The position numbers and the translations under genes are program-made. The notes under the pieces are model-generated. The model did not search any database. It had not been told where the DNA came from and worked only from the letters and a program-made list of their open reading frames with translations. DNA of 64,000 bases from Asparagopsis taxiformis (lineage: Eukaryota; Rhodophyta; Florideophyceae; Bonnemaisoniales; Bonnemaisoniaceae): positions 1 to 64,000 of the forward strand of contig JALQPE010001767.1 in the NCBI GenBank assembly GCA_030407315.1. Direction: 5' to 3'. Shown here in pieces: positions 1 through 64,000 of this stretch (positions are counted from its first letter, which is position 1; every line of letters begins with the position of its first letter).

Positions 1-156
1 GTTAGCCAGTCAAAAAGAAAAGGTCTTCCATTAATTGGGTAGCATTTGGCTGCGCCAAACGGAGTCTTGAGAGGAAATACAGGAAAGATGATAATGGGCA
101 TAATAGAACCGAATTTGGGATCTCCATTTGAATCGCATTATTTGGAATGCGTGACA
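1..156 (-). repeat. 3' LTR of gypsy element (partial)
   Basis: Direct copy of 5260-5414, differing by one G in a G-run. It is preceded on the minus strand by a polypurine tract. It begins TGTCACGC at position 156 and continues past the left edge of the window. Confidence 0.85.
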
Positions 157-178
157 GCCCCTTCTTTTTGAAGAGCCA

Positions 179-3100
179 CTAAGCATTTCGAGCAGCTCTG
201 ACCAGATCTTGGTCTGAATAGCTGTCTAGAAACCTGTCCAGCAACACTGGAATATCCTCGCGCATGATGTCCATTGGCTCCCATGTAGGCTCCTCGTGGT
301 CAAATCCACGCCACTTGCAGCAAACTTCATAGCGTCCAATTGCTTCATTGAAGCGTAATCCTAGTATCTTAGTGACGGTTTCGTAGTGCGGGCTATTGTG
401 GTCAATAGAATCCAATAAATCTTGAGTGACGTCCAGCGATGAATCAGCATAGAACTTGAGTCTATTGCAATGAATTGTGTGTAGTTTCTTGGATATCATA
501 TCTTCCACCTCGTAGGTGTAATCTGATAATGCCCTTGTGATTCTCTGCGGCCCTGTCCATTTGACTCGCAACTTATCTCCATGTTGAGATACAACCTTAG
601 CTACCAATACGAAATCCCCGACATCAAAGTTGACATCTTGTACATTAGTTTTTTCGTTGTGAGCTTTGATTGAACGTTCCCTATTTCTTGTTCTGCTTGC
701 TGCAACACTTTTGTGAAACTCCTCCAATGATTGTTGGAGTGACTGCACATTGCATATCTTCTGTGCTTTGACGAAAGATATGCTCTTGGTTTTTGTAGCA
801 CGTGGATTGAGCATCGTTCGCAATGGATTGTCTGCAGGAAGCTGTGTCATTATTGTTATCGGCGCAAGGTTAGCTAGTCCAGTGCGAGGTGTGTGGTTAA
901 TTATGCTTTGAACAAGTGGTAGCACAGATGGCCAATCCTTTTCGCGCATGCGAAACTCAGAAAGAAGAGCTCTCGTTGCCCTTAAGACTTGTTTGCATAT
1001 AGCCTCAACTGTTCCATTGGCTTGTGGAGTGTACGGGGTTGTAAAATGATGCTGCGCATGTAATGAACGGTTGAGTGCATTCATCAATGTATTTTTAAAA
1101 TGCGGACCGCGATCTGAGTTCCATGATAGGACGACACCGAATGTTGTAAACCACTTGAGCAATGTTTGACATGTTGTCAGCGCATCAGCATTCTTGCAAG
1201 GTTCAAGCCAGCTGTACATGGAAGCGTCATCCATGACTATTAGCACGTAGCTGTAACCATCTTTGCTGTCCCCCATGTATAAAAAATCAAAATGAATGAG
1301 CTCGTTCGGTTTGTCTGCATGTAGTGCATGCCCCATTGGCCTTGCTACCTTCTCTCCGCCAATCGTGGATAAGCAATGCAAGCAAGAATTGCAGAACGCC
1401 TTGATGTCCGCCTCGATTGTATTCCATACACAGTAAGACTTGATTGCAAATGTAGTTGCAGCGACTCCGCGATGACCTCCACGACCGCAATGACCCACAA
1501 TGCATATACGCATCTGCAATTGGATGGAATTAGAAGGTATCCAGATTGTCCCAGATTCAGAACGTATCAATCCATCTTGAAGACATCCCATGGGTTCCTC
1601 CCCTTCGTCTAATGCCGCACGCTGCGCGGTGTAAATTTCCTCGTCACTGGGCCAGGTAAAATCAGGATCTAAGTCAGGCGCGACTGGTGCGCGAAATAAT
1701 GCAGAAAGTTGCACGGATTTACCTTCATGCAGGGGCTTACTGCCCCAGCGCGAGAGGAGGTCTGCCCAAACATTATCATCTCCAGCAACATGAGAAATAG
1801 TGTAGCGAAAAGCAGAAAGTTTCAAAGCCCAACGCTCAACCTTATTGGCTACATGCTTGGTGATGCCTGGTTTTGTCGAGTAGGGATCGAAAATAAACGT
1901 GAGGTTCTTGTGATCTGTGAATATGTTGAATCCTCTTGGTCGCATGAGAAGGTAGTCTAGGCGTGTGACAGAAGACACAATAGCATATGCTTCTTTCTCA
2001 ATTGTAGACCATCGGCTACTAGCACCTCTGAATGAGCCAGATAGAAACGCAAGAGGCTCATGATGCTGTTCAGCAAATTGTATATCCACCTCATTGGTTG
2101 GCACTTGTGTTAAAATCCCTGCCCAATGCTCTTCAGATGCATCTGTAAACAACTGGAAAGCCTTAGAATCATCTGGATGTGCTAGCATCACGGAATTTGC
2201 TAGTGCATTGCGCACAGCCCCAAACGTTTCCTGGTGTTCGTCTGTCCACAACTGTGAATGCAGTTGGAATTGGGATGCTGCTCTCCGGGTACGAGCTCCG
2301 ACGGCTTCATAGACCTTTTCCAATACGCGAACAAGAGGAGCAACAAGCTGTGTGAATTGTGGAATAACACTGCGCATCCAATTGGCTGCACAGATGAACT
2401 GCTGTAAATCAGCTCCAGTCATAGGCGTTTGTAATTGAAGGAGACTTTGAAGTCTGCTGGGATCCATTGTTATGCCACCACTGGATATAATTCGTCCACA
2501 CCATTTAACCTCCGAAAGGAATAAGCGACACTTAGTAGCATGAAGCTTGATTCGTTTTTTCCTGCATATTGTAAACAGTAATCGAAGCTTTAGAATGAGT
2601 AAGTGTGCAGACTTTGCGTACAATAGTAAATCATCCAGCCATTGTATGATGTCATTCTTCATCACTCCTAGAAGCTGCTGTAGCGTACTCTGAAAGAAGG
2701 CTGCAGCATTTGTTTGGCCCTGCAACACTCTGGTTGGAGTGTAAACACCATCACAAGTGATAAAGCTTTGGCATTCCTGTGAATCCTTATCAAGAGCAAG
2801 CTGAAAGTAGCCATGACATAGATCAATTATAGCATAGCATTTCGTACCAGCTAATTGGGCCGTTGCTGATTCAATGTTCGGCATCGGCCAACAGTGTGGG
2901 ACAGTCTGCATGTTAACGGGACGAAGGTCGACAGTAAAACGAAATCCTTCTGGACCAGACTTGGGGACAATGAGTGGAGCGCAAGCCCATGCACTCTCAT
3001 TATTAGATTTGACGATACCGAGCCGTATGAATTCATCAATCTTGTTACGCATAAATTCCTGTTGTTGCGGGGTATACCGACGTACTTTGACACGAACTGG

Positions 3101-5038
3101 CTTTGCATCATCTTTCAAACGGATCTTCATAGGGAGAGCTCTGATTGGCGGATCTGTTCCCAGCTTTGTTCGGAATATGTCTGCAAACTCGAACAATAGA
3201 GTGCTGAATTCTTGAACATAGTCCTGTGGTAATCCTTCCCTTACAGCATTGTCAATCATGGCTTGTATATTCGCTTGAACTTCTTCAACACTCTCTTCAC
3301 CAATAATATCTTCTAGCGTTTCGAGTGCAATGCCATCGTCATATAAAGCGTCTGCGGTAATTGCAGTGTGCATACTTTCCGTACTGTTATCACCTTGCAA
3401 ATCTTTGGGTCCAATAGTGTGTTCGTCTGCATCTAGGTGCAGTGGCATCTCTGTGACATTTGCCTCATTTGGATATGTCTGTCCGAGAATCATTGCCAAG
3501 TTAGTTGTATGGGGCGGAGCATGACTGTCTGTACGTCTCTGGGAACGACATTCAAAGCCGACATCCGAGAAGTCTGTGTCGTGGTATATACTACGTACGG
3601 ACACAATGTGGGCGTCCAGGTTGAATCCTAGTGACTGCAGTACAGGGCGTGATATAAGAACTTCAGGCATGTTATGATCAAAGACTAGGAATTCCAAATT
3701 GCGTAGTCGAAACGGGCCCTCAGATGTCATGAGTGTTGTTGACAGTCTTGCCTTTTTGTGTGCATATATCCTTGTGGTGTCACCAGATGTGTCAATAGCC
3801 AATGATACCGGTACTGGATTGGACAATGGGAGCACAGATACAAATACTCCCTGCTCCGCGCATTTGTCAAGGTGATTCTGGCTTAATGCAGAGTGATCTG
3901 CTCCATAATCACCGTTGACGATTACACTCACAGTGTCAGCCAGTTTTGCAAAGTACCTGCCAGTTCCCTGTAATGCTTCACGAGCTTCGGAATCATGATT
4001 ATATGACAAAGAGTTGAGTCTTCCGGATTTAGATCGCTCCGCATAATATTCCTTCAGAAACTTTTCCTTCTCCTTGCTGCTAGTTCTAGGACAATCCCTT
4101 ATCATATGCCTTCCATTGCACTTTTCCTTATTGAGGCATAAAGGTAACTGCTTCTTGGATGCATCCTGGCTCTTATCTTCACCTGCGGCAGCTGCGATAT
4201 TCTTACTACTAGCCGTGCTTACCGTATTTGAACGTTTTGGTAGCGAACAGGGAGATGCAGATAGTGTTGGGGTGTTACGATTAGTTCTAGCTGGAATGCA
4301 AGCGGCTGAGCTATGAAATGATGTATTTTTCAAGGCCTCAGAAGTATTCGCAATCTCTCCAGCTAGTATTTCACCTCTCTGTTGATCCACTGATGCGGAT
4401 CGGACAGGGATGAAGGGGTTACATTGTACAGCTTGCTCAACCACATACTGGTAGAACGAAAGCCAATCAGTTTTCAATGCAGTCTTACACAGGCTCAGAT
4501 CTGCCAGTATCTTACCCTGCAACTCTGCAGGCTTCAGGAGAGCGCATATGTGTGTAGTAGCCACCTGTGGGTTGATTGTTATTAGTGTATCCCAGTGCCT
4601 GCTCCTGAGAAACTTTTTGTATTCCATGAACAGGTTCTTTATACGAAGCTCTGGGTCATCCTCGTATATATTGATTTGCACGTTCGCTATGACAGCCTGT
4701 TCCAAATCATGGGGTGTGATGGAGTCGAGAGAGATGGCAGTCTTCTCTTCCAACCATTTCTTTAGAACGTCCTCATTAAGCTCTTCCACTGTATTGACGT
4801 CTTTGAATTCCTTGAACTCAACGAGAGACAGCAGCAGGTCGGGGTCGAATGAAGATTTGAGTGAGATAGCAGTAGCTACTCCACCTTGCGCATCAATGTC
4901 GCTAATGCGCTGTAGGTACCGTTGACGTGCTTTCACGAATTCGTCAATGGCTTTGCGACCAAGCTGTCGCAACTCCGGGTGTGTGATAGGGGTGAAAAGT
5001 TGTTGCCCTGTGTGGTGACAGCTGTTTGTAGGTGTCAT
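179..5038 (-). CDS. Gag-Pol polyprotein with C-terminal chromodomain, Ty3/gypsy
   Basis: One uninterrupted frame. I use the ATG at 5036-5038 (MTPTNSCHH), giving about 1619 aa; the frame stays open upstream without another ATG. Order of domains: Gag, then a CCHC-like knuckle near residue 300 (C-x5-C-x3-H-x4-C); aspartic protease near 377 with GDYGAD in place of the usual DSGAD; reverse transcriptase with WLDDLLLYA near 799; RNase H (FTDAS); integrase HHCC zinc motif near 1180-1225 and a D,D,E core (HFDF, SDRGPHF, NGTVEA); and a chromodomain near 1560-1608 (VCCKWRGF, EPTWEP). Gag-PR-RT-RH-INT order is that of Ty3/gypsy. The chromodomain may guide integration to marked chromatin, as known for chromoviruses. 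The protease DYG variant is unusual, but the frame is intact, so the copy could be active. Confidence 0.95.
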   Translation of the reverse strand: MTPTNSCHHTGQQLFTPITHPELRQLGRKAIDEFVKARQRYLQRISDIDAQGGVATAISLKSSFDPDLLLSLVEFKEFKDVNTVEELNEDVLKKWLEEKTAISLDSITPHDLEQAVIANVQINIYEDDPELRIKNLFMEYKKFLRSRHWDTLITINPQVATTHICALLKPAELQGKILADLSLCKTALKTDWLSFYQYVVEQAVQCNPFIPVRSASVDQQRGEILAGEIANTSEALKNTSFHSSAACIPARTNRNTPTLSASPCSLPKRSNTVSTASSKNIAAAAGEDKSQDASKKQLPLCLNKEKCNGRHMIRDCPRTSSKEKEKFLKEYYAERSKSGRLNSLSYNHDSEAREALQGTGRYFAKLADTVSVIVNGDYGADHSALSQNHLDKCAEQGVFVSVLPLSNPVPVSLAIDTSGDTTRIYAHKKARLSTTLMTSEGPFRLRNLEFLVFDHNMPEVLISRPVLQSLGFNLDAHIVSVRSIYHDTDFSDVGFECRSQRRTDSHAPPHTTNLAMILGQTYPNEANVTEMPLHLDADEHTIGPKDLQGDNSTESMHTAITADALYDDGIALETLEDIIGEESVEEVQANIQAMIDNAVREGLPQDYVQEFSTLLFEFADIFRTKLGTDPPIRALPMKIRLKDDAKPVRVKVRRYTPQQQEFMRNKIDEFIRLGIVKSNNESAWACAPLIVPKSGPEGFRFTVDLRPVNMQTVPHCWPMPNIESATAQLAGTKCYAIIDLCHGYFQLALDKDSQECQSFITCDGVYTPTRVLQGQTNAAAFFQSTLQQLLGVMKNDIIQWLDDLLLYAKSAHLLILKLRLLFTICRKKRIKLHATKCRLFLSEVKWCGRIISSGGITMDPSRLQSLLQLQTPMTGADLQQFICAANWMRSVIPQFTQLVAPLVRVLEKVYEAVGARTRRAASQFQLHSQLWTDEHQETFGAVRNALANSVMLAHPDDSKAFQLFTDASEEHWAGILTQVPTNEVDIQFAEQHHEPLAFLSGSFRGASSRWSTIEKEAYAIVSSVTRLDYLLMRPRGFNIFTDHKNLTFIFDPYSTKPGITKHVANKVERWALKLSAFRYTISHVAGDDNVWADLLSRWGSKPLHEGKSVQLSALFRAPVAPDLDPDFTWPSDEEIYTAQRAALDEGEEPMGCLQDGLIRSESGTIWIPSNSIQLQMRICIVGHCGRGGHRGVAATTFAIKSYCVWNTIEADIKAFCNSCLHCLSTIGGEKVARPMGHALHADKPNELIHFDFLYMGDSKDGYSYVLIVMDDASMYSWLEPCKNADALTTCQTLLKWFTTFGVVLSWNSDRGPHFKNTLMNALNRSLHAQHHFTTPYTPQANGTVEAICKQVLRATRALLSEFRMREKDWPSVLPLVQSIINHTPRTGLANLAPITIMTQLPADNPLRTMLNPRATKTKSISFVKAQKICNVQSLQQSLEEFHKSVAASRTRNRERSIKAHNEKTNVQDVNFDVGDFVLVAKVVSQHGDKLRVKWTGPQRITRALSDYTYEVEDMISKKLHTIHCNRLKFYADSSLDVTQDLLDSIDHNSPHYETVTKILGLRFNEAIGRYEVCCKWRGFDHEEPTWEPMDIMREDIPVLLDRFLDSYSDQDLVRAARNA

Positions 5039-5069
5039 TTTGGGCAAAGAAAACTCAGTAAGCCACAAT

Positions 5070-5414
5070 TGGCTTCACTAGTGATCACTGTAGTTAATCG
5101 TGGTTTGAGTTTTTGTTGAGGTGGTTTTCCTGCCTCCTTTACTTCTACTCTCTGCTACCTGCGTTTAAATACACTCGATATCTCCCTAGCTATGTTTTCT
5201 GTTTCATTGACTATGTCCAATTCCCAGCGATAAACAGCTTGCACCGCCAAAGTTTCCTAGTTAGCCAGTCAAAAAGAAAAGGTCTTCCATTAATTGGTAG
5301 CATTTGGCTGCGCCAAACGGAGTCTTGAGAGGAAATACAGGAAAGATGATAATGGGCATAATAGAACCGAATTTGGGATCTCCATTTGAATCGCATTATT
5401 TGGAATGCGTGACA
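5070..5414 (-). repeat. 5' LTR of gypsy element (inner end uncertain)
   Basis: 5260-5414 matches the left LTR copy. The remainder down to about 5070-5115 is inferred, because the left copy leaves the window. It starts at 5414 (minus TGTCACGC). The LTR supplies the stop codon of the neighbouring secreted-protein gene. Confidence 0.75.
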
Positions 5415-5887
5415 GTCGCAGAAGGTACCACCACAGTTGAGACAGAAGGCGCGAGCGTGAACGCTATGAAAACATTAGAAATGCTGCTGCTTGTCACTGA
5501 ACTCGTCACGACAGTAGTTGTGGATGAAGGTATCGGAAGCGGAGCAACTGTTACTAGATTCCCACTTGACGTCGTTCCAGAAGTTATAGCAGTACCTGTA
5601 CCTGCAGCCAAATCGGACCCACCTAAGACCGTTGTGGATGTGAGAGAAGAAAGAGGAAGTGGGGGAACTGTGACTGGAAGACCGATATTTGTAGACTGGT
5701 CCACTGGTTCTTGTCTTGCGTACGTGGGAAGTGATGCCGCTGGGTTACGAGCGCCATTTTGCCATTCAGAATGATACCTTTCGTTTTCAAATGTTTTCGT
5801 GCCTTCGTCGGGAATAAAGGCTGCCCATGTCGTTGAGAACAGTGTCAAAGCAATAATTAGAGAAGGGGAGACTTTCAGAATATCCAT
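5396..5887 (-). CDS. Secreted Ser/Thr-rich protein, 3' end replaced by LTR
   Basis: 163 aa starting at the ATG at 5887. The N-terminus is a clear signal peptide (MDILKVSPSLIIALTLFSTT, cleavage probably after TWA). The mature part is low-complexity, rich in Ser, Thr, Val and Pro (runs such as SSTTTVVTSSVTSSS), as in cell-wall or extracellular proteins. No family is recognised. The last five codons (V-T-H-S-K) and the stop come from the gypsy 5' LTR that begins at 5414. The original C-terminus has therefore been cut off and should lie to the left of the element, outside the window. A TATTTAAA-type box lies about 95 bp upstream. The gene may still be expressed as a slightly chimeric protein. Confidence 0.65.
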   Translation of the reverse strand: MDILKVSPSLIIALTLFSTTWAAFIPDEGTKTFENERYHSEWQNGARNPAASLPTYARQEPVDQSTNIGLPVTVPPLPLSSLTSTTVLGGSDLAAGTGTAITSGTTSSGNLVTVAPLPIPSSTTTVVTSSVTSSSISNVFIAFTLAPSVSTVVVPSATVTHSK

Positions 5888-5980
5888 GGCGGAGTTGTGT
5901 TAGGAACTCAAAGGATTAGTCCGCGATGCGGTGCGAGAGTGGTTGCAAACTAGCGATGTTCATTCCCCCCGTTTCGAGCA

Positions 5981-5988
5981 TATTTAAA
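5981..5988 (-). promoter_or_regulatory. TATA-like box of the secreted Ser/Thr-rich gene
   Basis: TTTAAATA on the minus strand, about 95-100 bp upstream of the ATG at 5887. The spacing is similar to other genes in the window. Confidence 0.35.
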
Positions 5989-8900
5989 GTACGGGTTATT
6001 CCGGTAGAACTTGATGCTTTAGAGACAGTCTAAACATGTCGCATCTCTACAAGTCCAATAATTCCTATCAGAATCTGTTCTATCTGTATAGGCTTTCACT
6101 GTCTTACCCCAATGCTGCCAGTTGCGTGAGATTACTTTTTCAATCGTCATACGCAATTAGACGACATTACGAACACTCCCATAGCAGGTGTTTGTGGTGC
6201 AAGAACTGTAAGTGACTTCGAAATGAACGGGAAGAGGCCAACATTCAAGTGTGACAAGAACCATCCTGGCTGGATCATCAGATACTGATAGTGCTTCCCC
6301 AAAAAGGAGACAAGAACGGAAACAAAGTATCAAAAACCAAGAAAACAGTATGGAAATGGTGCCTTTCGCACTGAAAATCATGCATGGGAGAATCGTTTTC
6401 AGTTCGAAAGGTCCAATGGTGCTAGTATTGAGAATGCAAATGTACCAGCGCAATTACATACTGCCCCTTCAGTTCTGGACGGTTGAGACCATCGCTACGG
6501 AGGCTACTAAAAATTTTAATAAGAGGAGAGGGAAGAGCTTCGTGTCAGAAGTAGCTGGCGTGACCTTGAGGGAGGGAAATTGCTCTAGAATACTATGTGT
6601 GAACGGAAACTATTGGATGCACGATGCACATACTGTGCGACCATAGAGATCGCTGTATCTGCGCAGGTACCAGAGATGGGATCTGAGCTCAAAATATGGC
6701 TATCCTACCATATTAAACATAATCATCCCTATACCTCGTTAAATTGAACTTCCCATCCATGGATGTGATGAATATTGCCCAGCTCAACGTTTTCTCTGGG
6801 AACCGTGTGCTACCTGCCATATTGTTTATTAAAAGCGAGCCTCTCGTATAAGCGTGTGTAGTAACCTTACAGTCATACATGCGTATCTGATGGCTGCAAA
6901 ACGGTTTCACATTTTCCACTACTTGTACAGAACCGTGCGTATGCCACGAACTATTTCAACGCTGTATGTTTTTCTTCAATCTTCCTAGGATACTCTCATG
7001 TGCAAGACGCCGCCTTTCGCTTCCACTACCCTAGCTCAGCAGACTCGTGTGGTTTTTGTATCAATTACTCGCATACTGAGCGGGCTAGATCCCGCCGGCC
7101 GTTGAAGACCACTTGAGTCACACCAGACGCAGACGCACCACATACGTACTGTAGCCTCCAAAACGAGTGGAAAAGTTAAATCAACATGATATACCGCACT
7201 CTAGCGTGACAGTAACTATGTATATTACACCAACATACATTGAACTGGGCTGTTCGCATTTCCAGAACCCGCCAACGGTAAGCGCAGCTAGAGCAGTGGG
7301 GTAATTTCACGTTCTCTGCAGAACAGGCTAGCGGGGGAATGAAACTAAATTCGCTAAACTGGTTAGACTTTAGAAGTGAAGTGCAGTTCGTGGGAGGCTT
7401 TGAAAGTCGTACTGAAACCAAGGCAATTGCCAAGATTGACTCAGGAGGAGCACCAGTCCAACGAAAAATCTACATGTTCGATCATTGCAAGCCTGGGATT
7501 TTCATTTTCTACAAAGTGAGACCTCTCTGAAGGGACTCGCAGGAGAAGAAATCCTTCTCCTGGCTGTGTTGTGCGCCGAACTGAAGAATCTGTTCTAGGG
7601 TGAGGTCAACTGTGCCATTTAGCCGAACTCTCATCTCGCGTGTGCACGAGAGATGACATGTGAAAATTGTTGAGAACCGCCGCTCAACCTGTCGTCTACA
7701 GGTTGGGCGTGCGAGCTGTGGAGTCGCAGGGTTGGCTTTGATGCTCAAGTCATATTTCATTGTGCGTGTGTTGAAGGGCAGCTGTCGTGTAATGCCGTTG
7801 CTCTGTTATGATCAGAGTGTGGCAAAGCGCTGCAGGGCCGTACATGACACGTGGGCTACGGGTTTTAGTGCCCTTGCACGGGATGGAATGCGCGAATTTT
7901 TCCACTGATTCGCTCGTCGCGAGTTCAATTCTGCATCACAACACCAGGCCAAAGTGATGCATTTCTCATCGCCTTGATCATCTTCCCGGCATTCGATCTG
8001 CGCTCTGTGGACTTTATAATTTACCTTGTTTGGATGAGCTTGCTCAGAATTGTCATCCACAGTAATGAACGTCACGACTTCCGTGGTAATCACAGAGCTA
8101 GCCAAAACTGAGAATGAAGTGGAATTGCAGGATTCTGTGGACAGGAGAAACTGGAAAAAATAACCCTGGTGTTCAAGAGCGCTGGATATATTTCCATCCT
8201 GATTTCAAAGAGAAGAGAAATGAAACCTCCGCGTGTACAGTTCGATTCTACTCGGCCGTCGTTGAGCTGAATTGAACATCCTATTTCTTCATTACATGCA
8301 AAGGCAGTTTGTATTGTACAATCTGGAAGCAGCATCCCCTCAGCACCGGCATGATGAGTCGGCGCATCGTTGAAGATTCGATCTCTTCGCGTTGGTGCGC
8401 CCTCGCTCCATACACAGGAATGAAGAGTTGCTTCAAACTGAAGAATCGGATGCCTCATTTCGGTGTTGCCTTGTTGGTGCGTGGTGTTCGGATGACATTT
8501 TGGGTGACCTTGCGAAATTACACAACAATCTCCGCAAATGAAATTTTAATATGTAAATTAAAGTGTCAATTGCATAATGCAAAAGAAATGCCTCTGCAGT
8601 GGAAACATGTCGCTGTTTCATACGAATTTAACGTAAAATGAGCAAATTGTAAGCAGAAATTAAGATTAATTTTAGTGATTGCCATTTCTTTACCGCCAAT
8701 ACAACTATTGGGAGCCAATCAGGAGAGACCACATTCTCCTGTATATGCTCGCTTCGCCACCTAGCGCGCCGTGACTCATGGACCGTTTCGTCCAAGTATG
8801 CAGATATTACCCGTCCAGCCGTTACTCAACGTCGTCACATCGCAATGCGCCTTTGCCAATGATGTTTCCTGACGGATATACTCTTCCCGCGATAAAAAAG

Positions 8901-9551
8901 GAGAGCAAATCGGTAGCGGAAGGCGCCCGCAGTCTAGTCCTAGATATGACATTTCAAATTTTCGGTAACCAATGTATCCAGCGGCAAGGGGTGCATCTAA
9001 CTTTTTTTGCTGCAGTCTTCCACAAGATCGCGGCACAGGGAACAACAGTACGAATATCTTCTCTTATTGGCGACAAATCCAAAGCTAGATTTCGCATGAG
9101 CTTTCTCTTAAAATGTTCTGACCCATACAAGTTTGTGTGGTTCTCAACAGGAAGCAAAATGTTCACTGGGCATCAAGAAATCTTTGTAGTGTGAGGTAGT
9201 ATCCTAGCGATTAGCATCTCTAGGTCGTCAACAAAAATTGGCATGAACTAACAAAAACAAAACATTGCAGTGTCGGACACCACCACACCTACAAATTATT
9301 TTCATAACTGAGCAACTACCTCCACCTCTGCCCCCACATTCCATTTTCTTGTCAATATTACCCTCTCTACCTCACACGCGACTAAATCTGCACTGAAACA
9401 CGATTTTTCCTCTCTCCCTACACATCACCTCCAAATATTTCGCGACCCCAGATATCCATCCCACACTCCAACCAGTACATAACTGGACAAGCACGTACCA
9501 AACACAACCAGGCCAAAAATCCAAACGCAACCTACAACAAACACCTCAACA
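5989..9551. other. Intergenic DNA, no supported gene
   Basis: Short open frames exist on both strands (for example 6251-6646 plus and 8778-9194 plus). None has a recognisable motif, a signal peptide or a leader like those of the real genes. Two or three copies of the hairpin family described under Findings lie at 8370-8460. The stretch just upstream of 9552 is A/C-rich and is probably the leader of the next gene. Confidence 0.6.
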
Positions 9552-10154
9552 ATGACGTCATCACATCCATTCGCCCGTCTTACATGCATCTTCGGGTCCG
9601 GCCGCTCCCCAGCAAACCCGAAAGCGCGGAGGGGACCGGGGAATGGAACGCGGAAGCGAAAGAGGCCTATTGCATCGCGCAAATCAAAGGCGCAGATGCA
9701 GGAAGACCACCACAGGCCTATGAAACTTTACCGATGGCAGCATGGAAAGTTTCCATCATCAAGCCGCGAAAGTGCCGCCTGGACAGATGCCCTGGATCTA
9801 TGTGGAAACAATGCACACGTTTCCACACCGGGAGTACACCCCAGACCTTTGGTGTGCCGATGGCACAGCGGCTCTATCGGCGGCTCTGGACGGCTTGACG
9901 CTGGGCGAACAGAACCGCCGGTGGCGTTGTTTGATGATGATGTGGCAGATATTGACAGCAGGATGACGTCTGCCGACTCGTCACTGGAGTCTCTGTCGTG
10001 GCATGCGGATGACTTTGCTTTGCGAGGGAAGGATGGCGATTTGGAAGCAAGGATTATTTATAGCAAAGGGAGCGAAGAAATAGAAAGTAGAGAAACAGCT
10101 ATCCGTATGGATTCACTGGAAATTGAAACGTATAGCGGAGACTTTTTGTGGTAG
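9552..10154 (+). CDS. Hypothetical protein, basic N-terminal half, acidic C-terminal half
   Basis: 200 aa. No family recognised. I support this start because it follows an A/C-rich leader (...CACCTCAACA before ATG) of the same style as the leaders of the Arg-rich gene at 16763 and the Cys-rich gene at 28856. The N-terminal half is basic (GNGTRKRKRPIASRKSK). The C-terminal half is acidic and Ser-rich (FDDDVADIDSRMTSADSS) and ends ETYSGDFLW. There is no signal peptide or membrane segment. Two other plus-strand frames are also open over parts of 9584-9966, so a frameshift or a missed intron near 9750-9900 is possible and the central part of the protein may be wrong. Confidence 0.4.
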   Translation: MTSSHPFARLTCIFGSGRSPANPKARRGPGNGTRKRKRPIASRKSKAQMQEDHHRPMKLYRWQHGKFPSSSRESAAWTDALDLCGNNAHVSTPGVHPRPLVCRWHSGSIGGSGRLDAGRTEPPVALFDDDVADIDSRMTSADSSLESLSWHADDFALRGKDGDLEARIIYSKGSEEIESRETAIRMDSLEIETYSGDFLW

Positions 10155-12025
10155 TTTTGATGGAAAGATTGTTCAATGAATTTCTTTCAGACTCTCTGTG
10201 TTGGTAAACACCCGCTCGTATGAAATATCAACTGTAGATTGTTCACAGAAACGTGTTATCAACGGAGCCCATTTTGAGTGATGACGTCAAATTCATTGAA
10301 CGTAGTAAGCCTTGAAATCGACTCCTCATTTCAACATTCTTGGCATCGCATTGAAGAGGCGAATCTTCACCAAGGAGCAGGACTCTTCTTTTCGAATCCA
10401 AACCCCTACAGCCTACGCCGCAGAAAGCTAGCAGAAAACCTCACACTCTTCACTGAGGTGTTGGACTCCTCGGTTTGAATCATCGCTCCTCATTCCAATT
10501 CACGCCTGTGCAAATGCGCTTCCCCACTGTACTTTTGCTGATAATTTGTGCTTGCGCGAACCTTGGCGGGTGTCCTTTACTTGGCTTTATATTCGACCGG
10601 GTAGATACGGGCCTTCGAAGAAACTATGCATACTCCCGAAATGCGTATGTGAAGAAACAAAGAGCCTCAGTATCGTGGTGCTCATGTGAAGAATCGGATT
10701 CGAGTTGAGGACTCGAGCTCCTCACTTTGGTGTCCGTCAAGCTGCAGTTTGAAAGTCTCGGGCGTTTTCAATCCAAGCAATTTTCAGAGCTGAATGTACG
10801 GTACGGATGCAGTTGGAATCACTGTACCTCTGTACCGTCCGTAAGCTTTGTCATGGGTGTTATTTCATTGTCATGATAACGACGTACACGGCCTTTCTGG
10901 ACCGAATGGGAGCGTCGGAAGGACATTGACGAATAAACGAGCACTGTTATTCCAATTCTCCATCAATTTCTACCTGTACAGGAAGGAATGTACCAGGTTG
11001 AAAAGGATCCCAGTTGAAGAGCCTGACTCTTCACAATGATGTAGCGCACGGTAGAATCCCGGCAGAGATAGCCACACCCAGTGGCGAGACAAGCGGCAGG
11101 ATTGACGCTTGCTGAGCACCGGCGTGAAGAATCTGGCACCTCAGGTGAACACAGTTCCGTACCGCCCAGGCGGCGCATGGCCTATCATATCTGTACAGCT
11201 GTTCTATTTTGGCACACGTGTTTTCAGCTGTCACAGTATAATCCGATCGGACTGCTATCGCGCCTCACCGCTGTTTATTTCGGTTAAAATTATGGGCGAT
11301 GTAAGTCATACTGACACGTGGTACCCTTGCTTCGTGCTTCCATATTCTGGGCCAGGCTGCACTATGCACGTGTACGAAAAAAATTTTTTTTGCCACGTGG
11401 CGGCTAGAGGTGTCGACGCATGTCCGTCATTGAAATAATTACAATTCTGGGTTTCAAATTTTCGATAGTGAGCATCGGAAGGGCATTATTTCAGCCGTGC
11501 CGCGCATCCTTACGTTCTGCATTGCCTTTAGAGTCGACATATGAGATCATGGGTATTGAACGATCTCAAGTGAGGTTGTTCATGGTGCCTGGTTGCCGGC
11601 AAGAGTCGGAGAACCTGAACGGGTGCTGAAGTCAATGGATAGTTGTATGAGAGGTACCGTACGAACTCCCCCTACCACACAATGCAGCTACCAATGAATT
11701 GAAGATCGTCAGGTACTTCGATTACACGAGCTGTGAAGGGCTTTGTCATCAATCGCAAAATCGGGATCTGGTAATCGGGCTCAACTTTTGGAATTCACAA
11801 TGAAATTGCTTTTGAACAATATAAATTACATCCAATAGTAACAATTATGGTTTAAATCTCGCCAATATCTGTTTTCAGAATACGGCTGATCATGCTTGAT
11901 CCGTCTTCAGTTGTATTAAATACATCCGAACCGATCCCGCCAACCTCGTCCTCAAGACAAGTTCATTTCAACATCGGCGGCTGCATTTTGTTACCATCAG
12001 ACAAGAATCAAAACGAATCTCCTCG
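10155..12025. other. Intergenic DNA with dispersed short hairpins
   Basis: No convincing coding region. It holds most copies of a short TGA(A/G)GA...TC(C/T)TCA inverted-repeat motif (10352, 10454, 10706, 11015, 11125), described under Findings. Confidence 0.55.
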
Positions 12026-13742
12026 TTACACCAAAAAATCCACACATTCCGTCTCCCCATTTCCATACGTGAAAGTCCCCTGCGGACACATCTGGCAGCG
12101 CGATGCACCTGCCGTATTCGTGAAATGATCAATCGGGCATGATTCACACGACCCACTTCCCCGTCTCTCAGAAATAGTCCCCGGCGCACACGGCCTACAT
12201 CGATCGTCATCAGACGTACTGAATGTCCCGGTGGACAAAGTACACATACACCATTCCGGAATCCCCTACCCTCCCCACAAGAACATTGCGATCCATCGCC
12301 AAGACTTGGCAACATCCCTCGCGGACACCCCCGACAACGTAGGCCATTACTCGCCTCATTCCGAAGGCATTCGCGACAAGAAAATGCCCTTCGTAGCAGA
12401 GTATCCACAATCGGCTCCGTGCCTACTTCGCACCGTCTGCAATCCGTACCCGCCGGCGTGCCGCCTCGGCAGATGATCGGTACACATTCTGGAAGTGAGC
12501 GCAATGTGCTGCGTCGAAACCCTATCGGACAGCCGGTTTGGACGCTGCGACAGACGTCTGTGTCAATGACCAAGAGGTTTGTCGGCAATCCGAGCGGGCC
12601 GATATCAGTCGCCGTGCCCTCTGGACAGTTGATGCAGCGCGTGCGATCTTCATTGGGTATCATGCCGCTCGGGCAAGGTACGCATTCCGACATGCCCCTT
12701 TCAGGGGCGACGAGGCCCTGTGCGCAGGCAGTGCATTCGCGTACAGATAGGAAACTGGATGTGCCACGACGACAGGTAGTACATCTTCCATTTCGAGAAA
12801 GGCCAGTTCCAGGAGGACACACGCACGCCGGCCGTACGGTTCTACCGGGGATCATGCCACCAGGGCATCTAGTACATTGTGTAGCTGTTGGCGACTCGGC
12901 GCGTGTGTGTTTTCTGGGCATATCTCGCATAATCCGGTCGCTGGATTGATGCGCTCATGGAACGGACAGCGTACGCATGCTCCATCACGTCGTTCCACAG
13001 AATCCAATGGACATGGGCCGTTAATTCGTCGACAGACAGTGGATCCTCTTCCAAGTGCAACAGTCCCAGGCAAGCACCTTTCCGTTCCGCTGCCTGCATT
13101 GAAGGAGCCTGGTCGACAAGGCGGACATGGCTCAGCGTCACCAGTCGCTTGGTCTGGACAAGTTCCGGCTGGACATTGTAGACACTGAGATTGGATTGGG
13201 TCGATCCTTCCGGAGCTGCATGCCACACAGCTGCCGGTGAAAGAAACTATGCTCCCAGGCGGGCAGTTTGGTGTACGACAATCATCGATACTCGTTGAGC
13301 CGGGCGGTGAAAATGATCCCTCGGGACAGCTTGTACACGCAACATTTGCTTGTGCAGAACTGAATGTATTCCGACCACAACGAATACATCTTCTTCCATT
13401 GCGGCTAATCATTGACCCAGGCCCGCATGTGAGACATCTTTCGACAGTGGGCGCTCTTGGAAGAGAGGTTGACCCTTGTGGACATGGTGCGCATTCGTTC
13501 TCGCCGCCTCCAAATGTTCCTTCTGGACATCGTGCACATAGATCACGGCCCTGGGCACCCGTCGAAAGTGTTCTTTGGCCACGTGAACAGAAAAGGCATC
13601 TTGATGCCTCAACGCGACTCTGGAATGTTCCGACTGGACATTGTTGACATGTTGTACCGCTACGAAAGGTTCCTGGTTGACAGCGTTGGGCGGTTGTCAA
13701 TGACAGCACAAGAAAAACTAGGAGCAGACTGAAAAGTTTCAT
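12026..13742 (-). pseudogene. Secreted Cys-rich repeat protein (GCC2/GCC3, ephrin-receptor-like), two frameshifts
   Basis: Starts with ATG at 13742 and a signal peptide (MKLFSLLLVFLVLSLTTAQR). The mature part is a chain of short modules of the form C-xPG(T/S)-x(10-15)-C-xxCPxG, the GCC2/GCC3 or ephrin-receptor-like class, so it is probably extracellular. The frame breaks twice. At 12901-12910 a GTGTGTGT run appears to carry two extra bases; the frame from 13742 stops at 12852 while the repeats go on in another frame. At about 12226-12232 a base is missing in a CCCGG context (CPPG then TFSTSDDD), and the pattern ends ECVDFLV at 12026. If both are sequence errors, the gene encodes about 570 aa. 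Its paralogue lies at 28856. Confidence 0.8.
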
Positions 13743-16329
13743 TGGTTGAGTCTGTGTACGGAAGACGAATTTCCGTCGTCCTTTCCGCTGGTATTCTCAA
13801 AGGTTCTACGTGAGGAATTGTTAGGAGTCTAACTATGGGCAACACATGTTCAAGCGGCTTTTTAGCTGGATGATTGTTATTGACAGAGTACATGGAAGAG
13901 TTGGGTCGCGTGGGGAATAGGGTTGTCTCGTCATTGTGATGATGATGCACTACATGTCGAATTTTAAAATCATGAAAGATGGAGTACACAACCGTGCAAA
14001 GTGTGCTGTCGGCGAGACCAGCATCAGATCAAGTTATTGCACGGATAATGGTCGGGGAGGAGGCTCTACATAGGTTTTGATCTGATGCTCCATCATGTAC
14101 TAATTGAAACTGCAAGACTAGATTTACTGCCCATACGATATATTAGGAAGACCTTGCTGGGAGACCTTTCTCCTGATATGGATGTAGTTGCCTGCAACCA
14201 CCAGTCATGTGTAGAAATACGTTGTATGTCCCATGTGTGAAACTAAGATGGTAGTCTCAACACGAGTGGAGGCGTCATATTGCTGCATGTTGGTGACCTA
14301 CTATTCCACCTGTTCATGCAGCAATGTGGCGCCTCCACGCACCAACGGTGAGGTATGCTGATCTTGATGAAGACAAGGACGCACATGGACGGAAAGTTCA
14401 TTCAGGGATACAACGTGCAGCCCCATTTCAGTGCGCTCTTTGGGCTTTACCAAACATTTGCACAGCTGCTGGTAGATAAGTCGAGCGTTGAGACCAAATA
14501 GGAGGTAAAGCGCAGATATCTTTGCGGCGGCAACAGAGGAAACGCTATTGCGTATCCACGTCGAGTAGTTGGGTACTATACGTTCGTAGTGGTATGTTGT
14601 TCTGCAATACACTTTAACCAGTGAAAACGCCAAACTCTATAATTAAGGACACGATCTAAATGTACATTGGTTGGAGATAACAATGTTGAAAAAACATGCT
14701 CTGGCGCATTATCAGAAAAAAGCCGACAACTGTAATCTGTGCACACGTGGCTTTTCGTGACAACCAGCGTGACATATCCAATGAAATATTTCACCCAAAC
14801 CTTTCCGTGTCGAAAACTGAACCCAAAAGTTTCAGCTCAAAATTGGCGAAGATTCCAAATATAGAAGTCATCTTCTTCGAACTGTATCCCTAAATTACGT
14901 AGCGCTCTCTTCTCAATTTCAATCGAGTCGCAATTGCGGTGGCACCTCATACAATTACCAACCGCTGCATGAGCTACGTAGCGTGAATTGAACGTCGTCT
15001 TCAACACGATCTACTTGAGTCATCGATGTAAGTCGATGACGCAGCAAACAGCATACGTGGTAAAGTGCACAATTGCCACATAGATGCCCATCTGAGTCAG
15101 ACGTTTACAGTTTCCATTCATTCCTAGCATACTGTCATGATCTTCCAACCAAACATCTCGACATTGCCCCGAGTAGCTTGTCAATTTAGTGACGACAAGC
15201 CAAACCTCCGGTGGAGTGTACACAACAGTGTACTGCAAAACGTATACAATACGCTTCAGCATGCCAGGTCATGACCTTACATGAACATCACAATCTTTGG
15301 CTTCACACTATACCGATTGTGTCTTACATAGATGTACTTCAACATCACATCGTCAGGAACAAGAACAACGGTCCTCTTTGTACATTCAGCAATCTTACCC
15401 AATGCCATCTCTTGGGAGCGAACGCTCGTCCAATGAAAGGATATCAAGCAGGATGGAAGCAAGTCTATTTCAGTCTATGCCGCCGACGTCTGCTGCCTGT
15501 CATCCAGTAGACCAACAACCATGGAACTATGTAGACTGTAACGCTCGACAGCCCAAATCTCCGAACCATAGTTTCCCAGAATAAACATGTACTAAGATAG
15601 TAAGTACATTTGCTTTGAGCTACCAGAAGCCCCAATCATATCTCTCCTTCACATAGGGCTTGAATTCTCTACCGAATCCTGGCCAATATCTCAAAAAGCA
15701 GTCCTTGGCCACAGGTTCCTTGCTGAACTGCTTTCCTCTCGCGTCATACCAGTAAATCTGAAAATAAGGAATGGCGTTTCCAAATGCCAGAACCGCTTGA
15801 TTTCCGGTTCAAGGTGAGACATATCGACATACATTGAACAAAATGGGGATATTCTTCAGAGCATTATGTTCCGATAGGCTGAAGACTCTCTTTTTTCCGT
15901 AAGAAACTAGTGGAGGGATTAAGTGCGCTGTGGGTGTCTCGTGAGGTCATCAGGCTTCGGCTTTTGGCGATATTATTCTTTGACGTTAGGAATACATGCA
16001 TGTCGTACTCTTTTGCTGTCCTTCTTCCAGAAAACCAACAGCCAATTCGATTTGCGCTTGTGTCCAATGCCTTTCGGGTTCAAGTGCACAAATATCTCCT
16101 CTCTGTTGCGAAAAACCACGAGCTTTTCATCTTGTCATTGGCTCTTTCCTTGACTTCTCCAGACTCCTCGAATAATTCATGCAGACGTAAGGCAAACATA
16201 TCTTTTTCATCCAGATATGGGTCCGATACACCAATGATCCTCACCCTGTCTCGTCATAACGACCATTCATTCGACTGGTATGCTATTTCTTTCATTTCTC
16301 AATCTCCCGTGATCTCTCCTCAAGTCTAT
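13743..16329. other. Intergenic DNA with two long hairpins
   Basis: No supported protein gene. Notable are inverted repeats at 14020-14032/14077-14089 and 14266-14289/14315-14338 (see Findings), plus an 8-bp stem at GTCATCGA..TCGATGAC near 15019-15040. Confidence 0.5.
14266..14338. other. 24-bp hairpin, 25-base loop
   Basis: Arms GTGGAGGCGTCATATTGCTG.. (14266-14289) and ..GGCGCCTCCAC (14315-14338) pair along all 24 positions. The two non-Watson-Crick positions are G-U in RNA. It could be an ncRNA or small-RNA precursor, or a miniature inverted-repeat element; the sequence alone does not decide. Confidence 0.5.
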
Positions 16330-17392
16330 TCATTCCCTTTTCACACCGTTTTCCCACACAACGTTTTTGTACTCTAGATACTCTATCTTCCCTACACTCC
16401 ACACTTTCCCATTCTTCACACTTCACATCTCTTACATGCACTCCCTGAATTGTTCTCCAGACTTGACCTACTTACGCCCATGCACACACACACACACATT
16501 CACACACACACACTCTCTCTACATCCCTCATTTCACCCTCGAATCAGCCTCTCTCCACAGTCGACCGCAACTTCCTCATACATCCACCCACACTCCGCCT
16601 CCAGCTACCTCCCTCCTCGTAACCCTCCATCAAATGTTCCCTACTTAACACAAACTCTCCATCCCAACAACACATCCATCCTCCTCCCATCATCACAACA
16701 TCACTCATCGTCAATCATACAAACAAACAAACCACATCTCTCCAAAACACATCACTGCAACCATGGCGTTCAGCCCTCCCGCGACAGCCATATCCGCGCT
16801 GATCGTGCTCATCTGTCTGTCATCCACCACCACCGCCCTTCCGGTGAGCAGCGATAATGCTCCAGCAGCCATGAAGAGCGTTCCTCTCATCCATGAATCG
16901 TCCGAAACGAGTCTGGAGAAACTGGTTCGACACCCGCACAACCACGAGGATTATCGTCGTCGTCGTCGCCCGCGTAACCCCCAGTTCTTTGGTGGATTCA
17001 ATCGTCCGCCGCGTCGTCGTCGCCGCCGTCGTCGAGTTCGTGACAGGCGTCCGGTAGTATTTGTTCGTCCTCCGCCACGCCCGAGACGCCGTCCCCCGGC
17101 ACGTCGCCTCCCGCCCCGTCCGCCGAGGAGGGTGTGTAATGGTAGCAGCAGTGACTCAGACTCTGGATGTGGATCATCATCCGACTCTGATTAAGAGGAG
17201 GAGAAGTGACTGTTTGACAGCAGGAGGGGATTTGAAAGTCTATGAAAGCGGCTGGTAGATTTGTGAAAGGATTGACTGGACGTTTTCAGCATGAATAGTT
17301 TGAGGAACCCCATTTACGTGTTAGATATGTCAACGATAGAACATACAATGTGAGACGCAATGAAAGTAAAAACAGCAGCTGAGCGTGCTTCT
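16330..17392 (+). repeat. Left arm of a 1.05-kb inverted duplication
   Basis: Reverse complement of about 23141-24182. The inner end is sharp at 17392 (..GAGCGTGCTTCT). The outer end fades near 16330. Coding and 3' sequence are almost identical between arms. The left arm has about 25 extra bases in the leader (TCCACACTTTCCCATTC... near 16401-16425) and a few other leader differences. A (CA)n tract lies at 16486-16516. Confidence 0.85.
16763..17194 (+). CDS. Small secreted Arg/Pro-rich protein (copy 1)
   Basis: 143 aa beginning at ATG after a long A/C-rich leader. Residues 1-25 form a signal peptide (ALIVLICLSSTTTA). The mature protein has a His/Arg stretch (HPHNHEDYRRRRRP), then dense Arg and Pro runs (PPRRRRRRRRVRD, RPPPRPRRRPPARRLPPRPP). 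It ends with a short Ser/Asp tail containing two Cys in the last third. Strongly cationic secreted proteins can bind polyanionic wall polysaccharides or act as antimicrobials; both are guesses and no family is recognised. An identical protein is encoded in the inverted copy at 23339-23770, with one synonymous CTG/TTG difference. Codon-level identity with a more variable leader argues for recent duplication, gene conversion or selection. Confidence 0.7.
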   Translation: MAFSPPATAISALIVLICLSSTTTALPVSSDNAPAAMKSVPLIHESSETSLEKLVRHPHNHEDYRRRRRPRNPQFFGGFNRPPRRRRRRRRVRDRRPVVFVRPPPRPRRRPPARRLPPRPPRRVCNGSSSDSDSGCGSSSDSD

Positions 17393-17753
17393 CTACTATC
17401 CTACTGGCATCACATTCGTCTTCCCAGAAAACTTGTGTTTGTGTTTGTTCGTAGCCTTTATATATCTTCAGAGTAAGAAACCTAAGACTGGCATTGTATC
17501 CCCACAAGCTAAATGAAATTACTCGTTTTTACCTTTCTTGCTGACAGGTTTCATATTTATCCTAGATGTAACTGTTATAGTGCGTTCTTCTCTGACCTTC
17601 AGATATCTTTGTTTATCTTTTTCTCGCTGTATAAGTATCTGTTAGCGGACTATCTATTGCCGGTGAAGCCGGCGGCGGGTCATACTGATTGGTTACGGTG
17701 TTTACAGTGTGGCAGGTATGATTAGCATCCTGACAGTAACAACAAATCTTCGA
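17393..17753. other. Spacer between inverted-repeat arm and copia element
   Basis: No gene seen. With 22535-23140 it formed one uninterrupted spacer of about 970 bp before the copia insertion. Confidence 0.6.
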
Positions 17754-17758
17754 TATTC

Positions 17759-17870
17759 TGTTAAGAGGATCAATGTCTCTTAGTTCAGTTTACTGAGCAG
17801 GAGCGACGGCGGATGATCTAAGTACTGGTTGTGTACTGTAATGCATATTGAATATGAAAGTTATTTGTTA
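17759..17870 (-). repeat. 3' LTR of copia element
   Basis: 112 bp, identical to 22418-22529, flanked on the outside by TATTC. Confidence 0.92.
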
Positions 17871-17917
17871 ATTTGTGGAGAAGTGGACACGGTGCGGAAA
17901 GGAAGGAAAGTTATTTG

Positions 17918-20900
17918 TTAGTCGCCGCGCGCCGTGGACGCTGAGAGACGAAGTAATGGGAGTTTGAGTTTGAACTGCGCCGGTTTGAGCGTTTTCGTTA
18001 AGACATCAGCTGGGTTTGCATTCGAGGAAATATGAATAGGCTCAATGAGGCCGTTGTGTACTTGTTCTTTGAGCCAGTGATACTTCACGTCAATGTGCCG
18101 AGCATTAGGAGTAGGGTATGACGCTTTGGCAGTAGCAATTGCAGCCGCATTGTCGATGTAAAGAGGGATAGGTGTGCGGGGAAGATGTTGGATTTCAGTG
18201 AGAAAGTTGGCAACGGTTCGGAGTAGTTGAGTAGTATGAAATGTTGCAACATATTCAGCGGCATGAGTAGACGGCGATACCGTGCGTTGACGTTTGGACT
18301 GCCATGAGACAGGAGCGCCATTGTAAAAGATGAGGCTGCCTGTCGTGGAACGGCGTGTTGTGGGGCAGGAGGCGTGATCGGAATCTGAGTAGGCCACAAT
18401 AGAGGAGGTAAATTTCCTGGAGTATGTGATACCAACGTCGGATGTGCCGCGTAGATATCGTAACACGCGAAGGGCAGCTAACCAGTGGTGTGTGGTTGGA
18501 CAACGTGAGTATCGGCCCAGGAAGCCGACGATGTATGAGATATCGGGGCGAGTGCAATCGGCAAGGTATCGCAGAGAGCCGATGAGGCCAGTATAGTCAT
18601 ACAGGGATGTGTCGAGGGGTTTAGAGTCACGATTGTTCGGGGCCAGGAGCTCGGAAGCTATGGGAGAGGGTGACGGTTTGGCAGTGGTGTGTCTGTATTT
18701 TTCAAGCAAGGAACTGATGTATCCTGGTTGGGAGATTGTGATACCCGACTGAGATTGAGTCACTTTCCAGCCGAGGATGGCAGACACAGGGCCGAGGTCT
18801 TTAACCGAGTATTTGCAAAGAAGTGTGGATTTGGTGTGGGAAATGAGTGCAGTGGAGTTGGAAATGACCAGGAAGTCATCCACTGTTATGATGAGCAGGA
18901 TAAATAGCTCTGAGCGGGAAGGATCATGACGTATGAATGAGCAGGGATCAGAATGGAGCCGTTGGAAATCATGCGACTCCAGGAAGGTGGCAAGGCCTTC
19001 TGTGAAAATTCGGCAAGCCTGTTTGCTGCCATACATGTTCCCAGTGAGTTGGGCGACATGGTGAGGGTGGCGCAGAGAGCCATCAAACCTAGTGGGTTGC
19101 TGTACGAATATGGTGCGGTTATCGTTGAATTTTTCATGCAAGAAGGCGGCTTCGATGTCCCAATGAAGAGCATGGTAGGAGTTTGCTGCGGCAAGAGCAA
19201 GAGCCGAGCGGATGGTGTCTCGATGAGTGACGGGGCTGGAGAGATTGTACGGATCGTAATGAACGCCTGGGACTTGTTTATCACCGCGTATTGTGCAGCG
19301 AACTTTGCGACTGGTGGGAGTACCATCGCTGTTGCGCTTCAACTTGAAGACCGTGGTTAAAGGAAGTATTTTGGTTTGAGGAGGAACTTGAGTGCGTGGG
19401 ACGTATGTGAGGATGCCGCGGGATTCCAAGTTGTTGATCTCCGTATTCCAAGCCAGTTCCCATTCATGGGCGTCTGGTGCTTTGCGCGCTTGGGAGAGGT
19501 TTCTGGGTTCGGTGTGTATGGCGGGAAGACTTGGGTGGGCTGTGTTAGAGGAGGGGTCATGTGGATCAAAGTAGGTGCGGGTGGGATCCATACTTGGGTG
19601 GTATTCTGCAAAATCAGCAGCGCGGCATCGAGATACTGTGTTCTTGAGTGGATTGAAGACGAAATAATGCCGATAGTCTTGGCGGGCAAGATAGTACATG
19701 AGAATGGCTCGGGGCTCGAGTTTGTGATGGGGCGAACGATCGTGGACATAACCTTGAGTGCCAAAGGGCAGGAGAGTGGTGACGTCCGGTGTGGTGCCCA
19801 GCCAAAGTGCTGCCGGAAGTGACCCATGGGCAGTGTGGGGGGTGTGGTTGTACGCATCAGTAGCGTTGAGAAGTGCATAGTCAAAAAGGGAGTGAGGAAG
19901 ACCAGAAGTAAGGAGGCTGGCGCGGGTGGCATCTAATAGGGTGCGATTGATACGTTCTGCCAGAGAGTTCTCCTGTGGAGTGTGAGGAATAGAAGGATGT
20001 GTGCTGATGTCGAGCTGTGCATATAGCCTTTTTAGGTCTGAAGAGTAATATTCCCGAGCATTGTCTGACGTGATATGGCGAATGACGTGCGGTGTGTGTT
20101 GATGTGTGTGATGGATGTGGGTTTTGATGAAAGAAGCTGCAGCAGATTTGGTAGGGCTGCAGTGAACGGTTAAGTAGCGACTTCCTTCGTCAAGAAAGGT
20201 GGAGAAGTATTTGTTGCCGTCAAGGGAAGTGCAAGGGAAGGGACCGCATATGTCGGTATGGAGGTGAGAACCAACTGGAGCTGAGCGTGGATGTCGGCGG
20301 AATGGTGCAGCCTTCATTTTGCCGATTGCACAACCTGAACAAGATAGTTTAGGAGGGGAATGGAGTAGGGATCGCGGCATGTTGGGCACTAGGTGGTGTT
20401 TGGCCATATGATGAATTTTGGTGGGGTGTGCATGATTCAGTTTAAGATGCCAGTGATGGTAGTCGCGCAGGATGGAAGAGAAAGGAACTTTGATTTTGGG
20501 TTTGGTACGGGAGATTCTGACCCGTTCATTGCGATCCCGTTTGCGATGCCGTCGTGGTTTGTTGACAATGTGAGAGCGGGCAGATTTCTGGAGTGATCGT
20601 CTAGCAGGGGGTGTGGAGGAAAGACGTTTCATTTTAATTCCATCGCGTAGTTGTTTTCGAATGGCCAATTTGGAGGGGATGGTGCGTGCAGTATGTGCCT
20701 TGTGGAAGGAGAGTGACTTGCGAGGAGAAGCGGTGCTGGATAGAATGTATAGGCCTTTATCCTTGGTGGCAGTAGCTAGGACATTCCTGGGGGACGGGGG
20801 GGATGACGGTCTTGTGATGTATGCTTTGTCATGTTGGAAGACAACATCGTGAGACTTGGTCACTTGGGCAACTGAAAGGAGGTTGGAGTGAAGGTCTGGT

Positions 20901-22413
20901 CCGACGATAGCCGTATGAGAGGGAAGTAGGACGTTGTCATCAATAGGAATGTGTACATTGTCACGGTGGGTGATACGAGATGTGTGTCCATCGGCGGTGC
21001 GCGTGCGGGATGAGAATTTTTTCATTCCTGGTACAGGATGGATGAGATGCGACGGGTCAGCACCGGAATCTAAAATATAGGATGTACAGAGAGTGGTGCC
21101 ACAACGTACGTTGTCGTCTGGTTCATCGTCATCGGAGGTGTTTGGATCCTGATACGGGGAGTCATTGTACACGGGAGTAGAGAGGTTGGCCTTGCTCCGG
21201 GGTATCTTCTTGGTGGCTGTAGGATTTCGGGAGATGGAAGATAGGTATGAATTGCGCAAACGACATTCGGAGGTGGAGTGGTAGAAGGAGCCGTGCACAG
21301 TGCACCATGGTCCGGAATGACCAGGAGGGGGTTTGATGTGATTTTGCGGGTTAGTGCGCCGTGGCAAGGGTGATTTGCGGGTACGGTGGCGAGGTGAATG
21401 GCGGGGCTGTACGGAGCGAGGGAGAAGGTGGTGTGCTGCGCGCGTGACAGTAGCTGTACGCTTAGTGATCTCGTCGTGCCTGACCATCATAGCAACGATG
21501 TGGTCTTTGGATAAGGGGGAGCCAGGATGGAGAGCATTATGTGTTGCGATTGTCTGTAGAAACACTGTCCAGTCAGGATGGTGTTCCAGACCTTCAAGGA
21601 GAAATTTTACGGTAGTTTGTTCATTGGATATATCAGGGTAGTTAGCACGAATCATCAACGCGCGTATTTCGTTGTGTTGCGCCACGTAATCAGAGACAGT
21701 GAACGTGGAGTCCCATTTGATGCTTTGTGCTTTTCCGCGAAGGTTGTCATCAGTGTGTTCCGGATTTCGAGCGGTTAGGTGACTGTGGATCTTGGAGAAA
21801 AGAGTGTGCACGGAGCCAGAAAGTTCGGCATCCGTAAAGAGTGCCATGACTTCCGTGGACAGGGATGGGAGAACGAGGAGTTGAGCTTGTGAGTGTTTGT
21901 CACGATGCAACGCAGCTTCCTCCGGTATGCTAGTGTTCGGTACAGCTTGGAGGAGATAGTCGAGTACCTTGTGCATTCGCGCATGGTGTTCAATACTGAT
22001 TCGCCAAGGGATATAGTTGGAGAAGGTGAGGAGGGGAATGTCGACCTGATGTTGGGAAGGGAACGAAGGGGTAGACATCGGAACAGGCGAGATAATGGGC
22101 ACGGACGGCGTCGGGTGAGTGGGGAGTTGGCGGGAGTTGTCGTCGCCGGATGGTATAGTGTGGCGGGAGTTGTCGTCGCCGGATGGTAAAGTGTGGCGGG
22201 AGTTGTCGTCGCCGGATGGTAAAGTGTGGCGGAGTTGTCGTCGCCAGATGGTAAAGTGTGGCGGGAGTTGTCGTCGCCGGATGGTAAAGTGTGGCGGGAG
22301 TTGTCGTCGCCGGATGGTAAAGAGCCGGAAAAGGCAGATATGCTGTCAGGGGGATTGGTGATCTGAATGTGGATGACGGCGGGTGGGCTTTCGCAGTGTG
22401 CGTCTGGGTCCAT
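17918..22413 (-). pseudogene. Copia Gag-PR-INT-RT-RNase H polyprotein with one 5' frameshift
   Basis: A frame of about 1394 codons runs from about 22102 to 17918 but has no ATG at its head (a GTG lies at 22100-22102). The natural start is the ATG at 22411-22413, inside the primer site. The two frames differ by one base, and one unit of the 33-bp repeat near 22229-22261 is one G short, which accounts exactly for the shift. Domains in order: Gag with a C-x2-H-x4-H-x4-C knuckle (CTVHGSFYHSTSEC); protease DSGAD near 21070; integrase zinc motif (CSGCAIGK) and D,D,E core (HTDICGPF, TSDNAREY, NSLAERIN); RT with TVDD instead of YVDD near 18880; RNase H (SDSDHA). PR-INT-RT order is that of Ty1/copia. 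Apart from the lesion it looks intact. Confidence 0.9.
22126..22330 (-). repeat. 33-bp tandem repeat in copia Gag N-terminus
   Basis: Six units encoding the 11-residue repeat LPSGDDNSRHT on the minus strand. One unit lacks a G (GTGGCGGAGTTG for GTGGCGGGAGTTG), breaking the frame. Confidence 0.85.
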
Positions 22414-22417
22414 AACC
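22401..22417 (-). promoter_or_regulatory. Primer-binding site matching the anticodon arm of initiator tRNA-Met
   Basis: Directly inside the 5' LTR the minus strand reads GGTTATGGACCCAGACG. This is complementary, with at most one mismatch to animal and plant versions, to the anticodon stem-loop of initiator tRNA-Met (..GGGCCCAUAACC..). Drosophila copia is known to use such a half-tRNA primer. The putative Gag start codon lies inside the site (ATGGACCC). Confidence 0.65.
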
Positions 22418-22529
22418 TGTTAAGAGGATCAATGTCTCTTAGTTCAGTTTACTGAGCAGGAGCGACGGCGGATGATCTAAGTACTGGTTGTGTACTGTAA
22501 TGCATATTGAATATGAAAGTTATTTGTTA
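22418..22529 (-). repeat. 5' LTR of copia element
   Basis: 112 bp, identical to 17759-17870, followed by TATTC. Confidence 0.92.
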
Positions 22530-22534
22530 TATTC

Positions 22535-23140
22535 TATTGCACTTAGTCATTTCGTCAGCATCCACAAAAGCACAATATCATTGGCACGGTGACATAATCT
22601 TTCACTATGGGTATACTTACCCAGGTACTGAACCAATCATTTTGGAAGGGGGAAGTAGAGACGCGCATTTCTATCGATAGTTGAAGTCAGATACCTTCCT
22701 ACTTCTATAGTCTCACCCCACACATGAATAGACCATGTAGTTGCAACGTTTACACGAATCATTTCCGTTCTTGAATGACGTATTTGGAGCTGCTCTTTAG
22801 CTTATATGTTCCGTGAAACGGAACCAATTCAATAGTAGAGTGCAAATTTAACTTAGAAAAAAGACGAACGAACAATACATCAGATAAGTTGAAAGTTTTA
22901 ACTTTGAACCATGCATACACGTTCCGGTATCCAATAAACGTCTCTCTCTTGATGTTTTTAGGTTTTCTATGATCTGAATTTCCCTTTGTAGGATTCCCTC
23001 CATTGTACTATAACCAACCTTGCCTAGTGAGCTTCGGCGCTGATCAAAACCCTTCTCTACAGAGAGTACAACATTCCTTATGCATTCATTCTTTTTCTTG
23101 AACAAATCAATGTCCCACTACATTTGATGAATGAAAGCTT
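22535..23140. other. Spacer inside the inverted duplication, no gene seen
   Basis: A/T-rich, with no open frame that looks coding. Confidence 0.6.
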
Positions 23141-24182
23141 AGAAGCACGCTCAGCTGCTGTTTTTACTTTCATTGCGTCTCACATTGTATGTTCTATCGT
23201 TGACATATCTAACACGTAAATGGGGTTCCTCAAACTATTCATGCTGAAAACGTCCAGTCAATCCTTTCACAAATCTACCAGCCGCTTTCATAGACTTTCA
23301 AATCCCCTCCTGCTGTCAAACAGTCACTTCTCCTCCTCTTAATCAGAGTCGGATGATGATCCACATCCAGAGTCTGAGTCACTGCTGCTACCATTACACA
23401 CCCTCCTCGGCGGACGGGGCGGGAGGCGACGTGCCGGGGGACGGCGTCTCGGGCGTGGCGGAGGACGAACAAATACTACCGGACGCCTGTCACGAACTCG
23501 ACGACGGCGGCGACGACGACGCGGCGGACGATTGAATCCACCAAAGAACTGGGGGTTACGCGGGCGACGACGACGACGATAATCCTCGTGGTTGTGCGGA
23601 TGTCGAACCAGTTTCTCCAGACTCGTTTCGGACGATTCATGGATGAGAGGAACGCTCTTCATGGCTGCTGGAGCATTATCGCTGCTCACCGGAAGGGCGG
23701 TGGTGGTGGATGACAAACAGATGAGCACGATCAGCGCGGATATGGCTGTCGCGGGAGGGCTGAACGCCATGGTTGCAGTGATGTGTTTTGGAGAGATGTG
23801 GTTTGTTTGTTTGTATGATTGACGATGAGTGATGTTGTGATGGTGGGAGGAGGATGGATGTGTTGTTGGGATGGAGAGTTTGTGTTAAGTAGGGAACATT
23901 TGGCGGGGGTTACGAGGAGGGAGGTAGCTGGAGGCGGAGTGTGGGTGGATGTATGAGGAAGTTGCGGTCGACTGTGGAGAGAGGCTGATTCGAGGGTGAA
24001 ATGAGGGATGTAGAGAGAGATTGTGTGTGTGAATGTGTGTGTGTGTGTGCATGGGCGGAAGTAGGCCAAGTCTGGAGAACAATTCAGGGAGCGCATGTAA
24101 GAGATGTGAAGTGTAGGGAAGATAGAGTATCTAGAGTAGTAAAACGTTGTGTGGGAAAACGGTGTGAAAAGGGAATGAAAAG
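23141..24182 (-). repeat. Right arm of the inverted duplication
   Basis: Reverse complement of 16330-17392. The inner edge at 23141 is sharp. The outer edge near 24182 is fuzzy because similarity decays upstream of the gene. Confidence 0.85.
23339..23770 (-). CDS. Small secreted Arg/Pro-rich protein (copy 2)
   Basis: Encodes the same 143-aa protein as 16763-17194, in the opposite orientation. Signal peptide, Arg/Pro-rich body and Ser/Asp tail are identical. One synonymous Leu codon differs (TTG here, CTG in copy 1). The leader lacks the roughly 25-base insert seen in copy 1 and has CCGCCAAATG in place of TCCATCAAATG. The two genes are transcribed towards each other, with the copia element between them, so read-through could form double-stranded RNA. 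Confidence 0.7.
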   Translation of the reverse strand: MAFSPPATAISALIVLICLSSTTTALPVSSDNAPAAMKSVPLIHESSETSLEKLVRHPHNHEDYRRRRRPRNPQFFGGFNRPPRRRRRRRRVRDRRPVVFVRPPPRPRRRPPARRLPPRPPRRVCNGSSSDSDSGCGSSSDSD

Positions 24183-25140
24183 ATGTGGGGAGATCAAGGA
24201 CGGAAAAGAACAGAAAGCACATGCTGTGCAGATGGATGAATTATGAGTGGTGGTTATGGCGGAGCGAAAGGAAATCATTGCTGGAAAGTGACAATGTCAG
24301 AAAAACAGATGGTGGTGAGTCATCGAGTGTGAGCAGCAGTGACGCGACGAGACGGGGAATATAACCTATGACTCGGTGGAAACGCGACATATTCGGGGAC
24401 AGGAATCGCAAGCGGGTGTGAATTAGCCGGCGTGCTATACTTGGAACTGATATATCAATTTAGAAACTAGCACATGCATACAGAAGAAGAGACGTGAATG
24501 CGACTGTAAGAAGCGAATATAGAGGACCATCGACCAACGAGAAGGCGGTTCAGACTCGCGAGAGCACTGGCACCAACGCGACGCATGTATGTATGTGTAA
24601 ACAACTGGTTCACCAGGGGCGGGGCACAAGTGATGATTTGCACGACTGACATGAATTGCGGCGGTTCGCCCGATGGGACGACGGGACGCACACGGAATAT
24701 CACGCAATTTTCGCGCGCGAAACACAAGCGCAGCGCCGTGCGGCCACAATTCGAGCGGCGCGGGTCCCAAGCTGGACGCCTTTGCGTCGCGAAGCGCGGT
24801 TTGTCACCACCGCGCGCAGCGCTTGCGTCAGTGGCGCGGCTCGTCCTCCCCGACGGACACGTTGCTCATAGCACGGATATATACCACGTCAGAACGCTGA
24901 CGAGATGTCGGAATACAGCGAGCTGCGCAGCGACAGACGCGATCCCAAGTCGAATGGAATCGGATCAAAAGCGGATCTGAGATCGGATCTGGAGTCTGCT
25001 TCGCGTGTCTGCGTGTAGTTGCCTGTCGTCTACATCGGGATCGAGCTACGGTTAGAAGCGGCATACCACCAGACGTCAATGCCTGATCTGCTTGGGATTG
25101 AATTGCCAACACGATGAAACATTTACCAAATAGCTTTAGA
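24183..25140. other. Intergenic DNA, no supported gene
   Basis: Overlapping short frames around 24585-24980 have no motif or leader and look like chance openings in GC-rich DNA. Confidence 0.55.
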
Positions 25141-26028
25141 CTATTCTGAGAGTCGCGCCCCCTGATATTGCAGCCCATGCGTGCCAGAGTACCTCACCTG
25201 CTTTGCAAATCTCTGCCAGGGCGCATTGGCCGCCTGCGCGACGCTTTGCTCGACGCTAAACACGGCCATATCCAGCGGGAAACAAACGGGCGTACGATGC
25301 TCGTCGCCGCAGGCGACAGACACGTCCCCCTGCGGACATGTACTCGCCGCGATCAGCAGATCGATGTGCGCAAACAGCTCGATATAGTCTCCCACGACGG
25401 CCGGACTCGGCTTGACAAAGTACCTCCCTGAGCCTTTCATAAAGCCAGTACACATAAACACATTGAACACATCATGCACATCGGCCTCGACCAGCCCGAA
25501 CGGAAGCACTGCGCGCGTGAGATTACTATGACAACACACGTCCATAGACACGCCAGTCATGAGCTCATTCGTGTACGGGTCGCAACGCGAGCCGATAACA
25601 TCATGCACGCCTGCGTTATCAGCGTCGATGCCGTACGCAATCGAGTCATGCACGACGGTAGCGAGCGGGCGCAGATAGGGCATACAGGACCACAACGAAT
25701 CGCCAGTACTGAGATGGGAGGCGTGAATCTGGCGTGTCTTGGCGGGATAGAAGCGTTCACGCGGGTTGTGTTGATTCCACACGTTGACATCGGCGACCTG
25801 CGCGCCCTCGCACACCTGCAGACGGAAGAGCGCGCCGGCGGGGACGTGGACGGCGCGCGCGTCTCGCGGCGGGATGCGCACGGCGGAAAGCTGTGTGCGC
25901 GGGGCGGAAACGAGCGCATGGATGGCGTGTTCGGCGAGCACGCGGCGTGTGGCGTCGATGGCATAGCAGGGAATCGGCGTGTGGATACGGAATTGTCGTC
26001 CTTGCGCGTTGCGATGGGCCGATTTCAT
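25141..26028 (-). CDS. DUF1989 / urea carboxylase-associated family protein
   Basis: 295 aa from ATG at 26028, intronless. The sequence matches the DUF1989 family (bacterial and algal urea carboxylase-associated proteins): AGALFRLQVCEGAQVADVNVWNQ near residues 77-100 (a short stretch of it is the family core), HDVIGSRCDPYTN near 150, CCHSNLTRAV near 165, DVHDVFNVFM near 185, and DYIELFAHIDLLIAASTCPQ near 218. The family is linked to urea or amide nitrogen use in bacteria; its exact reaction is not settled, and a role here in nitrogen metabolism is an inference. The Cys/His/Asp-rich conserved motifs suggest a metal site. No targeting peptide is obvious. It is divergent from the peroxiredoxin gene 324 bp away, so the two may share a promoter region. 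Confidence 0.85.
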   Translation of the reverse strand: MKSAHRNAQGRQFRIHTPIPCYAIDATRRVLAEHAIHALVSAPRTQLSAVRIPPRDARAVHVPAGALFRLQVCEGAQVADVNVWNQHNPRERFYPAKTRQIHASHLSTGDSLWSCMPYLRPLATVVHDSIAYGIDADNAGVHDVIGSRCDPYTNELMTGVSMDVCCHSNLTRAVLPFGLVEADVHDVFNVFMCTGFMKGSGRYFVKPSPAVVGDYIELFAHIDLLIAASTCPQGDVSVACGDEHRTPVCFPLDMAVFSVEQSVAQAANAPWQRFAKQVRYSGTHGLQYQGARLSE

Positions 26029-26287
26029 GGCGGCGGTTGTGCGGATTTTGGCGATTTTCGCGCGCTTATTGGATGACGTCTGCGTGTATTTGTGGTGTGC
26101 GCTGCGTGGAGGACGGACTGTATGCGATCGGGAGGTCGACTGGACGCTGTGCGTGCGCGCGTGTTACATAGCGATGTGATATCGATGCGCGATTCAGCCT
26201 CCGATGTCGTGGTCGGCGGTTTGAATTGCGCAATTTCTACACCGCACGTCTGTGCAACCGCCATGCAATCCATCTTTTGTTGGCGTG

Positions 26288-26293
26288 TATAAA
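26288..26293 (+). promoter_or_regulatory. TATA box of peroxiredoxin gene
   Basis: TATAAA 59-64 bp upstream of the ATG at 26352. Confidence 0.55.
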
Positions 26294-26351
26294 TGCCGCG
26301 AGGCGAGACGACACGATACAGACGTTTGCTTCTCCGTACACATAGATAGAT

Positions 26352-27172
26352 ATGGCATCCACAACTGCTGCAGTGCCGTCTGGGACGGACGCGTATAGCA
26401 AATTGTATCCGGCGAGTACGGACGGGCAGTTACGTCTCGGCGACGTGGTGCCCAACTTTACGGTATGTCAACTGCACACGCATCACTGCTACCACCACCA
26501 TTGATTCGACTCGTTCTAACCAGCGCGCAGGCAGAGACCACGCACGGACCAATTGTATTCCACGACTGGATCGACAACAGCTGGGCGATTCTATTCAGCC
26601 ATCCCGACGATTTCACGCCGGTATGCACGACGGAAATCGGGCGCATGGCGCTCAAACACGCGTCGTTCACCGCCAAGGGCGTCAAACTAATCGGGCTGAG
26701 TTGCAACGACATCGAGTCGCACAACGTGTGGATCAAGGATGTAGTATCGCACTGCGCCAACAACATCACGGTAGATTTCCCGATGATAGCCGACCGCACA
26801 CGTGAAATCGCCATGAAATTCGGCATGCTCGACGCGTCCAACAACGACCCATCCACATTACCCCTCACAGCGCGCTGCGTCTACATCATCGGGCCCGATC
26901 GAAAGCTCAAGCTCTCGCTCAACTACCCCGCGAGCGTCGGGCGTAACATGGACGAGATCGAGCGCGTCGTCGACGCGCTCATGCTGTCCTGGGAGAAGAG
27001 CGTGGCCACGCCGGCCAATTGGCCGAATAACCACCAGGAAATCGGAATGAAGGGATGGGTGTTCCTGCTACCCACCGTCACCGAGGGCGATGCCAAGCAG
27101 TTTTTCCCTCAACACCAAGTGCTCGACGTGCCGTCCGGCAAGCCGTACATGCGTCTCACACCACAGCAGTGA
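26352..27172 (+). CDS. 1-Cys peroxiredoxin (Prx6 type), two exons
   Basis: Exon 1 is 26352-26462, exon 2 is 26531-27172, and together they encode about 250 aa. The 68-bp intron (26463-26530) has GTATGT and GCGCAG ends in phase 0. Without it the conserved N-terminus (LRLGDVVPNFT) would be lost. The peroxidatic Cys lies in DFTPVCTTEIGRMA. The Prx6-type C-terminal dimer region follows (GWVFLLPTVTEGDAKQFFP) and the protein ends YMRLTPQQ. No second, resolving Cys is placed as in 2-Cys enzymes, so reduction is expected to depend on an external thiol. The product reduces H2O2 and organic or lipid hydroperoxides. No clear transit peptide is seen, so it is probably cytosolic or nuclear. Length and motif spacing are normal for the family. 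Confidence 0.95.
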
Positions 27173-28784
27173 TGGCGAGTCGCGTGTGTCTTACGTGGCG
27201 TACATATCTGCGTATAATTGCACAATATAGATTCATCTTACACGTACATCTGCAGTTGGACCACTTGTCCAGCGCTTGATCCGATTAAATCCTCCAACCC
27301 ATCCACACGGGTGCTTTGTCACGATACATAACGTTGTCTGCACATCATCCGCTCGCTCGCTCGCGATACGTCAACATTGCAGACGTGGCTCGGATACAGC
27401 TCAAACCCTCCCCGAATCGGCGCGTAGCCGCACACAAACCGTACAAACCACTGCTTCAATCCGTCAAATGCGCCAGTCGGCACGCGCCACCACGCTATTG
27501 GACCGCGCGTGCACACGCCGTCTCGAATGACGTTGCCGATCCCAAACGCGCGACGTCATCCGTCCGCTTCGATCATCGATCGCTCCACACGTCCGGATGT
27601 GTCTGCACCAACCGCGCGTGGCGCCGTCGCGAGCACGATGGTGCCGCGTCTGTGGCGAGGCGTAGCGTGGTGGGCTGCGGTTGCAGTTGCGAAGTGTCGG
27701 GGATGATTGTTTTTCAATCCAACCTACTGAACCACGGGAATCGGTGAACGACGCCGCCGCTGCAACTGTTGTAGCGGACCAAAACCGAGCCGCGCGGCCG
27801 TTGACTCGCAACGGCGGATGCAATATACAATCGCTTGTTTTTCTAAATTTAGATGTACCTGTATGCCACGTGTGATCATATGCCAATCTCAACTATGGGG
27901 GTGGCAAATTCAATTTCATTCTACCCATTCAAATTGCACCAATTAACCCGATTCCCACACATAACTCGCACAGATCGCAGCGCTCTCCCCGTCCGTCGTC
28001 CATCCCTGTCCGACCGCAGCGTCCAAACCACATCGCCCCGTCTCTGCATGGGTCGGATGCACCTTGCACGCGTATAGGACGATGTGACGCGTTGGCATCT
28101 CAACACTATCAGTAATTCGACACCAAGTATCGCACGTCCATCGACACGAATATGTCGATGAGTCCAAATCATGCCCGTCAAAGCATGCAATGCGCTGACA
28201 AGGACGATTTGCACCGCCAATCTACAGTCCGTCCAGATGTCCTTGCCGCCGAATCGCGTCGCGAAATTGCTTCGATTCGTGTCAGATGCATAGCTTGGCC
28301 TTTTCTCCCGTCGTCATTCTGCCCATCGTGCGTGTCAACGCGCAATATCACCCGTACGCAGTTTCGTTCTAGTTGCACACTTGTTGAAATGTTGCGTTCC
28401 CAATCTTCGCGCTTCCATGCCATTCGTCTGCTTCATGCTCGCAAATCAATCATCACTCTACGGCCATACAATCTTTGCTTGTTCATTTGACAACTCGGCT
28501 AGCACCGCTGCGATGTACACTGTCAATTGTCTCGCGAGAATACAACACTCGTGAAGAGCAATTGTTCTCAATCTGCCAACAAAGCGTTTCCTCCTCCCGC
28601 GCCTATGATCCATCCAGTGCCGATGTTACTATCTCTCGCGATCCATACTTTGTTCCAGTCCCGCCACATCTCCCATTCACAAACACACACGCACTCGCCT
28701 TACTATCCACATTCGAAAGCACCATGGACGGACAAATCATCATAGCCACATCAAACCCTCCCGATCCCAGATGCAGACATAGAG
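27173..28784. other. Intergenic DNA, no supported gene
   Basis: Several overlapping frames on both strands in GC-rich DNA at 27.3-27.9 kb. The minus frame around 27319-27516 looks somewhat protein-like but has no recognisable motif or clean start. Nothing else is supported. Confidence 0.5.
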
Positions 28785-28790
28785 TATAAA
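28785..28790 (+). promoter_or_regulatory. TATA box of Cys-rich gene
   Basis: TATAAA 66-71 bp upstream of the ATG at 28856, followed by an A/C-rich leader. Confidence 0.55.
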
Positions 28791-28855
28791 GCCAACCCAC
28801 ATCATCGCGATACCCACCCAAACGCCCACCCACATCCCAGACACCCTACATCAAA

Positions 28856-30098
28856 ATGACATCCTCCATCCTGCTCCTACTCCTCCTTGCCTCCATCGCA
28901 GCCTCTCGGGACCCCTGTCAACCCGGCTTCTTCCATTCCAGAACCGGCAGCTGCAAACCATGTCCCCCAGGCACATCCCAGCCGCAAGCCGGCCAGAGCG
29001 CATGCGTCCCATGCCACGATGCAGAGATAGCACCCAACGAAGGCAGCACCGCGTGCACCGCATGCGGCGTCAATGAAATCGCCATAGCATCAAAGACGAT
29101 CTGCGTATGTCAACTAGGAGCCGCTCGTAACAGACCCGATCAACATTGCCAACCCTGTCCAGCTGGAACATTCAACGATCGAGTCCGCAATGGCCAATTC
29201 TCAATCTGCACCTCCTGTGAACCTGCAACCTTCCAAGCACAATCTGGCCAGACTCAATGCAACGATTGTCCCCCCGGATCCTTCTCCAGATCCCGTGCAC
29301 AGAGATGTCGCACCTGTCCATCCGGCCAGGTCCCCATCGGACCCGACTGCGGTACATGTCCGCCCGGTCAGGAATACGACCCGTCCAGCTTTAGATGCCG
29401 TCCATGCGATCCGGGAACTTTCAAAGCGACAGACGGACAGAACGAATGCATATCTTGCCCACGCGGTGCATCATCCGACAGAGGCGCCGCTAAATGCACA
29501 ATCTGTCCACCGGGACAGACGCTGATCGGACGTGGTGAAAACGGCGCATGCGGTACTTGTCCCCCGGGCACATCCTTCGATCGGTTCCAACTTCGATGTA
29601 ACGATTGTCCGCGCGGAACCTTCCAGCCAGACAATACTATCCGTGGATCGTGTTTCACCTGCGCTGGAAATGCGTTTTTCTGGCGACGGCGCGTCGGAAT
29701 GCACGACATGTCCGCAGAATCAAGTATTGCTTCGGAGCGGAAATTGCGCGCCTTGTCCGGTCAACTTTTCCTACGATGAATTTGACATGCGGTGTAGACC
29801 ATGCGAGTTTAACGCTTTCAGCGCAGGTGGAGACGCTAGTTTCTGCAGGCTATGTCTGGTCGGCGCGTTTCTGAACGCATCGGGTGTGTGCGAACGCTGT
29901 CCTTCCGGACAAGCGGCGATGAGAAGTGGCGGATGCGGTACGTGTTCGGCTGGAAGGTTTTACGACTCATTCAGCGGCAGATGTCAGAGATGCTTCCCTA
30001 ATGAGATTCAGCCCGTTCCGAATATCGACAGATCCTGCACACTTTGTCCGTCTGGAATGATGCCGAATCGCGCACGCACTCAATGCGTGCCGGTGTAG
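28856..30098 (+). pseudogene. Secreted Cys-rich repeat protein (GCC2/GCC3 class), one frameshift
   Basis: ATG at 28856 opens a signal peptide (MTSSILLLLLLASIAASR). About 15 modules of the form CxxCPPGT..C follow, as in GCC2/GCC3 or ephrin-receptor-like repeats, so the protein is probably extracellular. The frame runs to 29779 but loses the repeat pattern after CFTCAGNAF. The pattern resumes in the next frame (SGDGASECTTCPQ) and ends ARTQCVPV at 30098. The switch falls on a run of five T (29675-29679); one T fewer would give a continuous protein of about 413 aa. It is a paralogue of the minus-strand gene at 12026-13742, with similar module spacing and C-terminus. It is called a pseudogene only because of the break; a sequence error in the T-run is equally likely. 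Confidence 0.8.
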
Positions 30099-30763
30099 AG
30101 TATGGTTCTTACTTGCATTGCTTGCAAACTTGGAGCGTTGAATCTCCGCGATTGATTCCATCTGTTGAAATATTGCGGACTTGATGTAATATTATTCTAA
30201 CGTGATGTTACTGTAAGTTAGTGGTCTGTAATTCTCCAGCCTCGTACGCCGGAGCTTGCTCCGGCGGCGTCGAGTCGCTCGATACGTAGTTACATAGGAT
30301 CCGCTCAACCCCTGCCTCTCGGACTGAAAGGCAGAAGAGGGAATTGAGTAAAAACGCGGTCTAGCGATGAAAAGCTGGCTCGTTGTTGCTCCCACCCACT
30401 TCATCCCACTTTCCAGACTTCCTTACCTTCCTTACATTTCCCTTTGCATTCCATAGCGTCCCACTGACATGTGCACACCACTCGAACGTAGGAAGCGACA
30501 GCTGACCCAACAGGTCTGTTGACATAGGTTTTGTCAGTCCCTCTCATAGAGGCTTGGACCGCTATTGGCAACATCCTCTCGCTAACAAAAGGCCGTGCAC
30601 ACCGTTAATCCGGGTTTAGTGTCACGACCGCGAGTGATCCGCGATGTCCAACACGCCTAACGCCGCGAAAGTAGCTCTCCGCGAGCGACTGATCAAGATG
30701 TCTAATGACTGCGAACCAATCACCTCTACAGGTGAAGTGTCCTGATCTGCTGCGCACCACATC
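30099..30763. other. Intergenic or degraded LTR sequence
   Basis: No gene. It contains a perfect GC-rich palindrome CGCCGGAGCTTGCTCCGGCG near 30248-30267. This stretch lies just upstream of decayed gag sequence and could include the remains of its LTR, but no boundaries were found. Confidence 0.4.
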
Positions 30764-31048
30764 TTGACCAGTAATGAAATTGGTTCAGAAAGTCCCCCAG
30801 AGATCTTTGTTGCCCGCATTTTGTCACTCATACTCCCACCTAAAAAGCTGTTTGACCAGGAACTATTCGACAATCCTTCCTACCCTATGCTGCTCCTGAA
30901 GGAAGCATCAGAGCTTTATGGATGTCAAAAAATTCCAGAGAGTATCCTCGAACGAGTTGCCCCTGAAATGCCTGACAATAAGTGATGCAGACTGTTCATC
31001 TGGCATGCCTGTATCCATAACCCCTCAGAAAGAATGGTCAATAGATAA

Positions 31049-32506
31049 TTGAGACAATTCTGGAATACGCAGAGCATAGTGAACGTCTCTCCTCCTCTGT
31101 TTGGAGCACATCCTGTTACTGGAGATGTTGAAACTACGCAGCGACCTGCTCGCACTCCCGTTCGCCGATCCGAGCTCAACTCACCTCTCTATTTCGGATC
31201 TGATGACAATTCCTCAGATTACAGTGAAGTTCAAGAAACGCCTGTCGCTAAACCTGAACGCTCATATGTGACCAAACCTAGGCGTAGATCCTTCCAAGTA
31301 TTCGACTTCACTACCTCCGCACCTCGTTCAAGGCAGAAAAAGCCTGACGCTAAAAATGGACTGTACAATGACGGAAGCGATTCACAAAGAAAGGAATCAG
31401 CTGTGTCGTTACATTTTCGCGACATGAAATTTGACGGATCAAAGGAACAATCTATCAGACGAAGCATCATGGATTATAACATTTGTACTAGTCAATAAGA
31501 GTCGACATACATCCAAAAGAAACGCTTCTTTATCAATGTATTTGACGGAGCAGCACGCATTTTCTTTTGCGATAATACGCACGAGAATATGAGCTTCGAT
31601 GGGCTTGCTAAAGTTATGAGCGAAGAGTACGACAATGATGCACGTCAATTGTCACTACTCACAGAGCTAAGCACCATCACGTACGAGAAGATGTCCAAGA
31701 AGATAGAGTCTTCTGACCCTGGCGTTGCGTTATCTAATCTAGTTGACACAATCAACTCTCTCTCGCCACAATGTCCACCAGCATTCAGAAGAGATGAGAA
31801 AAAATCTCACTTCTTGAGCCAAGCTGCCATTCGACAACACTGGGCTGAGAATTCCAAATCCGAAATTACAACGGTCGGGTACAACTTCAACAAGTTCGTA
31901 ACTTCACTTCGAGTCAAGATGCAATTGTACGAAGAGAAGAAATCGTTGGAGCCCGAAACGGAGAGCTTGTACCAAAGGTATGGCCGAAAAATATCACAAG
32001 TATCGCGCCGCACAAAGCCGTTCGACACACAGCGTCCAATACAAAGCTTCAAACGGAAGAAGAACAAGAATCCCCTTGACAGTGATGAAAAACGTATGTT
32101 GTGTAAACTATGTGATGGTGACGACCACTTCGCCCGGAATTGTGATGAGAGAAACATGAGAAGAGCTGTTAGAACGCAACTTCTAAAAGGTTTCCCTGCC
32201 GTGACCCTCCTCTCAAGCCTCGTCTCGAATTATGAGAAGACCAGCCCCGCGCAAGATCATGCGGAATACTCAAGTTCGAGCCCGATAGACGGATCCGAAC
32301 TAAGAATGTTTGACAACCTCGAAACCGATCCCGTTGACATGATGGACAACGCCGAGGTAGACAACATCTTAGCGGAAGCTGTCGACAGTAGTCGTACTGT
32401 CAACCACATTTCATTGGCCACTGCACTCGCCGTTGGTAACCCTAACAGAACTTTCATACCTGACATCAACTGGGTGGATCAACCTGGGGTGGTGTATTTT
32501 CATTAA
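31049..32506 (+). pseudogene. Retroelement Gag with CCHC knuckle, one in-frame stop
   Basis: One reading frame from 31049 to 32506, broken only by TAA at 31496-31498. The sequence on both sides reads as a typical Gag (LHFRDMKFDGS before the stop, FINVFDGAARIFF after). A CCHC knuckle, C-x2-C-x4-H-x4-C (CKLCDGDDHFARNC), lies near 32103-32145 after a basic stretch (SFKRKKNKN). The C-terminal part is acidic. It is part of the decayed element that spans 30.8-34.5 kb. Confidence 0.75.
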
Positions 32507-32613
32507 GGCGTCGCGATTTCTCGTCTCACCGACAACGCCATAATTGGGACGACTTATCCCACCGGAAAACGATCCCGAGACGCAAAGAGTACAAAGAATA
32601 TGATCGTAATACA

Positions 32614-34290
32614 GTTGAGATACCTATATGTGTATCTGAGTTCTCACGTACATTGAAATGTTCAAACCAGAACGCATTTTGTATGGAAACTGGAGCGCCC
32701 TGCTCAGTAATTGGTCTCCCTGAGGCCAGGAAACTAGCTAAAAGTGTTAGAAGAAGATTGAGAATGACCACTTCTCACCACCGTATTTGTTTTGCAGGTA
32801 CGACATTTCAGTCACTTGGACAACTATCAATTCCACTTCCTACTTGTAGGACCTTAGCCCTTTTAGATGGATTATACCTCCGAGGAGGATTAGAGGATAG
32901 GGATAAGGCTTCGAACTCACGAGTGAGAGCGCCGATTCCACGAGGCTGGTGCCTCGTGCGATCCTAGTAGCCCGAGGGCTGTGTCGGGTGGATCGATCCC
33001 TCGGAGCCCGGACACCTGTCTCCCAACCCGGTAGCGGGTGGTAGAGCGGGGTCCGGGACGGCTGGATCTAACCTACCGGAGGGATCTATCGGCCGTGGCC
33101 GTCCTCAACCCACTCAAGGGTTAACTAGGCACTTAGCGCGATGGATCCCCGCGGGGATTGTGGTCGCCTCCACGCGTGGTTTTCACACGACGTATTCCGC
33201 AACTGTGATACCACTGACGGCAGCGGTAGGGACCGTTTGAAAAGCCTGCGGGCGTTGGCTTCGGTTGACCGGCTGGGGGTGCCAACCGACAGCACTCCCA
33301 GTCGGCAGCCTTGTCCCGGTGGGCGGAAGGCCCCTCCCGGTCGCCTAGCGGCGTTAAAAGAAGCGGGAAGGTTCTCCACTACCGTGGAGACGAAATGCCC
33401 TAGGGCAACCCACGTGCACTCCCGCCGGAGGAGGCTCGCGGCGGGCAATTGGGGAAATGTGCGAGCGAACCCCAATTGGAGATCGAAACGGAGCAGCGGG
33501 TATCCGGTAAGGGAATTGCCGCCGCCGTTTAGTTGTAAGTTAAACGACCACGGTCGAAAGATTTGGAACCGAGACGATCTGCCTTTATTGTAGCTTAGTG
33601 GTCAATCCGTTGACTTTAAATGGTCAACGAGACTGCCGGGACCGGACCAGGACCAATGGTTCCGGTCCGGCGTCCAATGGACCTTGTGGGGTGTTTATGT
33701 GGCCCAGGGGCCTTACAGAGTAAGTTGCTACGTTGCTACGTGTAAACTAATGGAAACGGCTAGCCGTAACGTACACGTGCACAACTGTAACGGGAGAATC
33801 CTCCCGCTCGCACACGTGTGTGACTAATCGCGCCTATATCGCTACACGTTGCACGCTCGCCGAAGGGTCCCGCGCAAGCAATGTGGCCCGGTGCCAATGC
33901 AAGGCGGCACGCGCCCATTCGCCCTTGGGCGACAATTGCCTTGCCACGTCACCGCGGCCATTGATTCCCAACGCGGCTCTTCGCGGCTGATTCCCTATCG
34001 AGCACCCACTCACGCTCTCGAGCGTACCGCTTAAGCGACCCTTCCTGGCGCCCATTCCAGACGCCTGGAATTGTCCCTCCCGCGATCGCTCGCAGCGCAA
34101 TACGGGACGAGTCCCACACTACTCCTCCCGAAATTTCCCCGATACATGTCAATATGGATGTCATTAATGCTGATATCCCAGCTTTACTTGGTCTTGATGT
34201 ACTTGACCGACATAACATGTACCTTGACACTGTCATTAACCAACTTGTGAAATGCACAACGATAGATAACCCCAAAAGCTAAAGCTACCA
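32614..34290 (+). pseudogene. Retroelement aspartic protease, split by an LTR-like insertion
   Basis: The N-terminal part (to 32844) has CMETGAPCSVIG, where the catalytic Asp of DTG is Glu, consistent with decay. The C-terminal part (34119 on) has ALLGLDVLDRHN, the second conserved protease motif. Between them sits a 1,274-bp insertion flanked by CTACT. Taking out the insertion and one CTACT rejoins the two parts in the same frame, with IPLPTP leading into EISPIHV. Confidence 0.7.
32845..34118. mobile_element. LTR-like insertion (probable solo LTR), 1,274 bp
   Basis: Starts TGTAGGACC and ends GTCCCACA (TG..CA, with TGT/ACA inverted ends). It is flanked by the perfect 5-bp duplication CTACT (32840-32844 and 34119-34123). 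GC-rich, with no coding region for transposition, so it fits a solo LTR left by recombination of a larger element. A minor tRNA A-box-like string at about 33591 is not part of a complete tRNA. Confidence 0.8.
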
Positions 34291-34348
34291 TGTCATAAGA
34301 GATTGGTCTGTACCTGTCACGCGCTACAATAGTCATGTTTATGCCAGC

Positions 34349-34535
34349 ATGGGTACGCCAAAACTGGCTTTCTTTGGAAGAGTGCAACTTGAGAAATTAC
34401 ATCGCCAATTCTGTCATCCCTCTGCAGACAAGTTATACCGATTGCTTAAACGCGGTAGACCAGAAGAGACAAAGATAGAAACCCTCAAGATTCTAGAAGA
34501 CATATCTAAGCGCTGCGATCCCTGTCAGAGAATCC
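34349..34535 (+). pseudogene. Integrase zinc-finger fragment
   Basis: HHCC motif: LHRQFCHPSADKLYRLLK followed by CDPCQR (H-x4-H ... C-x2-C). It is in the same frame as the protease tail but separated by a TAA. The fragment ends where the gypsy LTR starts at 34536. Confidence 0.7.
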
Positions 34536-35217
34536 TGTCATACCGCCTGGCGGTCCTCTCAATCTGAGCCGTGTCGCTTCCCTATTGGGTACCCACTTAA
34601 GGGATGTGCCAATCACCAGGCACCAGCCAACTGGGCGTGTTTCCTGTAATTGGGACTAGTGCAAGGCTGTAAATACCCTACTCGGGCCTATCGGCCACGG
34701 CCAAGACCCTACAGGGGGCAAATTTCTAGCTTAAGCTGATCAGATGTACATTACAATGTAAGCCTAACTGGCAATAACCTCGCGGGTAGGCGAGTGCCGT
34801 TAACTGGGCTCTGGTTGGTCACTAACTGGATATTTATTCCTAACCACTAACCTTAGCTTACAGTAGACTTAGTATAAATACACCGCTGGAATAGCCAGTA
34901 GGCACGGTTTCTAGAGTAACGTAAACTCAAGTGGAATTACGACCCATTGGAACAGTGTTCGCATACCTATTGTTCAACCCCTCTCCCGGAAAATCTAAGG
35001 GTTAGCCAACAGCTCGACGGATTACGTCACTTGCTCCATTAATAACCTCGCGTGAGCGCTATAATCGCACAACCCCCTCCGGGTAGCGATACCTTCTCTC
35101 ATACGAGACTACCTGCTGGGTACGTTATAAGGTTCATCTGCTCTACCACCTCCTCTACCGAGGCTCGGGACACCTGTCGGGTGGTTTGCCGCTCCTGCAG
35201 ATTTTCTACCTACTACA
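34536..35217 (+). repeat. Probable 5' LTR of nested gypsy element
   Basis: Begins TGTCATACC immediately where the integrase fragment stops, and ends CTACTACA. It is followed by TTGGTCTCTCGACC, a plausible primer site, then Gag at 35296. The boundaries are inferred from TG..CA ends and context. The second LTR was not found in the window. Confidence 0.6.
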
Positions 35218-35295
35218 TTGGTCTCTCGACCTAGAACCTTGTACCCTCTGGTAACTCTCCTTGGGAGAACTTCCCCTTTTCACATCATCTCCACG

Positions 35296-36570
35296 ATGCC
35301 TCGTAACCCTACAGCGGGACTCTCTAGTGAGGACATAGCGCCTGCCAGCGACTTATCCGATTCTGATCTGATCGCCGAAGAAGGCGTGGTGATCAACACC
35401 CTACAAGATCGGGCTGACCGAATCTTCAACGAACGGTTGGAAGAGTTCAAGGCTGAATTCAGCACCGTCGTCGAGAAGACTGTTCAAGACCGCAGGGCGG
35501 AGATCGTAGACGCCACGGTCGAAACCGTAATGGAACTGGTCGAGCCAAAGCTGATGGCCGCCAGCCGAGAAGCCACCCAAGATCGGGACGCCGAGTTCCT
35601 AGCGGAAACCTGGATGCAGGTCAAAGCCGAATTCGCTAAACGCGTATCCCGTCTGGAAACTCGTCTGGAGGAGCTTTCAATTCACGGCTTTAATGCCAGT
35701 CCGTTAGGACAACAGGAGTTACCTTCGGGCCGCATCCAATCGGCTGACTTCCCCGATCCTATACCCGGTAGGGAGAAAGAAGAAGAAGATCCCCGATTAG
35801 ATCAAGTCGCCGAAGCGACCAGACACCTGTCGGACCGTGTCGACGCCCTAGCTGAGTCGCTATCCCAGACAGGGAACATCTCTCGCACGAGACAACACTC
35901 CCGTGCCACCGGAATCGAACTGGAAAATCCCTCGTGGGACGATGAGGAAGGAACTCTTGAAGAAGGATTAGTGCCCCTGAAGGATCGCGAACCCGCGTTC
36001 GACCAGGTGGTCTCCTATCGGTACTACCGACTCAAGAACAAGTCCTTAACGACCGACACCTCAATGGGGAAACTAAGAAGCTTATACAAGCTAACAGAGA
36101 AGATCTGTAATTTTAATGCGTCACTAACGCCGTTCGATGGTACGGAACCTATCGACATCCTCCGGTTCCTCGCGGAATTTCAAGATGCATGTGATTCATG
36201 TGGAGTCTTGGAGGGAGAAGCTACCAAGTTACTGAAGTATTTCCTAGAAGGAGAACCCCAACGGTTTATCGCCGCTGAGGCGCGAAAGTGCAAGCTTCTC
36301 AACCATCTGCAACAGCAGATCACTTGGCCTCAAGCCGTTAACGCCCTTCTGGCTCGCTACGCGACGGACAATGTCCTAGCGGACGCATATGACGCAGTAA
36401 CGCGTATTCAGCAAGGCCCGGATGAGGATGAAGCTGCATACGCAGACAGACTGCAGGACGCTGCTCTCCTGAGTGCGAACGTTTTCTCGAAAAGAGACTT
36501 GGTAAACTATTACCTCAAGGGCCTACGCCCAGAGGTTAAACACACCGTCAAGGTTACAATTGGCCGCTCC
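35296..36570 (+). pseudogene. Ty3/gypsy Gag, truncated
   Basis: ATG at 35296 (MPRNPTAGLSS). N-terminal half: long coiled-coil-like region rich in Glu, Arg and Ala (RLEEFKAEFSTVVEKTVQDR). Residues about 300-420 form a Retrotrans_gag-type domain (ILRFLAEFQDACDSCG, LLKYFLEGEPQRF, RLQDAALLS, YYLKGLRPEVKHTV). After about 36565 the frame stays open to 36798, but the protein becomes a Ser/Thr/Arg low-complexity string encoded by GGACGTCC-type repeats. The Gag is therefore truncated before a zinc knuckle, and no protease, RT or integrase follows. Confidence 0.75.
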
Positions 36571-36870
36571 GGCGGAGAACGTCTGTGTTCTCGGAAATGG
36601 ACGCGGACGTCCACAACCTCTAGTACACCTAGTATTACTAGGCGGACGTCCATGTTCTCCAGTATTTTTGGATGTCCGCCTAGAACCGGACGTCCATGCG
36701 GTCTAGTACGTCTAGTATTACTAGGACGACATTCATTGTTTCTAGTACCACGGATGTCCCCCTCGGGATGGACTTCCACCATGTCTATTTCAACCTAGGA
36801 CGAGCGCCGGTTCAGAAATTCAAAAATTTCGACCCCAGAAATTTCTGCCGCCGTGCTCGACATGGATGTC
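36571..36870. repeat. GGACGTCC / TCTAGTAnnnCTAGTATTACTAGG repeat cluster
   Basis: Repeated (G)GACGTCCA or its GATGTCCGCC relatives near 36601, 36643, 36671, 36689, 36760 and 36864, alternating with TCTAGTA..CTAGTATTACTAGG copies at about 36620 and 36710. The same palindrome recurs at 38255 and 38710. Unrecognised repeat family. Confidence 0.6.
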
Positions 36871-36899
36871 CGCATCCATCACGGCGACCACTCTATTTT

Positions 36900-37880
36900 T
36901 CTTGTCGGTCGGCTCCAATTTTGTCTTCAATTTTTTCATCCTCTCGCTCACACCCCCTTCCAGTTGGTGCTCACCTCCCCTGTACTGTACCTCAAACACC
37001 CCCATTACCACTCTAGCACGCATTTTCAGCTACCTATCCCCGCTTCCACGGTGCACACCTCCATTCCATACCTACTTTTCTGCTCTACCGTACAGATTTC
37101 GTATAACCAGTCCTCATACTACCTCAGAATAGGGAAAAACACCCCCTATCTCCTCGACCATGCTCTCCCCCATCACCTTTGCAACGTATTGTTCTTCAAT
37201 ACTCTCTCTCCTCTACCTTCAACCCCTCCCCTTCGCCCTCTCCACAAACTTCCCCTGCAGTTTACTCTTCGAAAACCTCTCACTCCCCATCCCGTACCCG
37301 ACCGGCTCCACCCCTCCCTCCCTCAGCTGCTCCATGCCCCCACGCCATCCGCATCTTCGATACCGTATACACCACCACCACCGGCCCACGCTCCCGCTCC
37401 CCCGCCGTCTCCCCAGAAACCTCCCCGCTCTGAACCACATATCAACCCCCCACTTCGCAGCCATCCTCCCACTCCCCTCCCTCCCCAAATACAATAACCC
37501 ATTCTTCTCCATCACATCCCCACTCAACACAGCCAGAACAGACGCCACCCCCCTCCCCCCTCTTTCTCCTCACTTTCCTAAAACCCCCCTCCTTTCGGGG
37601 CCTTCAACCGCACCCTCCTACGGTCCCACCTAAACACCTCCTCCGCCCTCACTACCCCAACACCCCGCAGCGTCTCCCCAATCCCCATAATATGCTCGTC
37701 GGCACTCCTCTCCGAATCACACTCCAATCTAAACCCGCACTCCGTACATTTCCACCTCCCCCTGTACCATCCCAAGATTCCATCCACCCCCCCACAGAAC
37801 ACATCCTCATACCTCATCCTTAAAACCTCCATCAGCTCCATGTAAATTTCGATGTAAATATTTTCTCTACTATGCAATCT
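36900..37880. other. Strongly pyrimidine-rich tract (plus strand)
   Basis: The plus strand is dominated by C and T with very little G for about 900 bp. Long open frames here are composition artefacts, with one possible exception on the minus strand (37578-37850). Confidence 0.7.
37578..37844 (-). CDS. Possible Cys-rich (zinc-finger-like) protein fragment
   Basis: From the ATG near 37844 (MELMEVLRMRYEDVF) about 88 codons read like real protein despite the skewed composition: RWKCTECGFRLECDSERSAD with C-x2-C and a further Cys and His, then HIMGIGETLRGVGVVR. It could be the zinc-binding part of a transposase or a host gene fragment. The frame below 37578 continues only in other frames. Family not recognised. 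Confidence 0.3.
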   Translation of the reverse strand, partial: YMELMEVLRMRYEDVFCGGVDGILGWYRGRWKCTECGFRLECDSERSADEHIMGIGETLRGVGVVRAEEVFRWDRRRVRLKAPKGGGF

Positions 37881-38202
37881 CAAACAAGTATGAGCCTATG
37901 CCTTTCCGCTTTGTCAACCCTGAATATTGGTACTCATGTATTCATAAAATAGGGCCACCCACATCCCTATCCCGTTCTGCAAGCTTTACAAACCACTAGA
38001 CGCATACTCCACAACTCAGTTGTATAGGCTATACAACAAACACTACTCGCTATTTCAGACGATGCGGTACACAAGTAGCGTAGTCTCAACCTTCCGTGAC
38101 GCCTTCCCTGATGCGTACAAGTGCGAAACACGTCTAGACGTATATCAGAAGTGAGTGCGGGAATTTTCGGCACAGGAGATGCTGGGCCACCAAATTGATT
38201 TT

Positions 38203-38284
38203 TCGGAAATTTTAGAATTTCTGGGCTGGCCAGCAATGCAATCGAGCTGGACATCCACCGGACGTCCATTTCAGGTTGGTCGCG
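38203..38284. repeat. Direct repeat A (copy 1)
   Basis: About 82 bp resembling 38647-38733: GAAATTTTAGAATTTCTGGG, then CTGGCCAG, AATCGAGCT and CATCCACCGGACGTCCA. Confidence 0.7.
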
Positions 38285-38375
38285 AGAGGGTGGGGCGGGA
38301 CCATGATGAAACAAGGACCAAGACCTTTCCCTGACGTGTTGAGCCTGAAATCGACCCTTCGTGAGACGCGATTTT

Positions 38376-38497
38376 GGCTTACAGTTGGTGCTAATAGAAG
38401 CCAGTGATAGCCCCGATCGGGGCGGCAGCCGGCTCCGGCTTACAGTTGGTGCTTACAGACGCCAGTGATAGCCCCCGATCGGGGCCGGCGGTCGGTT
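38376..38497. repeat. Tandem duplication of a 61-bp unit
   Basis: Two units each start GGCTTACAGTTGGTGCT and contain the palindrome CCCCGATCGGGG. Confidence 0.7.
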
Positions 38498-38646
38498 CCT
38501 GGGGCCGTTGTGGCCAAATTAGACACCCTGATTTGAATTAAAATTTGGGCTATTCTCAAAAACATGCACATGTGAACATGTTTTTGAGATGGGGGTGTGC
38601 CGTACGGCACAATCGACCCGCCGAAATCGATGATTTTTTACAATTT

Positions 38647-38733
38647 TTCTCTGCCCGAAATTTTAAAATTTCTGGCCTGGCCAGTAGTGCAATCGAGCTT
38701 GACATCCACCGGACGTCCAACTCAAGCTGGTCG
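38647..38733. repeat. Direct repeat A (copy 2)
   Basis: Copy of 38203-38284. It is preceded at about 38551-38576 by a 13-bp stem (TCTCAAAAACATG/CATGTTTTTGAGA) and at 38594-38610 by the palindrome TGTGCCGTACGGCACA. Confidence 0.7.
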
Positions 38734-38987
38734 TGTGTTTCAAACTTGAACCCATTACCGGAAGCTAATAGGCGATGAAGCACGTTCACGCCCAATTTTT
38801 TTTAATTATGGCTTAGACCATCTAGTCTAGTCCAGAGATATTTGGGAATCGTCCCGGATTGCAATGGAAAAACGGGTCTGAGAGCATGATACGGAAGCTG
38901 ATTAGAAATGGTTCATAGAACGAGAGCGATAAAGGCGATGATTATATTCTCGATAATTGTTTACTAATGTAGTTGCTCTTGAAGTAT

Positions 38988-39287
38988 CTAGCTGTCGGAA
39001 AATTGTTCATCCTCTTCTTCCTCGCTATAACTAGAGTCTCCTTGCACAGGCTCTATCGGCAGCCGCGGAGTTGAACTTCTCCTGATGTTCTCTTCAGCAA
39101 TTGAGGGATTTTTCTTCCTCACCCGAAGGAGTCCGAGCTGCCCTGTCTTCGGCCTACGATCTTTCTTGACCGGGACGGGAACAACTGTCTTGTGGCGAAC
39201 ATTGACAGGTGCCGGTTGACTTTGCCTGGCAGACCGGCGCGGAGCATTGGGGATTACTTCTTCTTCGAATCCCAACCGCCTGATGAA
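38988..39287 (-). pseudogene. C-terminal part of dioxygenase-like gene, left of the transposon
   Basis: The frame is read from 39287 leftwards: F-I-R-R-L-G-F-E-E-E, then a basic tail (RRSARQSQPAP, RKKNPSIAEEN) and an acidic end (SSYSEEEEDEQFSDS) to the stop at 38988. It has no start of its own. It continues in frame from the part at 50624-51364 once the 11.3-kb element and one TGAA copy are removed. The tail may be a nuclear or binding extension; no domain is recognised in it. Confidence 0.75.
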
Positions 39288-41260
39288 AACAGTATATTCG
39301 TGTAGATGAGAATAAGATTAAAACATGAGAATGAAATTCTTAGTTGGAAATATTGGAATATTTTTATAAATTAAATGAGATTGCTGCACGGAAAAATAAT
39401 TCCATAGTGATTGAATGCCGCTTCCAGCCGTAGATGTACATTCATATTCACTGCATTTGGAACAGATCAGGCAGTAGCGCAGCTGCTTGTTATTGCACCA
39501 TAACACAATCTTCCTATGGGAACCAATCTCTAGTCAGTAGTCTAGTGCTCCCGCAATCTCATAACTAACTAGAGCCACGATCTGAATCTTTCAATTTGCT
39601 ACCAGTCATTATCTCAATGCATTTATTCTCACTTGTTTCCTTTACCACAACAGCATTCACACTTCATGATTATAAATAGAACCAAACCTGAGCTCATGAA
39701 ACTTTGGCAAAGCATGAGCAGCATAGTCGATTATCACTGTACCGTGAGGGTCTCGTCGCAGACCCAAAATGATGCAGATGAAGACACAAATTAGACCACA
39801 TGAAAACCTGTAGAACATGAACGTCATCATATGAGCATGCATGCTTCGTAGATATAGACAAACAGGTATGACATCTCAGAAACAGCGCATGTCGCAACAA
39901 GGTTGCATACATCAGCATGGCATGGATAAGTATGGGCATGATGGAGAAAATTTGCGCTGGAGCTGAAGCTAGAGGATCGTCCGAAGCGTGAAGAAGCGTC
40001 AAACTCTCCGCGAACCTGCAGCGTAGCTCTGATGCTTCCATATAATGAGGCTAAAAAGGGCCCATTTTCAATGATAGTGTGTGAGGGAGCTGTTATATTT
40101 GGTCACCAAGCTGGTGGGTGAGTCGGGACTAACATCTTGTGCGATAAAGAGCACTTTCCAGTGCCTTCGTTGAGATTCAAGAGCGATGTTCAGCCGTATA
40201 GTTGGACACTGATGTGGCAAATGGAGTGACATCGGTAATGGTGGAGCTCCGTAAATTATTTGCGCGGCATGGTGGCAGCTAAATCTGTACTTGTGGCTCC
40301 GAAAGAGGCGCAGGACGCACAAGAACTGCAGTGGAAAGGCTGGTTGTATAATATGGGCACGAAAACGAAGCAGTGATCCATATGCTGCCCAGCGGGCAGT
40401 AGGTGTGCTATTGTGGGGCTCATTTCGGAACGTTATCAAATTCCTCCTTGAGCAGCATGAGCAGTGTTGTAGAAGCAGTATAGCTAGCCACTGGTGTAGA
40501 TGGATGTATCAAGCTCGTTCGAGCATGATGGATCAGATGATATGACACCATAAGGTGGAGATGCTGCGTGGTGTGGTGGCAGCTAGAACAGATTATGTCA
40601 GTATGGGAACGACGACGAAGCAGTGTACCACAAAATGCATATTGTGTAACAAGCACATTGTATACAGCATGCTGATTTGGTGCACCGCGCACGGATGATC
40701 GTTGTGGAATGAAGGTACATTGCGCTAGATAAAGAGTGAGGCGCACAATAGGAGAGGAACTGCTGTTGGAAGTACCAGGACGTGGGCTGCTCGCACGGGA
40801 TATATGGGCGTGATATGCAGGCAGCGATTCTGTCCGCGTTCCGGGCAGTAGGAATGCTGCAGCATAATTGCATACGTGATGAGGCGCGCAGTGATTTTCT
40901 TCATGGTATGAAGACAAATTGCGCTAGATGAAGAGTGAGGCGGAAAACAGGAGAGAAGCAGTTATTCGAAGCGCGGGGGTTCTGGCGATCTGGATGGGTT
41001 ACATGGGCGCGGTGTGCGGAAGGTAGGAAGGTAAGTCGAACCGAGCTAGTACGTCAACGGCTAGGCCGTCAAAATACAGCAGTAGTTCAATGGTCAAACC
41101 TTACGAATTTCTGGAAGCCAACATTTTTCTGTCAAGACAGACTGCTATTGGTCATTCACATAAACTGTAATCTTCGTAAATTATGACCAATTGATGGTTT
41201 GCAGCGGCAATGGCAGCGTATGCTTTTTGAGCAGCTTCAATGATATTCAAACCAAGTGGC
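39288..41260 (+). repeat. Left terminal inverted repeat, 1,973 bp
   Basis: Reverse complement of 48650-50622. It contains internal subrepeats: a 24-mer at 40352-40375 and 40602-40625 (21 of 24 identical, TATGGG.ACGA..ACGAAGCAGTG) and a roughly 105-bp unit at 40719-40826 and 40918-41025. Open frames inside are mirrored in both arms and show no coding features. Confidence 0.95.
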
Positions 41261-41873
41261 GTCAGCTGCTACACGTGGTCTCAGATTCTATCATTTGCAG
41301 TATGCCGGTCATCCAGGAGAGAACAGCTGGTAAAAAGAGTAGAGGCACCTCATGAACTGTTGATATCAGATACGATCGTTGAAGAAATTTCAAAGTTGTA
41401 TCGATTATCAAAACGGCGACGATGACCTCCGTGGGTTCTGTCAGTCTAGAACCCTCGAAGATTCAGCAATGCTTCAATGCTGCGAACACATATTGGAGTC
41501 AACTTTCATTATGAAAGGCAAACTACAAACCTGATTTGTCCCATAACGCTTTCCAAGTTTGTCGAAAGAGCAGATGTCATTGCAGATAACTACGACATTT
41601 CACAGATGGGCGGAGGATTCAATGACATGTCCTGGAGACACCTATCTGCATTTAATGCATTCAGAGGCCTGTTCAGCAGTATTTCCATGACCATATCTAT
41701 CATTCTGTCGGATTTGGACATTGAAATAGATTCTAAGCGCTTCTCTATCAATCTAAATGTCGACTAGTCTGCCAAAACACCAACGAAATATCGCTGTTTA
41801 ATTCTAATGAGTCGAGGCTGAAGTTGAGTGTGCTAGGAGATAGCAGAACATTTGTTTCAGCTTCGATACTATC
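41261..41873. other. Element interior between left repeat and methyltransferase gene
   Basis: A plus frame at 41477-41767 (96 codons) reads partly like protein (SKFVERADVIADNYDISQMG) but has no recognised motif. It may be a gene remnant. Confidence 0.35.
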
Positions 41874-44423
41874 CTATACTTCATCACTCTCAGAACCTTT
41901 GGATGCTTCAATATCTTCTCCATCACATTGACTATTTTCACCATCACTCGGGTCATCTTCGGTACTTTCGGTTCTGCTCTGTGTCTGATCTCCATCATCC
42001 TGTCGGTAACGCTTCCTCTTGGTTGACAATTCTGCTGTGATATGTTCAAGTATAGAAGATATCGTTTCAGATGTCTGCCTCACGTTACCATGGGTAGCGG
42101 GGTTTCTGGGTAATTTATCGTTCAGAATGTGCGCGCAAATCCTTTTCAGTCTTTGTAGTGAGAGGTTGTAGCAATGAGGGTCTTTCTCCACAATTATGCA
42201 TTTTCTTGAGGTAAAAGCGCATGAAATCGCCGTCGTCATGGTACCCGCGTAGCCGTCGAAGACCAATCCTCTGGGAGGGCAGAACGTGGCTAGTATTTCC
42301 GTCAGAGCGACGGTACTCTTTTCTTCAATACGTACCGGTGACTTCCCTACGCAGAGTTTTTTCGGAACCTTGACATTGTCCAATACACAGAATTTGCGAG
42401 AGTGATTACACTTAAGTACTGAGTATGAACTGAACAGATCGAGTTTGAATTGATTTGATTTCCCACCTGGTAGATATCCCATCACTGCAGGCTCTACACA
42501 GTTCTGAGGAGCGAAGCTACTCTTGTTCCTGGTCAACGTCGCTGAATCCTTCACAAGTAATAATGGATAACTTATTACCACCATTCCGGCCTTGCGAAGG
42601 GCACTCCACCAAGAAGGCAGAAGTTGAAAGGAAGAAAATATGATGAAATAACAACCTGGCTTCAGTGTACGACGACAGAATCGACTAAAAGATTCTATTT
42701 CCTCTTCATCGATATAGTCATTGTAGCCTCTCCCAGTAGAGGATTGATTGCATGAACTCAAAGAATAGGGAGGATCAGTTAGAATGAAATCAAACTTGTT
42801 GCATTCTCCACTACTAGTGTTCCGAACAGACAGCTCATACTGCTGCCAAGTCATCTGGTAATGCCTTATGCCAGCACGAACCAAGGACTCTTCTCCTTCC
42901 ATATTGCCTTCTCCCGATGGATTTCCAGTAGACAACAGACGAGTACAATGTTCACTTTTCTCAGGTGAATCCCCTGAAGTCTCTCGTTCTTGGTGATCGG
43001 TAGCATGGATGTTCTCAGTACCAGATGACTCAAACGGTACAACTTCTGGAGGTTCATCACTATTTGCAGAATCTAGAATGTTAAGAACTGTGTCAGCTTC
43101 TTGTCTGCACAAAGATCCTGCCTGCAACGCTGAGGGAGCTTCCTCTGAATCAAATGAAGCTTTGAACTTCGCATGCAATAGAAAAGAGTCATCAGGGAAC
43201 TTGGAACGATGAAGTTCAAGCAATGGAGGTAGTATGTCTTGCTCGTTTCCTCTATTTGAGTCAATCGCGGCATCGAACAATGTTGTGTGAAGCAAATTTC
43301 CCTTCGCTGCTTTCATTTCCTCTGGCCACAGATCTGTTTGTAAGTACCGCTCAAATTTAATGGCCTCTAGACGCGCTGCAACTGCTGCTGCATATTGCTT
43401 CTCGACGATTGCAAAGGAGACCGGCTTGTAGTTATTCTGAGAAGCATAATACTTCACTCGCTTCAGGGTGTTGATGGAGTCGGTGATATCTTTGCACTTC
43501 ATGAAGTTAGTGGCCTGCTTCAGAGATGAAGAACTAATGATGTCCTTATATATACGACAATCAGGAGTGCCGCGACATCGCCTGTGTGGTGGTAATTGGT
43601 TTTGAAGGGTTTGAGCCAGAGCTGGGTGCTCCGAGTTCAAAATTTCTCCCAGTTCTTCAATGACCTCCTCTGAAAGCCGCGAGGCTGTGCGGGCAAGCTG
43701 TGTCATTGTTGACACCGCCCAATTCTGCCCAACCATTACCTTCTTAGCAATTTGCACTGCACTTGGAGAAGAACCATGTTCTGCAATGTACTTGTTGATT
43801 TCGTCTTTCAAATAACGTAAAGTGTCGTAATCAGTTTGTACGACCACATACTCTTCTTTTTGCTTTTCATTAACATTGCGCGCAAATGATCGCAGCTCAC
43901 CGAGATCCGTTGACTTTATGACCATCACAGTCCAAGAGAAACCGGACCATCGCCGAGGCTCTTCTCTGATCAACTCTTCAATTGCCCTTAATCTGTGAGC
44001 ACCATCCACAACTCCATACCAAACTGGTTGGCTACCAACGATCTTGGAAGCTTCGTTTTCAGATTCTTCATTAGATAATCCTCTTCCTTTCATCACAACT
44101 TTCCAGTACTCAAGAGGATAGGAGTTGTATGCACCGTCCAGCATGACGACAGTTGGAATCACCCCACCAGATGTAACACCACCATTCCCCTCAATATTAC
44201 CATGGAATGATTCCTTCAGACGTTTGATACCAGACGCTGACAATTTGCGAACTCTTGTAAATGGGATGCAAGATTTTGGGTCTACTGTAGTTACTGATGC
44301 ATCCTTGACCAGTTCTCTGAAGGCCTCTTTTACGACCTCCATACCCGATGGATCAATTGATAAATCCTCCGCATGAAGATTCTGCTTCCTTTTCTTTGTC
44401 ACTGATCTTGTTTTCCGACTCAT
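41874..44423 (-). CDS. ParB-like domain fused to beta-class DNA aminomethyltransferase (N6A/N4C)
   Basis: 849 aa from the ATG at 44421-44423 (MSRKTRSVTKKRK); the frame is open a further 37 codons upstream but without ATG. The N-terminus is basic and nuclear-signal-like. Residues about 60-220 resemble a ParB/sulfiredoxin-like domain, with the signature WYGVVDGAHRLRAIEEL near 133-150. A helix-rich region (SPSAVQIAKKVMVG) follows. The methyltransferase part has motif IV FDFILTDPPYS near 545-555 and the SAM-binding motif I LVFDGYAGTMTTA near 717-730. IV before I, with the recognition region between, is the permuted order of beta-class DNA aminomethyltransferases. The tail is acidic. ParB-methyltransferase fusions are known from phages and plasmids; here the gene rides in a eukaryotic DNA element. 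Likely substrate: adenine-N6 or cytosine-N4 in DNA (inference). Confidence 0.85.
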   Translation of the reverse strand: MSRKTRSVTKKRKQNLHAEDLSIDPSGMEVVKEAFRELVKDASVTTVDPKSCIPFTRVRKLSASGIKRLKESFHGNIEGNGGVTSGGVIPTVVMLDGAYNSYPLEYWKVVMKGRGLSNEESENEASKIVGSQPVWYGVVDGAHRLRAIEELIREEPRRWSGFSWTVMVIKSTDLGELRSFARNVNEKQKEEYVVVQTDYDTLRYLKDEINKYIAEHGSSPSAVQIAKKVMVGQNWAVSTMTQLARTASRLSEEVIEELGEILNSEHPALAQTLQNQLPPHRRCRGTPDCRIYKDIISSSSLKQATNFMKCKDITDSINTLKRVKYYASQNNYKPVSFAIVEKQYAAAVAARLEAIKFERYLQTDLWPEEMKAAKGNLLHTTLFDAAIDSNRGNEQDILPPLLELHRSKFPDDSFLLHAKFKASFDSEEAPSALQAGSLCRQEADTVLNILDSANSDEPPEVVPFESSGTENIHATDHQERETSGDSPEKSEHCTRLLSTGNPSGEGNMEGEESLVRAGIRHYQMTWQQYELSVRNTSSGECNKFDFILTDPPYSLSSCNQSSTGRGYNDYIDEEEIESFSRFCRRTLKPGCYFIIFSSFQLLPSWWSALRKAGMVVISYPLLLVKDSATLTRNKSSFAPQNCVEPAVMGYLPGGKSNQFKLDLFSSYSVLKCNHSRKFCVLDNVKVPKKLCVGKSPVRIEEKSTVALTEILATFCPPRGLVFDGYAGTMTTAISCAFTSRKCIIVEKDPHCYNLSLQRLKRICAHILNDKLPRNPATHGNVRQTSETISSILEHITAELSTKRKRYRQDDGDQTQSRTESTEDDPSDGENSQCDGEDIEASKGSESDEV

Positions 44424-46128
44424 AGCTTGTTTCGAGGTGTTCTGCAGAGCGGTAGTTCTGCCAAAATGCGGGAAAGCGGATTTAGTAAGCTCAGGAATGT
44501 ATTGGTATTCCAGTTGAAGACCAAGTGTAAACAAATCAGCTCAAGCTTTTGTTGGGGTGCAAGCAATAATATATGACCGTTCGTGGAAGAGATCTTCTAA
44601 AACGCTCAAGTCTCGCACAGAAAAAGGTCAACTCGGAAACCGTGATGTAATTTAACCTTCAAAAGTTTTTGGTTCAGCCTAGTAATTTTTCCTATTCAGC
44701 AAGCGGCTGTTCACTCAGAATGCGTTGAACAGCACAGGTGAAATTATCGTAACGTACAATGAATGTCACATATCACGGCTTTCCGAACTGACATATACGC
44801 CATTGATGATTTCAAGTATGTCTCTAGAATTTGCTTGCCCTTGAAAATTCACTGAATGGAATGTGGTAGAGGACGAGGTGAGCTGCACTGCAAACTTTCT
44901 CACATGACAAATGATACTCAATACTGAAGGAGATCTCTATAGAGCTATGTGCCAATACTCATATTGCACCAATAGCTCATAGAAAGAAGCATAATGAGTT
45001 GTTGTTCCAATGCAATGAAACAATTCTCGTCTGAACATACCGCGAAAGAGCATTTGATCAGTCATCATATCATCATTGAAAAAGGTTCATGGATGCGAAA
45101 TAGAGCTCACATATGGCCCATTATTGATATTGCCAGTTTGTCTGACAGTTTTGCTGAACGTACACGGAAGTACCAGCGTACACTGGTGACGGTTCTGTCC
45201 AGACAGAATTGAGAATGTACGGCACGCGATGATATAGATGTGCACATCTGTGAAAGTGCAGTATTAATACACCCCACTTGCTGAAATCACCTGGATAAAA
45301 CACGTTAGATTTAGATTAGTCCCGAGGGATACTTCCAGGAATGATGTCTGAGCATATGACGTATGGTGTCATTATGATGGCGACCATTGAATCTTCGAAT
45401 GAGTTCATTATCATACGCAGATGAACAACGTGGCATGATACTGTCGAACAAGTTTTGAAATTTCCCCTTGCCAGGATTTTTTTAATATAAGGCGGATAGG
45501 TATGATTCCAAGTCTATACGTGTCATGAGTACAGCGATGGGCATGAATATGGGCATGAATAATAATCCATCAAGGCTCGACCGAGCCTGTCGGTTCATAG
45601 CCGAGATTTGAGCTTCCTGAATACTAGAACGTCTTTTTGATGTTCCATGCGGCATGCTAAACTGTAAAACTAGCGATCAATACGTTTCGAAAGTAGGTAT
45701 GGCTGCGCAAAATCATCTTTCACACTCAATTGAGCTGAAATTTGGAATACGCTTATTCATGTTTGTCTATCACTAGTCAGTTGAAATTAGAAAAGACTAT
45801 GGAAGCTGAGTGTGATGAAATACTCTCGAACCCTCGTTGCTCCGTGACAACTTGTTAGATTGAAGATGAATTTGGTATACATAGTGCCGCATCTGGACAT
45901 GCCTGTAGTGTATCCAGTAGAGCTGTTCATTTATTGTACCTCTAGTGTATCATAGGAATGGAGAACATTCTTGTATTGCACTTCGTCCTTCTACAGGATA
46001 CTCCCTAACAGAAATCCGGACTGCTTCAATCATGGCCGGAAGATAAATTCCGATCATCTTCCAGGCACCAACTCAAATGCAACTGTCAACAAGAGCGTTC
46101 AGAGTCTATTAACCACTATAAATCACGA
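44424..46128. other. Divergent intergenic region of the 11.3-kb element
   Basis: 1.7 kb between the two divergent genes, expected to hold both promoters. A short plus frame at 44994-45212 is not supported. No strong repeat or motif was noticed. Confidence 0.5.
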
Positions 46129-48327
46129 ATGGAGCACCTTATGGACGAGGAAGTCCCGAAACGGCGGTACAAATTTACCTTAAGAACCAGGAGAGAACAT
46201 ACGGCTCCCAGTATGCTCTACAAACGTCGCCAAGAGATGGCAACTGTCAGAGACATGAGTCACCTAAAATGTTGCAAACATCAATGCATTCTGGAAGCCG
46301 ATCAAAGATATCTACATGCTCAGAAGCAGCGCATCTTATCAATGTCTTGTGAAGAAAGGAAACAAAGTCTAACAGAAATGCTGCGAAGCAACTTTTTCTG
46401 GTTCAACTCTGATCGAGTATGCACAGAGTTCCTGGTAAAAGCATTTGGATTTTCTAGGCAGCTGCAAGGGTCAGTGAAGCGGCTTCCGTCTGCGTCGGCG
46501 TCATCTGCTATTAAGAATCCTCCCAGGTTGCGAAGAGGGCGCAATCACTGTGACACAATATTATGCTTTCTCAGTCACACTGCTCAGTACAATGCTGAAA
46601 GGATGCCAGACTGCAGCGAAGTCCATCTTCCTTTTTTTCGTAAGCTTGACGCCTATATATCATTCAGGGAGCACTTTGCAGAAGTTGATAGCAGCGGTTC
46701 ACCGGTTGCTCCACCATCTTATACGTACTTTCTTCGCGTTTGGCGTGAAAACTATCCCCATATCAAGGTCAGGAAGGTGCGGAGATTTACGAAGTGTGAG
46801 GAATGTGAACTCCTCCGTTCGAAACTGGAGAAAGCAGGCATGAGCGAGTCCAAGTCAGCACCAATACTTCTGAAGTACAAAGAGCACCATAAGTTCATTG
46901 CTAGAGAGAGACAAGAGTACTACAGCAACAGATTGAGGGCTGCTCACAATCCTTCTCTAGTTTGCTCCATGATAATTGATGGAGCAGACCAATCTGCCTT
47001 CGGTTTGCCCCATTTTGTCATCAGAACGAAGGCAGAAAGGGGTCATTCTATGAAGATTAAGCTAATTGGATTGATCGATCATGGAGCTATTAACCGATCT
47101 CACCTTTTTTTAATGACCGAGGAGTTTGAGACTGGTTCGAATCACGTAGTGGAAGCTCTACATCGTGCTCTCACTGTCAAATCCCAAACCGGGAGTCTTC
47201 CTGACACCCTATTCTTGCAGATGGATAACTGCACTCGGGAGAACAAAAATAGATTCACCCTATCCTATGTTGAATTCCTTGTTTCAATGGGTGTGTTCCT
47301 GGAGGCAACCGTTGCATTCCTACCAATTGGCCACACCCATGAGGATATCGATCAGTTGTTTTCGAGAACAGCAACTCACTTACGAATTCGCGATGCTGTC
47401 ACGATCGAGGACTTGGCAAAAGAGCTTCGTGAATCATACACGCCAACTCCTAATGTTTCCATAATGCGAAACATAGCGAACTTCTCTGGACTTCTCACCA
47501 AAAGTGGATGCGTATATAATAGAACAGCTCCGTTTTCGCAGCTCAGATATTTTCGGTTCACCAGAGCCATTCAAGCCGCCAACGTTCACAGCCCTTTCCG
47601 GACTCATCTAGCCGTCAAAATAGACTGTTCTGAAGAATGGAAACCATTCCCGGGAAACTCTCCAGGAAAAGGATTTCTCAAAGGCTGCCCAGATCTAAGT
47701 GAAACCCCCGATACGAAAATTGTATGTCCACCAAACATTCAAGATGTCACCAAGCGTATACAGTCTGTTGAATCAGTTTTGTCCAACTATTCAAAGATTA
47801 AATCTTTGTTAGCGCTGAGAGACCAAGTATACCGTACTCGAGAAGAAAAGTTCCATTGGGATATTCAGCGATGCCCAGAACTAAATGGAAGGCACAGATC
47901 GATCTCAGCCCAGGATGATGCAGAACTTAGCGGTGTGGCCGATGATGAATTGAGCCCATCGGAAAGCATTTTATGCGACTACAGCTATAGCCCAAACGAG
48001 TTTGTTGCAGTGAAGACGGGAGAACCCTCCTGCCCATTCTGGATAGGAAAAATACTCCGTGTGTACAAAAACGAGAGCGATATTGTTTCTGATCTTGACC
48101 TTCTATGGTATCAGAAGTACTGCACAAAGAGAAGTCGCTATAATAGTCAGGATATCTACACTGGACAGTACAGTGTAGCAGTCATGCAAGACCGGAACGG
48201 AAACGAGACTCAATGGACTGACAAAGTTTCAGTCCAAGCTGTTGTTGTTAAATTCAACAGTTTAAATGCAGACAGGCGACTTAGTGTTTCTGTGAGGAAA
48301 CAAATAAAAGAGTGTCTCCGAACCTAG
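46129..48327 (+). CDS. RNase H-like (DUF7869-type) probable transposase
   Basis: 732 aa, intronless. The N-terminal part has paired-Cys motifs (LKCCKHQC; RRFTKCEECELLRSKL), probable zinc sites typical of this protein group. The core looks like an RNase H fold with acidic residues in the expected places: D284 in MIIDGADQS, D366 in LQMDNCTRENKN, and E405/D406 in PIGHTHEDIDQLFS. The G-H-T-H-E-D-I-D-Q signature is the hallmark of proteins annotated, from memory, as DUF7869 in many eukaryotes with large transposon loads. As the only DDE-like protein inside an element with inverted repeats and a target duplication, it is the best candidate transposase; that role is inferred. The C-terminal third is conserved in the paralogue at 63077-64000. 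Confidence 0.8.
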   Translation: MEHLMDEEVPKRRYKFTLRTRREHTAPSMLYKRRQEMATVRDMSHLKCCKHQCILEADQRYLHAQKQRILSMSCEERKQSLTEMLRSNFFWFNSDRVCTEFLVKAFGFSRQLQGSVKRLPSASASSAIKNPPRLRRGRNHCDTILCFLSHTAQYNAERMPDCSEVHLPFFRKLDAYISFREHFAEVDSSGSPVAPPSYTYFLRVWRENYPHIKVRKVRRFTKCEECELLRSKLEKAGMSESKSAPILLKYKEHHKFIARERQEYYSNRLRAAHNPSLVCSMIIDGADQSAFGLPHFVIRTKAERGHSMKIKLIGLIDHGAINRSHLFLMTEEFETGSNHVVEALHRALTVKSQTGSLPDTLFLQMDNCTRENKNRFTLSYVEFLVSMGVFLEATVAFLPIGHTHEDIDQLFSRTATHLRIRDAVTIEDLAKELRESYTPTPNVSIMRNIANFSGLLTKSGCVYNRTAPFSQLRYFRFTRAIQAANVHSPFRTHLAVKIDCSEEWKPFPGNSPGKGFLKGCPDLSETPDTKIVCPPNIQDVTKRIQSVESVLSNYSKIKSLLALRDQVYRTREEKFHWDIQRCPELNGRHRSISAQDDAELSGVADDELSPSESILCDYSYSPNEFVAVKTGEPSCPFWIGKILRVYKNESDIVSDLDLLWYQKYCTKRSRYNSQDIYTGQYSVAVMQDRNGNETQWTDKVSVQAVVVKFNSLNADRRLSVSVRKQIKECLRT

Positions 48328-48649
48328 CGAGGGAAACTCCTGATTGATCTATGACCTGAACGCATTGGAAAAGCCTACGCTCCATCATCCTTTCATCTCG
48401 TATCCAAATGGAAACAACACAATATCGAAGCTAAAACGTAGCTTCTGCTTTACCCTAGCACACTCAAATTACGCTGAGGTACGAGGCATTTGGTGCATAT
48501 CGAACTGTTCTCCAGTGAATTTTAGCCTCATTTTTTCCTTCCTGCTCTTCGTCCACCCATTTGAAAATTCCTGGTATCAGCGATTAGATGTGGCTGCAAT
48601 CATTACCGCTGCACCATAGTGTATGAACCCATCAGAAAAAATTTCTATT
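48328..48649. other. Element interior between transposase gene and right repeat
   Basis: About 320 bp, expected to hold the 3' UTR. No other feature seen. Confidence 0.5.
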
Positions 48650-50622
48650 GCCACGTGGTTTGAATATCATTGAAGCTGCTCAAAAAGCATACGCTGCCAT
48701 TGCCGCTGCAAACCATCAATTGGTCATAATTTACGAAGATTACAGTTTATGTGAATGACCAATAGCAGTCTGTCTTGACAGAAAAATGTTGGCTTCCAGA
48801 AATTCGTAAGGTTTGACCATTGAACTACTGCTGTATTTTGACGGCCTAGCCGTTGACGTACTAGCTCGGTTCGACTTACCTTCCTACCTTCCGCACACCG
48901 CGCCCATGTAACCCATCCAGATCGCCAGAACCCCCGCGCTTCGAATAACTGCTTCTCTCCTGTTTTCCGCCTCACTCTTCATCTAGCGCAATTTGTCTTC
49001 ATACCATGAAGAAAATCACTGCGCGCCTCATCACGTATGCAATTATGCTGCAGCATTCCTACTGCCCGGAACGCGGACAGAATCGCTGCCTGCATATCAC
49101 GCCCATATATCCCGTGCGAGCAGCCCACGTCCTGGTACTTCCAACAGCAGTTCCTCTCCTATTGTGCGCCTCACTCTTTATCTAGCGCAATGTACCTTCA
49201 TTCCACAACGATCATCCGTGCGCGGTGCACCAAATCAGCATGCTGTATACAATGTGCTTGTTACACAATATGCATTTTGTGGTACACTGCTTCGTCGTCG
49301 TTCCCATACTGACATAATCTGTTCTAGCTGCCACCACACCACGCAGCATCTCCACCTTATGGTGTCATATCATCTGATCCATCATGCTCGAACGAGCTTG
49401 ATACATCCATCTACACCAGTGGCTAGCTATACTGCTTCTACAACACTGCTCATGCTGCTCAAGGAGGAATTTGATAACGTTCCGAAATGAGCCCCACAAT
49501 AGCACACCTACTGCCCGCTGGGCAGCATATGGATCACTGCTTCGTTTTCGTGCCCATATTATACAACCAGCCTTTCCACTGCAGTTCTTGTGCGTCCTGC
49601 GCCTCTTTCGGAGCCACAAGTACAGATTTAGCTGCCACCATGCCGCGCAAATAATTTACGGAGCTCCACCATTACCGATGTCACTCCATTTGCCACATCA
49701 GTGTCCAACTATACGGCTGAACATCGCTCTTGAATCTCAACGAAGGCACTGGAAAGTGCTCTTTATCGCACAAGATGTTAGTCCCGACTCACCCACCAGC
49801 TTGGTGACCAAATATAACAGCTCCCTCACACACTATCATTGAAAATGGGCCCTTTTTAGCCTCATTATATGGAAGCATCAGAGCTACGCTGCAGGTTCGC
49901 GGAGAGTTTGACGCTTCTTCACGCTTCGGACGATCCTCTAGCTTCAGCTCCAGCGCAAATTTTCTCCATCATGCCCATACTTATCCATGCCATGCTGATG
50001 TATGCAACCTTGTTGCGACATGCGCTGTTTCTGAGATGTCATACCTGTTTGTCTATATCTACGAAGCATGCATGCTCATATGATGACGTTCATGTTCTAC
50101 AGGTTTTCATGTGGTCTAATTTGTGTCTTCATCTGCATCATTTTGGGTCTGCGACGAGACCCTCACGGTACAGTGATAATCGACTATGCTGCTCATGCTT
50201 TGCCAAAGTTTCATGAGCTCAGGTTTGGTTCTATTTATAATCATGAAGTGTGAATGCTGTTGTGGTAAAGGAAACAAGTGAGAATAAATGCATTGAGATA
50301 ATGACTGGTAGCAAATTGAAAGATTCAGATCGTGGCTCTAGTTAGTTATGAGATTGCGGGAGCACTAGACTACTGACTAGAGATTGGTTCCCATAGGAAG
50401 ATTGTGTTATGGTGCAATAACAAGCAGCTGCGCTACTGCCTGATCTGTTCCAAATGCAGTGAATATGAATGTACATCTACGGCTGGAAGCGGCATTCAAT
50501 CACTATGGAATTATTTTTCCGTGCAGCAATCTCATTTAATTTATAAAAATATTCCAATATTTCCAACTAAGAATTTCATTCTCATGTTTTAATCTTATTC
50601 TCATCTACACGAATATACTGTT
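48650..50622 (-). repeat. Right terminal inverted repeat, 1,973 bp
   Basis: Reverse complement of 39288-41260. It ends GAATATACTGTT at 50622 and is followed by TGAA. Confidence 0.95.
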
Positions 50623-51364
50623 TGAAACCAAACGAAACATTGTCGGGAATCGGATACGACGCATTCCTGAAATACGTGTGATACCTCGTTGTCGTGTGTG
50701 ACACAACTCTGTCGACATGCCCTGCCCCGGCATGTTGTACATGGCCGTGACCGATGAAGACTGAACGTGGCGGAACGATTACCTCCTTCAGCTTCATCGT
50801 CTTGGCGTACATATCTAATTCCAGCGCTTTGGAAAAGACGTACTTGTGGGACCCTGGACACACCCAGATAGGGAATGGGTCATCTCCGTTGGCAATAACA
50901 AAGTAACCCGGAAGTTGATCTTTACGGTCGCGAGGAGGAACAGGGAAATCATTGTGTGGGACCTGCCGAGGACACCCTTTTCCCGTTATCAAAAACCGTC
51001 CCCCAGATGCCGGCATGACAAGTTTTTCTCCCGGCAAGCCGCAATCTTCCAGCCCTATCAACCGGACAAGGATTCCCAACCACACATCCAGCAGGGCTCG
51101 CCGCGTCACAAACTTGAACCGGTCGATATGCGTCTCGTCGTTCTCGGCATAGTCAACCAGGCAGTGGCGCGTAGACGTGAAGCGAGCCCTCCCCTCATTC
51201 CGGTTCTTCTCATCTGTATCATCATCCCCTGTATTGACAATGGGACTCCACAGCTGCCGGTTTCCAGGGTCCTTGTGCACCTTCTCCCCCTCCCACCCCA
51301 GTAAGAAAAGTTGACGATCCGCTGACCTCCTGCAGATGTACGCTTTTTGATGTACGCATGACAT
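50623..51364 (-). pseudogene. 2-oxoglutarate/Fe(II) dioxygenase-like (PHYH-type) gene, disrupted by the transposon
   Basis: From ATG at 51364 about 247 codons lead to the insertion point; the frame then runs 13 codons into the transposon end before a stop at 50582. Features of a double-stranded beta-helix dioxygenase: HND (H-x-D, in CPRQVPHNDFPVPP), WVCPGSHKYVF, and a distal His in HGHVQHAGAGH followed by Arg. These resemble phytanoyl-CoA hydroxylase-like enzymes, which hydroxylate small molecules using 2-oxoglutarate and Fe(II). Substrate unknown. The remaining 99 codons lie on the other side of the element (38988-39287). The true 5' end may lie farther upstream: a second open frame at about 51300-51430 reads well (YPEYIESHPFECHAYIKK), and a G-run at 51286-51290 could hide a frameshift. 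Confidence 0.7.
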
Positions 51365-51581
51365 TCGAAAGGGTGACTTTCAATGTACTCTGGATATCCG
51401 CATAGCGATGTCTGTATGATGTACTACTGATTTACGAAGGATGCCAGACTATGATCAAGTTTGTTTGAGGGAAGATATGGGAAAATCTGGGTTCCTTATT
51501 TTTCAAAGTGCTTATGAATTTTGCATAATTTATACACGAGACGGTAAGAGAGGATAAGTATCGTCCACAATTAGTGGCAGA

Positions 51582-51651
51582 AAACCATGCGAACACGCAA
51601 TCTCAATATTGAATCAATCTCTATATTCGAGATTGCGTGTTCGCATGGTTT
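51582..51651. repeat. 23-bp perfect inverted repeat, 24-base loop
   Basis: Arms 51582-51604 and 51629-51651 (AAACCATGCGAACACGCAAT..). Directly next to a second palindrome. Confidence 0.85.
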
Positions 51652-51662
51652 GCTGACAAAGA

Positions 51663-51702
51663 CGTGCAAACTGGCTCTGAATATTCAGAGCCAGTTTGCA
51701 CG
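51663..51702. repeat. 40-bp perfect palindrome
   Basis: Centred on GAATATTC (51679-51686). Each half begins or ends CGTGCAAACTGGCTCTG. No spacer. Confidence 0.9.
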
Positions 51703-52408
51703 GCTTTGTCCTCGCCAGCAAGGTACTTCAGGTTCGATGGCAAAGGATAGCTACGCATCATTAATATCATCATTAAATTTTACCTACACTCACTTTACGA
51801 GCACATCGATTACGTACACCTTTCAAATCACGCGAAACTCCGGCGTTGACTTGAATGAACGCCAGCGCTCAGGCTTGGCTCAGTTACTAGAAATGAAACA
51901 AGTATGGGTAGCATCGGCACATACCAGGGGTAGTATGGTTTACCGGTGCACGCAACGGACAAGATGAACACATGGGTGGTACCCTTTCTGCGTGCGTATA
52001 GACATCAAAATTCCACTATCATGGTGCTCAATGACGACGCGTGACATTATTTCCACGACCTAAATGTAATGGGATTACTAGGTAGAATGCGGAAAGAGGA
52101 GGGGATGAAGAATGGAGGTTGAAGAACATTGTCTATGGAAATTGAACAGCGAAGGGGCCGCTAGAATCGAGTGACTAGCTTCAGGACGAGTCTAGATGGA
52201 GTTTGCTTTGGAATGCTGGCGACTCTTCGTAGAGAAGTTGAAGATATGTACATTGTTGAGCGAAGAAACAATCAATAATTACTATCCTTGCGCAGCTCGA
52301 CTGTACCGTCCACTTTTTCAATACGATAGAGAAACTGATGAAGGCGTCATTTCGCACCACATGCTCCCTCATATACTTATCGTTCTCCGTCCCCTTCAGC
52401 TTCCACAA

Positions 52409-53933
52409 TTATTCTTCCGCCTCCGTGCCCCCTCTCACGGTTTCCATTCTTTCATCTCCACCATCCCCTCCACTTGTCTGCAGACATGCTCGATACCCGT
52501 CCACCAGCCGACCATGCCACCTCCGTACTCCCTCCCTCCCCTCTGCCATTCCCACGAACACGTCTTGGACAAGATCATGTAGTCGTGCCCCCATCACCAG
52601 TCCCCCCTCATCTTCTTCTAGCCATACCACACTGTGCCTCGAAAACATACGCACCACTGACAATACATCATCCACATCCCACAGCTTCTCAATCGCCCCC
52701 AGTGGAAGACACATCTTCTTCTACACACGCAAAACTACTGAAACATCTCTCCCACTCTCATCCTCTGCCCCTCCTACACTCTCTCCAGACACACTAGGTG
52801 CGACTGTATAGCTACATCCAACCCCCGATGTCTACTCTAGCTTTCTGCCCCCGACAGCTGTACACTGCTCCGCCTGAGGCTCTCCTCGTATTGATCAATG
52901 GCATTCGGTCCACACACATCTCGGAGTCGACCAAACACCTCTTGCGTCCCAGACCCAGCAACACTCAGTGCCAGTGGCAGTCCCACACATACCTCAATGA
53001 TGCCCTCAAGTGCATCACGGTTGGCGGATAACCACGACACCACCTCGTTACTCTTGATCCTAGCGTACTTGCATAGAATCTCGGTACATGCTTCCCTTCG
53101 CAAATCTTCAGGACTCACTGCAATTGGCACACCATGCGTCGGTACTCTCCTAATCGCCTCATTCCCCGTCGAAGTCAGCACTTTGAAACTTCCTCCCTCA
53201 TCAATCTCTTGCACACCTTTACAGGCGGTATCCACCAACGTGTGCACAACGGGATCGAGATCCCACACGTCGTCGAAGATGAGGAGGAAGCGCTTCGCCG
53301 CTAGTAGGTCGAAAAGCTTTTCGAAAATGATAGATCCATCATGTTCACACGCGTATTGTCTTTTGCAGCGAGATGAGTGATTTTGTCGAGGAAATCTGGG
53401 AACGCATCGGAGACAATCTCCGAAAGCTAGTCGAATAGCCTCTGCACTTTGGCGTTGTGGCCCAGTTCAATGTAACACACGCCGTCTGGGAAGTTTTGCG
53501 AAACATCTGCGCGTCTGCCGAGGGCGCGCAAGATAGTGGTTTTGCCTGCGCCTCCGATGACGACAAGTGCTATAGCGGTTTTGTTTGGGTTGTTGGACAG
53601 AATGGAGAGCTTGGCCTTGCTTTCTGGAGTGCGGGAGTTTCGGGAAAAGTCGAGTACAATCTGGGGAGAGTTTCGGGGGACGTGGAAAACGGAGGGCTGC
53701 AGGGTGTGCGGGGAATGTGACGGCTGGATGGAACATGGTGCAGGAGTCGAATGGGGAGGCAGATGAGAGGGCTGGGACACTGGATGGGGTGAGGAATACT
53801 GAGCGATGGGGGAGTTGCTGCGGTGGAGGGAACGGGACTTGTGGTATGAGGTGGGGGCGCTGGATGGCTCGGAGGAGGAGGGATTCGGGGTGGGGCTGAG
53901 CGGTTGACTCGGAAATTTTGCGTGACGATGCAT
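52409..53933 (-). pseudogene. NB-ARC (STAND) NTPase, broken
   Basis: The domain reads in order on the minus strand across three frames. First frame (from 53933): a Ser/Pro-rich N-terminus, then the P-loop VVIGGAGKTTILRALG near 53533-53562 and FPDGVCYIELG, broken by TAG at 53427-53429. The same frame continues past the stop (LSEIVSDAFPDFLDK). Next frame: Walker B FLLIFDDVWD near 53263-53292 and GLPLAL near 52975. Third frame: the winged-helix end (RLHDLVQDVF) near 52580-52610. NB-ARC proteins are ATP/ADP switches in immune or cell-death signalling. One nonsense and at least two frameshifts make this a pseudogene, unless the sequence is poor. Repeats expected after the NB-ARC (TPR, WD or LRR) were not identified. 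Confidence 0.75.
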
Positions 53934-56628
53934 GTGTGCATTGTCCGAACGTGGAAAAATCTCTGAAGCTGCTGCACGGTTACTTGCTCGTGTGCTCTCC
54001 CGGCATGATATGCACCATCATCGAAACAATATTCTCAACTGGTCCGTTGACGAAGCCCTGACATCCTCTGCGACACAACAACTACGAACAAGTCTGTTGT
54101 ACTTTCTCGGTGCCTTGTTCAAACACGCGCAACGTTCAGATTTGCGCGATGTTGTACCGCAACTTCTCTTTCCAATCCAACAGTTGTCTAGCGAAATAGA
54201 GCAATATTCAGAGACTGCCACCACCACCAGTGATGCGCATCTTGCGGTCAAACTTGTGCAGCGTGTCGCACTTGTGTTACTTCCACCGCGTGTGGTATCT
54301 TGGCGTTACTCGCGTGGAACAAGCGTTTTCTTCGCACCTTCAATGCAGGTGACACATCCAGAACGTTCGGAGACACCAGATAATTCAAAAGTACAGTCAG
54401 TTGAAGATCCGGATGATGAAATCGATGAGCAAACTGCCGAGTACCTCGAAATCATCATCGACATTTTACTCACCGGACTGCAACATCGTGATACAGTAGT
54501 GCGATGGTCGGCCGCAAATGGCATCGGGCGAGTCTCAGCTCGTCTACCGCAGGATCTTGCTCAAGACGTCACCGACTCCATCATGGAACTTGTTGCGAAT
54601 CCTTCAGCGGCTCGAGCCGATGCAGGCTGACAAGGTGCCTGCCATGCAATTGCTGAACTGGCTCGCCGCGGTCTAATTCTGCCGGCGACACGTCAGTTTT
54701 CGTCTATATTCTCCGTCATTCGCAAAGCGGCCGTTTTTGACGTCCGGCGTGGCGCAAATTCAGTTGGTGCGCATGTACGCGATGCTGCCTGTTATGTTGT
54801 TTGGGCTGTCGCGCGAGCTTATGCAAGTGAGGATGTTGCAGCATATGCTGATATTATCACAAATTTTATGCTGCCTGTGGCGCTTCTTGATCGAGAAGTG
54901 AACTGTCGTAGAGCGGCTGCTGCTGCGTTGCAAGAGTGTGTCGGGTGTCTATCGACAGATCTGTTCAGAGAAGGTATCAGGCTAATCACAGTTGCGGATT
55001 ATTTTTCTCTCGGCGACCGAAACAGCGCATATCACAGTCTAGCTCCTGAAGTTGCTGGCTTACCTGATGGGATTTACTTCAAATGCATCGTTGACGAGGT
55101 TTGGATGAGAAAGCTTGTGCATTGGGACATTACCATCCGAACACTTGCAGCAAAGGCTCTTACCGCTCTGGTCGCAGTTGATAAAGAAAATGTTATTGCT
55201 ACCAGGGTACTGCCAGAGCTACTGGACATGGCCACTCGAAGGGGTGACCCGGTTATCCGTCATGGCGCTACACATGGTATTGCAGAAATTGTCAAGGTGG
55301 TACATACTGGTGGTCTCAAGACACATGGAGCGGCGATCATTGAAATACCGGTACGTTGCGTTTGATTGGTTGTTTTCAATAAGCGATGAAAAAGAAAACT
55401 TGTAGCTGACCAGTCGATCATATTTTTCGCACACACAGGAGCGTCTGAAGAATGGCAACTTTTTCAAAGGGCGAGCGGGAGATGAACTGCGGATGGCGTG
55501 TTGCTATCTTTTGGAAAGTGTGGCGACTGGAGCTAGTGAATTGTTGCTCAAATTGGCGAACGGGAGAAAGAGTGCTGAACTGGGCTTGGGAATATTCTCG
55601 GTTGTGGTAAGGAGAACATGTATGGTGCAGCGAGCAGAGCTTATACAGCCATTTGCACAAGAGTAATTGCGAATGATGTTGAGTGGCACACTGCAGTAAC
55701 GAAGCGGATTCTGGACGGGCTAAGAAATAGTAAATTGCTTGAGCACCAGTGTGGGTTCGCACTGGTGGCCGGAGCTTGTGCGGAATCGGAGATTTCAGAG
55801 CAAGTTGTTGATGTATTGGCCAGACAAGTATGGGAAAACAAGGATGCTGCGGTGAGACGCAACGCGGCGACATCGCTTGGCAGGGTACCGGTGGGTGTGA
55901 TGTATGAAAAGTTTGTAGAGATTGTTGATGCACTTGTATGTGGGATGGGCGACTATGGCACGGACGAACGGGGTGACGTGGGGTCATGGGTAAGAGAGGC
56001 CAGCATGCGAGCTTCGACAGATTTGGTGGAAAGCATGTGTAACTGTGATGCAAGAGGAATTGATTTGGAGAGTACAGAGGCGTTGATGCGCATTTCGCGA
56101 GGCATTGTTAAGCAATTCTGTGGAAGAATCGATCGCACGAGAGGCATTGCGGGCCAGGTACTTGCGTCATTTTGCAAATTGTTTACAAAGCGCGAGGGGT
56201 TGGAAACAATTAGGACGGTGTGCAACGAACTGAAGCGCGTTTTCCGACTGGGCGCGCAGGAGCAGTTGGAAGTAGTGGACTTTGTGGACTGCAATAGCGT
56301 ATTCGGAGCGGCGACGGAGCTGTTGGAAAGTGAGGATTTTGGGGCGTGTGTGATGCAGGGGTTTGTATCTTCTGGCGGTGGAATGGGACATCAATCGAGG
56401 AGCGCGCTCAATTTGTTAGGGCAGTATATGCGCGATGCGAATGTGGCATCGAGGAACAGTGCTGTACTGAGAATCGCTGGAATAGTCGAAGACGGGGACC
56501 AACGACGGAGGTTGGCGGGGATGCACGTGATCGAGGAATTGGCGATAAGAGAGGCATCGTGGCAAGTTGATGCTGAAGTGAAGGCTGTGAGCTCGGCGGA
56601 GCTGATTGGCTACAGCGCAGGACATTAG
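53932..56628 (+). pseudogene. TBCD: Tubulin-specific chaperone D (cofactor D), 5'-truncated, one nonsense and one frameshift
   Basis: HEAT-repeat protein that handles beta-tubulin during tubulin heterodimer assembly. Family landmarks in order: LVQRVALVLLPPRVVSWRYSRG; DTVVRWSAANGIGRVSARLP; CHAIAELARRGLILP; VRDAACYVVWAVARAY; NCRRAAAAALQE; VADYFSLGDRNS; a distal DERGDVGSWVREASM. The first 180-200 residues of the family are missing; the open frame starts at 53926 against the NB-ARC pseudogene. TGA at 54628-54630 stands where the family has Trp (WxGxCxAxAEL). An 88-bp phase-0 intron (55351-55438, GTACGT..CACAG) splits exons. After it the frame slips once between about 55580 and 55620; the rest runs clean from 55618 to 56628. 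Truncation plus two lesions suggests a decayed partial copy. Confidence 0.85.
55351..55438 (+). other. Intron in cofactor D gene
   Basis: 88 bp, GTACGT donor and ACACACAG acceptor, phase 0. Removing it joins ..AIIEIP to ERLKNGNFF as expected for the family. Confidence 0.7.
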
Positions 56629-59600
56629 AATCCGGAGAAATGGTGATGATGGTGATGGATTACATCCTACTGTGGAAGGCAGGGAAAATTGGCATTGGTT
56701 GCAGACGTTTAGAACCTCAGCTGTCCAATGCCATGAAAGGCAGTCTTTGGAAAGCCTTGGGCACGGTGCAAGCTCTTTCCTTGCCTCTGATCGGGTTTGA
56801 TAACGCCTCTGGCAGCGAATCACGGCAAGAAAAATTGGCTGATATGAGATGTCGTATATTGTCTGCCAGTTGGGACTCCCAACTTGGGAATCAAGGGACG
56901 AAATGGTGCCTTGCTGGCATCGAGTATACACGTGTACTCGGGGGAGGACGAGGCGTTCGACGTTTATCTGCAAAACTGACGAAAGAAAATATCTCTACCC
57001 TGATTCATGCGCCCTAATGAGGCCAATACAACGTGTCGGATGTCGCCCACGTTTCCATATCCTGTTTGCGAACACTACACATACTCTATTCCTATTCGAC
57101 TTGTCTCAAGGTAGAACAAGTACTATACACAAAGTACACCCGGACCACGGTTCGTGTACACTTTTCCATGGTGTATCATGTGTACACTAGCACTACATGC
57201 AGCGCATGGTGTACTCGTTCGAACCAACTGTTGCACCCACGCGGGAGCAAATGTATACGTTCAGTAGCTACCCGATTCCGCCCACCATCAAGTTCAGCGA
57301 ACAATACCGCTAGTCGAGCTCAAGTCTTCCAATCTGTAGCCACTTTCCGATTTTTCCAAACCCGAAACAGGCGTTTGCAATGACGCCAAATAACTTCCAG
57401 TCGCAACCTGAACATGCTGCCATGTTGCGTTCGACGAGTACATTCACAGCGACCCCTCCGTAGGCAGCATCCATCACCTGATCAACTCGCAGTCCACAAC
57501 TGAACAGAACCTACAGCATCAAATTCCGCTCGCAAAATCTATCGTACGCCATTGAGCAGGATTTCTGCAAGAGGTAATGATACTTCAACCTGTAACTGCA
57601 CGCGCATACAGACACATTGTTTGCTTTCAGCCCGTGTGTCCGACGCAGCCTGTGAGGCAGTAGGAAATGGATTTGTGCGGGATATCATACAGCAATAGCT
57701 TGGTTGTTCCCATGCATAGTCTACGACCTGCGTTGCGCTCGTTCTCAGCAATATTCCAAGTCCATCGTTATCCGTTTGGTGACTACAATTGCTGAACGGA
57801 TTTCAGATCTGCATGCAAAGTAGAGTGGATAGCCACTTGACAATCTTCCCTCGCTAGTGTAGTTTGCACATATACGAGCACTTTGACCGACGAAGCGTTC
57901 CGCGCCCCTTCGTTTCACTTTCGCTAGCGGCCGTTGTAGGCGGACGCCTGTTCCGTCCAGCAAGTAGTAATCCATCCAAGCATGGCTACTCACAACTCGA
58001 AGAAGATCTCATTGCCCGAGTCCACTGTTCCGCAGCACATGAATAGTAGCGCTACACGACGATGGGGTCTGCTCGTATAGCGCACTGCTGCACTCTACCC
58101 ATCCCTAAAACGTTACACTACCTCCAATCTACGTACCACATAATTCCATACGCATTCCGCAACTTGCCCTACTATCAATCGTCACTGCAAAATAATAAAT
58201 GCATGCATGGGGAGCGTCAACGGATCAGCACCTCTTCTGGTTTCCAGACGCATCCCGGTCTCCATGATCGTGTTCTCATTCTCGTCTATAAACCTGTCCT
58301 GTTTCCTTCTTTTGCACTGCCCTCATCTTTCAACTTTTCTGACATCTACAGAGCCGGTGCGACTGAAAGAAGCTGCCACACATTGAACGCCATCAGTGTT
58401 TGTGGTCTAATACTATGTAGTTGTAAATATCGCGCTGTCGTAGTACTCGGAAGAACAATGGTTCTGGTGCAGTCCAGATAGTCGATCCGGTCACGAAAAA
58501 CAATTACTGGACGCGTGAGACTGTAAGTATGAATAGTGTGCATAGCGTATGTAGGCGGAACTAAAATAGTTTAACAGCGAATGTATCCAACCATGCGTTG
58601 ATGGAATAGAGTATGGCATGGAGCGGATCACGTAGTCGCAAGTGCCGCAGTGCAGAACCTGAGAAACGCATTCAGCGCCACGATGGCATCAACACTCAGC
58701 GGTCACAACCAACACATTCATTCATGTGACGCAACCGGTGCGCGCACTCAGATGCTATCAGTGGTGGGAAGAATGGTCCAAGCATTTCGCATCGTCATTA
58801 TTATCGCGTCGCACGAGGTGGTTTTGACGCGACGCGGCGGCTCGCAAGACCAATACAGTGTACATACTGTCGCGCTCTCTTGCTTAGCACCCACTACCAT
58901 GGGCAACGACAACAATTGCTGTCGAGCGCTACCACAGTTGCATCCATCGCGACAACGCTGTGGCGAAAACACAGACCGCATTCCCGGGGAGTACGCATGC
59001 CAACGTGAGCTTTCGTGTGCGATGATGTCGATTCGACACTCTCCTCATGTTCGGTAGTGTATGGTTTGAGCTCAGTGTCGATTGAAACTTCCAAATAGTT
59101 CACATTGACTCGGAATCGCTCTGTCCACATCAATTAACAGTTCGAGTCGTCTCAATCTTCGTAAAAATCTCGATCCATTCCGATTTGCGTCCATCATTGT
59201 GCACTCATCATGATCCAACAAACGGCAAGCCAGTTTTCATCCCTGCGCCATCCGAACTTAAAATCCATCCCCCGAAATGGCGCCGATGGCCGCAACATTG
59301 CCAATTGTTGTCTGCAAGCAGCTCATACGTCTCGTGTAGCAGTCTCAACCTCACAAGAACTTCCTGACTTCTAAAGATTGATTGTTCTACATGTCGAACA
59401 CACAATTGTGACTGGTGCAGGGATGTTTTCTGTGTCGGAGTGCACTTAGCTGTGACCGATCATGGTCGACTGTTGCTCGCGCCGTTTGTGAAGATGTGTA
59501 CGGAAGCCAGTGCTTACCATGATGCGTGTGAAATCCGAAACGCTGCGAGGTGCACCGTATACGTCAACTGGCTCCACGTTTCCAGTCTACGTACGAAATC

Positions 59601-60657
59601 ATCACGTGCATGTATCGACCCCCGGTTGCAACAACAGTCTTGACAGCATTCACCCAGACCGAATCCTACATCTCGTTGTATAGCGGTCGCGCTGCATTTG
59701 AAAACATAACGTCTGTGTCACACACTGTCACCATTGCACCTCGTCCGTTTCAACCATAGCTTAATTAATTCCAGCACAACTACGTTGACTTATAGCCTCG
59801 ATCACACAATTTTTGATTCCAGCATTCCTTTATCATCTTTCTACCTTTCACTCTACTATTTCTCATCCACGAGTACTACTCGGACCAGCAGCCCGCCCCC
59901 TCTTCAGACGGCCCATCGCCTCCACGATCGCATCTCCGATCTTCTCGACAAATGTACATATACTACTCTATAATATATATTATAGAGTAGTATACGTCTA
60001 GCCGAATGTTTGTGCGAGCAAGAAGCAACCAGTTCAATTCAGGGCGAAGTGATTTGACTCCTTTCACTTCATTCCAGTTCATGAATGCATTGTATTTTAA
60101 TTTGACAGTCCGTCGGTTGGTCGGATGGGGCTGAATAACGCAACACAGGTTTGACCTACGCATGCGTGATATCGCCAAAGACTGCGGGCATGTGTGGTCG
60201 GGTCACGTGCCAGGCGTCAGGGTGTGAGCCAGCACAGACGGTCGCATGAACACCGTCAGATGGTTACCGTCTGCTTAGAATAATATGTTGCCGACAACTG
60301 GCCATGTGAATCAACCATATGATTGAATAGATTTAAAAAAGTGAGTGAGCGAGCGAGTGGCAGAAATAGTAGGTGAGCAAAATTGAAGAAGGAAACGATA
60401 CAGACGTACATCTGTGTACAACTGCAACAAACTGTACAGTCATCAAGTGGCAGTGGTTCGTGATATAGTGTCCCCCAGACATATACCAAATTTCCCGACG
60501 TCAGCACAATGCTGCGCATTGTTTACAAAAGAACAGTGCCCGGATATACCGAGTTGAACATGGACCGGAACACGCAGTCCGTCTTGCTGATGCAAACAGT
60601 TTCATGAATCAAGCCCTGCGAAAAAAACGGTGGATTCGCCCACAAGAATGACATTGG
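56629..60657. other. Long intergenic region, no supported gene
   Basis: 4 kb with only short frames on both strands, without motifs, leaders or signal peptides (the longest are near 56640-57017 and 58062-58481 plus). A perfect A/T-rich palindrome lies at 59959-59994. Confidence 0.6.
59959..59994. repeat. 36-bp perfect A/T-rich palindrome
   Basis: TATACTACTCTATAATA and its complement meet with no spacer. Could form a cruciform, or be the joined ends of a small inverted-repeat element. Confidence 0.85.
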
Positions 60658-61039
60658 TCACTGTCGCAACATCACAGAGCCGTCCGAGCCGGGAGGAAAT
60701 GCGAAACGTGCCCTACAAATTACTGAGCGTCTCCGTGGCGCGGGGATGATGGTGCGGAATGAAGGCTGGCAAGCCTTGAGGAACACGCAGAAAATGGTGG
60801 ACTGCAAATCGGTGGCAGCAAGAGCAGGGAAGTTGTTGAGGTCTGCAATGGAAACCCTAAAGTTGGGCGTGTTGACCTGGGTGCCGCGGGAGAAATGGAT
60901 GCGGAAGTCGAGGTTGCTGGGACCGGAGTGCACGGCCTGGGGCTTTGTCGAGGCCGAGACTGGGGATCGAGGCGACAGATACGGAGAGCAAGCAGGAGAG
61001 CAGAGCGAACAGCAGGGAGAGTGTACCGGAGCGAGCCAT
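60658..61039 (-). pseudogene. Small secreted protein with one frameshift
   Basis: ATG at 61039 opens a clear signal peptide (MARSGTLSLLFALLSCLLSV, cleavage near SVASIPS). After SLGLDKA the frame is lost. The next frame continues naturally (VHSGPSNLDFRIHFSRGTQ) and ends GSDGSVMLRQ at 60658. The break falls on a run of four G/C (60939-60942); one base fewer restores about 127 aa. The mature part is a small, mildly basic protein with few Cys. Family not recognised. A run of pyrimidines leads into the ATG as in other genes of the window. Confidence 0.6.
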
Positions 61040-61667
61040 TGCAGCGAGCGGGTGAGCGAAATGTAACGAGCTGGATGTGCGATTGATGGATGGGGAAAGT
61101 GACGTCAAGTTTGATGACAAACTGATGATGATGATGGCGTTGTACAGAGACTGGTGTTGTAGCGTTTAAAAGGTTGATGGGCAGCGACCGCGAGATGGGA
61201 GTGGGGAAGGTGATGTGGAGCTGTGGCTATGAGTGTGAATTGATCGACGCACCATGGCGGGACGGGATGAGATGGTGCACGGTGGAACGTGCAAGGACGG
61301 ATGGCAAAGGAGAAGTTAAGTTGAGCAGTAGATAAATTGCTCAACCCAGGGTAGGGTTACTGGATTCCTTGAGATAAATGTGCCAGCCATATAATTCTTC
61401 GTTCCGAAGCTAGAAATATCTTCTACGTGCCTTGGAATCTCAATTTTGATCAATGTATAATTTAAAAGTAAATATTGCAGCAAATTATGAACATCAATTC
61501 GAAATATTTGAGTCTCAGCCCAAAAAGTTCCGTTCGAAAAATCTGTTTACGGGATGGCACATATCGATCAATGTAATGTCTTATACAAATGATTAAGCTT
61601 ACAGTTGTGAGTAATAAATTTTAGGAGAGGTTTTGAGTAAGTGAGAAGTTTTCAAAACAGCCTATCT
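61040..61667. other. Intergenic DNA, no supported gene
   Basis: Promoter side of the small secreted gene, then A/T-rich DNA. A TTTAAAA string lies about 125 bp upstream of the ATG at 61039. Confidence 0.5.
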
Positions 61668-62944
61668 GTTGTTCATCTTTCGGGCATCTGCCGAAACTGA
61701 GCCATTCCAACGGGAAGGAATGAGATAGGAATCCAGGTCAGCGAACATCTTCCGTACATCAACCGCGGCAGTGGACTTGAATTGGCTTTCATAGGGCTAT
61801 CTTCCGTCTATCGATGTTTCAATGCATACAAGCTGACGAATTTGCAATTATCACATCTGCCACACCATTGTACATCATGCAGTAATCATTTCAAAATTGC
61901 TGTTCATCAGACATGTATCATTCGGCTATCTTCATGTCTTACTGGGCACGTTCCCAAAAAGTACCCAAACAATTCCTGGATTGGAGTTTGTTCCATGGGA
62001 CCCAAGTCAAATGGGAACTTGTCCGACGTATCGAGATAGGTTGCATCCGCGAAATTTTCCATCACTGTATACCCTCGCTCGTTGATTTCCGTTCGGCAAT
62101 TGTGGAAGTACGCCATACCAGTGCCGGCCTCATACGAATACTTCCAGCTTGCAGACATTCGCGCAACCTGGGCAAAGTCCAGCCTCGAGGGTAGAAACGT
62201 CGATGTAGGCTCACACATCGCCTTGACAGCCATCTTCCACGCTGCGAAGAACATCGGATAGACGTGATCGATTTCGAATAGCACACGAGCCCGATGTTGT
62301 TCCGGAATATGCAGCCCCTCGAACACAGGGTCCATTGCCACTTTCTTCAAATATCTCACCTCTCTGCCCTCCTCATCGATTTAGACACTCTCCAGTAACA
62401 ACCTGAGCTCAATCGGGGGCAGACAGCCAACCCTCACCGATGCGATGAAGTCCGCGGGACACTCCGCCAGATGATGCCCTTCGGCTCGGTCTTTGGCTTG
62501 GAAATCTTCAGGAAGAGATGGAATACGGTCGTCGAACAGGAGGTCGTCTTCAGAAGCAGAGTCACGAACGATGTAACCGTCTTCATCGACTTCCACTCCT
62601 TCCGGAACAGTGAATGTAATTGTCACTTCGCGGACCCCCTTGCTTTCGACTTGGCCCTCGTCTGCACCCTTTTTGTCTTCCTCGTCCGAAGCGGTATGGA
62701 CAGATTCTTGGTCGGAGGGAGTCGCGCCAGCACCTTGCTTATCTTGGGGGACAATCTGAAGGGCAGAATCGGGGGAGCGGGCGGAGTCTTCGTCACCCTC
62801 ATCACCGGAAGCAGTGGCTTGTTGTTGATCGGTGGGTTTATCAACAACGGCATGTTCTTCTTCCCCGGCGGATTGTTGTACCACAACCGGCTCTTCTTCC
62901 TCGAGGCGTGTGCTCCCCGTCGAGCGAAAACACTGATTTCGCTA
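61668..62944 (-). pseudogene. Acidic protein with PHYH-like N-terminal segment, fragment
   Basis: One minus frame runs from about 62944 to 61907 with a single TAA at 62381-62383; reading resumes as IDEEGREVRYLKKVAMDP. No ATG opens it: an upstream AG (AAATCAG) suggests an exon boundary. The first half is acidic and Gln/Ser-rich (GDEGDEDSARS, SASEDDLLFDD). The second half has CRTEINERGYTVMENFADA, which resembles the start of phytanoyl-CoA-hydroxylase-like domains, and FGYFLGTCP followed by a donor-like GTAAGA at 61942-61937. A coding-like stretch resumes at 61668-61783 (VDVRKMFADLDSYLIPSRW) and stops. The iron-binding half is not present here. It could be the missing N-terminus of the dioxygenase gene at 50623-51364 or a paralogue. 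Confidence 0.45.
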
Positions 62945-62986
62945 TGAACAGAACGTACTTTCCAAACCAGAATCCAACTTTCTGAA

Positions 62987-63055
62987 GTTGATTGAACATG
63001 AGAGGTGTTTTTCATATTGATTGAATAGGATAACAAAGTTGATTGAACTACTCGT
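62987..63055. repeat. Three TTGATTGAA repeats
   Basis: GTTGATTGAAC, ATTGATTGAAT and GTTGATTGAAC spaced about 27 bp apart, just downstream of the transposase paralogue. Could be binding sites or element-end repeats. Confidence 0.45.
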
Positions 63056-63076
63056 GTCGTCGAAGACGAGGCGTTT

Positions 63077-64000
63077 TTACTTCGGAATAGACGCCAGGCC
63101 TGACCTGATCTCTTTCTCTACTCCAGCTCTTATCATCTTGTTTGTTAGTGAAGGGAACTCTGCAATGACGGTGTCAACCGAAATATGTCCCTTCCAAGCC
63201 ACTGTTGTTCTCCCCTTGCGAAGCATGGCAGGCCTATACTTACCTGACCATGCGTCTCTTCCATCGTAGACCTCGTACCACCGAACACACAGCTGACAAA
63301 TAACCCCTTCGTTGTTTTTCTTACAACTCATAATTTGTCCTAGCCAGAACGGCATCTCAGTAGTACAGTCTTCTCCATTTACAGCCACGAAGCGATTCAC
63401 CGAGTAGGGCAAGTCTGATAGTGGTATGCAATCTGCAGTCGACATGAGTTCCTCCTCTATCGGCACGACGTTCCGATTCCCTTTTCGATACATGCCATTC
63501 ATCTCGAAACATTCGGTGAGGTTCGAATGAAAAGAATCTTCCCTTTCCTCATAAACCTGTCGTAGAAGCTCATGTATCTGATCCATTTTAGAATTGTTAT
63601 TGACCCTGCTCTCTTCCGAACGAAAACGGAGCAGGACCTCATGTCGATCTGGAGGAGAACGTATGATATTACTCGGTGTTCGTTTCAGTTCAGGAGGCTT
63701 AACCAGGAAACTATTCAGCCCCGGAGTGAGAACTGGGAGAGGCTTCCAGTTGTCTTCACAAAATATCTTAACATCGCATGCAGTTCTGTAGAAGTCATAA
63801 CTTTTTCCTGTATCTTGGGATCGGTGAAACCTGAAGTATCTGAATTTTGAGAAAGCATGCACTTTTCCAACCGAATTCTCACTCCGGCAGAGAACGGAGA
63901 AGTTTGCCACGTGCAACATACGAGAGACAGAGGGTTCCGGAGTATAGGACACTCTGAGTTGTTCAACTAAATCTTCCATAGTGACGGCGTTGTGGGAACG
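63077..64000 (-). CDS. Second DUF7869-type transposase, C-terminal part (runs off window)
   Basis: The frame is open to the window edge (R-S-H-N-A-V-T before MEDLVEQL) and stops at 63077. It aligns along its whole length with the C-terminal third of the 732-aa protein at 46129-48327: AVTxEDLxxxLRxSYTPxPxVS, then FRYFRFHRSQ against LRYFRFTRAI, WKPLP against WKPFP, VNRFVAVNGE against PNEFVAVKTG, and PFWLGQI against PFWIGKI. The catalytic region lies beyond the window. Divergence is substantial, so this is another family or an old copy. No inverted repeat of its own was recognised. Confidence 0.8.
   Translation of the reverse strand, partial: RSHNAVTMEDLVEQLRVSYTPEPSVSRMLHVANFSVLCRSENSVGKVHAFSKFRYFRFHRSQDTGKSYDFYRTACDVKIFCEDNWKPLPVLTPGLNSFLVKPPELKRTPSNIIRSPPDRHEVLLRFRSEESRVNNNSKMDQIHELLRQVYEEREDSFHSNLTECFEMNGMYRKGNRNVVPIEEELMSTADCIPLSDLPYSVNRFVAVNGEDCTTEMPFWLGQIMSCKKNNEGVICQLCVRWYEVYDGRDAWSGKYRPAMLRKGRTTVAWKGHISVDTVIAEFPSLTNKMIRAGVEKEIRSGLASIPK

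Follow-up and report, generated by a model that had tools for sequence, protein, structure and literature searches.

The element that occupies positions 39288-50622 of the window (the whole stretch of 64,000 nucleotides of Asparagopsis taxiformis DNA analysed here) is 11,335 bp long and is probably a Sola1-like DNA transposon that, judged from its sequence, has been active very recently and would move by the mechanism proposed below. It carries two long open genes on opposite strands, as the first-pass annotation had stated, which lie between long inverted arms and are flanked by a short target site duplication. Its features are as follows.

39284..39287, left copy of the target site duplication, TGAA, present as a single TGAA in empty sites
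39288..41260, + strand, left inverted terminal arm of 1,973 bp, starting AACAGTATATTCG (inverted-repeat comparison)
41874..44534, - strand, gene for a ParB-like and beta-type N6/N4 DNA methyltransferase protein, an open frame of 886 codons (Pfam N6_N4_Mtase, 3.5e-9)
44535..46128, inter-gene region of 1.6 kb with the divergent genes on either side
46129..48327, + strand, gene for a DUF7869 protein of 732 aa, a putative DD[D/E] transposase (Pfam DUF7869, 6.9e-48)
48650..50622, - strand, right inverted terminal arm of 1,973 bp, ending CTGTT (inverted-repeat comparison)
50623..50626, right copy of the target site duplication, TGAA, present as a single TGAA in empty sites
50627..51364, - strand, remains of a repeated gene interrupted by the element (the empty copy L052 has an open frame of 484 aa)

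The inverted repeat was called with arms at 39287-41260 and 48650-50623 (1,974 nt), and once trimmed to the element each arm is 1,973 bp long, the two disagreeing at a single base next to the inner edge (arm position 1,968). The earlier description of equal arms with a single mismatch, and of TGAA on both sides, has thereby been found again, the TGAA lying directly outside both ends. An inverted repeat so long and so nearly perfect is not a product of chance, and arms of this kind are the terminal inverted repeats of a cut-and-paste DNA transposon (class II, TIR order). Neither gene contains a reverse transcriptase domain according to Pfam. The region between the divergent genes presumably holds their promoters.

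Copies were sought across the 141 Mb genome, where the 201-bp terminus of the window element (W) occurs 15 times on 10 contigs. Three further copies with two ends (A, B and E) have been found, which also have long arms and are flanked by duplications of CTTC, ACCA and CGTG. All three of the related flank copies that were read show the exact empty target site, with TGAA present once. Element B is nested in element A, and the two differ at 1 of 11,065 positions, which indicates very recent movement. Arms within one element are identical or nearly so, with a difference of 0.8-1.5% between elements. The proposal of a recent DNA transposon, and the expectation that a genome search would recover the same ends with 4-bp duplications and both genes, are thus borne out, and it is close to certain that the window element is a mobile DNA transposon. 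Assemblers and polishers have difficulty with nearly identical arms separated by about 7.4 kb, and one might accordingly suspect an assembly artefact behind the inverted repeat itself or behind the sameness of its arms. This explanation is barely credible and has been rejected, as five elements, each at its own site, have arms and a 4-bp duplication, exact empty sites exist, and the sides are unequal in W, A and B: about 0.6 kb of arm-like sequence is missing on the right in A and B, and about 0.1 kb on the left in W. Among the four two-ended copies of the window family both genes are open only in W, so that this copy may be autonomous; the methyltransferase gene of A is split by B, B has one stop in its DUF7869 gene, and E has stops in both genes as well as an insert.

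The DUF7869 protein is, from its sequence characters, very probably the transposase of the element. The acidic residues D284, D366, D406 and D408, candidates for a DD[D/E] site of the RNase H-like kind that the first-pass annotation named, are kept in an alignment across five lineages. The Pfam entry DUF7869 carries no transposase annotation, and a literature search on that name gave no match. No NCBIfam family was matched by the protein, its profile gave one chance-level match (0.15) against the sequences of solved structures, and a profile scan of viral contigs gave 10 pattern matches with 0 confirmed. The protein matched no transposase model in a Pfam search with a limit of E 10, in which HMMER filters remove most matches above about 0.1. 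Pfam is not known to hold a Sola model, and the missing match therefore says little. An excess of synonymous change has been detected in both genes, with an omega of 0.38 for the DUF7869 gene and 0.35 for the methyltransferase gene, values that rest on 26 and 20 differences.

The conserved start of the methyltransferase is probably the ATG near 44423. Its protein shows the motif order of the beta class of N6/N4 enzymes, with DPPY at 587-590 followed by DGYAG at 760-764 (protein numbering), and an alignment across four lineages shows DGxHR, DPPY and this glycine motif to be conserved. The profile of the protein matches the adenine methyltransferase 5hek (5.1e-10) and, more weakly, N4-cytosine enzymes (0.0077 to 0.091); since the latter are matched too, the modified base may be either adenine (N6) or cytosine (N4). 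Four NCBIfam families were matched, all below their cut-offs. The N-terminal part is provisionally labelled ParB-like solely from an invariant DGxHR pattern, a candidate for the box-II type arginine motif, and a weak match to DndB (0.003), which lies below the cut-off.

The recurrence of the two-gene layout, suggested earlier from a single copy, extends widely through the genome. Of the 61 DUF7869 genes among the matches listed, 47 have the gene of a related methyltransferase immediately upstream, within 4 kb, in divergent (38 pairs) or tandem orientation (9 pairs), and the matched stretches of the divergent pairs lie 1.58-2.44 kb apart. A partner was not found for the other 14 listed genes, one of which is that of A, split by B. 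The pairing reaches down to about 40% identity, and the identities of the two proteins to those of the window fall together (r = 0.97, from 12 pairs that were hand-picked and include several close copies of each other, and so are not independent). Because so many of the listed genes are paired, and down to such low identity, the DUF7869 protein and the methyltransferase are a conserved pair, and the methyltransferase, introduced in the first-pass annotation as cargo, is better described as a conserved partner. That it might be a passenger acquired by chance and unrelated to transposition has some precedent, given that accessory genes, mostly of unassigned function, are reported for many giant algal transposon families in the accessible part of one study (PMC12477816); moreover, E has inserted though both of its genes are broken, an insertion which may predate the damage. 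This reading is nonetheless improbable and has been rejected on the conserved pairing, with codivergence over lineages and the retention of the catalytic motifs also standing against it, together with the low omega of the methyltransferase gene, few as the differences behind it are.

The target site duplication is of fixed length, being 4 bp at five of the six loci where both ends were seen (TGAA, CTTC, ACCA, CGTG and ATTA). At the remaining locus, C2034/C2035 (counted as one), the arms are 912 bp and no duplication is present. The ATTA duplication belongs to a lineage whose DUF7869 protein is only 41-43% identical to that of the window, and AACA ends with 4-bp duplications are common to these two lineages. 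Two further lineages (C2035 and C2185) also have long arms; the word GAGTGAGGCGGA occurs in the arms of the window element and of C2035 and is absent from that of C2185. A shared protein-binding word in the arms was sought and rejected, as the 12-letter words in common numbered 2, within the range of shuffled sequences (maximum 3). The duplication of Sola1 is likewise 4 bp, the length found in the window element and its relatives.

Membership of the EnSpm/CACTA (Chapaev) group is suggested by one lineage end, which reads AACACTAC, with CACTA starting two bases in. Elements of this group have CACTA-type outermost ends and a duplication of 2-3 bp (4 bp in Chapaev), whereas the window element ends in AACAG, its 4-bp duplication directly abuts the AACA, and this is the only end that agrees with the empty site. 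With CACTA taken as the end, C2185 shows no duplication, and no EnSpm transposase model was matched in the Pfam search under the same filters. Giant EnSpm elements have been reported in red algae and resemble the window element as large DNA transposons with extra genes, but differ in their ends and duplication, as far as the available text describes them (PMC12477816). This assignment is very improbable, and for the window element it is effectively refuted by its ends.

The first-pass annotation matched the layout to no superfamily that it could name with confidence and suggested that it may define a new group of large eukaryotic DNA transposons. A pair of the same kind has, however, been published for Sola1-1_Ec32 from the brown alga Ectocarpus, an algal DNA transposon in which a gene for a ParB-like and N4C/N6A methyltransferase protein lies opposite the transposase, and the accessible part of that report mentions similar proteins for transposons of green and red algae (PMC12477816). 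The window element shares the opposite-strand partner, with its ParB part assigned by motif only, and differs in length (11.3 kb, compared with 21.5 kb) and in the size of the second protein (about 850-886 aa, compared with 1104 aa); the comparison covers the layout and the sizes as published (PMC12477816). As far as that text goes, the partner is a feature of one published Sola1 element and does not define the family. Sola2 elements, as partly described, are also large and have a 4-bp duplication, but have terminal repeats of 12-21 bp, unlike the 0.9-2.1-kb arms found here, and AT-rich rather than mixed-sequence duplications (PMC3627910). Phage fusions of a ParB-CTPase with N6_N4_Mtase combine the same pair of domains, within the same family (PF01555), though these are phage proteins for which the accessible text mentions no transposase partner, and the ParB part here is assigned by motif (PMC12704722). 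Gene pairs like this one are on record for other algae, so that the window element seems to belong to a known kind rather than a wholly new one. Its tentative placing in the Sola1 group, by resemblance to a described layout, is somewhat favoured.

It is also conceivable, though unlikely, that the DUF7869 transposase and an obligatory ParB-methyltransferase constitute a separate, unnamed superfamily outside Sola1; in the brown-algal case, a different superfamily would then have acquired this same gene. The lack of a matching Pfam transposase model, the frequency of pairing among the listed genes and the ends and duplications common to two distant lineages are in line with this view. The same two-strand layout in Sola1-1_Ec32 (PMC12477816) and the 4-bp duplications of Sola-type elements such as Sola2 (PMC3627910), both taken from partial descriptions, argue against it, as does the limited weight of a missing Pfam match.

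In the proposed mechanism for a Sola1-like element, the DUF7869 protein would bind the AACA...TGTT ends, excise the element and insert it, by DD[D/E] chemistry, at a target with a 4-bp stagger. The methyltransferase protein would load on the DNA of the element through its ParB-like part, and its methyltransferase part would place N6-methyladenine on it, N4-methylcytosine being less likely. Such methylation could keep the genes of the element expressed or time transposition after replication, by analogy with Dam, which times the transposition of IS10 after replication. The case that the methyltransferase marks the element's own DNA is about evenly balanced. Gene conversion between the arms at about the time of transposition would probably be what keeps the long arms identical. 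A broader reading is also unlikely: a two-component transposition system in which the methyltransferase, through the marks that it sets on the long arms, is required for movement or licenses it, with DUF7869 forming its own superfamily characterised by AACA...TGTT ends, 4-bp duplications and arms actively kept identical.

Eukaryotic transposons with a DNA methyltransferase of bacterial type have been described only briefly in the accessible literature. In this single genome the two genes stay paired in dozens of copies and across several deep lineages, and the window family is young enough for two of its copies to be separated by one base in 11 kb. The use that a transposon makes of its own 6mA/4mC enzyme thus becomes a testable question, and DUF7869, a domain of unknown function, gains a likely role as a transposase.

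The window element (W), a DNA transposon, had been described in the first-pass annotation as having inverted repeats, flanking TGAA and two divergent genes, and this structure has been confirmed. The features concerned are:

Window 39288-50622: element W, 11,335 bp, TGAA immediately flanking both ends
Window 41874-44534, minus strand: methyltransferase gene of W, 886-codon frame
Window 46129-48327, plus strand: DUF7869 gene of W, 732-aa product
Window 50623-51364: remains of an open frame interrupted by W; counterpart at 1211-2662 of the stretch L052

The long inverted terminal repeats (arms) measure 1,973 bp each, with a single mismatch at arm position 1,968; the outermost sequence is AACAGTATATTCG at the start and its reverse complement at the end, and the divergent genes lie 1.6 kb apart. 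When the outer 201 bp of W were searched against the same genome (141.5 Mb, 3,156 contigs), 15 matches on 10 contigs were detected. Eight belong to four two-ended elements, namely W, A and B (both on contig C1745) and E (C2216), and seven are single ends, where those on C2995 and C333 share a common flank and may represent one locus, and that on C2217 comprises just 40 bp at the contig edge. The target site duplications of A and B are CTTC and ACCA, B being nested within the methyltransferase gene of A. Element E spans 16,634 bp with the duplication CGTG, carries stops in both genes and has a 4.9-kb insert in its DUF7869 gene; direct repeats of 488 bp, 92% identical to each other, flank this insert, and its frames look Copia-like by eye. 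One stop occurs in the DUF7869 gene of B, and among the four elements both genes are open in W alone. The further copies sought in the first-pass annotation have been recovered: A, B and E share the ends of W, each holds a DUF7869 and a methyltransferase gene, and each is flanked by a duplication of 4 bp. By coordinates, C2382:103269-120488 suggests another nesting, of one DUF7869/methyltransferase pair within a second.

The flank of W is itself repeated sequence, with at least 40 matches (40 scored of 1,038 first-look candidates), and an exact, uninterrupted 40-base junction with a single TGAA is present in all three flank copies read (L052, L053 and L054). L052 is 97.3% identical to the W flanks over 845 bp across the junction, and L053 matches 2.1 kb of them in two pieces at 91-95%. 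The insertion interrupted a 484-aa open frame, which gave no match in a Pfam scan at E 1. Since a DUF7869 gene of the lineage found on contig C2416 has its 3' end next to this frame in L052, the insertion of W may have been into or close to a relative; against this, just about 175 bp of the left flank of W match L052.

Within the first 1,580 arm columns, the paired arms are identical in W, A and B and show two differences in E, whereas comparison of W, A and E with each other gives 12-23 substitutions per arm (0.8-1.5%). In 27 of 29 variable columns the two arms agree in all three elements, and in each of the other two the variant is confined to a single arm of E, whose genes are broken. Over their full length, mismatches number 1 in 1,973 for W, 1 in 1,591 for both A and B, and 3 in 2,083 for E, those of W, A and B sitting at the inner edge. 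Because arms diverging independently should be as different within an element as between elements, the arms have either been homogenised or been smoothed during assembly. In W, A and B the left and right sides are unequal, which counts against simple smoothing. Homogenisation would take place in living elements, for instance by gene conversion during gap or hairpin repair. Comparison of the DUF7869 gene in W and A gives 11 synonymous and 15 nonsynonymous changes (omega 0.38), and that of the methyltransferase gene in W and B gives 9 and 11 (omega 0.35). These values are weak evidence of constraint on both genes, in agreement with the conserved motifs at about 33-50% identity.

The association of the two genes extends well beyond this family. 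A genome search with DUF7869 gave at least 61 scored matches from 960 candidates, and three methyltransferase searches gave at least 76, 54 and 65 (51 of 1,785, 52 of 3,270 and 51 of 2,993 candidates scored). For pairing, the first contributed its rows down to C128, those left out being further pieces of genes already entered; the second, nine places adjoining a listed DUF7869 gene; and the third, twelve pieces yielding a partner not yet entered. A divergent upstream methyltransferase accompanies 38 of the 61 DUF7869 genes (matched stretches 1.58-2.44 kb apart) and a tandem one accompanies nine (0.57-0.63 kb away); the first search alone paired 28. The other 14, among them A, whose partner sits beyond the nested B, have no partner among the matches listed; as every list is a lower bound, their true number may be smaller. 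In 12 hand-picked pairs, the identities of both proteins to those of W drop together (r = 0.97); the value is indicative, since the averages for split matches were taken by eye and some of the pairs closely copy one another.

Four other lineages, chosen by their DUF7869 gene alone, were read (C2035/C2034, C1826, C2185 and C2416), and both genes are present in each, in tandem in C2416. The C2185 end reads AACACTAC, with the duplication ATTA (right flank just 5 bp). C2035/C2034, one locus on two contigs, has 912-bp arms and no duplication at its ends. In the stretches read of C1826 and C2416 no outer ends were located. In the second of the three methyltransferase searches, that with the C2416 type, nearly all of the 54 or more matches are 97-100% identical. 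A second, divergent C2416-type DUF7869 gene lies at window 63077-63979 (minus strand), and a methyltransferase gene occurs on the same strand just past the window (C1645:65854-68487, minus).

The W DUF7869 product matches its Pfam family at 6.9e-48; among the named transposase models of Pfam none matched (E limit 10, with filters dropping most hits above about 0.1). In 5.8 billion proteins searched, 287 relatives were detected; in an alignment of the query with 62 of the 120 listed, every row has D284 and D408, and at least 90% retain D366 and D406. All four are invariant across five lineages of this genome, where E405 varies, and the triad D284-D366-D406/D408 would be the likely active site. 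Residues about 617-710, at the C-terminus, show an FVAVK...FWIG...WY pattern that by eye looks like a BAH-like chromatin-reading module. A Chromo frame (Pfam 5.9e-9) at 3832-4524 of the stretch L042 (C2416:33001-43000), lies on the same strand as a C2416-type DUF7869 gene, directly downstream of it, and may be part of some larger element.

The 886-codon frame of W matches Pfam N6_N4_Mtase at 3.5e-9; for its relatives from C2035, C2185 and C2416 the E values against this family range from 1.9e-11 to 1.2e-16. Among solved structures, a six-row profile aligns with the adenine methyltransferase 5hek at 5.1e-10 over nearly its whole chain, and the weaker hits to N4-cytosine enzymes lie at 0.0077 to 0.091. 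The DPPY motif stands before the glycine motif, an order of beta type, and DPPY instead of SPPY favours N6-adenine. In the N-terminal half, an invariant DGxHR within WYGxxDGxHR is similar to the ParB/DndB box, in which an arginine is conserved. Pfam detects DndB alone here, below threshold (0.003), and the ParB label is therefore based on this motif together with how PMC12477816 describes the Ectocarpus protein. ParB-CTPase is often fused to PF01555 in phages, according to PMC12704722. Outside this genome, at least two relatives were found with a single sequence and at least three with the profile, in a search that needs common 5-residue words and scored 7,999 candidates, so that rarity is not inferable.

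The genes read are long, open and without introns. Thirteen phycobilisome matches occur in the genome, nine strong and two weaker on C469 and two elsewhere; given those eleven, C469 probably represents the host's plastid genome. A red alga would be the most probable host. Elsewhere in the window are:

Window 17918-22102 and 179-5068: polyproteins in long open frames, of Copia and of Gypsy (chromodomain) type
Window 11968-13742 and 28856-29779: cysteine-rich ephrin-receptor-like repeat proteins (Pfam matches at 28856-29779 and 11968-12930); the frame 12852-13742 may belong with 11968-12930 to one broken gene

W would probably be placed with Sola1. A literature search on the name DUF7869 found no paper. 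The earlier suggestion of a recent transposon is upheld by the single difference between A and B in 11,065 positions; the suggestion that the layout may define a new group receives no such support, as the ParB-methyltransferase transposon idea and the layout appear already for Ectocarpus in PMC12477816 (2025). Green and red algal sources cited in that text may already contain any of the present additions. Relative to the available portions of the published accounts, these additions are the depth of the gene pairing, the ends and their duplications, an age close to zero and arms that vary in concert.
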